DNA of 64,000 nucleotides from Golubevia sp. BC0850 (lineage: Eukaryota; Basidiomycota; Exobasidiomycetes; Golubeviales; Golubeviaceae), in contig JAAVVG010000015.1 in assembly GCA_012976225.1 (NCBI GenBank), forward strand, positions 1 to 64,000. The letters are read 5' to 3'. Below the pieces are notes generated by a model. It was not told where the DNA came from, did no database searches, and saw nothing but the letters and a program-made list of their open reading frames with translations. Within the stretch, counting starts at the first letter, position 1; each line of letters begins with the position of its first letter. Made by a program: the position numbers and the translations under genes. Positions 1-64,000 of this stretch are shown piece by piece.

Positions 1-137
1 ATGCCTTGTCCTCCGGAGTTGAGTAGACCCTCTGGTTGACGACGTCCCTGAGAGGAGGGACAGGTAGCTGTCTTGTTGACTGCCCCCACTTTGAGATCTT
101 GTAGATGTCAGCAGGTTGCTTGACTTTCTCTATCTGA
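1..137 (-). mobile_element. LINE (non-LTR retrotransposon) ORF fragment, cut by window edge
   Basis: Read on the minus strand from about 137 to 1, the frame is open and contains the peptides ADIYKISKWG, PVPPLRDVVNQ and TPEDKA. This order (a KISKW-like motif, a short basic stretch, a PPL motif, then a PEDKA motif) is what I know from the segment between endonuclease and reverse transcriptase in fungal Tad-type LINE ORF2 proteins. The frame runs off the left edge of the window, so the reverse transcriptase itself would lie outside. Only about 45 codons are visible, so family assignment is tentative. The 5' side of the fragment joins directly onto TTAGGG-type repeats. Confidence 0.5.
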
Positions 138-165
138 CTAACCCTAACCCTAACCCTAACCCTAG
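138..165. repeat. Short interstitial telomere-type repeat, (CCCTAA) about 4.5 units
   Basis: The plus strand reads CTAACCCTAACCCTAACCCT and continues in register to 165, with no mismatch between units. CCCTAA is the C-rich strand of the TTAGGG telomere repeat common in fungi. Its direction is the one expected at a left chromosome end, but unique sequence lies on both sides, so it is internal here. It abuts the retrotransposon fragment at 137. Confidence 0.85.
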
Positions 166-696
166 ATTCTTTCATTTGTAGTAGATACAGCCTGCATCCA
201 AAGATCTAGTCCAACAAAGGGACATTCCTTCTTCTCAGTTCGTGTGAATTGCTTTCAAGGCGAGTGAAAAGAGAGAGAGAACCGACAGAGACCCAATTCT
301 CGCTCAATTCTCAGTCTGTGGTAGTGGAGATTGTTGACAATTTGACAATATTAAAAGGGGGGAGATAAGGATACAATTTACTTCTTCACAAATCTGGAGG
401 AGGCCGATGAATGACAAAGGAAAGGCAATTCAGTAGTTTAGTCTGAAAGGAATTAACAAGAAAGAGAAAAAGATGACAGAATAGTGGATGGGAAATGATA
501 GAGAAAGCGAAAATGTTCAAAGAAGAATAGAAGGTGTGAAAAGAAATAGAGACGAAGTTTCGAGAAGTCCATGCAACAAAAAGAGTTCAAGTGGAGAGAA
601 CAAGGGGACGTAAGGCACGAGAAAGAAAGAGGGGTGAAAGAGAGACTGGGAGATTGGGAGAGAGTGAAAGAGAATGGTGAGGCTGAATGATTTTCG
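166..696. other. Intergenic, no gene seen
   Basis: This is the 3' flank of the formin gene. Purine-rich sequence and short chance frames are present, but I see no conserved motif, RNA gene or repeat beyond simple GA-rich runs. Confidence 0.6.
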
Positions 697-3600
697 CTAC
701 CTTGAATTGAAAGAGAGATCCGCTGGATCGTACCAATCCAAGTCAGCACCATCTTGAGCGGAATCAGCAGATTTGTCAGCTTCTATAGCTTCTTCGTCTA
801 ACCTGGCAGCTTCCGCTGGATCATAAGTTGCATCGTCTTGAGCAGTTTCGGCTTCTGAATAATCGGAAGTTGGAGAATTTCTACCTTCTTGTTCCTCCAC
901 CTCTTCCTCTTCATCTCCCTCACTAGGTTCGATCTCATCTCGATCTTGATCTTGATCCGCAGCTGGAGATTCCGTAGACATGTTAGCAAAAGATAGAGTC
1001 ATCGGAGTCTGAGTGATGTCAGCTTCATCAGCTTCGGGTTTCTCCTCATCCACTTTCTCTCCTTCTCCATTCCAAGGAGGCTGAGATAATCGACTAGAAG
1101 AATTCCTAGTAATAGCTGAAGTTTGACTATCCCTATCTCTACTAGAAGTTCCAGATTCGACATTTCTTCTCTCTCTCCTCCTAGTCCTTTGAGGTGGCGT
1201 AGTAGGTTTTGGAGAAGAAGATCCACCTTGAAGTTGAGCCAACAGTGATAAAGCTTTATCCGAAGGTTCAACAGGAGATCCAGGAACAGGAGGAGTGACT
1301 GAAATAGTTTCTCCATCCGCAGAGATAGTCGAGAGTTCCGAATTGGTAGCAGTCATTCCAGTTGTAGAATCTGATTCCAAAGAGTCGTTTCCAGCTTGAT
1401 CTTTAGGGTTAAGGCCTTCACTAGTTCTTCCAGATCTTCTAGCTTCACCTCTCTCCCTAGCTTTCCTCTTTGGTTTACCAGTGAGACCACCAGATCGAAG
1501 GTTCCCAAGTAGAGTTTCCAGAACAGCGCCATCGTCGACTCCTGCGTCCTTTCTAGCTTTGGCTTCCATTCTCTCTTTCTCCTTTTCTTCGGCAGCAGCT
1601 CTTCTCTTTGCTTCTAAAGCTCTTTGCTCTCCGATCTTGATGTTTGCGATCTTGACCTTCTTGTAAGAAGCCTGGAATTCCTTGAAGATACCGAAGAAAT
1701 CCTCCGTTCTCATGGCAGCTGGAGCTGGGAAACCTCTTCGTTTTGGATCTGGACCTTCACCAAAGTATCGAAGGGCTTCCATGTAGGTTCTTTCTGTGAA
1801 TTGAACTTGATCTGAAAGTCGAGATAGCTCTGACGAAGCTTCATTGAGGAAAGGGATCATGATCTTGGAATAAGGATCTGAAAGTCTGGATTCATCTTCA
1901 TCTAAGAATCGATCTAATTCCTTCTTGTGCTGAACCGAACCAGATTTGAGCTCTGCTAAATCTCTCTTGAGATCCAAGAGTTGAACTGCGTAGCATGAGA
2001 TGATGAGAGAGTCAAGGGATCAGCGTCTAATCAGAGAATAACTTCCAACTTTATCACCTTCCTTTCTTTCCCCCTCTTTGCGTGTTCAAAACTCACCTCT
2101 ACAAGCCTCACTAGGTTTCTCCAATTCTTCCAAGAATGCTTCAGTTTCAGGAAAGTATTTCTCAATGGTTCTCTCAACGAAATGGAGTAAAGTAGTTCCA
2201 TCAGCAGCCTTGGTATCGACCAATTTATTGATACTAGAGATTTTGAAACCAAAAGCACCACCTTGAACTCCGGTAGCATTGAGGAAATTACCCATCATAA
2301 GAATCAAGCTCAGTAATCTGGCAAAATTCTCCGCCTTGACAAGAGATTCACTTCCATCTCTGATACCTCGCGAGCCTTCCTTAATTAAGTCGTGAGTCTC
2401 TCTATACTTGGTCATGTAAAGTAAACCTTTAACTTTCTCCTTCAGATGAGGAACAGTCATCAGCAGAACGACTAATCTATCAGCTGGATGAAGCAATCTT
2501 AATTCTTCATCTGAAGCATTTCGATATTCTCCAAGTTGACCTTTGGTTTCAGATTCAGGATAATGTCTTAAGAGTTCAGTTAAGAAACTTTGATCTAGAA
2601 TGGATTCATGGCAGTTGACGATGTGATGAGCCACTTCTTCAGGAGTAGCATGTTTAGCACCGGGAACAAGAGAAGATTTGACTCGATGGAGGACCATTTC
2701 GATTCCCTGTCTGGTTTGAAGAGAAAGATGAGTCTTCAATTCCAGCTTGTCCTTCTTGGCTGCAGTTGTAATCCTTTTAGTCGCTTGTTTGGCTTTGAAG
2801 TCCTCTTCCATTTCTTCGAACAAACCACCTTCTCTGAGAGCTTGAGCAAAGATGGCCTCGTCCTCTGTCGACTTGGCCCAAATTGTCTCTGCAGCATGTT
2901 GAGCTGAAAGCTTGTCCCACTGAAGTTGTTTCATCCTTCCCTTTGCAAGATCCGAGACCTCCTTTCTGTTAAGCAGAGCAGAAGCTAGATAAGTTGGGAC
3001 TGGAGGAGCTGGAGGAGCATTTGTAGGGCCCGCTGGACCATAATCTCCAGCGTAAGATGTTCGAACGTTGAGCATCGAATCTCGCAGGTTTCCATCTGAG
3101 TCTCTGATCTGAGCTTTTGGAGGCAAACCTCGAGCTGAAGGAGAAGGTGGAGGAGGCTGACCAAGAGTGAGAGCTTGTTGGACTTGAGCAGCGTGAGCGA
3201 GTTGAGCCATTTGGTACTGCTGGATTTGAGCTGGAGTGAGAGCCGCTTCTCCACTGTTGACTGAAAGGGCTGCTGCTTGTTGAGCTGGAGTTTGAGGAGT
3301 AGATCCAGGAGGCGGTGGAGGAGGAGGTGGAGGTGGACCGCCACCCATATCGACTGAGGCTCGAGCTGAAGAGATTGGAGTTGAGAATCCGGACGCCAGA
3401 AGGACTGGTGGAGGCGGCGGCGGCGGCGGCGGTGGAGGTGGCATGAGAAGAGAATCCGCTTGTGATTGATTGATGATTGGAGCTGAGGCTAGAGGTGGAG
3501 GCGGAGGAGGAGGCGGGGGAGGAGGAGGAGGCCCATCAAATTGATCCGAGCTGGAAACCGATGGAGAGTCTTCGACCCCAGAAGGTGTTGGACCGAGTCT

Positions 3601-6600
3601 CTTCTTTCGAATCTCATCCAAGAAGCTGGGTGCTTGAACTGTTGCTTGGGCAGGAGGGGCTGGAGGTGGAGGAGGAGGTGGAGGATAGGCAGAGTCCGGG
3701 AGAGTAACGTCCCTAGAAGTTTGAGGAGAATCCGTCCCACTGTTTGAAGTTTTCCGATCCGGTCTTCGTCTAGTCTGCCTAGCTTCCACCATTCTAGATT
3801 GAAGATCCGTATTCTTGGCCATCCCAGCAGCCAAGGTGGCTTGCATCTTCCACTCATTAATTTGACCTTCTTGAACGTCTTGAAGATCTTCTTCGTCTGA
3901 AATCTCAGAGAATCTCTCTTCATCTGAGATCTCTTGGGCAGATTCCAAAACTCTCGAGGAAGACAATCTCTTGGAGTTTCTTTCTTTCCTCACGGAATCT
4001 TCGATCTCTTTCCTGACCAATTGTTCTTCTTCTCTCTTCAGGTCCACCGGAGGAGTAGCTTCACTCCCTCCCAATTCTCTCTTCTTCCTTGCATTGGCTT
4101 CCAGTTTCTCAACAGTTTTTGCTCGTTGAAGTTGTCTTTCCAAGGATTCCTCCAGTTGAGACTTCATCTGATTATGTTTAGGACCTAAACTTCTTCTATC
4201 GTTTCCGCTCTCTCCATTCCCAACCATTTCAACCACTTGATCGGCTCTCGATTTCCCCCTCTCTTCTTTCAAAGATTCGTAAAGTTCTTTGATTTGGATC
4301 TCTAGAACCACAATTCTATCTACATAACTCCTTTCCATTTCTTCCAAATCAACTTTCCCAGCATTTTGATTTGCTCTAGAGATTTCTAAATCTTCTCTCA
4401 ACCTTTCTAATTCTTCTTGAAGTCTACCAACTAAACCGTCTGAAGTTTGATTCAATTGATCATCCAACTTATCTCTCTCTAACTCTGCTTCTCGTAACCT
4501 TGATTTAGTGGAAGTCAGTTCATCTTTGGTCTTTTGAACTGCGTCTTGATCTGCAAACCTTGAAAGAACGTTGTTGACTCCAACTCCAAGAAGAGAAGAC
4601 AAATCATTCCCTTCAACAGCTCCTTTTCGATCCATGACAACTGCCGTCACAAGAGAATCTACCAGCTGATAATGATGAGCAAGAGCGTCTCCATCCTGTC
4701 GAATCAATAACAAGTGTTGTAAGCTTGACAAGAAGAAATCATAAGCTCTAGTCCCAGTAGTTTTATCCAGAATGGCTTTGAAGACATCGACTGGATCTGA
4801 CATATCAGTCAAGATATCTCTGTTGAAAGTTTCCACCACATCTTCATGATCATTTTCAGCTCCTTTCTCAAAGACTAAGATTTGAGAATCGAGTTCATGA
4901 TATTTGAAAGCCCTCATTTTGATCAAAATCCTTTGTAAACCAGAAGCATCCATTTGGTTCCTAAGATGGACCCTAACATCGAACTCCGAGACTATTGAAG
5001 GATCCAGAATTGCGTTAACGACATACATGTTATTGACCGCATATTCATTTAATGAAGATTCATTCGAAGTTCCTATTGAAGAGTTGGTTGAGGAAAGAGT
5101 TGAGAAGTGATGATGATTTGAAGAAGAGATACTCATTTTCTTAACTTCATCAGAAGCTCCAACCAAAGATCCCATTTTCCCTCTTCCATCTAGAGTCTGC
5201 TCCAAAATTCTGAACCAAGCATCGAATCTTCCATGGTCATTGTTAACGTTTTTGAGTTCATCAAAACCTTTGAGAACCAATCTATGACCATTCGGTTTTT
5301 GCCAATGAGCTAAGAAGAGTAAGATGTCTGCAGCTTGTTTCCTAGAGGCTAAAAGTGTCGAAATCATGGAATGAGCGATTCCAGTGACACATTTAGGTTG
5401 AGCCAGCGCATCAGCAGCTCCAGGTCTCGAATTAAACAAACTTCTAAAGGCCTTCAAAGTTTCATATTCCAAACTCAAATCCACTTCATTCTTGATCCCT
5501 TTAGCATGCAATCCACCCAAGAAAGATCCTAAAACTGGAGTTCCTTTAGCAGCTACGAAATCTTCAATCCAACCTAAAGCACAAGTTCTCAAGGTGACTG
5601 ATAAAGATTCGATGTCTTTGGCTTTCACTGATCCATCCATGAACTTCTTAATGAACCATTCTGGAGTTCTACGAGCTGAATTTGAATTCGAACTGTTGTT
5701 GTTCCCACTTGAAGAGTTCGACAAAGCAGGATGATGACCATATCCAACTCCAGCTGAAGAAGAAGCGTAAGATTCTCTAGTGTTCCCATTACTTCCTCCT
5801 CTGTCATGTCCTCCCGCTCCTCCACTTCCTCCATTCTTGACCTCTGACCATTCAGTCAACTTATCATTGTAAACCAACTGCCACTTCTTATCTTGAGGGA
5901 AGCCCAACATGTTCCTTCTAGCAGCATCCTTTAATTCATCAGTCAATTTCCCACCCGGTAAATCCAAAAAGTCCCTCTTAGACATTAATTCCAAAAAGAG
6001 CCTATCGATTTCAGAAGAGCTGGGTCTTGGGAACTGAAAGTCTGAAGAGGATCCTACTAAAGCAATTTGACTTGAAGATTGATCCCTACTACCTCTTGAG
6101 GACGAAATCGAAGGTCCTCTAGCTGAAGGATGATAAGAGGAAGGAGGAGCCCCTCGATTGGTTGGAGGAGTCGCAACTTGATGAACGTGATGATGCTCAG
6201 AGTTGAAGCCCTGTCCTTGAGGGGGATTGGAAGAGGAATTGTTACTAGCGTAAGACATTCGATTCAGAACTTCGGAAGTTAAACCACTTGAAGAAGAACT
6301 AGAGGCGGAAGGAGGAGGTCCTAGATTCCTGTCCCTTTCGTTGCTGTTCGATCCCATACTCGAGTTGGTGTATCTGCTAGAGCTAGTCTTCATAGTGTTT
6401 CCATTCGGATATTGATAATTCTGATTTGGATTCAAGCTCTCATTCCCTCGAGCGTAAAGACTTGTGTTGGTTGAATTGTTAGATGTTCCTCCGTATCTAG
6501 AAGAGAAGCCTGCTCCATTTGAAGAGGTCCCAGATGGGTTTCGAGCATGAGAACTAGCAGGGTAACTGGGAGAGGTTCCAGTAGGAGAGGACGGTCCGTT

Positions 6601-7452
6601 CCCATTTGGAGATGAAGAGGAGGAGTAGGTTCCGAAATCATCTGGATCTGCAGAGAGCTGTTAGAAATTTTTCAAGTAAGGGAAACAAGAAGAGGCGGTA
6701 AAGAGAATTGAAAGGGAGAGGGGCGGGAGGCAAGAGGTGATCAGCAATAGAACAGAATTCTCCTTTCCGAAGAAAATTTTTGAGAGTAAGAGATAATCTA
6801 GAAGTCCCATTTAGAGTCTGTAACAATCCATGATTTACCGCCAACAGAAACAAGAGCGAGATACAGGACGCGGGAGTGTGAAGGACCCAAGACCAGAAGA
6901 AGCTCAACACCCACACATCAAAGAGAAAGTAGGTGTCGTATTTTCGGAAATGCTTGACCAAGTGATCGAACAGAACAGTTCTGAAATTCCATGAGTGGTC
7001 CCCCTCGCATGATCTCCCAAGAATGGGAAACTTCAGGTTGGCTTCCTTATCATCGTAACCCAGCCAACCTTTTCGTGGGTACTTTCAACCTGCGCGACCT
7101 AAGAAGCTCTTCTCTTTCATTGGCTGAACCATCACTATCCCATCTCTCCTCGTCGCCTGACCTGTCCATCTTCCCTCCCACTCTTAACTCTCAACTGCCT
7201 ACTCACGTATCTCTCCCTATCTCTACCAGTCCCCACTCCCATTCCTAGAGTTGGATTCCCACTGGGATTGGAGATGTACATCCCATTGCTCCCTAATTGA
7301 CCAGGCTGATAATCTCTATTGATTCTGGACATGCCACCAGAGACAGTATCGACATTGACCGGATTTCTACCACTAGAGGTTCGCTCGTATGGAACTGATC
7401 TATCAGCTGGATCGGTTGGTTGTCTCTTCTTCTTTCTGGAGAAGAGATCCAT
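697..7452 (-). CDS. Diaphanous/Bni1-type formin, actin nucleator
   Basis: Formins nucleate and elongate unbranched actin filaments for polarised growth and cytokinesis under Rho GTPase control. Model: exons 7452-7227, 6647-2097 and 1985-697, giving 2021 residues. The protein starts MDLFSRKKK. A GBD/FH3 regulatory region lies at about 276-640, coiled coil at about 800-1000 and a proline-rich FH1 at about 1055-1250 with several long polyproline tracts. FH2 spans about 1290-1735 and includes the family motif GNFLN. A DAD-like autoinhibitory motif (VLETLLGNL followed by a basic cluster) is at about 1744-1778. The 3' intron (2096-1986) has GTGAGT and CAG ends and joins CR to VQLLDLK in phase. The 5' intron (7226-6648, 579 nt) uses GTAGAG; a GTGAGT lies nearby at 7206 but gives the wrong phase. 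The order GBD-FH3-FH1-FH2-DAD is complete, so an intact, autoinhibited formin is likely. The exact first intron is the weakest part. Confidence 0.93.
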
Positions 7453-8572
7453 CTTGAAGATCTAGCTTGAAAGAGATTGAGACACTGCTGGAATCGAAGA
7501 TGGTTTGAGAGAGAGAGGGAGACGCGTTGAAGGAATAGAGATAAAGGGAGGTAGAGGGAGAGAGTAGAAAGAAGGTTGGTCTGACTCTCAACTCTTGATT
7601 GATGGATTGAAATTGGATAGTGATAAAGGTGAAGAGCTGTACTCTAATTCTAGTTCAAGAATCTATCCTATAGTGGCTCGTGGCTGGCAGCTCCCTTTGA
7701 TGGCCTCCTTGTTCTATCCTGGTCTTGATGGGCTTCTCCCTTCTTGCTCTTCTGGAATTTGATCGACTGGCTCTTTGCTGCAAAGGATTGAAAAGCGATT
7801 GATTCACTCCACTCTGAAGTGATTGAAGTTAATGGAAGGAAGATGTTGAGTAGAGAAGCAGAGAAGCTCAAATCAGAAGTGTTGAAGGGAGCGATCTCGC
7901 CTTTGGAGACCAGTTGGTTGGTCTGAATGCGCCGTCTGTTCGACACCTCTGAGTTCCGACACCTCTCTCTTCCCCTTTCTTCTCTGAAATCATTGCTTGA
8001 ACTACCAAGAGAACCAAAAGAAGAAGAAAGTGAAGTGACATTTAGCCGGAAGAAAGAGAGATGGTCTGTACTCCATCGTCTCTTTGCCTCTCTCAGTCTC
8101 TCATCACCCGACCCTCTTTCTCAGCATGATTAACCTAAAAGGATGTGCTTGCAATCTTAGGATCTCATCGGAAGTAAGCACCTAAAGGAACAAAGAGAAA
8201 GTTGTTCCATTTCTATGATAAAACGGTTCTAGAAGTGTTGAAATTGGACAACAAGTTGAGTGTGAGAGTCTTTATGAGACAAATTAAAGGAATTTGCATG
8301 CTAGTGAAGAAATTGAGATGGGAATGTGAATCTGAGATGCGAGGTGTAAGTGTTGAACAAGAAGAAAGGAAGTCGGAAAATTACAAAAGAGGAGAGTGGA
8401 AGGAGTTGGGGTGTGTGTTTTGGAAAACGGAAGCAAGAAGACTAGGAGAAGAGACAGATAAGAACGAATTGTGAACTGTGAACTGTGAGATATTGGAAGG
8501 ACTGAAGAGGTTGAATTCGTCAAAGTGAAGCTTGAGATAGAAACAGAACGTAAATTCCAAGCAAGATTCCCT
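7453..8572. other. Intergenic, formin upstream region
   Basis: Lies between the formin start and the end of the LOG-ABC gene, both on the minus strand, so it should hold the formin promoter and the other gene's 3' UTR. Open frames here, such as one at 8202-8474 on the plus strand, show no recognisable motif. No repeat or RNA gene seen. Confidence 0.55.
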
Positions 8573-10840
8573 TCAACGCATAACAGTTTGAGTATAATCG
8601 TATTTGGCGAAGAATTTCCTGCAAGAGAAACGCAGATGGAAAGCCGAGAAGAAGAAAAGCAAAGTCAGTGATTTCCAGACTCACCTCAACAAAAGTCAGT
8701 ATCAAGAAAGAGAGAGAGAGAGAGAGAGAACTCACTCAGAATCAGTAGTTTCTTCGTTTCTTCTAGCACCTCTCTTGGTTCCCTTTCCTTCTGCCAAAGC
8801 CTTTGCTTCTTTCTCAGTTCTGAATTGTCTGTCCTTTCTTAGCCACTGTAATCCAAGAGCTAGAAGTGGAGAGACAGAAGTATCTGAATTGAGAGGTTGA
8901 TTTTTGGTGGAAACCAGACTTGAAGAATCTCTCTTTGGAGGCCAAGACAAAGCAGGTTCAGGAGTTGAACCTAATCTCATATGAACTAAATGAGTTGGGA
9001 AAGATTGAAGTCCATCGAAGATGTGGGTTGCGTCTAGAAAGAAAGAAGGGGGGGGTTGGGGAAGAGGAAGATGAAGGCCAATTTGGGGCAGGCAATGAGA
9101 AAGAAGCAAGAAATGTCCAAAACTCTTCTCTTTCTCGACTCACAAATGATAGTAGCTTTTCTAGTCTTAGTTTCTTCTGTCAAAAAGTCCAACAAATCTG
9201 ATCTTACCTGAACATCTAAATCTACAGTGACCTCGTCCAGAAGAAGTAAATCCCAAGGTTCCATCAAGCCCATGCATAATTGAACTCTCCTTCTCTCTCC
9301 ATCAGAAATGGCATGCATATGCCAATCAACATCTACGTCCAAAATATCCAAAAGTTTATCTCTTCTCTCCTTATGTCTATAACCACCAATGGAATCCAAG
9401 AAATGAGAAACCACGATGTCACTTCTAACGACTGGATTCATAGCCCATTCAGTTCCTAAATAGGTGATGCCTCTCGGGGCATTCCTAAATACATCTCTAC
9501 CAAAAACGAGAACTTTTTGATCTGAAGCGATCAACCTTTTACCTGCTAGAATTCGAAGGAGAGTTGATTTTCCAGCACCGTTTGCTCCTATAAGAAGAGC
9601 TCTAGAACCTTTTGGTAGAGAGATCGAACAATCACTTAAGGCTGGTTCCATTCCTTTTTGAAAGGAAAAAGTTAGAGATGGAACTGAAACTGCTAAATCT
9701 TGAGGTGAAATTTGAGTTGAATCTTTCATTTCTGTATCTTCTGAAGAGAAGGTATCATTCTTTGAATTCCAATCCCAGTATCCACCACTTCTATTGACTA
9801 ATTTTTTTCCTAAAGCTTCGACTTCCGAGAGAAGCTTCTCTCCACAAGTGGAAACTTCTTCTTCAGAGACTTCTACGAAAGAGATTAAATCTTTGGAGGA
9901 AGCTGGGATGAAACCTTCTTCGATTGCAGAGTTGATCAGAGTACGTAGAGGTGAGAAAAAGTCTCGTAGGTTTAGGAGGACCATTGCTGGGAAGAAAGAA
10001 AGGAGGGGGGACAGATGGAGGAAGCGGGTTAGAAAAAATGGAAGTTGAACACGTGTTGGCAAGAGGATTAGCTTACGTTTGGCGTGAACTCCTAGTTGAG
10101 TCCAGGTGACCATTTCGAGAACTGGAATGGTTGGATAGGGGTGGAGGTGAATTAGTTTAGATGGTGAGTATAGAATAACAGCCGCCGGGGGGAGGGGTGG
10201 GAAAGAGAAGAGAGTTTGTCAGCACCTTCCAGCTCTCTACCCGATGTTTCTTTCTCATTACTCCCTCCCAAGACTTCTAAATCTGATCTGAATTGAATTT
10301 GACCAAATGATGAAGCGTCTTTTTCCAAGCAACACCGCGTCCCTAGCCTCTGGTCCTCCTCACTCCTCACTCCTTCTCCAATCTCCACCCTCCCCTCCCC
10401 TTCGACTCACCTTCCTCAAAAGTCCCAAATCCACCAGGAAGTGCTACGAAACCCATATCAGCTTTCTCGGCCATTAAATGTTTCCTCTGATGCATACTCT
10501 CCACCACAGTAGTCTCCATATTTTGACTATCAGCTTCTTTCAAGATGTTTTCTCCTTTACCTTCAGTAGAAGTGGCAGTGGCAGTGGCGTTGTTAGGATG
10601 ACCATTAGGTTTGGTAGACATGACTCTTGGAATGATTCCATGAACTTTACCACCATTTTCTAATGCAGATTGAGAAACTTTTCCCATTAAACCTCTTGAA
10701 CCACCTCCATAAATTAAAGTCCAATCTTTTGTTGCTATGGATGAACCCAAAGATGAAGCTGCTGCAAGGTAAGATGAGTTAACTCCTGGTGAAGATCCAC
10801 AGAATACGCAAAGGGATGGAGGTGGAGTGGAATTTGTCAT
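8573..10840 (-). CDS. Fusion of LOG-family phosphoribohydrolase and CAF16-type ABC ATPase
   Basis: Five exons: 10840-10411, 10121-10077, 9986-9144, 9033-8736 and 8618-8573, total 553 residues. Residues 1 to about 220 are a LOG/TIGR00730 Rossmann protein: CVFCGSSPG near the start, IYGGGSRGLMG at 43-53, SMHQRK at 115-120, PGGFGTFEE at 135-143, then WTQLGVHAKPMVLLN. LOG enzymes release cytokinin bases from nucleotide monophosphates. From about 258 the protein is an ABC ATPase without membrane segments, like yeast Caf16 (CCR4-NOT associated): Walker A GANGAGKST at 292-300, signature SDGERRRVQ, Walker B LLLLDEVTVDLD and the H-loop YATHIFDG. The last exon supplies KFFAKYDY, a C-terminal tail I recall from CAF16 relatives. 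Exon 3 runs from LOG into ABC with no stop, linked by about 35 polar residues. All introns are phase-consistent. Two genes sharing a transcript is the alternative, but LOG would then have no stop codon. Confidence 0.85.
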
Positions 10841-11257
10841 GGTTTGAGCAAGATGAAGAAGAAGATGAAATTGTAGATGACAAAGCTATGAGATTGGCGG
10901 TGGAGATGAGAGAAGAAGTGAAGTTGATAGAGAACAGATGTAGCACGAAGCATGTACAAGGAGGCAACGTTTCACGCATGGGCTTGAATTCTCAAGTCGG
11001 AATAAACATCGTCTTCTCCCAAGACTACCATCATCATCATCATCTTCATCTTTCTATACTAACAATAGAAGAATGGAAATGAACTCTACAGCTTAAAGCA
11101 AGACTCCAAAGTGAAACAACTGAACAGGAGAACAGACAACTCCTTATCTCTTTCTTCTTCTCTATCATTCCCATCCTCATCGCCTCATCCTCTCATATCT
11201 CTTTCTCTCCATTCTCCATCTCATTCTGAAATAGAAGTGACTGATCCAATCACCAGA
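10841..11257. promoter_or_regulatory. Divergent promoter region
   Basis: The LOG-ABC gene starts leftwards at 10840 and the next gene rightwards at 11258, so this 417-bp stretch must hold both promoters. It contains a short CATCAT tract near 11027-11045 and CT-rich runs just before the plus-strand start. No defined operator is recognisable. Confidence 0.5.
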
Positions 11258-13570
11258 ATGGCCTCCAGATCAACTTCACCACCCACTCATTCTCATTCCA
11301 CCTCCAGCCCGGATCCCAATCCGGGCCCAGCCTCAGCCTCGAACTCACTCTCAACTTCATCCAATCATTCAAGAACCTCCTCTTCTTGTCTTTCACTTCC
11401 GCGTGCATTTTGGACTTCATCAGATTCAGATTCAATCTCGAATCCACCTCCAGTTTCCCAAGCTGAGTCTCAGTCTGCCCTCGGTTTATTCCAAGATAAG
11501 AACATGAATGATGAACTCCAGATCGGTTCAAACAGTACCTCTTTAGAATGGGCTGATTCAGATACTGAGCTTACATTTAAAAGTAACAGATCCAATAGAT
11601 ACAAGTGAGTCTTCTCTCGCACCTCACCTCCAACCAAGCTGCATCATTTTATCTGACGACCTCCCTCTACCTTTACTTATAGATCTCCTGCTCGTTCATC
11701 GGAAATGAACTCGATATCTTCTGCTCACAGCAAGAACTCGCCAATCCCATTTCCTAGTTCTGAAAGCCCAGCGATCTCTTCTAATTCTTCCATCGGATCA
11801 AGGTCTCCCTCTCTTTTCTCAAATAGCCCACCTGTGGGAAAGAACAGCGTTTCGAATCTTTCAAGCTATGACAATTCTCCAGCAACTTCAATCCATCCTT
11901 CACCTCAACTAGAAAAGACAGCAAGACTCCAACGTTCCAGAACCAGACATTCCCTGTCTTTGAATGAAGGTAATACAAGTCCTAGTCGTCACAAGTTCAG
12001 ATCTTCAATCTCAGGTACTAGAAACCTTGAAAATCGAATTCAAGAAGAAACAGGTCTAAGAGGTGGTCTTCGATCCTTCTCAAGTCTCGGAAATTTTCGA
12101 AATCTAGCTACCTCAGCAGCTAGTGCAGCTGCTCTTTGGACTTCTTTTGTATCTCCTAAATTAAGAAGTGGGGGGACTTTGGCTCCTCCTCCAACCAGTG
12201 CTTCTGAGGAAGAAGGCTCTTGTAGTAGCTTCGGTTTAGAAGAAGAGGGCGGAATGGAAGATTTAACTGAAACAGAAAGTAACTGGAAGACAATTGAAAG
12301 ACCTTATGGCATTCATGACAGATCGAAAAGTGCACCTCAAAATGTTGGAACTTTGGTTTCTAAGTCCGAGAGACCTTTTAAACTTAGTAGGAAACGGTTA
12401 GACAAGGCTGTTTCTGCTGCATTGGAAGCTGCTCAAATACTGGAGGAAGAAGATTTGGTCAAAGAGAAAACTAAATTGAAGAGAAAGGAGAAAGCCAATT
12501 TGAAGGAATTGAAGAGACGTAGAGAACTTTTGTTTAGGCAGGAATTGAAGAAGGTCAGAGCTTCTAGAAATGGTTTAGGAATCGATATGGGAGAAGTTCC
12601 TAATTCACCATTCTCTTCGAACCAATCTTCAGATCTGGATGATGAGACATCAAGACGTTTGGAAAGAGATTTTTTTTCAGCTTTAGCAAGTTTGAGCTCT
12701 GACTCGGAAAGATTAGATGAGGAATCAGAAGCAGATGAAGGAGAAGATCAAGATCCAAATCTAGCTCTGGACCTTTATATTTCCTCGGTTTCTCATCTGC
12801 TGAATGCTTTACCTGCTTCCTCATCAACAACGAATCCTTCAAGCATTTCTCCACAACTCTCAACTTCTCGAAAGTTTTCCAAAGAACGACTCAGTCCGAC
12901 TAGTAGAGCTCTTTCCCTATTTTCTTCTTCCAGTAAACACGAACAATCTGCATCGGAACTATTAAGGAATCGAACGCTCTCATCTCCGGCAAATCCTCAA
13001 TCTTCCTCGATTCCAGAAAAACAAAGAATTGAATTGAAACTTCAATTAGAAGAGGCTTTGAAGAAATTGGGTTATGAACCTCTTCCTGAATCTTCGAATC
13101 AACCTCGACTTCAAACTCAAACAAGTCCTCCAGAAGTTGAAATTGGAAGCACTTTCGCCACCGAAGATGGGAGAAATGGAGAAGTAGTTCATCATCATCA
13201 TTATTACATGCCATTCCATCTGGTCGGAACTCCAACAAACCCTTCACCAGAATCATCTGTCAACAAACAAGATCAACTTCCACCTCCCAAACGACAACGT
13301 ACGATCTCTGGTTTCTTGGCTTCTACAGCTTTGGACGTTGGTTTGACGATTGGTGCGGGTGCTCTAGCAGCAGCTAGTCGTGGAGTAGCTTCTCTTTCTC
13401 CAATTTTGGTTGGAAAGGAATCTCACAAAGTTGATCAGATGGAAGAAGGTTATCTCGGAGAATTGGAACCGAACGAATTGAAAAGTTCGTCGCTACCTAG
13501 TTCTGTTGGAGGAAAGGATCAAAGGCATTATCCTTACACTAGCATTCCAAGATCTAATACTTGGACTTAG
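11258..13570 (+). CDS. Hypothetical disordered serine-rich protein
   Basis: Exons 11258-11604 and 11683-13570 join in phase (GTGAGT donor, TTATAG acceptor) to give 744 residues to the first stop. I chose the ATG at 11258 because the longer open frame upstream has no ATG. The protein is mostly Ser/Pro-rich and looks disordered. Recognisable parts are a Lys/Arg/Glu-rich likely coiled coil at roughly 330-385 (LKRKEKANLKELKRRRELLF), an acidic patch (ESEADEGEDQDP), a second short helix (RIELKLQLEEALKKLGYEPL), a HHHHYYMPFHL patch and a hydrophobic Ala/Gly stretch (TIGAGALAAASRG) near 660. I do not recognise the family. Coding-like sequence continues in other frames after the stop (see 13571-14163), so the true C-terminus is probably longer. 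Confidence 0.75.
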
Positions 13571-14163
13571 CTTTTGCCTTGTCCTACGGTGCTGTTACTA
13601 CCCTCTTATCAAGTCTTGGCTCTGCAGCCAGGTTTGTTTGTTTGTTGTTTGTTGAGCCAGGGATCTAGTCAAAGAATCTCAATCTTCAAACCAAGTCGAC
13701 AATTCAACTATCTCAACTTCCGTCTCATCCAACACCATCTCAACCTCCATCTCAACCTCAACCTCTCTCATAGAAGAAGACGAACTATCAATCCTGGCCA
13801 TCAACTTAGCAAGAGCTTTGAAACGTTCTCCGCTACCGACTCATCTCTTCCAATTCTTTTCCACAACCTTTCATCTGCTGGTTTCAATTGATAAACGTTA
13901 ATCCATCAGAGAAAAATCAGTGAAACTCACTTTGGAGAATACTCGAAAGCCTTTCGATTATATAGGAAAGAATGAGCTTCATGTCAAATCGATTAGAGCG
14001 GTCTGGAAAGGGTTTGAGGTGGCGTCGAAAATGGTTAGAGCGTATCAGGAAGAGACTGGTTGGGATGAGGATTCTACCATCAGAAGAATTCAGAATCATT
14101 CCTAGGGAGTCCTGGTTTAGAGGAGTTCCACCAGTGACAGACGAACAACGTAAAGCTCGATAA
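13571..14163 (+). other. Probable extra 3' exons of the preceding gene, unresolved
   Basis: After the stop at 13570 coding-like peptides continue on the same strand in shifting frames: FALSYGAVTTLLSSLGSAAR, then SLIEEDELSILAINLARALK, then KLTLENTRKPFDYIGKN, and finally ESWFRGVPPVTDEQRKAR ending at a stop at 14161-14163. A good 3' splice site with a CTAAT branch sequence lies at 13551-13570, and several GTT-type donors upstream (13449, 13485, 13500) are in the right phase. I could not place all introns with confidence. The alternatives are erosion of the gene's 3' end or indels in the assembly; a GTTT microsatellite at 13632-13653 is a likely site for the latter. Confidence 0.4.
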
Positions 14164-15675
14164 AAATCTAATCAAGTTCAACATGCCCTCATCCCAACGA
14201 CCTATGCTTCCAATCTCTCTAACGACGTAACCTAGCTGGCCTGGTGCTGCTCTTATATTCTCAAAATCTCTTCAATCTTCAAATTCAAATCGAGAACTTC
14301 AAAGCCCAAAGCCAACCTCTCTATGCCATTTTGCGTCTCGAATTTTTCACTTCACCCTTTGCTCTTGTTTCCTGCCCCCTTTTGCCTCTCTAGTAGACTT
14401 GCCTTCGATCATTCTCCGTCTCATGCTTCAGGTCTCCCGAGTTCTCAAGTTTCGCATTCTCGCAAGTCCTCTCTATATCGCTTCCTTGACTTTTCTCATT
14501 TCTCTGCTTAACATCAACAATTGCTTAAGCCTATAGAATTCTGGTTTTTACTTTTATTAGGTTCTCGATAATCCCTAAATGTCTCTTGTTTGCTCTTTGC
14601 TTTTGTTTTTCAGGCTGCGATAATCTCAATAGAAATAGACAAGTTGGGTTGTTTTTCCTTCTTTGCCTTTTTTCTCGCACTCTGAAGATTGTTGACGGAA
14701 AAAGAATGAATAAGTGTAAGACGGACAAAAGAGGGAGTTTTCACAGACGATTCGAAAGAAGAAAAATGAGAAAGGATCAAACCCTCGAGATGTTAAAAAT
14801 AGGGTCTGGCGACAGGCTACCCTCGAGAAGCATCTTGGATCTTTTCCCACTTATCTGTTCCCTCTCGATGTCTTTTCTGGTTAGCAAAAGAGGTCTGTCT
14901 TAAATAGCAGGTAAAGAAGATTTCAAGCTTCATGAAATACAGTCGATCTTCTTCTTGATCTTGATCTGAAATCTTCCCCTCTTTCTTTCCACCACTGTCT
15001 CCATCACCTCTTTCCAATACTGATTACAGCCTTGCTCATGTTTCTGAAACTAATATCTTACCGTCTCACCCCTCAGAAGGCTGCTTTGATAGACAAAGCC
15101 ATTCTCTCAAAGTTGATCTCTTCTCTCCCTCTTTTCTCCTCCTCGGCAAGAGTCTTCATCTCCATCCAGGTGCTATTCATCTCGCAGAAATCTGAACTTC
15201 ATTGACTGAGGAAAAAATGAATTAATGCAAGACAAGAAAAAAAAGCACAAAGCGTATAACAAGAGCGAAGGAAAACCTTTGGACAAGAAAGTAAGGAGCG
15301 AAGAGAATAAGAAGTTCAAACTCGAAAAGAAAGGGAGCGTGAAGGAAAACTTGTCGACAAAAGAAATCGAAGAGGGAAAGCTCAAAGAAAGAAAAACTGG
15401 AATTGGCAGGATTCTAAATCGAGGAAGGTCGTTAAAAGCTGAGAAAGAGAGCAGTTCCAACTAGAGGAGAAATGGGGAAAGGGGTTGCAGAAGAGGCATC
15501 TTTCAAGAGGGCAAAGTACCTCGAAAGGTTTGAAATTGAGAGAGCACAGACGATTGAAAGTAGATGGAGAGGAAGATTAGAGGGGAAGATACCTCTTGAA
15601 CACTGAAAAAAGATTGGAGGAATAGGAATTGAGGGACTGGAAGATTTGCGAACAGATGAAGAAACTTGAGCAGTC
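14164..15675. other. Intergenic, nothing recognised
   Basis: About 1.5 kb between the end of the previous plus-strand locus and the 3' end of the NDR kinase gene. The only longer frame (15225-15464, plus strand) is Lys/Glu-rich and without motif. No repeat, RNA gene or mobile element seen. Confidence 0.5.
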
Positions 15676-18600
15676 TTACATCGACATACTTCTGACTCTG
15701 CTGCCACCTTCAGTAGGTTCAGAAGTTCTCACTCTACCTTGACCTTGCTGAGCTTGATGCATAGCCAATTCAGCAGCTGCGATCTTTTCTTCGTCTAGTT
15801 GAGTTCTTGGATCGAAGTGCTTGGGGGATTTGAAGGTATATCCCTAGAATGAGAGAGAGAGAAGGGTGAAAGCAAAGGAACCATTTAGTCTCAAATCGAC
15901 AAGGTCGGCGAAACACGCACTCTCTCTCTCTCTATCTATCTCAACAAATACTCACAACAAAAGCCAATTGTTTTCTCATTTCCAATAAGTTCTGTCCATG
16001 ATTTTTATCTCTCAGCATTGGATCTCTAGGTTGTTCAACCGGAGCATTTGGACCAGCTTCAGCAGCCCCAGGAGCAGGTAAAGGTTCATCATCAATATCA
16101 TCTTCGAAATGTTTGGTATCGGCAGGATGACTTAAGGCAGGTTTGAAAGGAGCTTTCATTCTATGAATGTTATTCCAATCAATCCCTCTTAACCAAGGAT
16201 GATTCATAAGTTCATCAACTCCATCACTTAAACCACCCACAACACCACCAGAATTGTTTCCACCTGGAACGAAACCGGATCTTCTAGCACCTTGAATCAT
16301 GGAGTTGGGTCTCGAAACCGAAGCATTAGATTGAGAACCTAATCTATCATCTTTCTCACAAATCATTTTGGAAATGAAATCCATTGCATCTCTAGAGACT
16401 TTAGGTTTCGGAGGGAATTTCAAAGTTTGTTTGTGATTGAGAATCTTCTGTCTTGTTAAATGTCTAGATTTTGAAACGAAAGGAGGATAACCATAAAGCA
16501 TTTCGAAAACGATGACTCCTAAAGACCACCAATCACAAGATTGATCGTAACCTAAACCTCTCAAGACTTCTGGAGCCATGTAATTGTTAGTTCCAACAAC
16601 TGAGTAAGCGATTTTCTTCTTATTCTTATCTCTCCAAGTTAAAACGTGAGTCATTGGAGTTCCATCTTCATTTCTATCAGACATGACATCATTTAATTCC
16701 TTTTCATTTAAACCAGTTCCAGCTCTACCTCCATTGCTCAATCTCTTTCCATTAGCGTTTCCACCAGTTCCATTCTTTGGAGGAGCTCTAGATCGTCGAC
16801 CACCAGCATCATCTAAATCGATCCCATGTTTCTTCAAAAGATTCTTCCTCTGTTGATCGTAGTAAGCTCCATCGTGGGCCCAATGGAAAGATTGACAAAG
16901 ACCGAAATCAGCTAGCTTGACGTGACCTTCAGAGGTGAATAGGAAGTTGTCTGGCTTGATGTCTCGATGTATGTAGCCTAATCTATGAGCTTCGTGAATA
17001 GAGAGAATCATTTCGGCTACGTAGAATCTAGCGAAGTCTTCTGCAAAAATGTCCTTCTCGATCAGAAGATTCAGAAGATCTCCACCTCCCATAAACTCCA
17101 TGATCAAGTAGAGATGATCTACGTCCTGGAAACTGTAAACCAATTTGACGATCCACCTAGCGTTGGCAGCAGCGCTAGCTGATGTCATGAGATCTCGTTC
17201 AGCTCTAACGTGACCCTCTTGACCTTTCCTGAGCATGTCCGCTTTCCTGAGCTGCTTCATAGCAAAAAGTCCTCCAGTTCCTCTCTCCCTGCAAAGAGCG
17301 ACTACTCCGAAAGCTCCGTGACCGATAGTCTTCAGCTTGGCAAAGGAATTGACGTTGACTCTTGCTCGTAGATCTCTGAGATATTCGGTTTCGTTTGCTG
17401 CCCAAGCTGTTCTAATTTCATTCTTGGCGGATTCAGGAATTCGAAGCAGAGCTAGCTCAGCTTCCAGTCCAGCTCTCCTAGTATCTCTGGCTCTAGGTTT
17501 CTTGAGGATTCCGTAATAGAGATTCTCGAAGAAGATCTTGGCTGCTACTGATTTCTCGACTGTCTGTAAAGAAGGTCTGATATTGGTTCCTAATGAAGCA
17601 GCAGCTTCAATCGGATCTGCGGTTGGATCAGAGGAAGGTTGAGCTGGAGCTGGAGGAGCCATTGAAGTCGGAAGAAAGCTGGCAGGAGAGTCTTTGACCA
17701 GCATAGACTCGGGTCTATTGATCCCTTGACCAGCAGCTTGAGGTGGATCGAACATGGCAGCGATTCCAGCTCCTCCTGGCAAACCATCGATGGCTTTGCT
17801 ATCTCTCTTTGGATCCTTCGATTGGTTTTGACCTTTGTCGTGAGGATTCTCCATCGGTTGATAAGCCATATAGTCCATTGCTTGATTCCCTCCTTCTGGA
17901 GTCGGATTGATCACCATCGTTCCAGCAGTGTTTGATCTTGGGAAAGCAGGAGCTGGAGGTCTGATGGTGTTCGGACTCTTTCTAGGAGAATTGGACATTT
18001 GCTGAACGATTGTTCTAGGTGAATCTCTAGGTTCTCCATCTGAGCCTTTCATCTCTTCTCTGATTCCTTCGAAGTATCCTCCAGCTTGATTGTTGTTGGA
18101 AGCAGCTCCAACTGGAGATCCGACAGTACTGAAATGTGAATGTCCAGCAGTTCCCTTAGCAGTCGTCGTAGTCATCTGACTATTGGTATTAAGAGTAGTA
18201 ACACTTGGAGCACCATTCATAATGTGTAGTTCCCTTCCACCTTCTCTGATCACAGATTCTTGATGGAGATCAGCTTGGATTTGAGCTATAGCTTCCGCTT
18301 GATTCCTAAGAGCTTGTTGTCTAAGCGCTTCCTTGATAGGTTCCACCCAAAGAGGATCCGCAATCTTTCCAACACCATCTCTACCCCATCTTCTTAAGAT
18401 CTCTTCGGCTTGATCAGCATCACTTGCATGAGCTGCGTGAACGAACGATTCAGGTCTAGGAGCTGAGACCATGTCTATCGAGATCCGTTTCTTGGTGGCT
18501 CGAACTCCATTGAGAGCTCCAGAAGGAGCGAAAGAAGGTGACTGAGAAACGTTACCCATCGATTGAGGAGATTGGTGAGAGGGTCGATCTGGCATTCCTC

Positions 18601-19645
18601 CTGCTACTCCTCCTTGTTGCTGTTGGAAGTTGTCGTAGGAAGGACTTGCTTGGAAGAGATTCTCTTGAGCAGCTCCTCCGCCGATTGAGAGCCTCCTCAG
18701 TCCCCCGGTAGCTTTGGAGAGGGTGGTACGGATTCGGGAAGGAGAGGAATTGATCTGGACGTGACGATCGTTCCCAGGCGAGAGTCGAGAGGAGGAAGCT
18801 GGCGAGTCTCGATTGGCCACTAACGAGAGGATGTCAAAGAATCCTTTGTGCTGAAGAAAAGAAAGTGGAAGGAGGGAGGAGGGAGAGGAAGTTAGGAAAC
18901 AATGGGTTGGGGGCAGGTGATCGCTTCATTTCCGAATCAAGCTGCTGGGCTGGCTCATGACTGCACTATTTCTGAATCACAGTCTGACCAGCAATTTCCA
19001 ATCTCCGTCAAAGCGGATCTCAGTCCCGCCTTAGATGAAGGTCCTGCGTCTGAAACCAATCTAACCTCTACTCACCATGAAAGCACTTCCCTTGCCCCTG
19101 TTATTCAAGTTCTGATTGTTGAACTCCCCCATGTCATTGCTTGCCAACCTTGACTGGCTAGATCTTGAAAGAGGTGGTCTATTGCCATCCACATAGAATC
19201 GTTGATTTGGAGTTGGCTGTTGAGGATTAGAGAAAGTGCGATACGGCATCTGCTGCGAGTTCTGTTGGTGTTGCTGTTGATATTGAGGTTGTTGATTTGA
19301 TCTCTGTTGATCTTGAAATTGATTCTGATTATTCTGATTAGAAGGAAAAGATAGATAAGCAGCTTGCTGCTGTTGCTGATATTGATAACGAGCAGAAGGA
19401 CTCAGGGGCGGTAGATTCCCATTGGTAGCGATTCCTCCTGCTGAAGTTGGTACTGGAGCAGTGAAATTACGTTGAGGCTGTTGAATGTAAGAAGGTCTCA
19501 TTCTTTCTTCATGTTCGTACCAAGCTGCTTCTCTGGAAGAATCGTTGCTGCTGTTGCCATTGCTATTTGCAGTCATCCATCCTAGAGAGTTCGAGTTGGA
19601 AGCAGGTGGATTGGGTAGAGGTCGAGCTCCTGAAGGTCGTGCCAT
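15676..19645 (-). CDS. CBK1: NDR/LATS-family kinase (Cbk1/Cot1/Orb6/Ukc1)
   Basis: Cytosolic AGC kinase of the RAM/MOR morphogenesis pathway; it binds Mob2. Exons 19645-19076, 18850-15956 and 15843-15676 give 1210 residues. The N-terminal 600 or so residues are low-complexity with Gln/Asn-rich runs at about 85-150. The Mob-binding N-terminal regulatory helix region is at about 630-695 (KIFFENLYYGILKK). The kinase domain begins near 695 with GHGAFGVV, has MKQL, YIHRDIKPDNF at about 815 and the DFG aspartate in LADFGL. The long insert before the activation segment, typical of NDR kinases, holds a basic patch (LLKKHGIDLDD). MAPEVLRG and DWWSLGVIVFEM follow. The hydrophobic-motif phosphosite region is split by the last intron, which joins AFV to GYTFKSP; the family form is F-x-G-Y-T-Y/F. 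Both introns use GTGAGT and are in phase 0. Catalytic residues appear intact. Confidence 0.95.
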
Positions 19646-20239
19646 CACCAAATCCGATTGGTTAGGAGGATGTGATTGGATTGGATTGAATAGAAGGAGG
19701 TTGAGAGGATGAGGGAAGAGGAAACAAAAGATGATGGGTTGCACAGAGAGAGAGAAAGCGAGAATGGCTGACTTTGAAATTTCCAGTCTAAACTGATTCG
19801 CACTCGTCCCCTTTGGGAGATCCTCTTTGACTCACCAAAAGGAACAGTAAGGACTGAATACAGACCATCTTGTTTGAAATACAATATGGGAGAAGAATCA
19901 AGAGACCACAGTCCAACTCCCCTCCTTTCCATTGTTCTTCCTCATCGGAGCACGGAGCGGCGGAACTCTCTTACTGAAACGGATCAGAAGAACAGAAAGT
20001 CCTGCTGATCCTTAAAGTAGTTTCAAAAATTGGAAATTTAAAACTTGAACAAGAATCGTCTCTGTATAACATCTCCCATGGTAGGAACAGAATCAGTACT
20101 CCTTCTCCTGATTGGCTGACTGTCCTCACTCCTCCCCCTTCCCCTTTATCTTTGTGCCCTTTCCACTTTCTTTTCTCCAGGATCTTCCCCTCTCTTGTCT
20201 TAGCATGACTTGACTTGGTAAATAACTGAGTGTGTATGC
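19646..20239. other. NDR kinase upstream region
   Basis: Should contain the kinase promoter and 5' UTR. Open frames here are short and lack motifs. Nothing else seen. Confidence 0.5.
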
Positions 20240-22260
20240 TTAATTTCCCAGAGCCACATCCTCTCAGCTAGCTTGCAACACTCTTACCCTTTTCCATCTC
20301 TGGATGACCTTCAAACGCTAGTTTCTGAAAATGAGATATCCCTCCTCTCGAAATCGAAGGGTTGCGAGGCCCAAAACCTGCCGACCTTGCGAAGGTCCTG
20401 AGCTGACAATGTGGCAAGGGGTGAGAACGGCTCTAGAAGCTATCTCAAGTGAAGGCTTCTTCTAGAGTTCTCTCTCTTACAGTCTTCGGAGATTCTGGTC
20501 AATCTTGTACTGTTCAAGGGTTTGAAATCCAGGAGAGTGCCCAGTGAGCCTTCAACGTTTCAACTCCTGTCCCAGCTTTCCATGTCGACAAAATCTGTTC
20601 TTCTTCTCTCTCAGTCCCCCGCAGACCCTGGAGAACGAATCAAATGATGGGATTTCTCGGTTCTCCAACTCTTTTTTTCTATAAGTCACTCTGGTCAGTC
20701 ATCTTTTCGTAATTAAATGGGAAGAAGATGGATCGACTAGCGACCGAACACTGACCAGAATCGTTGATTCTTCTTGTAGCCTCTTTCAATTTCCAAAGAT
20801 CAGGGACCGTACCAGCCAGAGATATCCGTCCACTATGTATCGACATTCTGCATCGTCCTCATCCTCGAGCTTCAAGACCCAAGCGATAATCTAACAGGAA
20901 GAGGAAATTCTGATGTCACCTGTTCTTCCATGTCTTCGGATGATCTTTCGAATAGACTTACCAAAGGGAAGCTGTGGAAGCTACAAATCAAAAGGGAGCG
21001 AGATTGTAAAGTCCCTGCTGATGTCGACATTAAGCTTCACTAAAGTACCGGCTCGGAATTCGTTTCCCAAGAACCTCTGGTTCGTGTGGCTATCCTCGGT
21101 CCTCAAAAAAGATTTTTCTGAACTTGGACCGGAGGAACGTGGCAATGAACTGTGAGACAATCCTCTCACTTCGACTTGTCTCCCAGCTGGTGAGGTAAAC
21201 GCGGGAGTTCGCACCTCTTCCTACAAACTCCCTCTTCACGACTCCATCACCAATCATGAATCAGATCCAAATAGACAAATCAACCCTAATGAACTTGGCC
21301 ACTCTACCAGAAGAAGTAGAGTAGCAAGACAAATACTTCAACAAGTAAGAAGTTGGACGGAAGCAAAAGATAGGGGAGAAAGAGAGAAGAATGAAGGGTG
21401 AGTACTTTCCTTTTTTTTCAACCTTCAAAAGGCTGCATTCCAGCTGAATATTATTCACCGCTTCGCTTTGACGTTATAAGAGATTGAGAGACTCGACCCT
21501 CTGTCGACTGGCTCTCGACTCAGCTTCAGTTTGCAAACTCTACTGTCCTTTCCTTCTCACCAACATCACGATGGGAAGTTTTCATTTGGAAGCTCTGGCC
21601 TTTCTAGGCTCAATCTTCCAACAACAGCCAGAATCAGAAAGGCTGGTGAAGACGCCAAAGTTCTCCCACCAACTTCCGCAACAGGAAATGCAGGTGGCAT
21701 AAATGTTACTACACGCAGGGTCGGTACCTTCGTTCCTTCTACTTCTAAGTATCTCTCTCTCTTTCAGCGAGAGACCTTTAACTGAAGTGCAACCCTCTAA
21801 AGCTTCCTTCTTGTCTTCCACATTTCCTTACCATCCCTCTTGAATTGCCCTTCGACTTGTTCCTTCTTTCAAAGCTTTCCGACCTGGAGCTAGAGCTGAC
21901 CGAGAGAATTGGACCGGAACTTTCCATCTCCAATTCAGATTTTGATTTGTGCCTTCGGTTGCCTTTCCTCCTAGCTAGGGTTAGCGTCAAGGTTCAGGTC
22001 CAGGAAGAAAAGTTCGACTTCGTATCAGTACTTGAAGCACTTCTGAAAATGGAGGATGATTTGGACTTTTTGATACCGTTGAGGAACTTGAGTCAGATAC
22101 AGATGAAATCTGGTTGATCAAATTCCTGGATACGTTCGCACAGACTTGAAGGCAGAAACACGGCAGTGCTCCAGCCGAGAAGGCTGCTGAACGTGGAAAC
22201 AAATTACAACAGACGCGGGAACACCCATCATCAATTTACCAGTGAGAGAGCTTGCACCTA
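20240..22260 (+). other. Unassembled coding-like segments (gene or relic)
   Basis: No single long ORF, but several plus-strand stretches look protein-coding: LQHSYPFPSLDDLQTLVSEN (about 20270-20330), KLWKLQIKRERDCKVPADVD (about 20970-21040), LHDSITNHESDPNRQINPNE followed by STRRSRVARQILQQVRSW and a GTGAGT at 21398, then GEDAKVLPPTSATGNAGGIN near 21640-21700, and VEELESDTDEIWLIKFLD near 22075-22125. I could not find introns joining all of them in phase and do not recognise the protein. Either this is a gene with short exons and weak splice sites or the remains of one. Confidence 0.3.
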
Positions 22261-22436
22261 AGTTCCAAGTGTGGGGATTTGAGCTCAACGCATGTTCATG
22301 CCTTTAGAATCAACTGAGAGCTCGGATTTCCACCTCTTTTTTTCTGAAAGCATCGAATTTAAAGCAGAAAGTTGACGATGGAGCCGAAGTTTCGAGGTTT
22401 ATAAGTAGAATCATCTCAAAGGTTCTCCCCGCAGGA

Positions 22437-22502
22437 GTCTGTGACCCCTACGTAGGGGGGTGTGTAATTCATCATCGACCCCCAAGAACGGGGGTCACAG
22501 AC
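22437..22502. repeat. 66-bp nested palindrome element
   Basis: The ends are perfect 12-bp inverted repeats: GTCTGTGACCCC at 22437-22448 and its complement at 22491-22502. Inside are two more: a perfect 14-bp palindrome CCCCTACGTAGGGG at 22445-22458, and a hairpin with 7-bp arms (GACCCCC / GGGGGTC) and a 6-nt loop at 22477-22496. It lies 81 bp before the chorismate mutase ATG, so it may fold in the DNA or in the 5' UTR. No target-site duplication is evident and I saw no second copy in the window. Confidence 0.75.
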
Positions 22503-22583
22503 GCGTCTCCAGTGTCTCTTAGATGGATGGTATAAGGAAGAAGTTGCCTTCTCCTAAATTCGTGTCCTTTCTATTCCCACTTG

Positions 22584-24342
22584 ATGAACTCGATTCCACC
22601 ACCAATGGTATCTTCAAACACTTTCAATTTATCATCCTCAACTTCTCAACAACTCTTATCTTTGGATACCATCAGATCCGTTCTTCAAAGGTTAGAAGAT
22701 ACCATCGTTTTTCAATTGATAGAGAGAGCTCAATTCGCTAGAAATGATCCAATGTACAAAGCTGGAGCTTTCAAAGAGTTGAAAGAAAAGGAGAATTGGG
22801 ATGGTAGTTGGGTAGAATGGTTCTTGAAAGAGACTGAGAGTGCTCATGGTCAGTAAAGGATGAATGTGCGAATGGGATAAGATCGAGAATTGGAGGTGAT
22901 GGTCATCCCTCCTACAGAAGACAGAAGAGCATGAGATACAAATGGAGGAAGGGAATCTCTATTGGCTTCGAAAGCCTTCGCTGATCAGCGAAGAGTAGAG
23001 AGTCGGACCGGGAGAAGAGTTGCTGGCAGCTACCTTTCCTTCAACTCCAATCCCTGTGATAGCTCTCCGAGATAGAAGTTGTAAGCCTGTCTATCGACTA
23101 TGCAGGTGCTCTCTTTCAAAGATGGTTGGAAGCTTTCCATCTTTTTCGGTTCTAGCTCAAAGTCGAGTGTCTGGTACTAGCTTCTCTGTCGTTGTCCTCT
23201 TCTGACCCCCGCTTTCTTTCGATAAGTTACCTTCTGACCTCTTCTTCCTTCTCCTTTCCTTTCACATCAGCCAAATGTCGTCGATGGGAAGCGTAAGTTC
23301 CAACCTCTTCACCTCACTTCACTACGACCTCTTTAATCCCTCCGTCTTCCCCGTTCTCCTCCCCAACTCTTTTCCCTTTCTCCCTTCCCTCCTCCTGTCT
23401 TCTTCCCAATCCTCTTCCCTCTCAGCCCAGACGAATATCCCTTCACCTCACCCTCTCTCCTCCCACCTCCAATCCTACCGCCGGTTTCCTATCCACCTCT
23501 ACTCTACCCCCACAAGAGTGGAGATCATGGAATTAACGTGAATTCTCAAATCTTTGAATTCTACAGAGATACTGTGATTCCTTCGATCGCTAAAGAAGGA
23601 GACGATGGGAATTATGGGAGTGCTGCTGTTAGAGATGTGGAGGTTTTGAGTGCTTTGAGTAGGAGGATCCATTTCGGTGGGTTTGGCTCTGATTCTCTCT
23701 TCTCCTTCTCCCTACCAATAACCCTGCTTTCTGCTGTCTTCTCTAACCTCTCTTTTCCCCTCTCTTTCCACTTTTTGGCTCTCAACCATCAGGTATGTTC
23801 GTCTCTGAATCCAAATTCCTCTCCTCTCCCTCATCATTCTTAGAACCTATCCGAACGAAGAACAGAGAAGTCTTAGAAAGTTTGATCACCAAACCCGAAG
23901 TGGAAGCTAAGTTGTTGATTAGATTGGCTGAGAAAGCAAAGGTTTATGGTCAGGATTTGGATAAAACTTTTGCTTTGATGCAGGGTGCTAATAAAGATGG
24001 TCTGGGAGAAATGAAAAGCAAAATCGAAGTGGAAGAAGTTGTTAGACTCTACAAAAGTTTCGTCATTCCTTTGACTAAGGTTGTGGAAGTGAGTGAGACT
24101 GAATTTTACGGTAGGAGTTTTGAGGAGATTTCGAGGTTGGACTGACCTTGGTCTCGTTTTTCTGTTGTGGTGGTTCTTTCAGGTCGATTATCTTATTGGA
24201 AGGTGAGGTCAAATAAGTTCGTAAAGAAAGCTTTTGTTAGATATCTTGGCTGACCTTCTCATCTTTCTTTTCTTTCATCCCCTTCCACAGGCTCGATGGA
24301 CTCTCAGAAGAAGAAGTACAGAAACTTTGTGCGACTGATTAA
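22584..24342 (+). CDS. ARO7: Chorismate mutase (AroQ, eukaryotic type)
   Basis: Converts chorismate to prephenate, the branch step to phenylalanine and tyrosine; cytosolic, with an allosteric domain that in yeast binds Tyr and Trp. Six exons: 22584-22848, 23271-23292, 23426-23676, 23793-24088, 24183-24202 and 24291-24342, total 301 residues. Family landmarks: [18 protein letters not shown] near the start, [14 protein letters not shown] across exons 2-3, [20 protein letters not shown], then [15 protein letters not shown] and the end [20 protein letters not shown]. Exons of 22 and 20 nt are required to restore these conserved stretches. Intron 1 (422 nt) starts with GTCAGT instead of the usual GTGAGT and contains an 18-bp palindrome at 22976-22993. 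A second in-frame ATG at 22605 could also be the start. Length is close to fungal homologues. Confidence 0.95.
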
Positions 24343-24760
24343 ACCGCTTTCCTAGAAGTGGCTTTTTTAAAACGTCTCGAACTTCCTACTGTCTCCTTGT
24401 CTCAATTCTCATGTTTTTTACCCATAAGCGCGACGTTGATTCAAAATGCTTATCCAATCTCGTTCGTTGTCTGACTGTTCACTCCAAAAGGGACCAGAAG
24501 AAAGGAAAAACGTGAGCGTCAATCTCGACACGAATTCAACTCGAGGTTCTGATGAATCATAGAAGAGCGGGTATTACAAAAGAACTAGGCTGAGGAAGGT
24601 CAATTGCGATGAGGTCAGATAGAAGGAAACTAAGGGTGACATGGATTAAGAGAAAGGAGCATGTTAGGGGCGTGATAGATTGAGCAAGAATTGAGAATAG
24701 AATACACGAGATCGTATAGAGAATCAGCAAAGAGAAAGAACAAAGTCGTCACCTCAAGTT
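24343..24760. other. Intergenic between convergent genes
   Basis: 3' flanks of chorismate mutase and the TPR gene. Nothing recognised. Confidence 0.5.
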
Positions 24761-27700
24761 TCAAAAGCCCGCCTTTCTCCACTGTTCTTCAAACCAAACT
24801 TCCTTCGACTCCTCCATCTGTTTCTTAGTAGGACATTTCCAACCTGACTTCTTCAATTTCTGAAATGGCTCCATAGATCCAGTTTTCTTCGCCACGATAG
24901 TGGAAAATGCCATAGCGAAACCAAGTTCGATATGAGCTAACCTCCTTCGTTCCAAAGCCTCTTTAATGGCTTGTAAGTTGACAGGAGAATCTGGAGAAGT
25001 CAAAGCTTTGATCACCAGGTCTTGAATGAAAGGAGGAAGTTCTTGAATGGTCGAAGAAGCGTCTGAAGCTAATGATTTGAGTTTTGCGAAATCCTTAGGA
25101 TCAAGCATTCCATCTGGAACGCTGTTGTATAGTTCTAATCTGTCCGACATCTCCTTCCCAGATTGAGTTCCTTTCTTCATGACTTCCGGATTTGAAGTTA
25201 GTTGACCAGAGCCGTAGGACCTCAGACAAGAGATGGCATCCATGAGTGAGAGCTCTTCCATTCTGGAATGAAGTTCTTCTGATTTCCGCTGAGGGGAGAT
25301 TGAATTAGGATTGAGTGGAGGTATTGGCTTGCTGGCTGAAGGTCTCTTCCTCTCTTCGCCAGTTCCAGCGGACTCATTCGAAGCTGAAGTTCCATCCGTT
25401 CCATTGGCATTCCAGTTTTCTCCAGCTTCCCTCGAGGCGGTAGATCCGGATTCCCAACTTGCAGAGTCCTCTTCCTCTTCGGCTTCCGAATCCGACAAGA
25501 CGAGGTGAATCGTTTCCTCACTTGGCTTTGAGTCTGATTTGGTGTTTGGCTTTGGTGACGGATCTTTCCTGTCCATAAGGTCAGAAGGGATCGGGAATGT
25601 GGGAGAAGAAGGCCTTGAATTTGGAAGGCGTCGAGTAGAGGTTTCGGGGCTTGAGTCTGGAGAACACACTGCTATCCGTATCTGTTGCTTCACCTTTCCT
25701 TTCGCATCAGACTGGGCAGTAGAATCCGTCGTTGAATGAGAACATTTCTTAGTTGTGACTTGATCTTGAGACTGAGTCTGGGCTTCTCTTGCTGCCAAGA
25801 TATTCTGAACCTTCAGAGAAGTGTCCAAGAATTGAGCGGATAATTTCCTGAGTTCCTCTTGAGCTTCTGGGTTTCCTTGCTGCATTCTCAACACAGTCTC
25901 GAAATCTGCGGAAGAAATGAGGAGAAAAGAGGAGAGTCGTTCGCTCAGTGCATGCTCTCATACTGGAACGAGACTTCTATGCAATCTCAAAGGGAAGAAG
26001 TGTTCGAGTTCCATGAGACTTACCTTCCTTTGCATCCTCCTTCCTTCCAAGTCCAGCTCTACACACTCCTCTTCTAAAGTGAGCTTTGTAATTCGTCTCG
26101 TCCAGCATCAAAGCAGAAGAACAATCTCGTTCACCTTCCACGTATCTCTTCAATTTGAGCAAACAAGCGGCTCGATTGAGGGGATAGATAGGCTCGGTAG
26201 AGTCGTAGCCTATCGCTCTTGTGTAGTGTTCCACTGCTGTCAGATAATGACCATGAGAGTAAGAAGCATTTCCCTATTCGAAACGAAAGAAGAGAATGTC
26301 GATGTTAGCGGACGTTTCAGAAGTCTGCCTCGAAAGAGAGTCTTTAGACTCACTATCTCACGGATGGCTTTAGCCAAAGCTCTTCGAAGTTCCTGCCCAC
26401 TATTGTCCTCCTTCTCCGTCTCCCCTTTCTGATCTTTGAGTTCCTTTTCTCTCTTGTCGAGAGCTGATCTCATGATCATCAGATCCAAAGCTAAGCCAGA
26501 AAAAGTCTCTTCAGCTGGTAGGTTGAGCTGCTTCAGAATCTCCTTTGAGCTAAGAGAAGGCTTTGAAGTGGTAGATGTCGAGTCGAAAGAAGAGGACCTC
26601 GCAGATATCACTAGAGCTGCTGCTCCTGAAAGTCCAGGGTCAACGGCAGTGACTTCTCTTGCAAGCACACAATAGTAGAGATCCAGGCCATCTAATTTCG
26701 TCAAGGTCTCGAGGGCTTCTTTGACTCGTGGAAGGGCGAGAGGGTCTATCGAAGAAGCAGTATCCCCTGTGATACCAGAGGTCAAAACAAAGAGGTGACG
26801 TAGAGAAAGAGTTCGTCTGGTCAGCCTCGACTTCGGCCGGGAAATAGCGAATTAAAGAATCTTCAGCCCTGATTACTCACAAAGCATATCAGCCATTCCT
26901 TTCCAAGCTCCCAATATTGCGTCTTTCCAAGTCAAGTCCTTCTTCTTGGCTAGCTGGTTTTTGTCCTTTAAATCGCAAGCTCGATTCCACTGTTCATTCC
27001 AATCGAACTTCTCTCGATTGAGTTTCTCAGATTCTTTGAGTTTCCCAGTCTCCAAAGGTCGTCGAATCTTTTCTTGTTCTTGACCTTGAATTTCATCATC
27101 TTCCCAACTTTCCTCTTCCCAATAACTTTCCATCCAATCTTCCATCTCTTTCACTCTGACCTTTTTGATATCTGGAGGTTTGTTTTGAGTAGTACTCTTG
27201 ATAGAAGTGACTAACCTCTCCAAACAAGGTAAACAATGAGAAAAAGAACAAGCACATGGAGGACCATAAGTTTTTAAATCCCTTCCATGTCTGACTGATA
27301 AATCACAGAGTAAATCGAAGGTGTCTTCAGTTGATAATCTGAGAACCACATCTGCTAATTCAGTTGAACAAGCTTGTTTGAGTTGAGCGGATATGTTCTC
27401 TTTTGTAGCTTGAGATGTGGATTGTCGGAGAATGACTTCTGGACTGGTGGATTGTTCGATGAATCTAAGGACTCGATCCTTTAGAACTTGATCTTGGAGT
27501 TTTTGAACCATTCCTCGGTAGAGAGAGGGAACTGCCAGTCGGAAAGAAGAGGCAAAGAGATCCGAGAGGAGGGAAGCGACTTTCTTCATTCGAATGCTTG
27601 AGAGGGAGGTGCTGCGAGGAGAGGAGAGGGGAGGGCAGGAGGAACAAGGTGAGATCGCCAATCGCCAACACGACTTCGAGACTGGACAGCTCTGAAACTC

Positions 27701-28313
27701 AAGACACGAATGTAAAGCTGGTTCAATTCGATCGCAAAGAGGAGGACAGGCTCTTCTTGAAGGTTAGATTTCTTGATTCTTTACTCATTCCCCATTTTGC
27801 TGCTCCCAACCCTTCTCTCAGGAGGAATCCGCTAATGGAATCCTCCTCTTAATACACTCACTGATCACAATCGTCCTCTCCATTCTGATTGAATTCATCC
27901 TCATCCATCGATCCATCTCCATTCCCGCTTCCCTCCTCGTCCTTTCTAGCGATTCTGTAGCTCCTCCCACTCCCACTTCCATTCGAACCAGACCCACGTC
28001 CATTGTAACCTTCCGGTTTCGATTTGGAACCCTGATTTGAATTGACAATGGACTGAGTGACTCCCTTTGTATCGATAGTAGCACTGAGGACCTCTGTAGC
28101 TTCAAAGGCTGCCTTCAAAGCGCTTGATGAGCTCGAGATTAGTTCCTTTCGAGCTCGGGAATGAAGAACTTCTACCTTTGTTTGATTTGTAGGTTGTCGA
28201 TTAGAAGAATGTGAATGAGAATGATGACTGGATGTAGGAGGAGGAGGGATCGAGATTGGCAGCTTGGAGGCAACTCTTTCCTTTTTTTGAAGCTTGTTCT
28301 TCCCTCTAGCCAT
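24761..28313 (-). CDS. TPR-repeat protein of unknown function
   Basis: Five exons: 28313-27862, 27755-26881, 26766-26354, 26273-26024 and 25905-24761, total 1044 residues. All joins are in phase, most with GTGAGT or GTAAGT donors. The N-terminus (MARGKNKLQKKERV) is basic, followed by a disordered part, then a short Cys-rich stretch at about 151-185. A central helical region has CACSFSHCLPCLE and an acidic WMESYWEEESWEDD patch. A TPR block is at about 581-690 (GHYLTAVEHYTRAIGYD, YPLNRAACLLKLKRY, YKAHFRRGVCRAGLG). A polar linker and a helical C-terminus (ELGFAMAFSTIVAKKTGS) follow. TPR proteins of this make often act as co-chaperones, but no second domain proves that here. The first join overlaps a TGA at 27858-27860 (GATCA then GTGAGT); if that intron is not spliced, the first exon is a separate 150-residue gene and the TPR gene starts at 27589. 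Confidence 0.7.
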
Positions 28314-28482
28314 GACGCTCGATCTTGAGACTACTTCAGGATGTTAGAATCAATGATTAGACTCTTGAATTTTAAAGGAGAGATCAAGCGAGGGAGATGA
28401 AAGGAAGAGAGGAGAAAGTAGTTGTGGTGAGACAGAGATGTTCTTATTCTTCTCTCCTCCATCCCATCAGCATCAGCAAAAG
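28314..28482. promoter_or_regulatory. Compact bidirectional promoter
   Basis: Only 169 bp separate two divergent start codons (28313 leftwards, 28483 rightwards), so both genes must share this stretch as promoter and 5' UTRs. No defined site recognised. Confidence 0.55.
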
Positions 28483-29835
28483 ATGAGCTGGAATTCTAGT
28501 GATTGGGTTGATGAAGGAGCTCCTTTAAGGGTCGTCAAAGGTTCAGTTCTTGCAGGTTAGCATCAACTTTAGTCTATCAGTAGAAAGAGCAAGTCACCCA
28601 GTCTCAATCCTCATCCTCACTCTCCTCACTCTCACTTCCACTCTCACCCTCCAGCTGTTGGAGGTTCAGCTATTGGAGCTTCAATTGGAGTCCTTCAAGC
28701 TAAACCTGGAGTTCTATTCGCTTATAGAATGGGTTTCAATTCTTTTGCTTTCGCTTTCCCTTTCTTTTGTAAGTAATTGAAGTGACACCTTCCCACTCAC
28801 TCTATTCCCTCTAACCTCCTTATACTCTCTTCCAACCCAGGTCTTAGAGAATACCTCATCTCACCAGCTCTCCGAACAGCTCTTCCGAATTCAGATTGGG
28901 CCAATCATTCTCATAGACAACTGATTCAGACTCAAAACCAGGTTCTGAGCTCTAATCCTCATACAAGGAACTTAGGCTCAAGTGCTATTGCAGGTGGGTT
29001 GGTGGGATCAGTCTTTGGTGCTGTTCGACGTGAGTAGAGTTTTGGGTTCTGGAAGGAGGAGGGATTTCAACCTTGAGGCAAAGCCAAAGGAGAAGCTCTT
29101 CCATTTGCTTGGGTGGCAAGGCAAGCTCGATGAACTAGAATTCGATAGCTTCAGTTTCAGATTTAGCCAGAGAACTCTCTTCTGCTGCTCGAGAGCAAAA
29201 TTGCGAATGAATTTTTGAAGCAAGATCTGAAGAAGCACGAGAAGGCGCTTCGTTTACATTCTAACCCTTCTTCTCAACTCCCTCTTTCTCATCTCCTCAT
29301 CTCAAACCAACCCCAATACTCTCTTTCCTATCTATGAAACCTTGATACAAAAGGAGGATACAAACCCATGTCTTTCTTAAGTGGAGCAGTCACCTTCTCC
29401 CTAAGTTGCCTAACTCTTCAATTTCTAGGAAATGAATCCAGATTCCTAATCACCAAGTCTTCAGCTAGTTCAAGGTCTAATACTGACCCGATAGCTAGGG
29501 TTTCAAACTATCCCAAGCTTATGGAAATACCTTCAGATCCAATCACTTCCTCTTCCGTTCCTTCATCTTCTTCCTCGAATTCATCCAAAAACTCTGGCCT
29601 CATCAACTCTCAACCTGAAACAGAAGCTGAACCTTTCAAAGAACCTCTCTTAGAAGAACCAGGAGAGCCGAAAGCCAAGGCGAAAGACAAAGGATTCTGG
29701 CATAAATTCTCTTGGTCAGCTCTAGCTCCTGTGCGAAAGATTTCTAATGAAGAATATCAAGAGAAATTGAGAGAGAGGTTGAGAGGGATTGAAGAGAAGT
29801 TGAGAGAGGTTGAGGAGGAGTTGAAGGAAGTTTGA
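28483..29835 (+). CDS. Small Gly-rich membrane protein, Tim17/22/23-like
   Basis: Exons 28483-28555, 28655-28768, 28841-29029 and 29354-29835 give 285 residues. The start is MSWNSSDWVDEG. Glycine- and alanine-rich hydrophobic stretches follow: VVKGSVLAAVGGSAIGASIG, then GVLFAYRMGFNSFAFAFPFF, then SAIAGGLVGSVFGAV near 110-125 and FLSGAVTFSLSCLTLQFLG near 135-155. The C-terminus is acidic with a coiled coil (EKLRERLRGIEEKLREVEEE). Four glycine-rich membrane segments in a protein of this size resemble the Tim17/Tim22/Tim23 superfamily, which includes inner-membrane translocase and complex I assembly proteins, but I cannot assign a member. The first donor is GTTAGC; the third is GTGAGT followed by a 324-nt intron. 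All joins are in phase. Confidence 0.65.
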
Positions 29836-30559
29836 AAAGGAAGATTTGGAGAGGGTCGGGATGAAAAAAGAAAGGAAAGAAGAGGGGAAGGGAAAGGGAC
29901 AAGGAGGTGACAAGAGAAATTGGAGGCGAACGTGGACGGGAGAGAAGTGAAACATTTCGAAAGCTTTACATTCATCTCTGTATAGTACGTAATTCTTGCA
30001 TTTATCTTTGAGCATACAGGAGAGCTAGGGATGGTGGGCTTTGGCTTATTTGGAGCGGATCAGAAAACGGGCAGGTGTCAAAAGCTTCAAAGAATTCTGT
30101 TTGGATCTCTCTGGTGAAATTGACTTTGGGCTCTCATGTTCAGCACTCGTTTGGATAGCTAAAGAAACGAACCAAAAGGATTTGTCCGTAGCTGTCTTGT
30201 CATGAAACTCGCATCTTCGTTCATTGATGAAGATAGCTCTAGCTTGTCGAATCGTCAAAGGGGCAGAAGAGAGAACAGGGGGGGGGGAGTATGGAAACCA
30301 GATGAGACGTAAGCGGGCTCAGCAGAATGGAGAGAAAGCTAGTAATGAACAAAGTGTGCACTCCAAAACACGCCAGACCAAAGAAACGAAGAGTTTGAGA
30401 TTTCGAGAAGTCGGTACAAGCTTGATGCGAAAAGTGAAAGTCGAGATGAGAGAAATCTCTGAAAGCCCAACTGTCGAAGAATAAACTCTTCTTGGCCTTG
30501 AAGAGATGATGGACTAAAAGAGTTGGCTTGAAGATAGGATGAGTAGTAATCGGTTGGTC
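29836..30559. other. Intergenic between convergent genes
   Basis: Contains a run of ten G at 30278-30287. No gene or repeat family recognised. Confidence 0.5.
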
Positions 30560-31686
30560 TCAATCGGCTTCAAAGAATCTCAGATGCTTAATCGTGGAAT
30601 AAGAACTTTCGAGACCAATAAGAGAGTTATGAAAAACCCTTCCTTGATTCTGCTCGGTTTCGTCGTCTCGGTTTAACCACACTTCACATGAGTTGAGAGA
30701 CGAGGTGCACTGGAGAAATTGAAAGACTGCAGCTGACTTCTTATTTCCACACTTCCATTTTCCACCTATTTGACTGGAACCTCCCCACCATGTTTTGGGA
30801 TCATTTGGATCAGAAACAAAGTGAGTCTTGATAGCTAGATCCTTGACTTTAGATTTTCCTTTAAAGTTTTCGTCATAATCTGATAAGAATTTGGCTCCAT
30901 CTTTGGAAATACGGATGATTAGGAGGGCTTGTCGAAGAGAGACACAAAAACAGAGCATCCAAATGGCGTTGGTTGCACTGACTCCATCCTCAAATCGAGA
31001 CATTGAGCTGAAATCTAATCTTACCAAAAATTGATTAAACTGCAAAGGTCTCAACTTATCATCTACGAAAGGAAACTTGAGGAACAGTGGATAGTGTATG
31101 ACAAAAGTCTCTAGGTTTTCTAAAGGTCCAACAATGAAGCCCATGGTTGTGAGCATAGCCTCCAATTCATCTGGACGACTGACATTATAAGGCCTCATGT
31201 CCAAAGCCAAGAGACCTTTGGACCTCGGATCCAGCGCCACCTTATTCTTCAGTGCCTTCTTCACTTCGTCGGCAGCGGGTAGGAATGACTGATTTAGCTT
31301 TGTCAGATTATCAGTAAAGAGATGTTTAATCATTTTTCCTGCTGACCGACCTCTTTTGAGGAGAAGGTAGATACCCTCTATCTTCTCTGGATTGAAAGTG
31401 ATGGTTTGGATCAGAGCAGAATGAAAGTGGGAGTAGCCTGCTTTGTTTCTAAAGCGATACCTCTCAAAGTTCGGTCCCTTTCTCAGAAATGAGTAAAGTT
31501 CAGTTTAGTTTGGACTCAGGGATAGCGAATTGGATTGAAAAGGACTCACTTCCTCTTCTCTTCTTTCTCAGCGACATCCTTTCCAAAGCTCTCCCAACCT
31601 TTCACAAATTTGACGATGAGATCTGCGAGATCTTGAGGGACCTTATCAATTCTCTTTCTAGTCGATAAAGAGGTAGTTGGCCGCAT
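30560..31686 (-). CDS. Lineage-specific protein, F-box-like N-terminus
   Basis: Exons 31686-31550 and 31481-30560 join in phase (GTGAGT donor) for 352 residues. Near the start, RIDKVPQDLADLIVKFVKGW has the spacing of a degenerate F-box (Pro followed by a hydrophobic helix). The rest (for example FVIHYPLFLKFPFVDDKLRP) has no motif I know. Its position beside a clear F-box gene at 32247-33328 and two further F-box/LRR-like genes in the window suggests one expanded family, but this is inference from context. No truncation seen. Confidence 0.6.
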
Positions 31687-32246
31687 ATTGATTTGAATTC
31701 TTTGCTTGCTTTTTCAAAGAGGTTGGAAGGGTTGTTGAGGTTCAGAGGTGGGATTGAAGAAGGAGCTGGTTCTGAATCTGAAGCATTTGACCCTCCTCTT
31801 CTATAGGTCTGTGAAACGTGATTCCGAGAAGGAACACCTTGAGCAACTGAGGTTCATGTTCTAGAATGGGGTCTATTTGACTTTGACGTTGAGTAGTAGG
31901 AAGAGAATGGCAAAGAGGAGTTCGCTTAGGGAAGAGATAAAACTTGAAGTGGAAGTAGTTGAAAAACTTTGATGGTGTAGAGTTGAGAGCATGGAATGGA
32001 GAGGTAGACTGAGGCGGAAGTAGAGAAAGAGAGGGATTTGGGTTCCCATGACTTCCAACTGCGAAGAGAGGGGACGACCGAAGGAAGAGAGAAGGCGATT
32101 AGATGCGCCGAGGTATTAGGTTTGACGTTCGAGGCTTCCATCTTATCTGTTATACTCACAGAAGTTGTCTCGTCAGATCGAAACCTCTCATAACTTTGGC
32201 TCTGACTGCCAGTCCACCATTTCTTCCACCAACTCTCGACATTCCT
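31687..32246. other. Intergenic, no gene assigned
   Basis: Upstream of the gene at 30560-31686 and downstream of the F-box gene. A good GTGAGT donor (32159) and a CAG acceptor (32059) on the minus strand suggest a spliced 3' UTR or a longer F-box protein, but no consistent open frame runs through. Confidence 0.4.
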
Positions 32247-33328
32247 CTAACTTTCGGGAGATAACTTGTTGATGGGTATGATTAGCTTCTTGAGAGCTTC
32301 CATCTTACCTCGTTCAACTTCGCTTCCACTTGATCCATGTCTTCTTTTTCTCCTTGCCCTGTGAAGATCTAAGAGTGCCCTTGGAGCATCAGTTCCAATC
32401 ATTTCTGATCTGAGGACTTGAAGGTTTGGACATTCAGATGAGAGGTCTTCCCATCTATAAAGAAGATCTACCCAAATCTCTTCAACTGGAGGTAAATTCA
32501 AGATGGGGAAGGGGATGCAAAGCTTCAAGGTTGGAGGGACCACCATCCAAGATGGAAATCTCCTGTTCAATGCATCGAGCTCCAGCACCTCTAGAGCGGG
32601 AAAGTGAAGTGATAGAATTGTTTCTCCAGCAAATGGATAATCGAACCCCCAGAAGAGATACCTGAGCGATTGAGAACAGAGAGACAAAACACTTCTCCAT
32701 GTCGAATCATCAAAGAATCCATCCACGCTGAGTGAGGCGAGGGCTTGGAAGAGATTTGGATGGCTGTTGTTGAGATAAAGGGGGAAGTTAATTGGAGTTC
32801 AGGGATCCAGAGACTTTGAAGAAGAGACCCGATTTTTGATTGAATTGGACTTAAGAAGTTGAGCCCCTGAGTGCTGGTTTGTGGCTCGGAAGTCGACCAA
32901 TTTGGGAAGATTCAGAAGCAGCATAGACGTGAGTGCTGCCAGGCTCTGAACCGGCTCGATAACTCCGCCTTTTGCGTTCACATCGAGCGTTTTGAGGGTT
33001 TGCTTTGACTTGACGATCGATTTAGTCAAATGTCAGAAGTCTTGAGATTTTTCACACTGGACTGTAAATGATGGATCTTCTAGAGTCGATCCACTCTTCT
33101 CGTCGAATTGACTGATAGCGGATTCAATCTCTTTACATTTCTTTTGAAAGTCTTTAATGCCCTCCATAATGTCTTGTTCTCGTCCACCCACTTCAACCAC
33201 AACTTGCAGACCTCTCTTGCCTTAATCACGTCTTTTGTCTCCAATCTCTTGAACAAATCGAGAAAAGTCTCGGGAGGTAAGACGTTTTTTTTTTGTTTTT
33301 TTTTTTTTTCGTTTATGCATCCCATCAT
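32247..33328 (-). CDS. F-box protein with LRR-like region
   Basis: Probable exons 33328-33095, 33008-32815 and 32763-32247 give 314 residues. The F-box is at about 16-50: LPPETFLDLFKRLETKDVIK then AREVCKLWLKWVDENKTLWR. The remainder has hydrophobic leucine-rich strands (LAALTSMLLLNLPKLVDF, FPALEVLELDAL, CPNLQVLRSEM). F-box proteins recruit substrates to SCF ubiquitin ligases. Splice donors here are weak (GTGGAT and GTCTCT), but both acceptors follow good branch sequences (CTAAAT, TTAAC) and all phases agree. The lysine-rich N-terminus is encoded by T10-G-T14 at 33285-33309, an error-prone stretch. Unspliced, the locus would look like a pseudogene with frame breaks; the spliced model is preferred. 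Confidence 0.55.
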
Positions 33329-33930
33329 TGTGAGAAGCTAGGTGATCGAAGGAATGCGATGCTCGTATGGAAGACTGAGCGTCTGAGATGAAGCAGGAGG
33401 GAAAGGAAGAGGAGTCGAAGACAACAAACAAATCAGCAACAACGCCATCACAAATGGGCTTTGGAACTCAGAAAGACTGAACAAAGTCTTTCAAGGGAGC
33501 GGAAAGAAGTCTAAGGCATCTAGTCCAGGTAGAAGGCAAAACAGAAGGCTTGAAGAAGTTGAAGAGACGCTCTGCGTTATCCTCGATGTGGAGGTTAAGA
33601 GCTGACTCTGAAGAGCAGCACTTTAGTACATAGAATAGCAGAACCAATCCGATAGAAGGAGGTGGCCAGTGTTAGAAGAGGAAGAAAAGCTGGACCCCTC
33701 TGGGAAGGGCGAAGGCATGACCTGTTCCTGTGAACTCAGCTGATTGAGGCTGGTCTTTACGGGTGTTGGTAAAAGCTTCATCTGAAGATCTAGATCCAGC
33801 AAGCTCAATCTGTAAGAACTAAAAGAAGAATTTGAAGCGATGGTCAGCAAGTCAAGAGAATTCTTGACCAACTTGTCCCTACTTCTCTTTTTCTTTCTCT
33901 CTGGACGACCTTTATCAGCGCAAGCAAGGA
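33329..33930. promoter_or_regulatory. Divergent upstream region (F-box gene and TRM10)
   Basis: About 600 bp between divergent starts at 33328 and 33931. No defined site recognised and no gene seen. Confidence 0.45.
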
Positions 33931-35830
33931 ATGAGTTCTTCTTCCTCACCTCCATCAATCAACCCAAATTCTAATTCTGATTCTGATCCGAATTCAGATC
34001 AAGCCTCAACTTCAACATCTTGGGTGAAACCAATCTTCTCATCCTCCTCACCCTACGCTTCACTTGCAATTCAACCAGGTCAAACCAAATCTTCCATCAA
34101 AAGACAATTCAAAAGAGAACAATGGCAAGAAGGAAAACAAGATAGAAGAAAGAAAGAAAGAGATCGTAAGAAGGAGAGAAAGGCTTTGTTGAAAAATGGT
34201 GGACAGAAACAACAAGAGTCAGATCAACAAGATGGAGATGGAGAAGCAGCTCAGACACAGACACAGACACAGGATGGGAGAGCTAAGAGTTTGAATGAGG
34301 CAATAGATGAAGCTATGAGAAATAGGTCACAAGAGAATAGAGTAGTGGTAGAGAAGGATTGTAGAGTTGTCATTGATTGTGGGTTTGATGATTTAATGAC
34401 TGAACAGGTGAGTCAAATCAGTTGGGTTGCGGAGTGAGTGCTCAAGATGCAGTAAACTCAATCTTAAAACAGATGCTTTACTTGATCTGAGTTCACCATT
34501 CGAGGAAGCCAGGAAATGAGTGGGGAAGGAGAACCATCTTCTATCCAACCTCTCCCACTCAAGCTCTTTTATCACATTACTTTTACTACTTCTCTTGATC
34601 TTTCTCCTCCTTCTTACTGATCTCATATCTAATACCTCTATATAACATCAGGAAATAACCTCCATGTCGTCTCAGCTATCTTACCTCTACTCAGTCAATC
34701 GAAGCTCAACAAACCCATTCAAAAATATTCTAATCACAGGCTCCTCTCTTCTACGAGGTGGGAACTACTGCAAAACTGTCAAGAAGCCAGAGAATTCTGA
34801 TGTAGAAGTGGAAGAAATCTCAAAACCTCATGAGAGTGCAATTAAAGAAGCTTTGGAAAGTGGAAGTTCTAGTTTGGAGAGAGCTGAGATTGAGAGTTGT
34901 GGGGGTTGGAATTCTGGAAAGAATCCTAGACCTGAAGCGAAAGATATCAAGGACGTAAAAGAAGTGGGAGGAGAAGTAGGAGGAAGTGGGGGAATGGAAG
35001 GGGAAGGGGATAAGAATGAATGGTTCCCAAGTGTCTTTGAAGGTAGGATTGGGAAAAGAATGGAGATTCAAAATCGAGGTCATTGGAGAAAATGGAAGAG
35101 AATTCAGATTATTGAGAAAGGTGGATTGGAAGGTTTGTGGAATTTGAAAGGGGAAGATGAAAGGAAAGAACAAGAGAAGGAAGTTCAGAGTCAAGATCAA
35201 CCTCAAGCGGGGTTGGAAGATCATGAGATGAATGGAACTGAGGAAGAGAAAGTCGAAGAGCCTCAAGTTGAGGTTGAAAAGAAAGGGAAAGGGAAAAAGA
35301 GCAAGAAAGGGAAAGCCGAAGAAGAACCAAGTACAATGTCGGAAAAGAAACCTCCGAGACCAGTTGAGGAAGTTAGAAAAGAAGATGTCATTTATTTGAC
35401 TGCTGATTCTGAAAACACCCTGGAAGAATTAGAAGATGGGAAAGTTTATGTTTTAGGTGGAATCGTAGATCGAAATCGTTATAAGGTGAGTATTTGAAGA
35501 GTTCTTTCAGTCCTTCACCCTCTCCAGCATCTGACCTCTTCTACGTATCTTTCCGCTTACGTTTCGCAGGACCTATGCTCAAACAAAGCCAAAGCTCTAG
35601 GTCTTGAAACCGCAAGATTACCAATCGACGCTAAATTCATGATGTCTCAATCGGAACTGAAATCTAGAAAGGTTCTGACTGTCAATCAGGTTTTGGAGAT
35701 TCTTGTGGGTTGGAATGAAACTAAGGATTGGAAGTTGGCTATTTGTAGAGGGATGCCGGTTAGGAAATTGGAGCAGAATGAGGAACAGGGGAAGGGGAAG
35801 AGGAAGAGAGAGGAAGAGAGTGAGAAATAG
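33931..35830 (+). CDS. TRM10: tRNA (guanine-9-N1)-methyltransferase Trm10
   Basis: Transfers a methyl group from SAM to N1 of G9 in tRNA; a SPOUT-fold monomer. Exons 33931-34407, 34652-35485 and 35570-35830 give 523 residues. N-terminal basic helix KRQFKREQWQEGKQDRRKKE matches the tRNA-binding extension of the family. SPOUT landmarks: RVVIDCGFDDLMTEQE at about 147-162, SQLSYLYSVNR, ILITGS, then VIYLTADSENTLEEL, GGIVDRNRYK and RKVLTVNQVLEIL. The Asp of GIVDRN corresponds to the proposed general base in yeast Trm10. About 200 charged residues (roughly 205-405) are inserted in the catalytic domain, between the ILITGS strand and VIYLTADS, ending in a Lys-rich GKGKKSKKGKAEEE stretch; yeast Trm10 has 293 residues in total. 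A CA(GACA)n run at 34252-34272 encodes TQTQTQTQ. Both introns use GTGAGT, phase 0. Confidence 0.95.
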
Positions 35831-36192
35831 AGAGAGGAAGGAGAAGAGGGAGGTTAGGAATCTGGGGCCTATTCATTCAATCATCTGTATCATCAACAGC
35901 ATCAACTATCATTCAAAAGAAAGGGATGAGATTTTGCCACTCCTAACTGACTGCGTGACGCGAAATGACTCTTCTTCGGTGACCCACTTTGAGATTGTCT
36001 CTTCTTCTTCTTCCACCCTCATCTGACCAGATGACGTGTTAAACTGAAGGGTAGAAGAAAAGGGGAAACTCAAGGAATCAGATCTGCAAAACCTCTACTT
36101 CAAGGCAGCCAGCGAACCATTTTGCTCTTCTTTCCAGCTTATCTCATCCGCCCATCCTTCTTCTTTGATTCATCTCACCTTCTAATTCCTCA
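35831..36192. other. Intergenic, tandem genes TRM10 and RAD4
   Basis: About 360 bp holding the TRM10 3' flank and RAD4 promoter. Nothing specific recognised. Confidence 0.5.
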
Positions 36193-39100
36193 ATGCCATC
36201 CTCAAGCCGCAAAGTTCAGAACGGAAAGAAAGATGAAGAAGCAATTCAAATCTTAGATTCAGAAGATCAAGAGAGTCGCTTAAGCAAAGATGGTGATCGT
36301 GGTGTATCAGAGGAAGAAGAAGTGGAGATGGAACAAGTGGATCTGGATATGGATATGGATTTGGATTTGGATGAACAAGATCATGATGAAGATGAAATGG
36401 AAATGGAACAGGTAGATCTACAAGAAGATGATGAACAACCCTCTCTTTCACTTTATCAAGATATTTATGCTCAGCAAGATCAAGATCAAGACACAGATCT
36501 TCAAAATGAAGATCAAGATCCAGATGGAGAAGGGCAAGATGGAGATGAATTGATCTATAAAGATGGGAAAGGTCAGCCTAGAAATGCAGATGGTTCTACT
36601 TCTAGAAACATAGAAATCAAAATCTCTAACAAGGGAAAGGAGAATGAGAAAGAGAAGAGGAAGCTGAATCCTAATACTCCAACTTCCAGAGATAAAGTTA
36701 ATCGATTGGCTGCTCATAAACTTCATGTTTTGAGCTTGTTAGCTAGTGCGAAGTTGAGGAATAAATGGGCTGATGATGAAACTTTGAAGGTGAGTGAGAT
36801 GGGAGATGAGAAAGGAGGAGAGATGAGAAGGGAGAGAGAGCTGCTGCGCTCGATGCTGCTGAGGGAGGCCAAGAAGGAGCTGATTGAAGAGCGTCTTGAG
36901 ATAGCAATCTGAACGATCGTGCTCAGTTTGCCCTGCTGGAAAGAGCCAATGTTAGCCAATGTTTAGAGCACATTTAGAGCTTGGACGAGCCAGCCAAAGA
37001 TACCCAGCTCATGTCTCTCTTCCCATTTTCACAGGATGAACTCTATACCTTATCACCTACAGATTTTCCGAGAAGACTTGAGAAGATGAAGAAATCTCAG
37101 ACTCCAGAACTTCGAGAAAGGGTCAGATTATTCGAATCTTTAATTCAAAATCTCACAGCTTGGTGGTCTCACAACTTCATCCTAGATCCCAATGCAACGT
37201 CTCTTGGAGCTTTGAGACAGCCAAATACTGATATCCTTAGTGGAGATTTGCCAATTGAAGGTCGAAGGATCGATGGGTGGATAGTAGAGAGTGGAAGTGA
37301 AAGAGAAGCAAGACAGAAGAGAGATAGAAAGAAAGCTTTGAGAGAGGAAAGGGAAAGGAAAGAAGCGGAAGAGAAGTTTAAGGAGAAGAAAGATTTGGAC
37401 CAAAAAGGGAAAGGAAAAGCTAGAGCTATAGATGTTGATGAAGAAGATGACATCTTTGAGTCAAACGCTTTCGCTTCTACTTCCACTTCTACTTTTCAAA
37501 ACGCTAATTCGGTCAACTCAATAGCGACTCGTAAGAGAACTGAGATTACTCTGTTCGGTCCAGGAACTAACATCAGACCGGTTTATCTTCGATTACTTCC
37601 GAATCCTGAAATCATCAGAGGTCCATCAGATTTGAGAGAAGCAGCAAAAGCTTTCAAAGGATCCAGAGAAACATCTGCTCAATTGATGGTGGCTATGTGT
37701 AGAGCTTTAAATATTCCTGCTAGATTGGTGATCAGTCTTCAAGTTGTTCCTTGGAGTGTTGGAGCGAGCAAGGTTGCTACCACTAGCATTCACACTCCTC
37801 AAGAAAGAGAATTGATGAAGAAAAGTGGGAAAAAGAGAAGCAAACTGCCTAGTAAGCCTGAAAAGATTGGAATTGGAAGGAGGAAGAAAGTGGAGACGAT
37901 TCAAAATCAGAAACCGGTGGATGAAGCTACTAGTGACGACGAGTATTTCACTGAAGAAGAGACGGTGGAGAAGCTCAAGAGCTCAAAAGGGAACGGGAAA
38001 GTGAATGGGAAATCAAAAGCGAAAGAAGAAGCTTCAAAGTCAAGGCAGAGTCAAGCTCAGCTCAGTGGGAATGAAGCAACAGCAAGAAGACAGATCTCCG
38101 AAGCCAAGAAGAAGAATGGAACCTCCTCTAGACCGGTCAGTGTCGATAGCAATAGTACTGGAGACGCTGGAGAAGTCAATGGAAATGGAACTGGCTCAAC
38201 CTCTCGAGATGCCGTCGTCATCGATAGTGGAAACGAGTCTTCTGCTTCGAACCTTTCCAAAAAGGGAAAGCAGAAGGCAGTAGATACCTCTGGAGCGGAA
38301 CCTCAGCTGGCAGACGGAACCAAATGGTCCCCTTCAAAGCCGAAGACTCCTTGGAAACCTAAGCTCAGAACATCAAGACCTAGGCAGTTGAAGGCTACCG
38401 AGCTCGCTCCGGACAAGTATTCTGAAGACGTAGAGCCAATTGATGTCACATCTCCTCCTACGATGTGGGTGGAAGTCTATGGAAGAGCTATCAAGAGATG
38501 GTACACTATCGACCCTATCAGGGGTTTCGTTCCACCTTTAGATGGCTCTCGAAGAATGGAACCTACTCCTTCAGACAGACAGAACAAGCTCGTCTACGTA
38601 GTAGGATTCGAAGAAGACGGGACTGGAAGAGATCTCACTCCAAGATATACCAAAACTCTTCACACAAGAATATCAAGAATGAGACCTCCTTCGAGTTTGA
38701 AAGGTGGCGAAGACTGGTGGTCTACTATTGTCGACTCTATGAAGAGAAAGCCTAGACCGATAGAAAGAGACGCAGTAGAAGACATCGAATTGGAGAACTA
38801 TTCAAATAAGGAAGCGATGCCAACTTCCGTAGCTCAGTTCAAAGATCATCCAGTTTTCGTCTTGGAAAGACATCTCAAGAGAGAAGAGGTCGTTTTCCCT
38901 AAGACTTTGGTTTCTAGATTCGATGGAGGACCAGTCTATTATCGGAAAAACGTGGTAGAAGTCAAGTCGGTTAGATCTTGGTATAGAATCGGTAGGATCG
39001 TTAAAGATGGAGAAGAGGAATTGAAAAGAGTCAAAGCTAGAAATGCCTATACCATGAGGAGGAAAAGAGAACAAGAAGCCGCCAAACTAGAAGAAAATCA

Positions 39101-40332
39101 TCAGGCAGAAGAAGAATTCCTCTATGCTGAGTTTCAGACGGAATTGTTCGTTCCTCCTGCTATCGGTGATGATGGAAAAATTCCAACCAATTCCTTTGGG
39201 AATATCGATTTGTTCGTTCCCAGTATGCTTCCTCCACATGGAGCTCACATTCCTTACAAAGGATCTGCAAAGATCGCCAAGAAACTGGGAATTGAGTACG
39301 CAGAGGCGGTGGTGAGTTTGAATCAGAAAGTGCGAGGCTATCAGGAGATTCCATCAAATTGATCATCACTTCTTCCTCATCCCCTTTCTTTCTAAAGACT
39401 GGATTTGATTTCAAAGCGAAAGTCGCTGCTCCAGTTCTTTCAGGGATAGTCGTAGCAGCCATCTATGAGGAGACCGTCAAAGACGTGAGCATTCGCGAGT
39501 TTTTGTTCAGCGCTTTCGTTCTCTTTTCCAACCGCTTTCTTCCACTTCTTGACCTTTCGATTCATCACAGGCCTACTGGGAAAGTGAGCAGATCAATGCC
39601 CAGAGGGAAACGACCAAGAAGCAGGAGAGAGCTCTCAAGAACTGGAAGAAGCTACTCAATGCAGTTAGAATTGTTCAAAGAATCAACAAACAATATGGAC
39701 CTGAAGGATCTTCTGCAAGTGGAATGAACGCAAGCAATGCTCCTGGACATTCTAAAGCTCTTCCAGAAGGAGTCAGTAGACTCAAAGACATGAGAGAACC
39801 TGAGACGAGTAAAGCTGCTTCTTCTTCTCCAGCTGGGGGGTTTGTGGTTGAAGATGAAGAAGACTCAGAAATGTCGGATGGAGAAGGAGTCGATAAGGAA
39901 GCAATGGCGGATGCCGTGAGGTTCATGAAAGCTCAACAACAAGCAGAGGAATCAGAAGCTAGACAGACTTCGACTCCAATCAATGGAAATTCAACAGTTC
40001 GAATTTCTCTCACTTCTAGTACCGATGGTAAACGTCGTTCCAGAGCACAAGTGGAGCAGTCAGCTGAAGACGAAGATGATCCTGAAGTTGTAGATTCTTC
40101 TCCAATCCCGACTAAGAGACCAAGGCGTCAAGTCCAATCTTCGACTCCCAACCAGTCGCCTTCTACTTCGACTAGACCAAGGAGATCGATCAAGGTCAAA
40201 ATTCCGACCACTTCAGCTTCCAGTGCGTCGACTCGTCGCAGCGAAAGAGCTAAAGGAGAGAAGTCGAAAGAACAACTAGAGAGAGAAGAACAAGAAAGAT
40301 TGTTAAATGAGGAGGATTCTGAAGACGAATGA
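36193..40332 (+). CDS. RAD4: Rad4/XPC nucleotide-excision-repair damage sensor
   Basis: Recognises helix-distorting DNA lesions with Rad23 and starts nucleotide excision repair in the nucleus. Exons 36193-36789, 37008-39311, 39398-39484 and 39571-40332 give 1249 residues; all donors are GTGAGT or GTGAGC, phase 0. The first exon is strongly acidic with DMDMDLDLD-type repeats. The transglutaminase-like domain is split: MVAMCRALNIPARLVISLQ near 420-445 and MWVEVYGRAIKRWYTIDPI near 685-705, separated by a basic, disordered insert. BHD1 begins near 805 (FKDHPVFVLERHLKREEV), BHD2 has VYYRKNVVEVKSVRSWYRIG and BHD3 has FGNIDLFVPSMLPPHGAHIP followed by exon 3 (KVAAPVLSGIVVAAIYEE). The C-terminal 250 residues are acidic and disordered. 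Longer than yeast Rad4 (754) because of disordered parts; nothing is broken. Confidence 0.96.
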
Positions 40333-40686
40333 GATGTAGTTCAATATTGTAGCAGTAGTGTAAAAATCTAAACCTCGTGATATAATATATCAAATGTATT
40401 TTACTCTTCCTTTGGGAGCGGCCGGTTTTGTTCAAATGGAGCTGTCCTTAGTTGAGAAGGAAGGAAGCTAGGAAGGGGATGGAGAGAAGAGGATTCAGTC
40501 GAAGCACGTAGTTGGAGATTGGTCGCGAGGTGAGGCGTCCCTCCAAACTTACAATACAATTTCTCCAGGAGCACTGTCTGAGATCTGAGACAAAGGGATC
40601 GAAAGCGACTTGAGATTCGTGGCAATTTGAAACTTCTCGACCAAGCAGCAAGCTGGCACTACTTACTTCTTTCTTTCTGGACTCTC
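40333..40686. other. Intergenic between convergent genes
   Basis: 3' flanks of RAD4 and the F-box/LRR gene. Nothing recognised. Confidence 0.5.
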
Positions 40687-43193
40687 TCACCTCTCCCGAG
40701 TCCACATTGCCTCATTGACTTTCAGAAGACGTCTTTCCTCGAGCTTTGGTGCATTCTTCTTGAGTGAGTGATTGATCTCAAGGACTTGTTCTAGGTCTTT
40801 CTTCTCGAAACGGTCGACTTCTAATTTTCTAAGTTGAGGCAGCTTGAATTGAGATAGATACTGAATAAGGCCAAGGCCGGTATTAAGAAGCCTTATAATC
40901 TTTGAATCTGGAAAGGAGCCTTCCTCCGTTCCTTCGCCTTTCAATTTCGGCCCTTTCTCCAAGCGACACTCGTGCTTGTTGTGGCCTAAATTGAACGAGA
41001 TTGCCCTCAATTTAGGGGAAGACTTGATGAAATCGAACGGATGATAAGGCTGAGCTGGATGGCTATGGTACTGGAGTGAGAGATCTTGAAGATTAGGGCA
41101 CTTCAAATGTAGAAACAAATCTTGAACCATTGGAGCCCAGCACCAAGGTATCTTAAGTTCTGTCAGTGCTGGTAGGAAGATGATATCCTCTTCGATGAAT
41201 TCGGGTTTGTACTCCCCCCGAATGGAAAAGAACGAAACCTCTTTGAGTGTTGAGGATGCGGATCTTAGAATGGATAGCACATAAAACGGCATCAACTCAT
41301 ATTCTATAGTATCTGAGTCGAGACTCAAAATCTTTAACTTTCCGAAGGTAGAGTTGTGGAGATACTGCACTCTGAAGTAGTCATTTCGCCCTGTTCGTAA
41401 GGTTTCAAGGTTTGTGAAGTTGAAGTGCTTGTTAATCAGATCCTCATCCACCGACCACCTCCAGCTCTCCCAACTCTGCTTGAATCTCTTGATGGATAAG
41501 GTTTGAGGAGAAAAACTAGCGCGCTCTATGACTAGAGGAACCCATGCGAGCTCCCCTAGAACCTGGTCTAGTTCAAAGATCGCTAGAAAAGGAAATTCAA
41601 TAGACTCTTGAAGTTTTTGAAACCATCTTCGTCGGTGAAAGCAGTACTACCTCGAAAGGTGATTTGCGAAATCTTGAGGAGTTTGAGTGAAGAAGAGCAA
41701 CAACTTAGAATTGGAATCATTCGATCAGAATGGAGTATAACTTCGTTGTTAACTGGCGGTTCATGAGATCCCACCTTCCCAATCAGTGTTCCTTCAATCT
41801 CAAGAGATTGGAGTCTTGGAATCGACGTTCTTAAAAGATCTGACATGAGACTGGATGCATGCTGACTACCTGCAGAGTCTCCAAACTTGGTAATTCGAGT
41901 TTCTTGGATATGAGTACAAGGGGAACGGACTCTTCGAATCTTGGATTGATATCCCAGAGCTTCAAATCTTTGAGAGATACGTTTGAATTGAGGAAAGAAC
42001 TTGAATCTGTCATGTCAGCTTTTAGACCACACCACATCAGCTCAAAAATGTCTAAATACTTCCCACCCAGTTGATCATTGAGTCCCAGTCTAGATATAGC
42101 CAACGCGGCAACATTGTCAGATGTTGAGGGATGACTGAGAAGTGTTGGGGAACTTGACGCACATACCGTCTTCGTTGTGTAAGTGGTCTATCGGTGAGAC
42201 CTCTAACTACCGATAGACTAGTGTATGGAGATTTGAAGACTTGGCGACCAGTTCGAGAACCACTGGGAGAAGAGATAAAACATTGATAATTAATTCGAGT
42301 TCTTCTAAAGTTGAATGGGATGTCTCCTGAATTATTTGAAAGATGTCTCTGAATGTATCGATTCTTTTTCGAGCCTTTTGATCGAGACCATCATTGAGCT
42401 CTAACATGGAATTTGGAATGAAATCGGGTAAGGACAATTCCGACAGCTCCTTTAATCAGGTTGAGGTGAATGTCGTAATTTACTCTATTAGGTCTTTACG
42501 TGGCTCTGGCTCCCAGGCAAAGTCTGCGTCATAGCTTGGACGATTCACGATTTCAAAATTTCGAGGTAAATCTGTACTATCTTCAGAAATGCCAACTGAC
42601 TTCAAAGAGAAGGGAAATGGAAGTGAAAAGTGAAGCTCTCTTTAATTCTCCAGCAGGCCATCGAGCTTGAAACCTCCCTCGATTAAGGCATGACCGCAGT
42701 AACTAGAAAAGCTGCCAGTCTGTTTCCCTCGAGACATGTGAATATATAGATCATTAACATTAGGTATCTGGATGAATAGACGTTGTAACTTTCCGCCAGT
42801 TGCTAGGGCAAGAGAGGTGAGGAGAGAGATGTAACGATAATCTGTAGCTCCTATAGGCTGCTCGAAACATGGACCATGACGTAAACCAATTTGTGGATCA
42901 TTCTTCGAGAAAGCCAAATCGAGGTTCTTCAAGTGAGACTGGAGGTCTAATTTGATTTCTTGGGTGAAAGTTGAGACGAATGGCAACCGATGAATGAGCT
43001 TGACAAGCTCTAATTCGCTCTGACCAGGATGGCATGAAGTGAGGTCTATGACTCGATGAAGGGATGTGTCTGATAATAGGTGCCTTCTCCTTTCTCTTGA
43101 CACTTGACTAGAGCTAGCTATTCGAGGCGTGGAAAGAAGGCAGAACAGATGGCTGAGCGTCTCTGGCTGAAGAACCTTGACTGGGTCTATCAT
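40687..43193 (-). CDS. F-box/LRR-like protein, multi-exon
   Basis: Model with exons 43193-42674, 42580-42549, 42449-42211, 42134-41870, 41798-41651 and 41582-40687; phases agree throughout and give 699 residues. The F-box is near the start (VLQPETLSHLFCLLSTPRIA). Leucine-rich strands follow: TLEELELIINVLSLLPVVLE, NVSLKDLKLWDIN, IPRLQSLEIEG or its flanks, TLKEVSFFSIRG, CPNLQDLSLQYHSH and FKLPQLRKLEVDRFEKKDLE. It probably acts as a substrate adaptor of an SCF ubiquitin ligase. Introns at 42210-42135, 41869-41799 and 41650-41583 (68-76 nt) begin GTAGT and end in good acceptors. The first two introns have poor donors (GTTTCA, GTGAAT); in-frame stops at about 42642, 42481 and 42457 depend on them. 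If they are wrong, the 5' part is damaged or ends as a shorter F-box gene. Confidence 0.5.
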
Positions 43194-43611
43194 CTTGTTG
43201 CTGGAAGCGATAGAAAGTGCTTTCGAGCAAAAAGTTGGGATGTCGAGCCAATTGAAAGAAAGAGGAAAGAATCAAAGATGAAAGAGGTGATGGTGTTGGA
43301 ATAAGGATCTTTGGCCGAGAGTCCGAGACCTTCTAAACTCTCAAGGTCGCAGCCCAGCGTTCATCTCCTCGTTTCGTTCGTTCGTTTCTGCTTTCCTTGT
43401 TTCATTCTCTTTACTTCTCTTTATTTGCTGAAGTCGAGCTTTTCAAGAGCAAATCTTCACCTCAAGCGCGGAGCGAAATTAGGCTGCAGAGAGATGGGGG
43501 GATGATGATCTCAGACACATCACAGAGCCTTCGAATCTTGGAGCAGAGAAACAAAAACGAAATGATAAAGTCTATATTTTCATACAATTTTTCAGGCGAT
43601 AAAGTTCAAGT
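43194..43611. other. Intergenic
   Basis: Upstream of the F-box/LRR gene and downstream of the decarboxylase gene. Nothing recognised. Confidence 0.5.
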
Positions 43612-44491
43612 CTAAAGGGTGGGAGCCTTCAAATCAACGTCCTCCAGATCTCCTCTACCTTTGAACGCAGTCTCGATGTCGGCTTGATCGAAGAGCAAAT
43701 GTCTGTCTGTCTGTTTCCCGATCTCCGCCAGCTTTCTCCATCTTGCCAAATCTTCGGGGTTGCGCTTGTTTCCATGAGCTGCTTCTGGGTTCTCCCAATG
43801 ACCTTTTGAGAAACCGAGGAGAGTAGTGATCTTCTTTCGAGGGATGTCATAGACTAGAGAGCAGATCGTTCCGGTCTCTGTAGCGTTGATAAGAAAGGAT
43901 GAAGAATGAAATCGTCAGCTCCTCTGACTCGAACGAGAGAAGCATGAAATCAACACTCACCCTCTAACCAATTACATTGCCACAGTTCGCCATCTCTGAT
44001 GCACTGATAGTCTGCTTGCTGGAAATTAATTCTGCCAGCCATAGGTCCGCCGTGTATTTTATCTGTGTTTGAGAAAGAAAGAGGATTGGCATGGGAGAAG
44101 ATGAAAGGGTTGAGTGGGAGGCGAGAGGGAGGCGAGAGGGAGACAGAAGCGATCAAACTCGGGTCTTTGATTGGATTTCTTATTTTTCCTTTCATTGGAT
44201 TATTACCTTTAATGTATCCTAACGGACCAGGATAGTCTGACATATCAGGGAGAGGGAACCTTCCAGATTGCTGCTTCCACTTCGGAGCTCTCGTTTCATA
44301 CTCTCCACCTGCAAGCAAGGACAATACTCACAGTTGATACGGTTCTCGTCGTAAAAGTGCATTTCGTACAGCCACTTTTCGGCTTCTCCAGTTTTTTCAT
44401 TGATAGCATCGTAATTGTAAGTTAAGTGTTGATCTCTAATGTCTTTGTCGAAGCTTGCTTTGACGGCTTCATTATTTTGTGGCTGGATCAT
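43612..44491 (-). CDS. Phenolic acid decarboxylase
   Basis: Removes CO2 from ferulic and coumaric acids to give vinyl phenols; a small cofactor-free beta-barrel enzyme, cytosolic, usually used against plant phenolics. Exons 44491-44332, 44062-43961 and 43877-43612 give 175 residues, the normal family length. Landmarks: FDKDIRDQHLTYNYDA, YEMHFYDENRINY, KIHGGPMAGR, YQCIRDGELWQCNWLEETGT, SLVYDIPRKKITTLLGFSKG, HWENPEAAHG and the end DLEDVDLKAPTL. These match the fungal ferulate decarboxylase group. Intron 1 (269 nt) contains a 102-nt open segment bordered by splice-like signals; skipping it gives the conserved RINYKIHGG join. A 12-residue insert (INEKTGEAEKWL) widens the first strands compared with relatives I remember. 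The intron between exons 1 and 2 carries an 11-bp tandem duplication at 44116-44137. Confidence 0.92.
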
Positions 44492-44539
44492 GATTGAAGT
44501 AGAGGTTAGAGGATGTTTAGAAAAGGAAGATCCCAGCAT

Positions 44540-44713
44540 TCAAAGCTCTTCATATACTTTTTCTGGAAGCCGTGGAATAGAAAAATTCCAAACTTTCAGA
44601 TAAATCATCGTGCTGATTTCCTCGGAGCTCCCGGAGGCATTTTCGATGCTCCACTCCCCGGGGACCTCTAGCCGTCTAATCAGGAAAGCCTCCAATCTGA
44701 CTATCTCTTCTAT
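44540..44713 (-). other. Possible terminal exon of unknown gene
   Basis: After a strong 3' splice site (CTAAT branch, then CATCGCAG) the minus strand is open for 57 codons to a stop: IEEIVRLEAFLIRRLEVPGE, then STMIYLKVWNFSIPRLPEKV. It sits just downstream of the uracil-DNA glycosylase stop. A GTGAGA overlaps that gene's TGA, but the phase does not lead into this frame. I cannot assign it. Confidence 0.25.
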
Positions 44714-44816
44714 CTGCGATGTAATGAAGCACAAGATTAGTTTGTGTGTCAGAACGAGGACGTCAGAGATGAATCCGAGCTCCTGAAACTTGAAACCCAC
44801 CGAGTCCTAATCATTC

Positions 44817-46453
44817 TCACAAAAAGAACCTCCTAAATCCATATCGCTTCAAATGTTCCTCTTTCTTTCCCTCTTCCTTATCTCCAAAGCTAACCAATCT
44901 CAGACCTTTTTCGTCCGGTTTCCCAACCTTTATTGGACTTTTGTTGTTCATAGCTTGATTCTTTTCTACTTCAGGTTCGAATTTGATGTCCTCCTTTCCA
45001 ACCAACATCATAACATTTTCTCTCAATTTCTTCATCCAGGTGATTTTATCTTTAAGTTGAGAAGAAGTCACTCTACCACTCGTTGAAGGTGTACAAAAGA
45101 AGAGAGTGACTTGAGTCTGTGATGCGGAGGTTGAAGTTGGAGTCGAGCTTAGTACCTCTTCTGCCTTGATTTCGGCATTGGCACGAGCATCCCTAAGACT
45201 TTCTTTCACCTCTGTTTCGGATTTTTGCTGTTTATAGGATAGAGCTGACGTCTGAAGAGTACTTTCGGTCCCACTGAATCTGTTCCCTTCTTCAATCTTA
45301 ACAACTTGATCTTCATCCTCGATTCCATCCGAATGAACCAAACAGAACTCCATAAACCCATAAGCATTTCTTTCCTTCTCATGAAAAATCGGTAAATCAT
45401 CTTTGAGATCTGAATAGTGAAGATCTTCGTTGTCGTCGTCCTCCTTGAATAAAGTGCCTCTCTCAAATCGTCTACCATCTCCACCGTTCCTTGAGCTTTT
45501 TGTTCGTCCCAAATCTTGAGGTCTAAATTTGCCCTTGCTAGCTTTACCATAATCTTTTCGATGCTCTTGATCCGACTCTCTACTTCTCACCCACTTCTCC
45601 ACCATCCCACCAACTCCCTTTCCAACGAAACAAACCACCTTCGGTCTACATCTTTGAACTTTCTTCATGAATCCAGGAACTGATTCAAATAATTCTTGGG
45701 CGCTCAACCCAGTAGAGGAGACTGTAGGTCTCGAGCATAAATTCGTTAAGCCTAATTGAAGAGGTTTCAGAGTTGGGAAGAGATAATCAGACGATGGAGG
45801 TAGAAGAGTTGAGGTGATTGAAGAATGGAATAACGAAGGATAGAACTGGTTGGTTGGATGAGCGAAGTGATGAGATTGAGTGGCCTGGGAGAAGAGGGAG
45901 GGGAGGAGTGAGATGGATGACCAACAAAAGTGAAAAGGTGGAGAGCGTGGAAAAGACTGACTGATTGAATTCCTGGATTTATTCCACAAAAGAGAACTGG
46001 TTGGTGGCCAGGGGGAAAAGAGAAGGAGATGAAGGAGGGTCAATAGGCAAAGTAAGTGGATGAGTCAAAGACAACGACAACGAATGACATGAAATCTGTA
46101 CAGAAGCTATACTCACTATCTAGATTTTCAGCTAGAATATCAGGTAAAGGCTTCAAATGAGAGTGTAACTCTGGATCTGAGTATCCTTTCCTTTGTTTCT
46201 TCCCTTTCGAAGTAGAGAGTGGAGACGAAGATCTCTTTAAAGAACTAGGTGTACCGATTGCTTCTTCTTCTTTCGTCTTTGCCCTCCCATTGAGCTTCCC
46301 CGGAGATCTATAGTCCTTGAATTTGGATGTAGAAGGGGAGGAAGGAGAGCTGGAGTAAGACCACTTCTCCAGAAAATTGGCTGGGAGGGATGGCTTTGAG
46401 TCGTCGGATGACTCCACGTCTTGATCAGAGGTTGAGCTGGATCTGCTTTTCAT
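44817..46453 (-). CDS. Mismatch-specific uracil/thymine-DNA glycosylase (MUG/TDG type)
   Basis: Excises uracil or thymine opposite guanine to start base excision repair in the nucleus. Exons 46453-46117, 45996-45962 and 45884-44817 give 479 residues. The catalytic motif ILFCGINPGIQS is encoded by a 35-nt middle exon (GINPG at 117-121), followed by ATQSHHFAHPTNQFYPSLF, GLTNLCSRPT, KVVCFVGKG and a second motif CTPSTSGRV near 385. The N-terminal 110 residues are disordered and the region at about 210-380 is an acidic/basic insert. Intron 2 starts GTCAGT, as in chorismate mutase. Upstream open frames to 46758 lack a consistent start, so I begin at the ATG at 46453. The core is complete, so activity is expected. 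Confidence 0.92.
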
Positions 46454-46937
46454 TTCCTCATATGTATGAGGCAAGAGCTTTGCAACTGGAATGAGAGCTC
46501 GTCTTGGAAGGCTTAGACAGGACGGATATAAGAGCGGATGAGAGAAGAACTTGAAGGCTCGTCCAGGATTGATTTGCCAAACTGAAGAAGCCCCCTATTC
46601 CTGGCGCCTGATCTCCTTGTTCTTTTGGGACTTGAATCGGTCGATTTGAAGAGGGAAAAGTGGAAGTGAAGGCAAGCAACGAAGTGAACGCGGTTCTGAA
46701 GATTGTTCTGAAGCTTTGAGGTGAAAGAATCTTCTCTAGACTCCACCAGCAAAATCATAATCCTCTCCTCTTCTGTCTCTCTAATCTGCTCTTCTCTTAG
46801 TCAGCTTGAATTGAGATTGTAGATTAACTTGAACTTCTACTGCTAGTCAAGTCTCAGTCTCCACTTCAACTTCTTCTTGGGTAATCCTTTCAAGGTAATC
46901 CTTTCAAGTCAATCCTCCATCTCATCTCATTCTCATC
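46454..46937. promoter_or_regulatory. Divergent upstream region (glycosylase and TOM40)
   Basis: 484 bp between divergent starts. Open minus-strand frames here (to 46758) might hold a spliced N-terminus of the glycosylase, but none joins in phase with an ATG that I can find. Confidence 0.45.
46880..46907. repeat. Perfect 14-bp tandem duplication upstream of TOM40
   Basis: GGTAATCCTTTCAA occurs twice head to tail, ending 30 bp before the TOM40 ATG, so probably in the 5' UTR or core promoter. A third, degenerate partial copy (GTCAATCC) follows. Confidence 0.8.
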
Positions 46938-48766
46938 ATGACATCATCTCAAGTTCCACCTGCAGGATTCAGCCCTCAAGCTCAAGTTCCAACCGGAACC
47001 GGATTTTCAGCAGAGAAACCAATTAACATGGAAGGATATCCCTCAACAGTTGAACCAATCCCTACTACTTCTTCTTTCGGTTTCCTTCAACCAGTCGCAA
47101 ACCTTTGGTCTTCTTTTCATCAGCATAGACAGAACTTAGGTTTACCTAACCCTGGTACCATAGAAAGTTTACAGAGAGAAGTCAAAAGTTTGTATCTTGC
47201 TTTTTTTTTATTAATCATTGTCTAATAGCTATAGTTAGAAAGAGATGGAGAGCTCTTCCTTCTATCAGCCTCGCAGCACCTCTGTTCCCTTCTTCTAACC
47301 ACTATCCCTCACCTCTCCTCTCCTTCCCTTCCCTCAACAGTGACTCAATTGACCTATCATTTCGTAGAAGGAGCAAGAGCAGACCTAACCAAAACCATTT
47401 CCATCAACCCACTTTTCAACTTCACTCATTCCTTCTCTTTGGGTCAAAAGGAAGCTCCTCCCTCTTGGAACTTCAATGGAACTTATGGAGACGAGAGACA
47501 TTTCATGCAGGGTGGACTGGACGATCAATTGAATGTCAATATGAGAGCTCATAAGAGATTGAGTGAAGGTCATGTTTTGAAGGCTCAAGGACAGGTGAGT
47601 AAAGAGAGGAGGGAATTCAGACAAACGTTGAAAGTGAGAGTTAGGGAGGATCAGGTTAGGCTGAGAAATTTGGTAAAGCTTTCGGACTGAGACAAGAAGA
47701 TTGACAACAAAAGAGAGGGGTTCAGAGCCTGTCCTACTCGGATTTCTTCATGTCTTGAGCTCGAGATCGGAAGAAGGGCCAAAAGAGAGATGGCTTCGTT
47801 CGAGTTTGGGAAGACAGATCAGCCTCTAGATTTCGATTCTTGTTCAGTTTTTGTTGGAGATGTGAATAGATGAACCTTGTGGGAAAGCCTCAAGAATTTG
47901 AGACACCAAGCTTCTTCTCCCCCCACCTTCTAACATGCTCCCACCTCCCCTCTCGCCCTTTTCAGCTCGGTTCTCCAGGCTCTCAATCCCTACTTCAACT
48001 AGAACACGATCACACAGGTTCAGATCATTCCATCAATTTAAAAGCTTTAAACCCATCACCAACCGATTTCACAGGGATTTACATTGGATCCTATCTTCAA
48101 AGTTTGACCAAAACCTTGGCAATTGGAATCGAAGGGATTTTTCAAAGACCAGAAGCTGGATTGAGTGAAGCTACTTTAGGTTATTCTTTGAAATGGGCAA
48201 ATGAGAATAGAGATCAAATCGCAACTCTTCAATTTCAAGGTCAGGGAGTTCTTCAAGCTACTTATTGGCAAAAAGTTGCAGAGAAGGTTGATGTTGCTGT
48301 GGATTTACAGACCATTTTGGGAAGTAGAAGAGATGCTGTGGCTACGTTGGGTGGCAAATGGGATTTCAAAATGGCTACGTGAGTACAGATTTCTTTTTTC
48401 GGGGCCCCTTGATACACCTCTTCTTCCTGGAGAGGTTTGATTTAAGGAGAAGCTCCTTTTCGAGTCTCAAAGCCTGAGGTTCGCTGTTTGGCTGACACCA
48501 TTTCTATTCGTTACCTTCGAAAATCAACCCTTTTCAGTTACCGAGCTCAAATTGATTCTTCTCTCAAAGTCTCTTCACTTCTAGAAACTCATTTAGCTCC
48601 AACCTTCTCTTTCTCTGTTGGTGGTGAAATCGATCATCTTAAAGGTGGAGCTGCAAGATTTGGAATGGGAGTTCAATTCGAAACTCCAACTCCAGAATTA
48701 CAGGAAGCTGCTGAGAAACAAGCTCAACTTGGTATTCAGGTTGGACCACCTCGTGTTCCTATGTAA
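46938..48766 (+). CDS. TOM40: Tom40, mitochondrial outer-membrane protein-import pore
   Basis: Beta-barrel channel of the TOM complex through which almost all mitochondrial precursors pass. Exons 46938-47187, 47341-47594, 47966-48378 and 48538-48766 give 381 residues, typical of the family. A Pro-rich cytosolic N-terminus is followed by LWSSFHQHRQNLGLPNPGT and ESLQREVK, the conserved entry region. Barrel strands follow: MTQLTYHFVEGARADLTKTI, NFTHSFSLG, DERHFMQGGLDDQLNVNMRA, TDFTGIYIGSYLQSLTKTLA, LGYSLKWAN and FSFSVGGEIDHLKGGAARFG near the end. Donors are GTTTGT, GTGAGT and GTGAGT; intron 3 is long (371 nt). Phases agree throughout. No mutation of conserved positions noticed. Confidence 0.97.
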
Positions 48767-49463
48767 AGGATTGAAGAAATAAGGCTGAAGAAGTAATGGA
48801 ATTGGGAATTGGGAAGTAGGGCTTAAGAAAGAAAGGGAGTTGGAACTGGAACTGGAAGAGGACAAAGGAGACATTCAATAGACGATCGAAAATCGAATCC
48901 CTTTCAACAAACTTCATCAAAAACCAACAAGCAAGTTACATTTTCAATCATTTTATTTAAGTCCCAGTTTCGCTTCTTCGCAGCAAAGCTCTATCACAAG
49001 ATTGAAACTCTGCAACCATCATTACTTCACAACATTAAAAAAACAACTCCCCTTTCTGACACGTCTCGATCTTATCCTCTACTGGCTCATTGCTCTTCTG
49101 TTCTTTGTTTATTCGCTCACCCACTTGATCCTTCCCTTGAGTATTGAGTCTTTCCCTTCATTTGTCTTTGCTCTCTCTCTCTCTCTCTCTCTTGTCTTTT
49201 TAGTCCAAAATTCGTTCTCATGCAATAAATTCCACTACTCATGAAAATAGATTTGGACTTGATCTCCAGGTGTTGTTTCTTCTCCAAACGTCCTTCAAGT
49301 GAAGTAGGCTGCCGGATAACTCAAATTGAACCAGAAAAAAAGTAAATAAAGTAAAGACAGAGATCAGAGGCGAACAATAAAAAAGAGTGTGAAAATAAAA
49401 CAAGACAAAAACAAAACAAAACAAAAGATCTCTCCCCCTTTCCCCAACCTTATCCTCATTGCT
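48767..49463. other. Intergenic between convergent genes
   Basis: 3' flanks of TOM40 and the large serine-rich gene. Contains a CT microsatellite at about 49170-49191 and A-rich runs near 49380-49425. No gene recognised. Confidence 0.55.
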
Positions 49464-52400
49464 CTAGTTGATGATCCCTTCCACCTCATTTCCCCTCTCT
49501 TGCTGCTTCTCCCATTTCGCCCATCTAGCCTTCTGCAGCAAATGTTGACAAATGTCGAAGTCGGAAGACATTGACATGGAACTTGAGAGAGCATTTGAGC
49601 TATCCCCATTTGCTTGACCACCATCGAAAGCAGAAAGACTTTCATCTTCAAGCTGACTGTCCAGAGAAGCTCTGTACTCCTCAAAGTTGCTGAAGGAAGT
49701 CGGCTCTTCCCTCGAGTCCCATTCCATTCCATCGTTACTCTCTTCTCCTTCTTCTCGATTCCAAACTCCAGCACCTCCATACGATCCCTCCCCAGTGGCA
49801 TGCCTGGCTGACCTGACTTGAGAGCTTAAAGACCTTTGATTGAAAGAGTTGAGATCGAGAGTGGAAGGGAACAGCAAAGAGGGTTCGACTTCCTCTTTGC
49901 TCTCGTCGATTACCTTGAAGTCTCTTGTCAGCAACCTGGATCCTGGGTTCGAAGAAGGCGCACTTGAAATTCCATTTGAGCTTCTCGTTCTTTCTCTTTC
50001 CGAACTAATCTTTCTACTTCTGACCAAGGCTGGACTTGCGCAAGGACTTTCTCCACCTTCCGACAGACCAGTAGGACTCGGTTCTCTCCATTTTGGTTTC
50101 CAGCTCGATGTTTTGGAGTTTGAATCGGCCAATGAATCCTCATCTTCCTCGATCGTTGCTTGATGAAAGAGAGTGTTGGAACCACGATAGTGATTCGCGA
50201 AACTTGACGAAACTGGAGAGAAATTTGAAGAAGCAGAGGGAGATAGAAGATCCAAATCGATAGAGTTGTCGGAACCTTGATTCTCCAGAGGTCCATTACT
50301 CAAGCTTGCACCCAATCTAGACAGAGCGAAGGTTTTCCATTCCTCCAATTCCACAGTGTTCCTCGAGAAATCGGTTGAGATGTCAGGAGATCTGACAAAG
50401 TAATCTTTCGGGAGTGTCACTGAGTTCTGACGACTAGAAGCGATTGAAGAGATTCCAGTGTCCCTAGGTGGATCTAGATCGGGAGAGAATCGAGCTCGAT
50501 GAGGTAGAGGATGAGATCTTGGAGTTCTACCTCTTCCATTCCCAGGAAAAGAGAAGCGCGGACGAGAAGCTTCCTTCGGAATCGAGTCATCACCCAGAGA
50601 CATCCTCAAGGGGCTTGGTGAAGTACAACGTTGATCAGGGAATTTGAAGGGATTGACGGTGGGAGAGATCAAACCTAGTCCGATTGGTCCTGACTGGCTG
50701 GAAGGAGAGGAAAAGGTTGGAAAAGAGCCATCTCGTGGACTTTGAGTGGTTGATTGAGGAGCAGTGGAAGATCTTGATTTCTTAGGACTTTGAGCACTTG
50801 GTCTGCCAGGGGGGAATGAAGGATCGATGGGTGCGTTCAAACCGTCCAGAAAGTCGGCCAGACTTATTTTGGTGCGAACCGTCTTTCTATCCTCTCCAAT
50901 CCCTGGACTTGAGTTGAGCAATGGTGGACTGGTAGGAGGAGATGAAAGCTGAGACTTGGGTTGGCTTTGAGCTCGTAGCATATCTGAAGAGGCAAAGACT
51001 GATGCTTCTTCGATAGATCTTGGAGAAGTCGGGCGACCGAAGCTATTAGTTTTTGAATTCGAAAAGAGGAGAGGGCTAGTTGCTGGTCGTGACAATCCTG
51101 AAGAACGTCTTGAAGTTGATGGCGATGGATAGTTCCCTAAAGTCTCTCCGGAGCCCCATTTCTTCAATCTTTTCTGTTCACTTGCAGTCCTCTTCTGAAA
51201 TTGACCTACCAAATCCTCGAACTTGGTTGGAGTTCCGACTGAATCTCCTCTTGTGTCCAGGCTCAATCCAAGTGGTGAATTGCCCCAATCCTCCACCCAT
51301 TCCTCATTATCCCCACCTGGCGATCCCATACTGACCTCGGGCTTAACGAAGCTCAAGGTAGTCTCTTGCTTTGGCGCCTCTTTGAGAGCAGGGATTGGTT
51401 GAGGAGGTAGAGATGAAGAGCTTCCCTTCTGTTCGACGGCCTTCCTTTTGAAGATTTGAGACGAAGGGCCAGCTAGATTCATCATCGCTCCATCCAGAGA
51501 AAAGTCACAGGAAGGCATGAAGCTCATCCCCATCGCAACGCTTCTTGATCTCCTCTGCTCGTTCCAAGCGGAGGTGGTTGAAGCGGAGTGAGAAACGCTT
51601 GAGACTAGAGCAATCCTGTCATTTGAAGCTTGAGGTTCAGGATTTTCGTCTCCGAGTTTGACAGTTGAATTGAAGTTCTCCCAAGAACTCTCAGCCAAAC
51701 GACTCAGTCTCTCCAACTCCTCCATGTCGACCTCCTCGATCTCTTCCCTGAGGTTTCTATCGGGAGTATCCAAAGGCTTGAAAAGACTAGAAAGGTTTTG
51801 TTTCTTCCTCCCCTTGAGAGTTGAAATTTTGGCAGCTGATGTAGTCTTGGATCCAGTAGAGAGAGTCAGAGTGAACGGGAAAGAAGAAGTTGAAGCTTGA
51901 GAAACTGATTTAGGTCTTTGCTTGCTGTTGTTCTTTTTTTTGATTGATGAATCATTCTTCAAAGCAAAAGTTTGAAGTGAAACTGAGTTCCTTCTTGCCT
52001 TGATCGGGGAAGAATTGAATGAGAGTGAAGGAGAACAAGCCCTGCTGATTGAAGAAGAGGTAGTAGATCTTCCATCCCAACTTTCCAATCCGAAATCATC
52101 TCCATCCTCTATAGACTCTTCTTGAAAAGCTCTGAGTGAAGAAGAACCACTTCTCCAGCTGAAAGAGCTCCCACGTCTTTCACTCACACCCGAACCTTTC
52201 CTTCCACCTTCCCCCGTTCCAACACTCTCATAATCACTGACTCCAGTGCTATAATCATGAACACTGGAAGGAACGTCTGGGTTCTTCCTTTCATCAGCTC
52301 CGAGGTCCGAAGAAGTAGAAGTCGCACCGAGAGATCCAGAGTTCCTCCAAGTGACGTCTTGAGGATTCCTCTCTCTTGTGACGAGAGCAGGGCTTCTTCC

Positions 52401-54857
52401 GGTTAGACCACCGAAGTGGGGCCTCGTTAGCAGTGGAGTTGAGTTTAACAGATCTGGATCTTGATTTCTTTTCTCTGCTCCCTCTGCAGGAACCACTGCA
52501 TCTCCTTCTGATTCGCTTTCCGAGACTGACAGAGAATCCTCGAAGCTTGAGAATTCGTGTGAAATCTCGAATCCCATCGTCGTATCGAAATCTACTGATC
52601 TATTAGCTTTGGAGACTTGATCCGAAGACGCAACTCTATCTTTGACGTTTCGATTAGAAGAATGGCGAGACCGATTTGAAGCGAGGTTCCCATTGATTCC
52701 TTTCTTTGGCGTTTCTGGAAGAATGACGATCGAAGACTCTGATGGCTGGTGATTCAAGACTTGATTTTTGACTTTCTTGCGAGGTGAGATCGGAGATTGA
52801 AAAGCTACCGTTTTTGAGGCTTCTGAATTGTGAAACTTGCTCATAGCTTTTGGAGTTGCAGTAAAAGTTGAATCCGGTTCCATTTCATCGTCTCCGTCAT
52901 GATCTTGCTCTCCTGCAACGGACTCTAGTTCTTCTCTACTTCGATCCTCCACTAGAGACTGATTTGCGAAAAGAAGTTGAGGTGAAGTCTTCAGAAACCC
53001 TTCGTCGATTTCAGAATCTTGAGATTCGTTTCCATGAGTGGATTCACTGGAAGGCCCAGTTTCTGCCTCTAGAGAACTTTCCATCTTCTCATTCACTTCT
53101 ACATTGAGATCCATCATTCCACTTTTTTCTAATTGAGAATCTTGGATTAGATTGGCTTTTGAGAGTTCTCTAGACGGCTTGCGATTAGAAGAAGAAGAAG
53201 AAGATCTAGAGAATCTACGTCCACCTATGCTTCTAGCAGGCTCCGGAAGTTTGCGCTTTGAGGTAGAGTTTTTTGTTTTACTAGACTTGACTAGATCGGT
53301 TGAAGATGAATTTGAAGTTGAACTTTCGATTGAGCTCGCTACTCTGACTTCATTTTGTTGGACCATGAAAGTTTTCTCGAGATCCAACTTCTCCGAGTTC
53401 TCTCTGCTTCTCTTTTGACCTCCTCTCAAAAGATTGATCACGCCGTTAGATTTCTTGATTCCCTCAGCTCCATCATTCTTTTCCTTCTCTCCCTCCACGT
53501 TCGAATTCCCACCTGAACTCTTCAACTTATCAATGAAGTTCGAAAAGGTTTTAGAACTAGCTAGACCTGAGCTCTTGTTTGATTCCAGATTTGAAGAGCC
53601 ACCATTCAATTTGCAAGTTATAGAAGAAAGAGTCCCTGATCTTGATCTACCACCGGCTGCACTTCCAGATCTTGAGGCAGGTCTTTTGAATAGTCCGCCT
53701 TCATTACTCTTCGAACAATCATCAGCTACGGTAGCAGGTAACATCTTGATCATGTTCGAGTTTGGAAATCTGTATCGATCATTGAGTTCATAAGTTGAAG
53801 AAGTTGGACCTCCAGCAGTGAGGTCAATAGAAGTGGGTCTAACTGTCCAATCTTTAGTAAAAGATCCGATAGAAGTGTTTGAAATCGATCTAGCATGTTT
53901 CACTGAATGTAAACTTTGTTCTAAACCATTTGAAGAGAAAGAGCTAGAAATTTCATTTGCAGTCTTCGATCTCCTATGTTTCCTAAAATCAGTTTTCAGA
54001 TTCAAACAACCATCTTCCATTTCGATTTGAGTTTGAGTGTGTTCTTCCTCATCTTCCTTCTGAGTTTCCTCTTCTAAACTTGGTCTACCTTCACTAGTAG
54101 CATTGGTTTCAGCTTCAGACCCTCTTCTTTCCATCACTGAACTTTCGAAACCATATCCTATTGAAGATTCAGCTCCACAGCTATTACTGTTTGGACTTGT
54201 ATGACCACCTTGAGAAGAACCGCCTTGGTGGCTAGAACTCAAGTGACTTCCATTTGAGATCCTTCTAGCTCCACGATAGTCGGAAGAGTCTCCAGAGAAT
54301 CTAGGCATCTTGCGAATTCCAAGACCTGTTAAAAATTGAGAGGTTTCACTTTGAATGGAAAACATTGGTGAAGTAGGACTTGTGATTGATGATTCGAAGG
54401 AACTTGGACTCAGAATCAGTGGACTGAGTTTGGTTTGAAAGTTGGTTTCGATTCTTGGAATTGCTTGAGATGAGACGGTCATTTGAGTTGAATTGCTACT
54501 GTTTCCCTTCAAAGCATTCAAGTTCCCATTGGACTTCTTCCTACCGAATAGTTTGTTGAATGAAATAGATTTAGTTACTGATCTACTCCTGCGATGAGTT
54601 CCGGTCACCTCTTTCGATTGAACAGCTTCTCCCTCCCCCTCCCCCTTCAACTTTTGAACTTGACTCTTCTTACTAAAGTCCAAAGTTTTCAATCTGATTT
54701 CAGGTGGATTCGAGAACATTGGAAAGAAATCATCTTCTGAGGTAGTTGCTCTTGAAGATGGCAGAGGTGAATGAGAGAAGGTTTGAGATCTGACCCTTCC
54801 TTGAGAACGACGAGGGGAATTATTGAGGTCGTTTGATGTTGTTATTGGTTCTACCAT
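49464..54857 (-). CDS. Very large Ser-rich disordered protein, no intron
   Basis: One uninterrupted frame of 1797 residues, unusual in a region where nearly every gene has introns. Serine is by far the commonest residue, with many SP, SS and RRSRS-type motifs suited to phosphorylation. Basic clusters occur near the N-terminus (GTHRRSRSVTKSISFNKLFG, RKKSNGN). One segment is denser in order-promoting residues: MEELERLSRLAESSWENFN near 1090. Another (TKISLADFLDGLNAPIDPSF) lies near 1325, and a C-terminal helix ends KARWAKWEKQQERGNEVEG. I do not recognise a domain. The pattern suits a scaffold or polarity/cortex protein in fungi, but that is a guess. The start MVEPITTSND is the first ATG of the frame. 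It shares an 810-bp divergent region with ARL1. Confidence 0.85.
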   Translation of the reverse strand: MVEPITTSNDLNNSPRRSQGRVRSQTFSHSPLPSSRATTSEDDFFPMFSNPPEIRLKTLDFSKKSQVQKLKGEGEGEAVQSKEVTGTHRRSRSVTKSISFNKLFGRKKSNGNLNALKGNSSNSTQMTVSSQAIPRIETNFQTKLSPLILSPSSFESSITSPTSPMFSIQSETSQFLTGLGIRKMPRFSGDSSDYRGARRISNGSHLSSSHQGGSSQGGHTSPNSNSCGAESSIGYGFESSVMERRGSEAETNATSEGRPSLEEETQKEDEEEHTQTQIEMEDGCLNLKTDFRKHRRSKTANEISSSFSSNGLEQSLHSVKHARSISNTSIGSFTKDWTVRPTSIDLTAGGPTSSTYELNDRYRFPNSNMIKMLPATVADDCSKSNEGGLFKRPASRSGSAAGGRSRSGTLSSITCKLNGGSSNLESNKSSGLASSKTFSNFIDKLKSSGGNSNVEGEKEKNDGAEGIKKSNGVINLLRGGQKRSRENSEKLDLEKTFMVQQNEVRVASSIESSTSNSSSTDLVKSSKTKNSTSKRKLPEPARSIGGRRFSRSSSSSSNRKPSRELSKANLIQDSQLEKSGMMDLNVEVNEKMESSLEAETGPSSESTHGNESQDSEIDEGFLKTSPQLLFANQSLVEDRSREELESVAGEQDHDGDDEMEPDSTFTATPKAMSKFHNSEASKTVAFQSPISPRKKVKNQVLNHQPSESSIVILPETPKKGINGNLASNRSRHSSNRNVKDRVASSDQVSKANRSVDFDTTMGFEISHEFSSFEDSLSVSESESEGDAVVPAEGAEKRNQDPDLLNSTPLLTRPHFGGLTGRSPALVTRERNPQDVTWRNSGSLGATSTSSDLGADERKNPDVPSSVHDYSTGVSDYESVGTGEGGRKGSGVSERRGSSFSWRSGSSSLRAFQEESIEDGDDFGLESWDGRSTTSSSISRACSPSLSFNSSPIKARRNSVSLQTFALKNDSSIKKKNNSKQRPKSVSQASTSSFPFTLTLSTGSKTTSAAKISTLKGRKKQNLSSLFKPLDTPDRNLREEIEEVDMEELERLSRLAESSWENFNSTVKLGDENPEPQASNDRIALVSSVSHSASTTSAWNEQRRSRSVAMGMSFMPSCDFSLDGAMMNLAGPSSQIFKRKAVEQKGSSSSLPPQPIPALKEAPKQETTLSFVKPEVSMGSPGGDNEEWVEDWGNSPLGLSLDTRGDSVGTPTKFEDLVGQFQKRTASEQKRLKKWGSGETLGNYPSPSTSRRSSGLSRPATSPLLFSNSKTNSFGRPTSPRSIEEASVFASSDMLRAQSQPKSQLSSPPTSPPLLNSSPGIGEDRKTVRTKISLADFLDGLNAPIDPSFPPGRPSAQSPKKSRSSTAPQSTTQSPRDGSFPTFSSPSSQSGPIGLGLISPTVNPFKFPDQRCTSPSPLRMSLGDDSIPKEASRPRFSFPGNGRGRTPRSHPLPHRARFSPDLDPPRDTGISSIASSRQNSVTLPKDYFVRSPDISTDFSRNTVELEEWKTFALSRLGASLSNGPLENQGSDNSIDLDLLSPSASSNFSPVSSSFANHYRGSNTLFHQATIEEDEDSLADSNSKTSSWKPKWREPSPTGLSEGGESPCASPALVRSRKISSERERTRSSNGISSAPSSNPGSRLLTRDFKVIDESKEEVEPSLLFPSTLDLNSFNQRSLSSQVRSARHATGEGSYGGAGVWNREEGEESNDGMEWDSREEPTSFSNFEEYRASLDSQLEDESLSAFDGGQANGDSSNALSSSMSMSSDFDICQHLLQKARWAKWEKQQERGNEVEGIIN

Positions 54858-55667
54858 GATTCATGAAGAGAAAGAAGGAGGAAGCTGGAGAAGTTTGAAG
54901 AAAGGGGCTTTGTTTGTTGGTGAGTTAGATTCCTTGCTTGTGTTTTGTTTGAGGTTGTAAAGTGCGATTTGATGAGCGGGGGTTGAGCAAAATTGAAATG
55001 ATAATAAATGAATGTGACCAGGGATAACTTGAATATCCTTGCAAGAGGAGCAGAAAGAGAAGATGGAAGAGAGAGAAAGAAGAGGAGACAGGATGATCCC
55101 AACACTGACCGAGCCGTTACCAATTCGAGAATCGAATCTAGAATCGAATTATGTTGCTTGGCTGATTGCATAATTTGATAGTCTTCGAGCTTGGAATGTT
55201 TGAAACGTTGAAGGTTCGGGATCGTCCCTTCCCAAGTTCCCATACTGGCATGGCACGTCGAAACGAAGGGAAACTCGAATGATGGGAACCGAACGAGAAG
55301 CCGAAGATTGAGATCCTGACTGCGATACTTGAGAGATGGTTGGTCTGTAAATCAAGATCAAAATCCGAGAGTAGAGAAATGAGAGATGAGATCGAGAGAG
55401 CTTTGAAGGCTAGACAGCTCCTCGAGGATTTCGTAGAAGGATCAGCAGAGGGTTATAGAGGCTGGAGGAAGACTGCCTTGCCAACTTGTTTGAGACTCCT
55501 TTCTGATTTGATTAGCAGCTCTCATTTTACTTCATTGAAATAGCATTGTTTAGTCACTAGATTGGAAGTGAATTCGGGAAGCTGCTGGTGTTCTGGACGA
55601 GCATCTTTCGAAGCCTATCTGCAGTTCTGCACCCAACACTATCCATTTCCTATTCAATCCACTGCAA
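54858..55667. promoter_or_regulatory. Divergent upstream region (Ser-rich gene and ARL1)
   Basis: 810 bp between divergent starts. Short frames here have no motif. No defined regulatory site recognised. Confidence 0.5.
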
Positions 55668-56679
55668 ATGGGAGCCACACTTTCATCACTATACTCTTCA
55701 CTATCATCACTCGCCTCATGGTCAAAGAACAAAGAGCTAAGGATATTGATTCTCGGGTTAGATTCAGCTGGAAAGACGACGCTGCTGTATCGATTACAGC
55801 TGGGAGAAGTTGTCTCTACCATTCCAACCATAGGCTTCAATGTGGAAACTGTAAATTATAAGAACTTACAGTTTCAGGTTTGGGATTTGGGAGGTCAGAC
55901 TAGTGTTAGGTGAGTGTAACAGCTTGAGAGGGTGAGAGGAGAGCAATAGCCTTCAGACTTCCGAGCTATCAAGCTGCTCAGTCGAGCTGAAGGAACAGAA
56001 TAAACAGGCAGAAAAGAAGAAGAATGGCCTGCCTAGACCTACAATCATAAGAGGATTCTATCATCCAAGAGCCTGCCAACCTCTGCCTCCGTTTCGGATC
56101 TCCACACCCATCTCATCTTCATCCTTCTCCTCTCCATTTCGTCTTCTAAGGCCATACTGGAGATGTTACTATTCAGATACAACAGCTATAATCTTCGTGG
56201 TAGATTCAACAGATCATTCAAGACTTTCACTATCTAGATCAGAGCTACTTTCAATGTTATCGGAAGATGAACTTAAAGATGCCAAACTCTTGGTCTTTGC
56301 TAATAAACAGGATCTACCCAATGCTCTTGGGGAAGCGGAATTGGGAGAGAAATTGGGACTGACGAGTTTGAAAGATCGGAGTTGGACTGTCAAGAAATGT
56401 TGTGCTACTAAGGGAGAGGGGATTGAGGAAGGGTTGGATTGGTGAGTTTTAAGGGGAGGATGGTGGGTTGGTGGGAGGGACTGAATATAAGATAATATTG
56501 AGGGCTTCTTCTGTTTTAGTAGTTCTGAGGATAGTTGGAGGGAAGTTGGGTGAAGGAAGGCTGGGAACGCGGGATTTAGAAACCCTCCATCCCTTTCTGA
56601 AATCTAGTGTTCCTCTTATTCATTGTTCATCCATCTTTGTTCAATCAGGCTCGCATCTGCTATTCAGCAAAGTTCGTAG
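55668..56679 (+). CDS. ARL1: Arf-like GTPase Arl1
   Basis: Myristoylated GTPase of the trans-Golgi that recruits GRIP-domain golgins. Exons 55668-55909, 56151-56441 and 56649-56679 give 187 residues. Gly2 follows Met for N-myristoylation ([12 protein letters not shown]), the P-loop is GLDSAGKT at 30-37, switch I has [10 protein letters not shown], switch II has [21 protein letters not shown] is at 132-135 and the G5-like motif is [16 protein letters not shown]. The [11 protein letters not shown] sequence is characteristic of Arl1 rather than Arf1. The last exon is only 31 nt and encodes the end LASAIQQSS. Introns are relatively long (241 and 207 nt), with GTGAGT donors. Intact. Confidence 0.97.
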
Positions 56680-57196
56680 CACGAGGGGCGATCTCTACTC
56701 TGACAGAGAAGTCAAAGCACTGGATGAGAATCACAAGTCACAACTCACATCAACTGCCTTTAGACCTATAGCATCCGAGTCTTTAAGATGTCTAGACTTC
56801 CACAAACATAACGATTAATCTTCTATATCGACCCGAAATGACGAGAAGCAGAAAATCTTCAAAACATCAACCATTTCCTCTCGCACTCTCACACGATACC
56901 AAGCAACGGGAGAGTCTTCATAACCTCAATTCTTTAATGATCCTCCAAAATTTTAGACCCTTTGGAGCAGAGGGTCTAGTTTTTAAGTTGAAGATTCTCT
57001 CTAGAAACACACAACATCTATTCTTTCTCTCTCACAGGTTCCAAGATTTTCTTTCCTGTACTTTAGATTTCGATCGACGTAATCAACCTTTGCACTTTAC
57101 TATGAAACGCATCCACTCCAATTCGAAGGGTACAAGAGTTGGTAAATATTGACATGATCTGAACTCGCCGATCTTAACTTCAAACTAATTCCAGTC
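56680..57196. other. Intergenic between convergent genes
   Basis: 3' flank of ARL1 and of the F-box-like locus. Open frames on the plus strand here have no motif. Confidence 0.5.
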
Positions 57197-58185
57197 TCAA
57201 TCCTTTGCTCTCCACCGTTTCCCTCGGTCCACTTCTTGTGTTGTAGAATGTAGTCTAGGGTACTCCTGCTCTACCTCCCCTGCCGCCCAGGTCGCCGTAG
57301 TCTGGCCTTCCTCCCGTCCATTCCTATTCGGGAAAACTGGCTCGCTACAAGTTCTAATGGTCTTGAGAGTTGCAGGTAAAGTGGCGATCAACAACATTTG
57401 CATCAAAAGGAACTCTTGAGGTCTAAAGTTTTCTCCTTCAATCTCACAATTAAAATCCAATTCGAAAGTCTCCAACTTTTGCGGTAGAAGACAAACAGTC
57501 TTTGGAGTTCTCGTGGCTAGAATTAAATAGTTGAGCCCAAGGAAGAATCACCTCTTAGATGTTTCAACTTCTTGAACTTCCTCAAGATCTCTAAATGTTC
57601 TTGTAACCTTGCTCTCATCTCATCTGATAAATACCGTTGATTGGATAAATCTTTGACACCAGTCATGAAGAGAGAGATTAAAGTCTCGTGACTCGATCTT
57701 AAGCCTCTGAAAACATTGATGGTAGGATGTAAATCTCGCTGCACCCGTTGATAGTCTTCGGAATACCAAGAATAAGCAAGCACTGGGCTCTCATAGAATC
57801 TGATAGTGAGATTCTGCAATCCATTGAACATTGAGAAGAAGGTGATGAACGTACTGTCATAATCAAAGGAATGTCGCTTCTTGGTTGAGTAAATGGCATA
57901 GATCTTCAGCGAAAGCTTCTTGACGTTTGACTTTAACCTGTTAGATCTCGATAAAGTTGGAATAGCAGTGTTGATAACAGATGCATCTTCGAACGCAAAT
58001 TGAAGTTCAAAAGAGGCGGACTTGAGTTCTGGAAGAGCGATTAAGATTAATAGAACTTGGGCGCCCGTAAATTTCGGATCCAAAACATTATCTTTGCCTT
58101 TATAATGGAAATCTATAGTTGTTATGCTAGTTAATCTGTCGAAAAAGATGGGTTTAAGTTCTTTGGACAGATGAAGAGGAAATAC
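57197..58185 (-). CDS. F-box/LRR-like family member, 5' end unresolved
   Basis: From a good acceptor (GGTTAG before 58185) the minus strand is open: VFPLHLSKELKPIFFDRLTS, then strands such as LPELKSASFELQFAFED, VKKLSLKIYAIYS, MFNGLQNLTIRFYE and ILRKFKKLKHLR. The pattern resembles the C-terminal part of the F-box/LRR proteins at 32.2 and 40.7 kb. A frame change near 57535 can be bridged either by a 35-nt GT-AG intron (57551-57517) or by a longer one starting with GTTGAA, giving LPQKLETFELDFN and an end at 57197. With the 35-nt intron the two exons make 317 residues. I could not find the first exon with an F-box, so the gene may start further upstream or be truncated. Confidence 0.45.
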
Positions 58186-59021
58186 CTAACCATTGTAGAT
58201 TCGTACATCACTGCAAGATCAAAGCTCTGGGATGAGAGAGGGTCTTAGAGACGAAAGTATTGTCCCCGTTGACACCTTGAGTTTCCCGCCTTTCCGGCTT
58301 TCTTCCGACCAAGTTAGGGTGATCGAAAGAGGTAAAATCGCGAACCGTCATGCTCTTCTGAGGCTCCTATTGGCCAATGTCTTCGCATCTGAAGCTCAGG
58401 TTCTAGACTTTCGATCCTAACTCCGGGTGGCTGAGAAGTAGAAGAAGAAATGAAGGAGTTTGATCAGTCCATAAAACTACGTCTTGAAGTAGTATCGGGC
58501 TCCATAGAGTTCTGAATTTACGAGAGACTGCAATCAGAGATCTGAGAGTCCTCTTGCTGGAGAAAAAAGGAAAGAAAATCTTCAGAAATCTATGATACGT
58601 TGGTTTCAGTCCTTGATGTCGTGCCTTACACCGTAATGTCCTCGTCCCCTACTACTTCTCTGATCCCGCTGTGATCTGAATGATGAATCTGAGTCCATTG
58701 AACGATCCTCTTTCCAATATCGGAGACTTCATCCGGATGAATGTCTTCAAAGCTCCGAACTTTTGTTGGCCTTTCCTAGAACAACTGCCGATTGTCATCT
58801 CTGCGTTCGCAAGATGAAACAAAAAGTGAGAGATGAGTGACATCTCCGCAGCGACTCTTGCCTACTTTCCTTTGATTGTACTCTAGGCTTTGCTTGTCTT
58901 ACCTTGGATTGATGGAGCCATGATGGTGTTGAGAGGAAGAAGAGTATTCCTACTTGAGAACGCTTTGTCTTGCCTTTGTTGCTCACCACTGCAGTCACCA
59001 CCAGCCCTTTCTCATTCGAGG
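58186..59021. other. Intergenic or missing first exon, no gene assigned
   Basis: 836 bp between the F-box-like locus and twinfilin. Should hold the twinfilin promoter. Several 60-codon frames exist on both strands, but none shows a motif. Confidence 0.45.
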
Positions 59022-61799
59022 ATGAGTCAAACGCTCTCTCCTGATTTAACGTCTACTTTCAAAGAAACACTTGAATCATCTCCAAGTCCACCAAAGATCA
59101 GAGCTCTGTTAGCAAGATCGGAGAACAACAAGCTAAACCTAATCTCTACCTTCAACGCCTCCAGTTCTGATAGAGATGACTTTCAACCATGCTTAAAGCA
59201 ATTGTTGAGTCAAGACAAGGACAGAAGTGGATACGTTTTGTTCAGATTGGATACTCAGAGTGCTAGTGGTGAATGGGAATGGGTGAGTCGCCCTTACAAG
59301 AGAGGTAGCAAAGTGGGGTTCAGATTCGCTCTCTCTACTCAAGCTAGGACTCGTCTTGCTTTGCTAAATACGTCCGGTTCTATTCCACCTGATTCCTTTA
59401 GATTTGTCTGGCTTATCAACCTGATGGAGCAAAGGTGAGTTTCAGACTGTCGATCCAAGGCTATAGCGGGCAGGGGGGGAGGTCTTCCAGCGAGGCAGTA
59501 CAAGAGACGACATGTCGTGCCCGTATTTGATCCTGAGGATTTCAAACAAAGTTGTCGCATAGCTGTTTTGAAGAAACAAAAACGGCAGCTCTTGCTTGAC
59601 ATGAGAGCTAGGGCTCATGTCCTCCCTCCCTACTCCACCCCACGCGTCGCTGTCTCCTAGATTGAGAGGCCGCTGACCCAAACCATCTGACCTCTACTCT
59701 AACTTTATACCTCCATTCCAATCGATACCAGATTCGAGAGAAGATGAACTACGTCCCCGTCAGAACTTCTCTCCTCTCATCTCTAGGAGAACGTAATTTC
59801 CTAGCGACTGAATTTGGGTCAACTCCGACTGAATTCCAATACCCAACCAAGTTGAGAAACGCAAGGAAGCATGACTACCAGAATCCTCAATTGAAAACCG
59901 CTGGGAAGAAGGCAAGGTGAGATCTCTTTTAGGTCTCTCTGGATACTTCTCGTCTTCCAATCTGAATCCTTTGCCTTTCCATGTTTTTGTATAGTGAGGC
60001 TGCCGGAACTGACGCTGGAGGAGCTAGAAGGAACTTTGGAGCTGCTGCTGCTGCTACAGTAGATGTAGGAAGGAGATATGAACCGACGAAGCCGGTGGTC
60101 GAGGAGAAGAAGGAGGAGCGGAAGGTCGAAGCCGCTCCTCCTGCTCAAGAGCCGGTTGCTACCACTACGCCTGCTTCAGTGGAAGAGCCTCAACCTGTTG
60201 TTTCGAACGTAGAACCTGAACCCGAGGCTACTCAAGTACTTGTGCAGAGCTTCCAGGAAGAATCTCTACGTTCAACATTGAGAACGGACGAATCAGCGCC
60301 TGCTCAGACCTTCGATGGAGAATCTCACCCTTCCGAATCAGAAGCCTCAGAAAAACCGGATCAGCAAGCTCAAGAGGTAGGACCGGAGGGAGCTTCTAGC
60401 CTAGAAGACGTCGAGGAGGTCACGCTCGACAACCAGAGCACTGAGGAATCGCAAGTGGAAGGGTTGAAAGTGGAGGAACCGTTGAATGAAGCTGAAGAAG
60501 AGAAGAAGCAAGAGGAACAAGCTGGAGGGGAAGAACTAGTGACTGAGAACTCCACTCCTCTCAGCCCGGAAACAACTACGATGCCCACTCAGGAGGAAGC
60601 TGAACTCAAAGGTCCCGAAGAACCTCCTACTCCTGCTACCATTGGAAACGTGAACTCAAATTCTGAAGACGAAACTGCCGATCAAGCATCCAAGACCGAG
60701 CTCATCGAACAAGAGCTCTCTCATCCTACATTACCAGAAGAGTCACAAGTTCAAGAAGTGGCCGAAGAAGTTGCTGTTTCTCGTGCTGAAGAGACCTCCA
60801 CCTCTGTTCCATCCAGCGTAATAGATCCAATTCAAGAGCAAATTGATCCTCCAACCACTCTTCCAACTCCCTCCAGACCCAGCCCTATCACTTCAACTTC
60901 ATCTCAACCTCCACCTCAATCTACCTCTACAATCGGTATAGGAAAGTCAAGTAATTCACTTTTATCCTCTTCAGAACAAGCTCTTCAAACTTTAAAGGCA
61001 AACGAAGCTTCTTCTTTGGCATCGATTTCATCAATTAGACCAAGTGGTACTTCTTCAGGTTCATCTTCTCTTGGATTCGGTTGGTCAGAAGAAGTGGAAC
61101 CAGCTTTAGCCGGTTTAGCAACTCATGTCTCTGGTTCTGCAGAATGGAATTTCGTCTCGATTTCTATCAATTTTAAGGATGAAACTTTGGAACTTTCTGA
61201 GCCACCTAGATTTTTACCTTTGGCTGATATTGCTGAAAGTGTAGAGAGAGGAGAACCAAGATTTGTTCTTTATAGAATGGAAGACACTTCTTTGGGGAAG
61301 ATTGAAGGTTTAGATCAGAGATTGGTTGAAGAGGTTTCGAAAGGTCAAAGTCCTGTGGTCTTCATTTATAGTTGCCCAGGAACAAGTTCTATCAAAAGCA
61401 AAATGTTATACTCTGCTAACAGGAATTTACTGTTGGCCAAGATTCAGAAGGATTTGAGTAAACTTTGGATAGCTGCAAAGGTGAGTGTCTCTCCATCCTC
61501 AATTTGCTCTCGAGATCTCAATCTTTCGCCTTTCGACTAAAGTTTTTGACCCTCTATCCTTTCGCCACAACTCCTCCTTTTCTCAGATCGAAACTTCGGA
61601 TCCTTCTTCAGACTTGACTGCCAGCACCATCAACTCTGATCTGGCCTTTAGCATCAGGTCTCTCATTTCCAAAAATCAATCTGAGAACATTGCAAGCAAT
61701 GGTGCTGTTGGAAAGGAAGGTGGAGCTATTTCAGGTTCAAATCATTCCGGATCTGGAGCTAAGGCTTTCTCTAGGCCGAGAAGACCTGGTGCGAGATAG
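59022..61799 (+). CDS. TWF1: Twinfilin with extended acidic linker
   Basis: Twinfilin binds ADP-actin monomers and filament ends through two ADF-homology domains and regulates turnover. Exons 59022-59282, 59402-59434, 59732-59916, 59995-61480 and 61587-61799 give 725 residues. ADF-1 is at about 1-140: TSTFKETLESSPSPPKIRAL, GYVLFRLDTQSASGEWEW, the 33-nt exon ICLAYQPDGAK, then IREKMNYVPVRTSLLSSLG. ADF-2 is at about 522-665: AEWNFVSISINFKDETLEL, EPRFVLYRMED, VVFIYSCPGTSSIKSKMLYS and NRNLLLAKIQKDLSKLW. The C-terminal tail ends in basic KAFSRPRRPGAR, like the lipid- and capping-protein-binding tails. Between the domains lie about 355 Glu/Pro/Ser-rich residues; yeast twinfilin has 332 residues in total. 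The frame across the linker is open in exon 4, so it is part of the protein as modelled. Confidence 0.93.
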
Positions 61800-62245
61800 A
61801 TGAAGGGGAAAGGGGAAAAGGGATAGGCAGGATGTAAATCAAAGGTTGGAAGGACGAAATCAAATTATTGAAATGTTATTTCTCTTTCGAAGGTCGCTTG
61901 ACCGTTAGCAAGATGATGATACTTGAAAGGACTCTCTTTCAATCGGCTTGATACCTTTCAAGTTCCTGGGTGAACCAAGTAGTGATAGTCTTGTTGGCAG
62001 CGTGGAAGGAGGGGGAGCCAAGGGCTTCTTTGCCTCTGTACCCTCTGGAAACCAAGCTGGTCTGAAGAATCTGGTTGATGTAGTCTGAAATCCGAAATTG
62101 GAAAGGCAGTAAGTCGAAAAGTAGACACAAAAGAGAGAGAGAGTCGCGTGCACGAGCCAGGCCACATTAAGAGAAAAAAAAGTTGGGATCTTGGAACTTG
62201 TTTCCCCTAACAGGACTCTCACTTTCTACAAGCAATCCTTGCAAG
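61800..62245. other. Intergenic, tandem genes twinfilin and NSA1
   Basis: About 450 bp. Nothing recognised beyond AG-rich runs. Confidence 0.5.
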
Positions 62246-64000
62246 ATGAACATGAGCGTAGCCAGTGGAAGTCAGTCGGATTATGAAATGGATAATTCGA
62301 TTCAATCTCGTCATTCAAACCAGAAGAAAACGCAAAGTGATTATTCAATCTTCTTCTCGGATTCAACTGGAAATTTGAGATTCTTAGCTGCTCCATCTTC
62401 AAAACAAGATCTTCTACCAAATCCAATCAGAGTCAACTTAAACATTCCAACTCATTTAATCGATTCTTGGAATGAAAACTTAGTTGGAAATAAGAATAGA
62501 GCGGTTCAGAGGGTAGCAGAGGGATGCCTTAAAGATGGAAGTTGGGTGGTGAGTACTGAGCAGCTACACCATGAAATGAGATGAGTTGAATTCTTTCAGA
62601 TTGAATTACTATACTTTGAAACTAGAGCTGTTGGAAGTTCAGTTCATTCACCAACTTCTTCTTCCCTTCCTCCTCAGATTGCACTCGCAAGGAAAGATTC
62701 AACTATCGATGTTGTCAGACCAGATTCTCCTCTACCTTCTTCCCCTATTCCAACTTCATCAAAAGCACAAGGAAAGCAATCAGTTTCCACCTCAGAGGTG
62801 CAAGAGCAGCCTGAGGAACCAGTCTCGGTCAATGCAGAACTGTTGTTCTCCATCAAAGAGACTAGAATGAAGGCTGGAATTGAGAGATGGGTCGGATTGG
62901 CTGTAGCTGAAGAGTGAGTAAAGTTCTATAAACCATAAAGAAAGACATGAGATTGAAAAAGAAGAGGTAGTCGGAGGAGAGCGAGGAATTTCAGCAAGGT
63001 AGAGGACAGTTGGAAAGAAGAGAAGGGGAAGCTTCTTTGCTTCATAGCAACCTAGAAACCCAAAAGGCTTGAAGCGTGGCAATCACATTTACAGGACTGA
63101 ATTGAATTTAGCTTTCGATCCGAAAAAACTCTCGAGTTCAAACGGATCAAATCTGACGCTCTCTCTGTCTTCCCTTTCCCACCCCACTTCTCACCAAAAT
63201 TCTTAGCGGCATCTACTCCTGTTCTTCCTCCGGGTTCTTCTCCTTCACGCCTCTGAATTTAAATTCAACTTCCTCAACTTTCCAATCCCCTTCTTCATCC
63301 TCACAGAAATTTGACCTTCCATCTCCACTTCAAACGTTAATCTTTCATCCTTCTTCCAATCCAACTCATTTCGCTTATGGAGGTGAAGAGATTCCGATTT
63401 CTCTCTGGGATTTGAAACTTGCGATTTCAACGCCAGGCAGCAGCACTCAAGCTTCGAAAGGGGACCAAGAAAAGGGAGAAGAAGATTCTCCGATAGAAAC
63501 TGCAGAGGAGACAAGCTCGAAAATCAAGAAGAGGAAAAGACAAGCTGAAATTAAAGCTGCCAATAAGGAATTGATGTGGGGAGAGATTTGGAGAGCTAAG
63601 AACGTGAGTCTTGTTGAATGGATCAGGATTTGCAGTTCTTGAGATCGTCAAGGTTTGGTCGAAATTGGTAGGGCTAGAAGAAACCCTAACATTTAGATTC
63701 CGAACCAACATCAAAAAAGCTTAGCTGACCTATACTTTTAATTCTTTCTACTTCTCACAGTTACCAAACGACTACCTTTCCTTACCTCAAAGAGCAAACA
63801 TCACAGCTTTAACTTTTCTATGCCCATCGACGCAAGCTATCTCAACTGCATCTTCAGATTCTGAAATCCCATCTGTTCAATTAGCAGTCGGAACTAAGGA
63901 AGGTTTGATTAGGGTCTACAATCCATCTTCCGGAGTTAGGAAACATGTTGCTGAACATAAAATCATTCCCAAAAGTCAAAATACTGCTTTGACTGTCAAG
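62246..64000 (+). CDS. NSA1: Nsa1/WDR74 ribosome biogenesis WD protein (3' end outside window)
   Basis: Nsa1 (WDR74 in animals) is a nucleolar WD-repeat protein that acts with Rix7/NVL in 60S subunit assembly. Exons 62246-62548, 62678-62913, 63207-63603 and 63761 to the window edge are in phase and give 392 residues so far. Landmarks: FFSDSTGNLRFLAAP in the first blade, NKNRAVQRVAEGCLKDGSWV, then IALARKDSTIDVVRP, MKAGIERWVGLAVAE, DGIYSCSSSGFFSF, LIFHPSSNPTHFAYGGEEIP and SLWDLK. Next come GEIWRAKNLPNDYLSLPQRA and VGTKEGLIRVYNPSSGVRKH. These follow the order of Nsa1 family proteins. Intron 2 (62914-63206, 293 nt) is longer than most. The C-terminal blades and tail are missing because the window ends. 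Confidence 0.9.

Follow-up and report, generated by a model that had tools for sequence, protein, structure and literature searches.

A predicted LOG-family enzyme and a soluble ABC ATPase joined in one reading frame in Golubevia sp. BC0850

Our analysis identified a gene in Golubevia sp. BC0850 that very probably encodes a single fused protein, in which an enzyme domain of the LONELY GUY (LOG) family, whose plant members set free the hormone cytokinin, is followed by a soluble ABC ATPase domain. The gene lies in the window, by which we mean the whole analysed stretch of 64,000 nucleotides from contig JAAVVG010000015.1 (positions 1 to 64,000). Its coding sequence is 1662 nt long, and the spliced translation contains a single terminal stop and no internal stop. 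The limits proposed by the first-pass annotation are exact, with the ATG at 10840 and the stop ending at 8573 on the minus strand, and the four exon joins that it gave (FEE/VLEM, HAK/PMVLLN, ATI/YATHIF and TDSE/KFFAKYDY) are correct in the spliced translation. Its central claim, that a LOG domain and an ABC ATPase share one frame, is borne out by Pfam. Lysine_decarbox (PF03641) matches with 117.3 bits against a cut-off of 27, over profile positions 1-126 of 131, and ABC_tran (PF00005) matches the same chain with 60.1 bits against a cut-off of 25. The LOG and the ATPase are the only Pfam domains of the protein. Both families are known and it is their combination that is new, although it may sit unremarked in fungal protein databases. 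Among the matches listed from the open-licence part of PMC, none reports a LOG-ABC fusion in its title or at the start of its abstract.

Table 1. Coordinates of the LOG-ABC gene and its parts (positions in the window)
Feature	Position	Strand	Description
Whole gene, LOG-ABC fusion	8573-10840	minus	5 exons, 553 residues, spliced translation
Exon 1	10411-10840	minus	Start codon and LOG residues 1-143
Intron 1	10122-10410	minus	289 nt, GTGAGT...CAG
Exon 2	10077-10121	minus	45 nt, LOG segment LEMVTWTQLG, with prenyl-site Glu146 and Trp150
Intron 2	9987-10076	minus	90 nt, GTAAGC...CAG
Exon 3	9144-9986	minus	843 nt, LOG C-terminus, linker, ABC part through Walker B
Linker	9694-9843	minus	Residues 207-256, 50 codons, coding in the fused frame
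Internal ATG	9727-9729	minus	In frame, residue 245, sole ATG of the linker
Intron 3	9034-9143	minus	110 nt, GTGAGT...TAG
Exon 4	8736-9033	minus	H-loop YATHIFDG and tail LALGLQWLRKDRQ
Intron 4	8619-8735	minus	117 nt, GTGAGT...CAG
Exon 5	8573-8618	minus	Final 14 residues and stop

All four introns are of the GT...AG type, with the donors shown in Table 1, and their 3' ends are rich in pyrimidines (78-93% of the 27 bases preceding the last three). Retention of intron 1 would introduce a stop after 157 residues and retention of intron 3 a stop after 475 residues. Retention of intron 2 keeps the frame open and leaves the final stop unchanged. Retention of intron 4 would give a protein of 539 residues that terminates after TDSE; both domains are whole with either C-terminal end. 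The first-pass annotation had placed both complete domains within the 843-nt exon. The join between LOG and ABC does fall within this exon. However, the LOG domain is spread over exons 1-3, with exon 3 carrying it from residue 159 on, and the H-loop and tail of the ABC part are in exon 4. Exon 1 contains the motifs CVFCGSSPG, YGGGSRGLMG, MHQRK and PGGFGTFEE.

The linker bears on whether one protein is made. The last matched LOG residue is 206 and the ABC part starts at about residue 257, with no stop codon between them. From the off-frame stop frequency, the chance that 50 codons would stay open is about 0.06, which is weak evidence when taken alone. The codon composition is more telling. A codon score was trained on 7 other long ORFs from the window, and the linker scores 0.327 bits per codon, compared with a mean of 0.209 for coding windows and a 95th percentile of -0.038 for off-frame windows. 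None of 1278 off-frame windows scores as high. The coding and off-frame controls were drawn from the same 7 training ORFs, so that their spread is not a held-out one. The five other frames of the linker all score below 0 and contain 1-7 stops each.

An in-frame internal ATG had been noted near 9725; it exists, at the slightly different position given in Table 1. It lies just ahead of the ABC domain and could be the start of a separate CAF16 gene in a tandem or overlapping pair; alternatively, an assembly error could have deleted the stop codon of a LOG gene. We consider both of these alternatives improbable. A stop codon between the domains is absent, and only 38 codons separate the end of the LOG domain from the ATG, which therefore leaves no intergenic space. 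Those 38 codons belong to the linker, which has a coding-like score in the fused frame. One continuous LOG-ABC protein thus remains the preferred reading. Its linker is perhaps flexible: it is rich in Ser, Asp and Glu by eye, and residues 220-247 have pLDDT values below 50 in a model of exon 3. The low values are weak evidence for flexibility because relatives are unaligned in this region.

The LOG enzyme part covers residues 9-206. It matches TIGR00730 with 168.5 bits against a cut-off of 96.35, over profile positions 2-175 of 178. The PGGxGTxxE motif is present as PGGFGTFEE (residues 135-143). Arg119 and Glu143 are the predicted catalytic pair, and the proposed prenyl-binding set of Met116, His117, Lys120, Glu146 and Trp150 is complete. 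These roles were transferred from Corynebacterium LOG (CgLOG) by motif spacing and not by a direct CgLOG alignment. The CgLOG residues named in the source are Met96, His97, Arg99, Lys100, Glu121, Glu122, Glu125 and Trp129 (PMC4979012); by this spacing they correspond to Met116, His117, Arg119, Lys120, Glu142, Glu143, Glu146 and Trp150 of the Golubevia protein. The same paper describes a LOG active site that forms across the dimer, with Glu125 and Trp129 supplied by the neighbouring subunit, and a prenyl-binding set that AtLOG3, CpLOG and CgLOG have in common but that differs in MmLOG (PMC4979012).

The best solved relatives of this half are LOG-type proteins, among them 2A33 from Arabidopsis and 5AJT from Claviceps; the 5AJT alignment covers residues 4-204 (1YDH is likewise from Arabidopsis; the organism names of 2A33 and 5AJT follow PMC4979012). 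Alignments to 2A33, 1YDH and 5AJT show that all three carry MHxRK, GGxGTxEE, a Glu at +3 and a Trp at +7, as the Golubevia protein does. A loop at residues ~76-108 is ~23 residues longer than in 2A33 and similar in length to that in 5AJT. With the catalytic Arg and Glu intact and all five proposed prenyl-binding residues in place, we predict that the LOG half is a cytokinin-type LOG. We keep this as a prediction because the match to the NCBIfam cytokinin LOG equivalog NF058542, at 113.2 bits, is below the cut-off of 300; this family serves prokaryote annotation and failing its cut-off says little here, yet it is no pass. Searching the PDB with the LOG half matched 16 sequences, none longer than 274 residues. 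Among 47 PDB sequences matched by the whole protein at E 1e-10 or better there is no solved LOG-ABC chain, the best stretch of each lying in LOG or in ABC alone.

In the ABC half, a Walker A motif, a signature-like ISDGE, a Walker B motif with the catalytic Glu and an H-loop are all present. The corresponding segments are GANGAGKST (292-300), ISDGERRRVQ (385-394), LLLLDEVTVDLDV (405-417) and YATHIFDG (440-447), followed by the tail LALGLQWLRKDRQ (497-509). The Gln of the Q-loop is seemingly absent, with Thr337 in a place where 19 of 29 aligned relatives have Gln; the alignment is gappy there and this carries little weight. We scanned the ABC half against two collections, viral_contigs (15 loci) and genome_contigs (80 of 512 confirmed loci), whose members are prokaryote or viral-contig ABC ATPases by match. 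The best by E-value among the matches listed, locus L016, is 31% identical. Best-segment identities among the listed loci are 24-37%, with the exception of L014, at 60% over 35 Walker A residues. At E 1e-3 the LOG half matches none of these 95 listed ABC loci, which are therefore uninformative on the fusion.

Two eukaryotic reference sequences, both approximate, seem closer. Yeast Caf16 aligns with 42% identity over 280 columns and 213 bits, tail included, and an Arabidopsis ABCI-type sequence with 43% over 215 and 184 bits. The best of the 95 loci among the matches listed reached 79 bits with a 230-residue query. After the Walker B DE, the fusion protein has a Val; a Pro occupies this position in 28 of the 29 prokaryote or viral-contig relatives in the alignment. 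The approximate Caf16 and ABCI sequences both share this Val, DEVTVDLDV at Walker B and the H-loop YATHIFDG, and the tail of the approximate Caf16 resembles that of the fusion protein. The ABC half thus appears to fit best a CAF16-type soluble ABC protein, as the first-pass annotation had named it; since the reference sequences are approximate, the 213 bits to Caf16 make this assignment a lead.

A fold model of exon 3 (280 residues) was built from an alignment of 29 of 62 usable loci. Its mean pLDDT is 71.7. From residue 91 of the model on, 14 of 19 ten-residue blocks have pLDDT values of at least 83, while the LOG end and the linker, which are without aligned relatives, are mostly below 70. 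A Foldseek search with the model returned ABC ATPases, with TMq values of 0.45-0.58.

We also surveyed the rest of the window. Pfam scans of 40 of the 44 other ORFs of at least 120 residues detected a diaphanous-type formin, a protein kinase, Rad4, a tRNA m1G methyltransferase, a cofilin-type ORF, an Arf GTPase and a eukaryotic porin; most of the 40 had no Pfam match. These families and the short introns are in keeping with a fungal, perhaps basidiomycete, origin. The formin is on the minus strand at 700-6660, where Drf_GBD, Drf_FH3 and FH2 domains extend over two long ORFs. Near the LOG-ABC gene and on the opposite strand, two long Ser-rich ORFs (11069-13570, plus) are without a Pfam match. 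If they are a single gene, it may share a promoter region with the LOG-ABC gene. The Rad4-type DNA repair protein (36978-39359, plus) combines a transglutaminase-like domain with three BHD domains. One ORF (44820-46064, minus) weakly matches the uracil DNA glycosylase superfamily, with 22.5 bits, just under the cut-off of 24.3, and an uninterrupted ORF of 1798 residues (49467-54860, minus) has no Pfam match at E 0.001. The window contained no tRNA genes in a scan with the bacterial code and no Rfam families at the gathering score.

What the fused protein does is a separate question. The first-pass annotation had suggested a role in nucleotide salvage or in the control of RNA decay. In the latter case, the fusion would couple nucleotide cleavage to RNA decay through the CCR4-NOT complex. 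Two fungal ABC surveys assign Caf16 to CCR4-NOT, with Liu et al. 2001 as their reference (PMC2848647; PMC6071951). However, one of them describes its role there as poorly understood (PMC2848647), and Caf16 is not among the proteins named in the visible abstract of a study of purified CCR4-NOT, which counts nine (PMC3171648). A CCR4-NOT review mentions Caf16 just in a reference title, as far as its accessible text goes (PMC7692201). The LOG motifs, moreover, indicate a free nucleoside monophosphate as the substrate and not RNA, judging from the description of LOG enzymes (PMC4979012). We therefore regard a link to RNA decay as very unlikely. Of the two earlier ideas, the nucleotide one appears better supported, by the prenyl-binding set and by the plant proteins ABCI19, 20 and 21, and may be narrowed to cytokinin-type adenines.

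We take these Arabidopsis proteins to be of the CAF16 type. According to a review, they have no transmembrane domain and are found in a large complex at the ER; they were suggested to be negative regulators of cytokinin responses, acting through cytokinin movement at the ER or through receptor traffic, and an interaction with COPI was noted (PMC7913349). The ABCI work (Kim et al., 2020) was later cited among ABC carriers of cytokinins (PMC12675277). The Caf16-like proteins of fungi are described in a 21-fungi survey as soluble, with a single NBD, and Caf16 itself as poorly studied (PMC6071951).

Based on these observations, we tentatively propose, with confidence somewhat short of even, that the protein combines a cytokinin-type LOG with an ATP-driven ABC regulator or adaptor. 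The N-terminal half would be a dimeric LOG-type phosphoribohydrolase. It most likely cleaves N6-prenyl-adenosine monophosphates (cytokinin nucleotides) to the free base and ribose 5-phosphate, and perhaps acts on AMP too. The C-terminal half would be a CAF16-type soluble ABC ATPase. Because the LOG active site spans the dimer, each LOG dimer would carry two tethered ABC domains, and such a pair would be ready for closure on ATP. Linkers of ~40-50 residues would suit an ATP-closed ABC dimer. The ABC half may position the enzyme at an internal membrane or hand on the adenine product there, a role modelled on the suggestion for plant ABCI19-21. We infer splicing in vivo, the substrate, the dimer geometry, and the role and site of the ABC half; the functional coupling of the two halves is the uncertain part of the mechanism.

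A fusion can be real and still incidental. A LOG gene may have merged with a CAF16-type gene when it lost its stop codon, leaving two halves that keep unrelated jobs on a tether. Both domains seem complete by motif, and the Ser/Asp/Glu-rich linker is of low confidence in the model, as might be expected in that case. On the other hand, the composition of the linker is still coding-like and the motifs are retained in both domains. In addition, lasting fusions tend to unite related functions, an argument often named after the Rosetta stone. An incidental fusion is a real possibility in our view, though we doubt it. The coupled LOG-ABC protein that we favour can be read as such a Rosetta-stone link, since an enzyme that frees N6-modified adenines would be joined to a type of ATPase that affects the cytokinin response, provided that ABCI19-21 are of the CAF16 type. 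The fusion thus hints that the two families may work jointly on cytokinin-like adenines. The link to the plant proteins is thematic and of uncertain direction because ABCI19-21 were suggested to be negative regulators, whereas LOG activates cytokinins.

A bolder interpretation is that the fusion reveals an old partnership between LOG enzymes and CAF16-type ABC proteins: a soluble ABC protein, switched by ATP, would govern how N6-modified adenines are released or delivered. We think this unlikely on present evidence. If true, the CAF16 family, which is poorly explained, would have a role outside mRNA decay, and it would become clear why ABCI19-21, its apparent relatives in plants, influence the response to cytokinin. 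In any case, the fusion provides a concrete hypothesis, that CAF16-type ABC proteins act together with cytokinin-type adenine metabolism.

To our knowledge, LOG enzymes and CAF16-type ABC proteins are otherwise separate proteins. The protein described here shares with LOG phosphoribohydrolases the full domain, the motif, the catalytic pair and the proposed prenyl site, and differs from them by the ABC ATPase added at its C-terminal end. Like CAF16-type proteins it has a single NBD; unlike these soluble ABC proteins, it carries a LOG enzyme ahead of the ABC part. Two papers describe fusions of isopentenyltransferase (IPT) and LOG in Claviceps, Fusarium and Rhodococcus, in which LOG is likewise joined to a functionally related protein, fungi included (PMC7913349; PMC5521058). 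The Claviceps IPT-LOG fusion is described in one of them as performing both of its reactions (PMC7913349). In the IPT-LOG fusions the partner makes the substrate of LOG, whereas in the Golubevia gene the partner is an ATPase.
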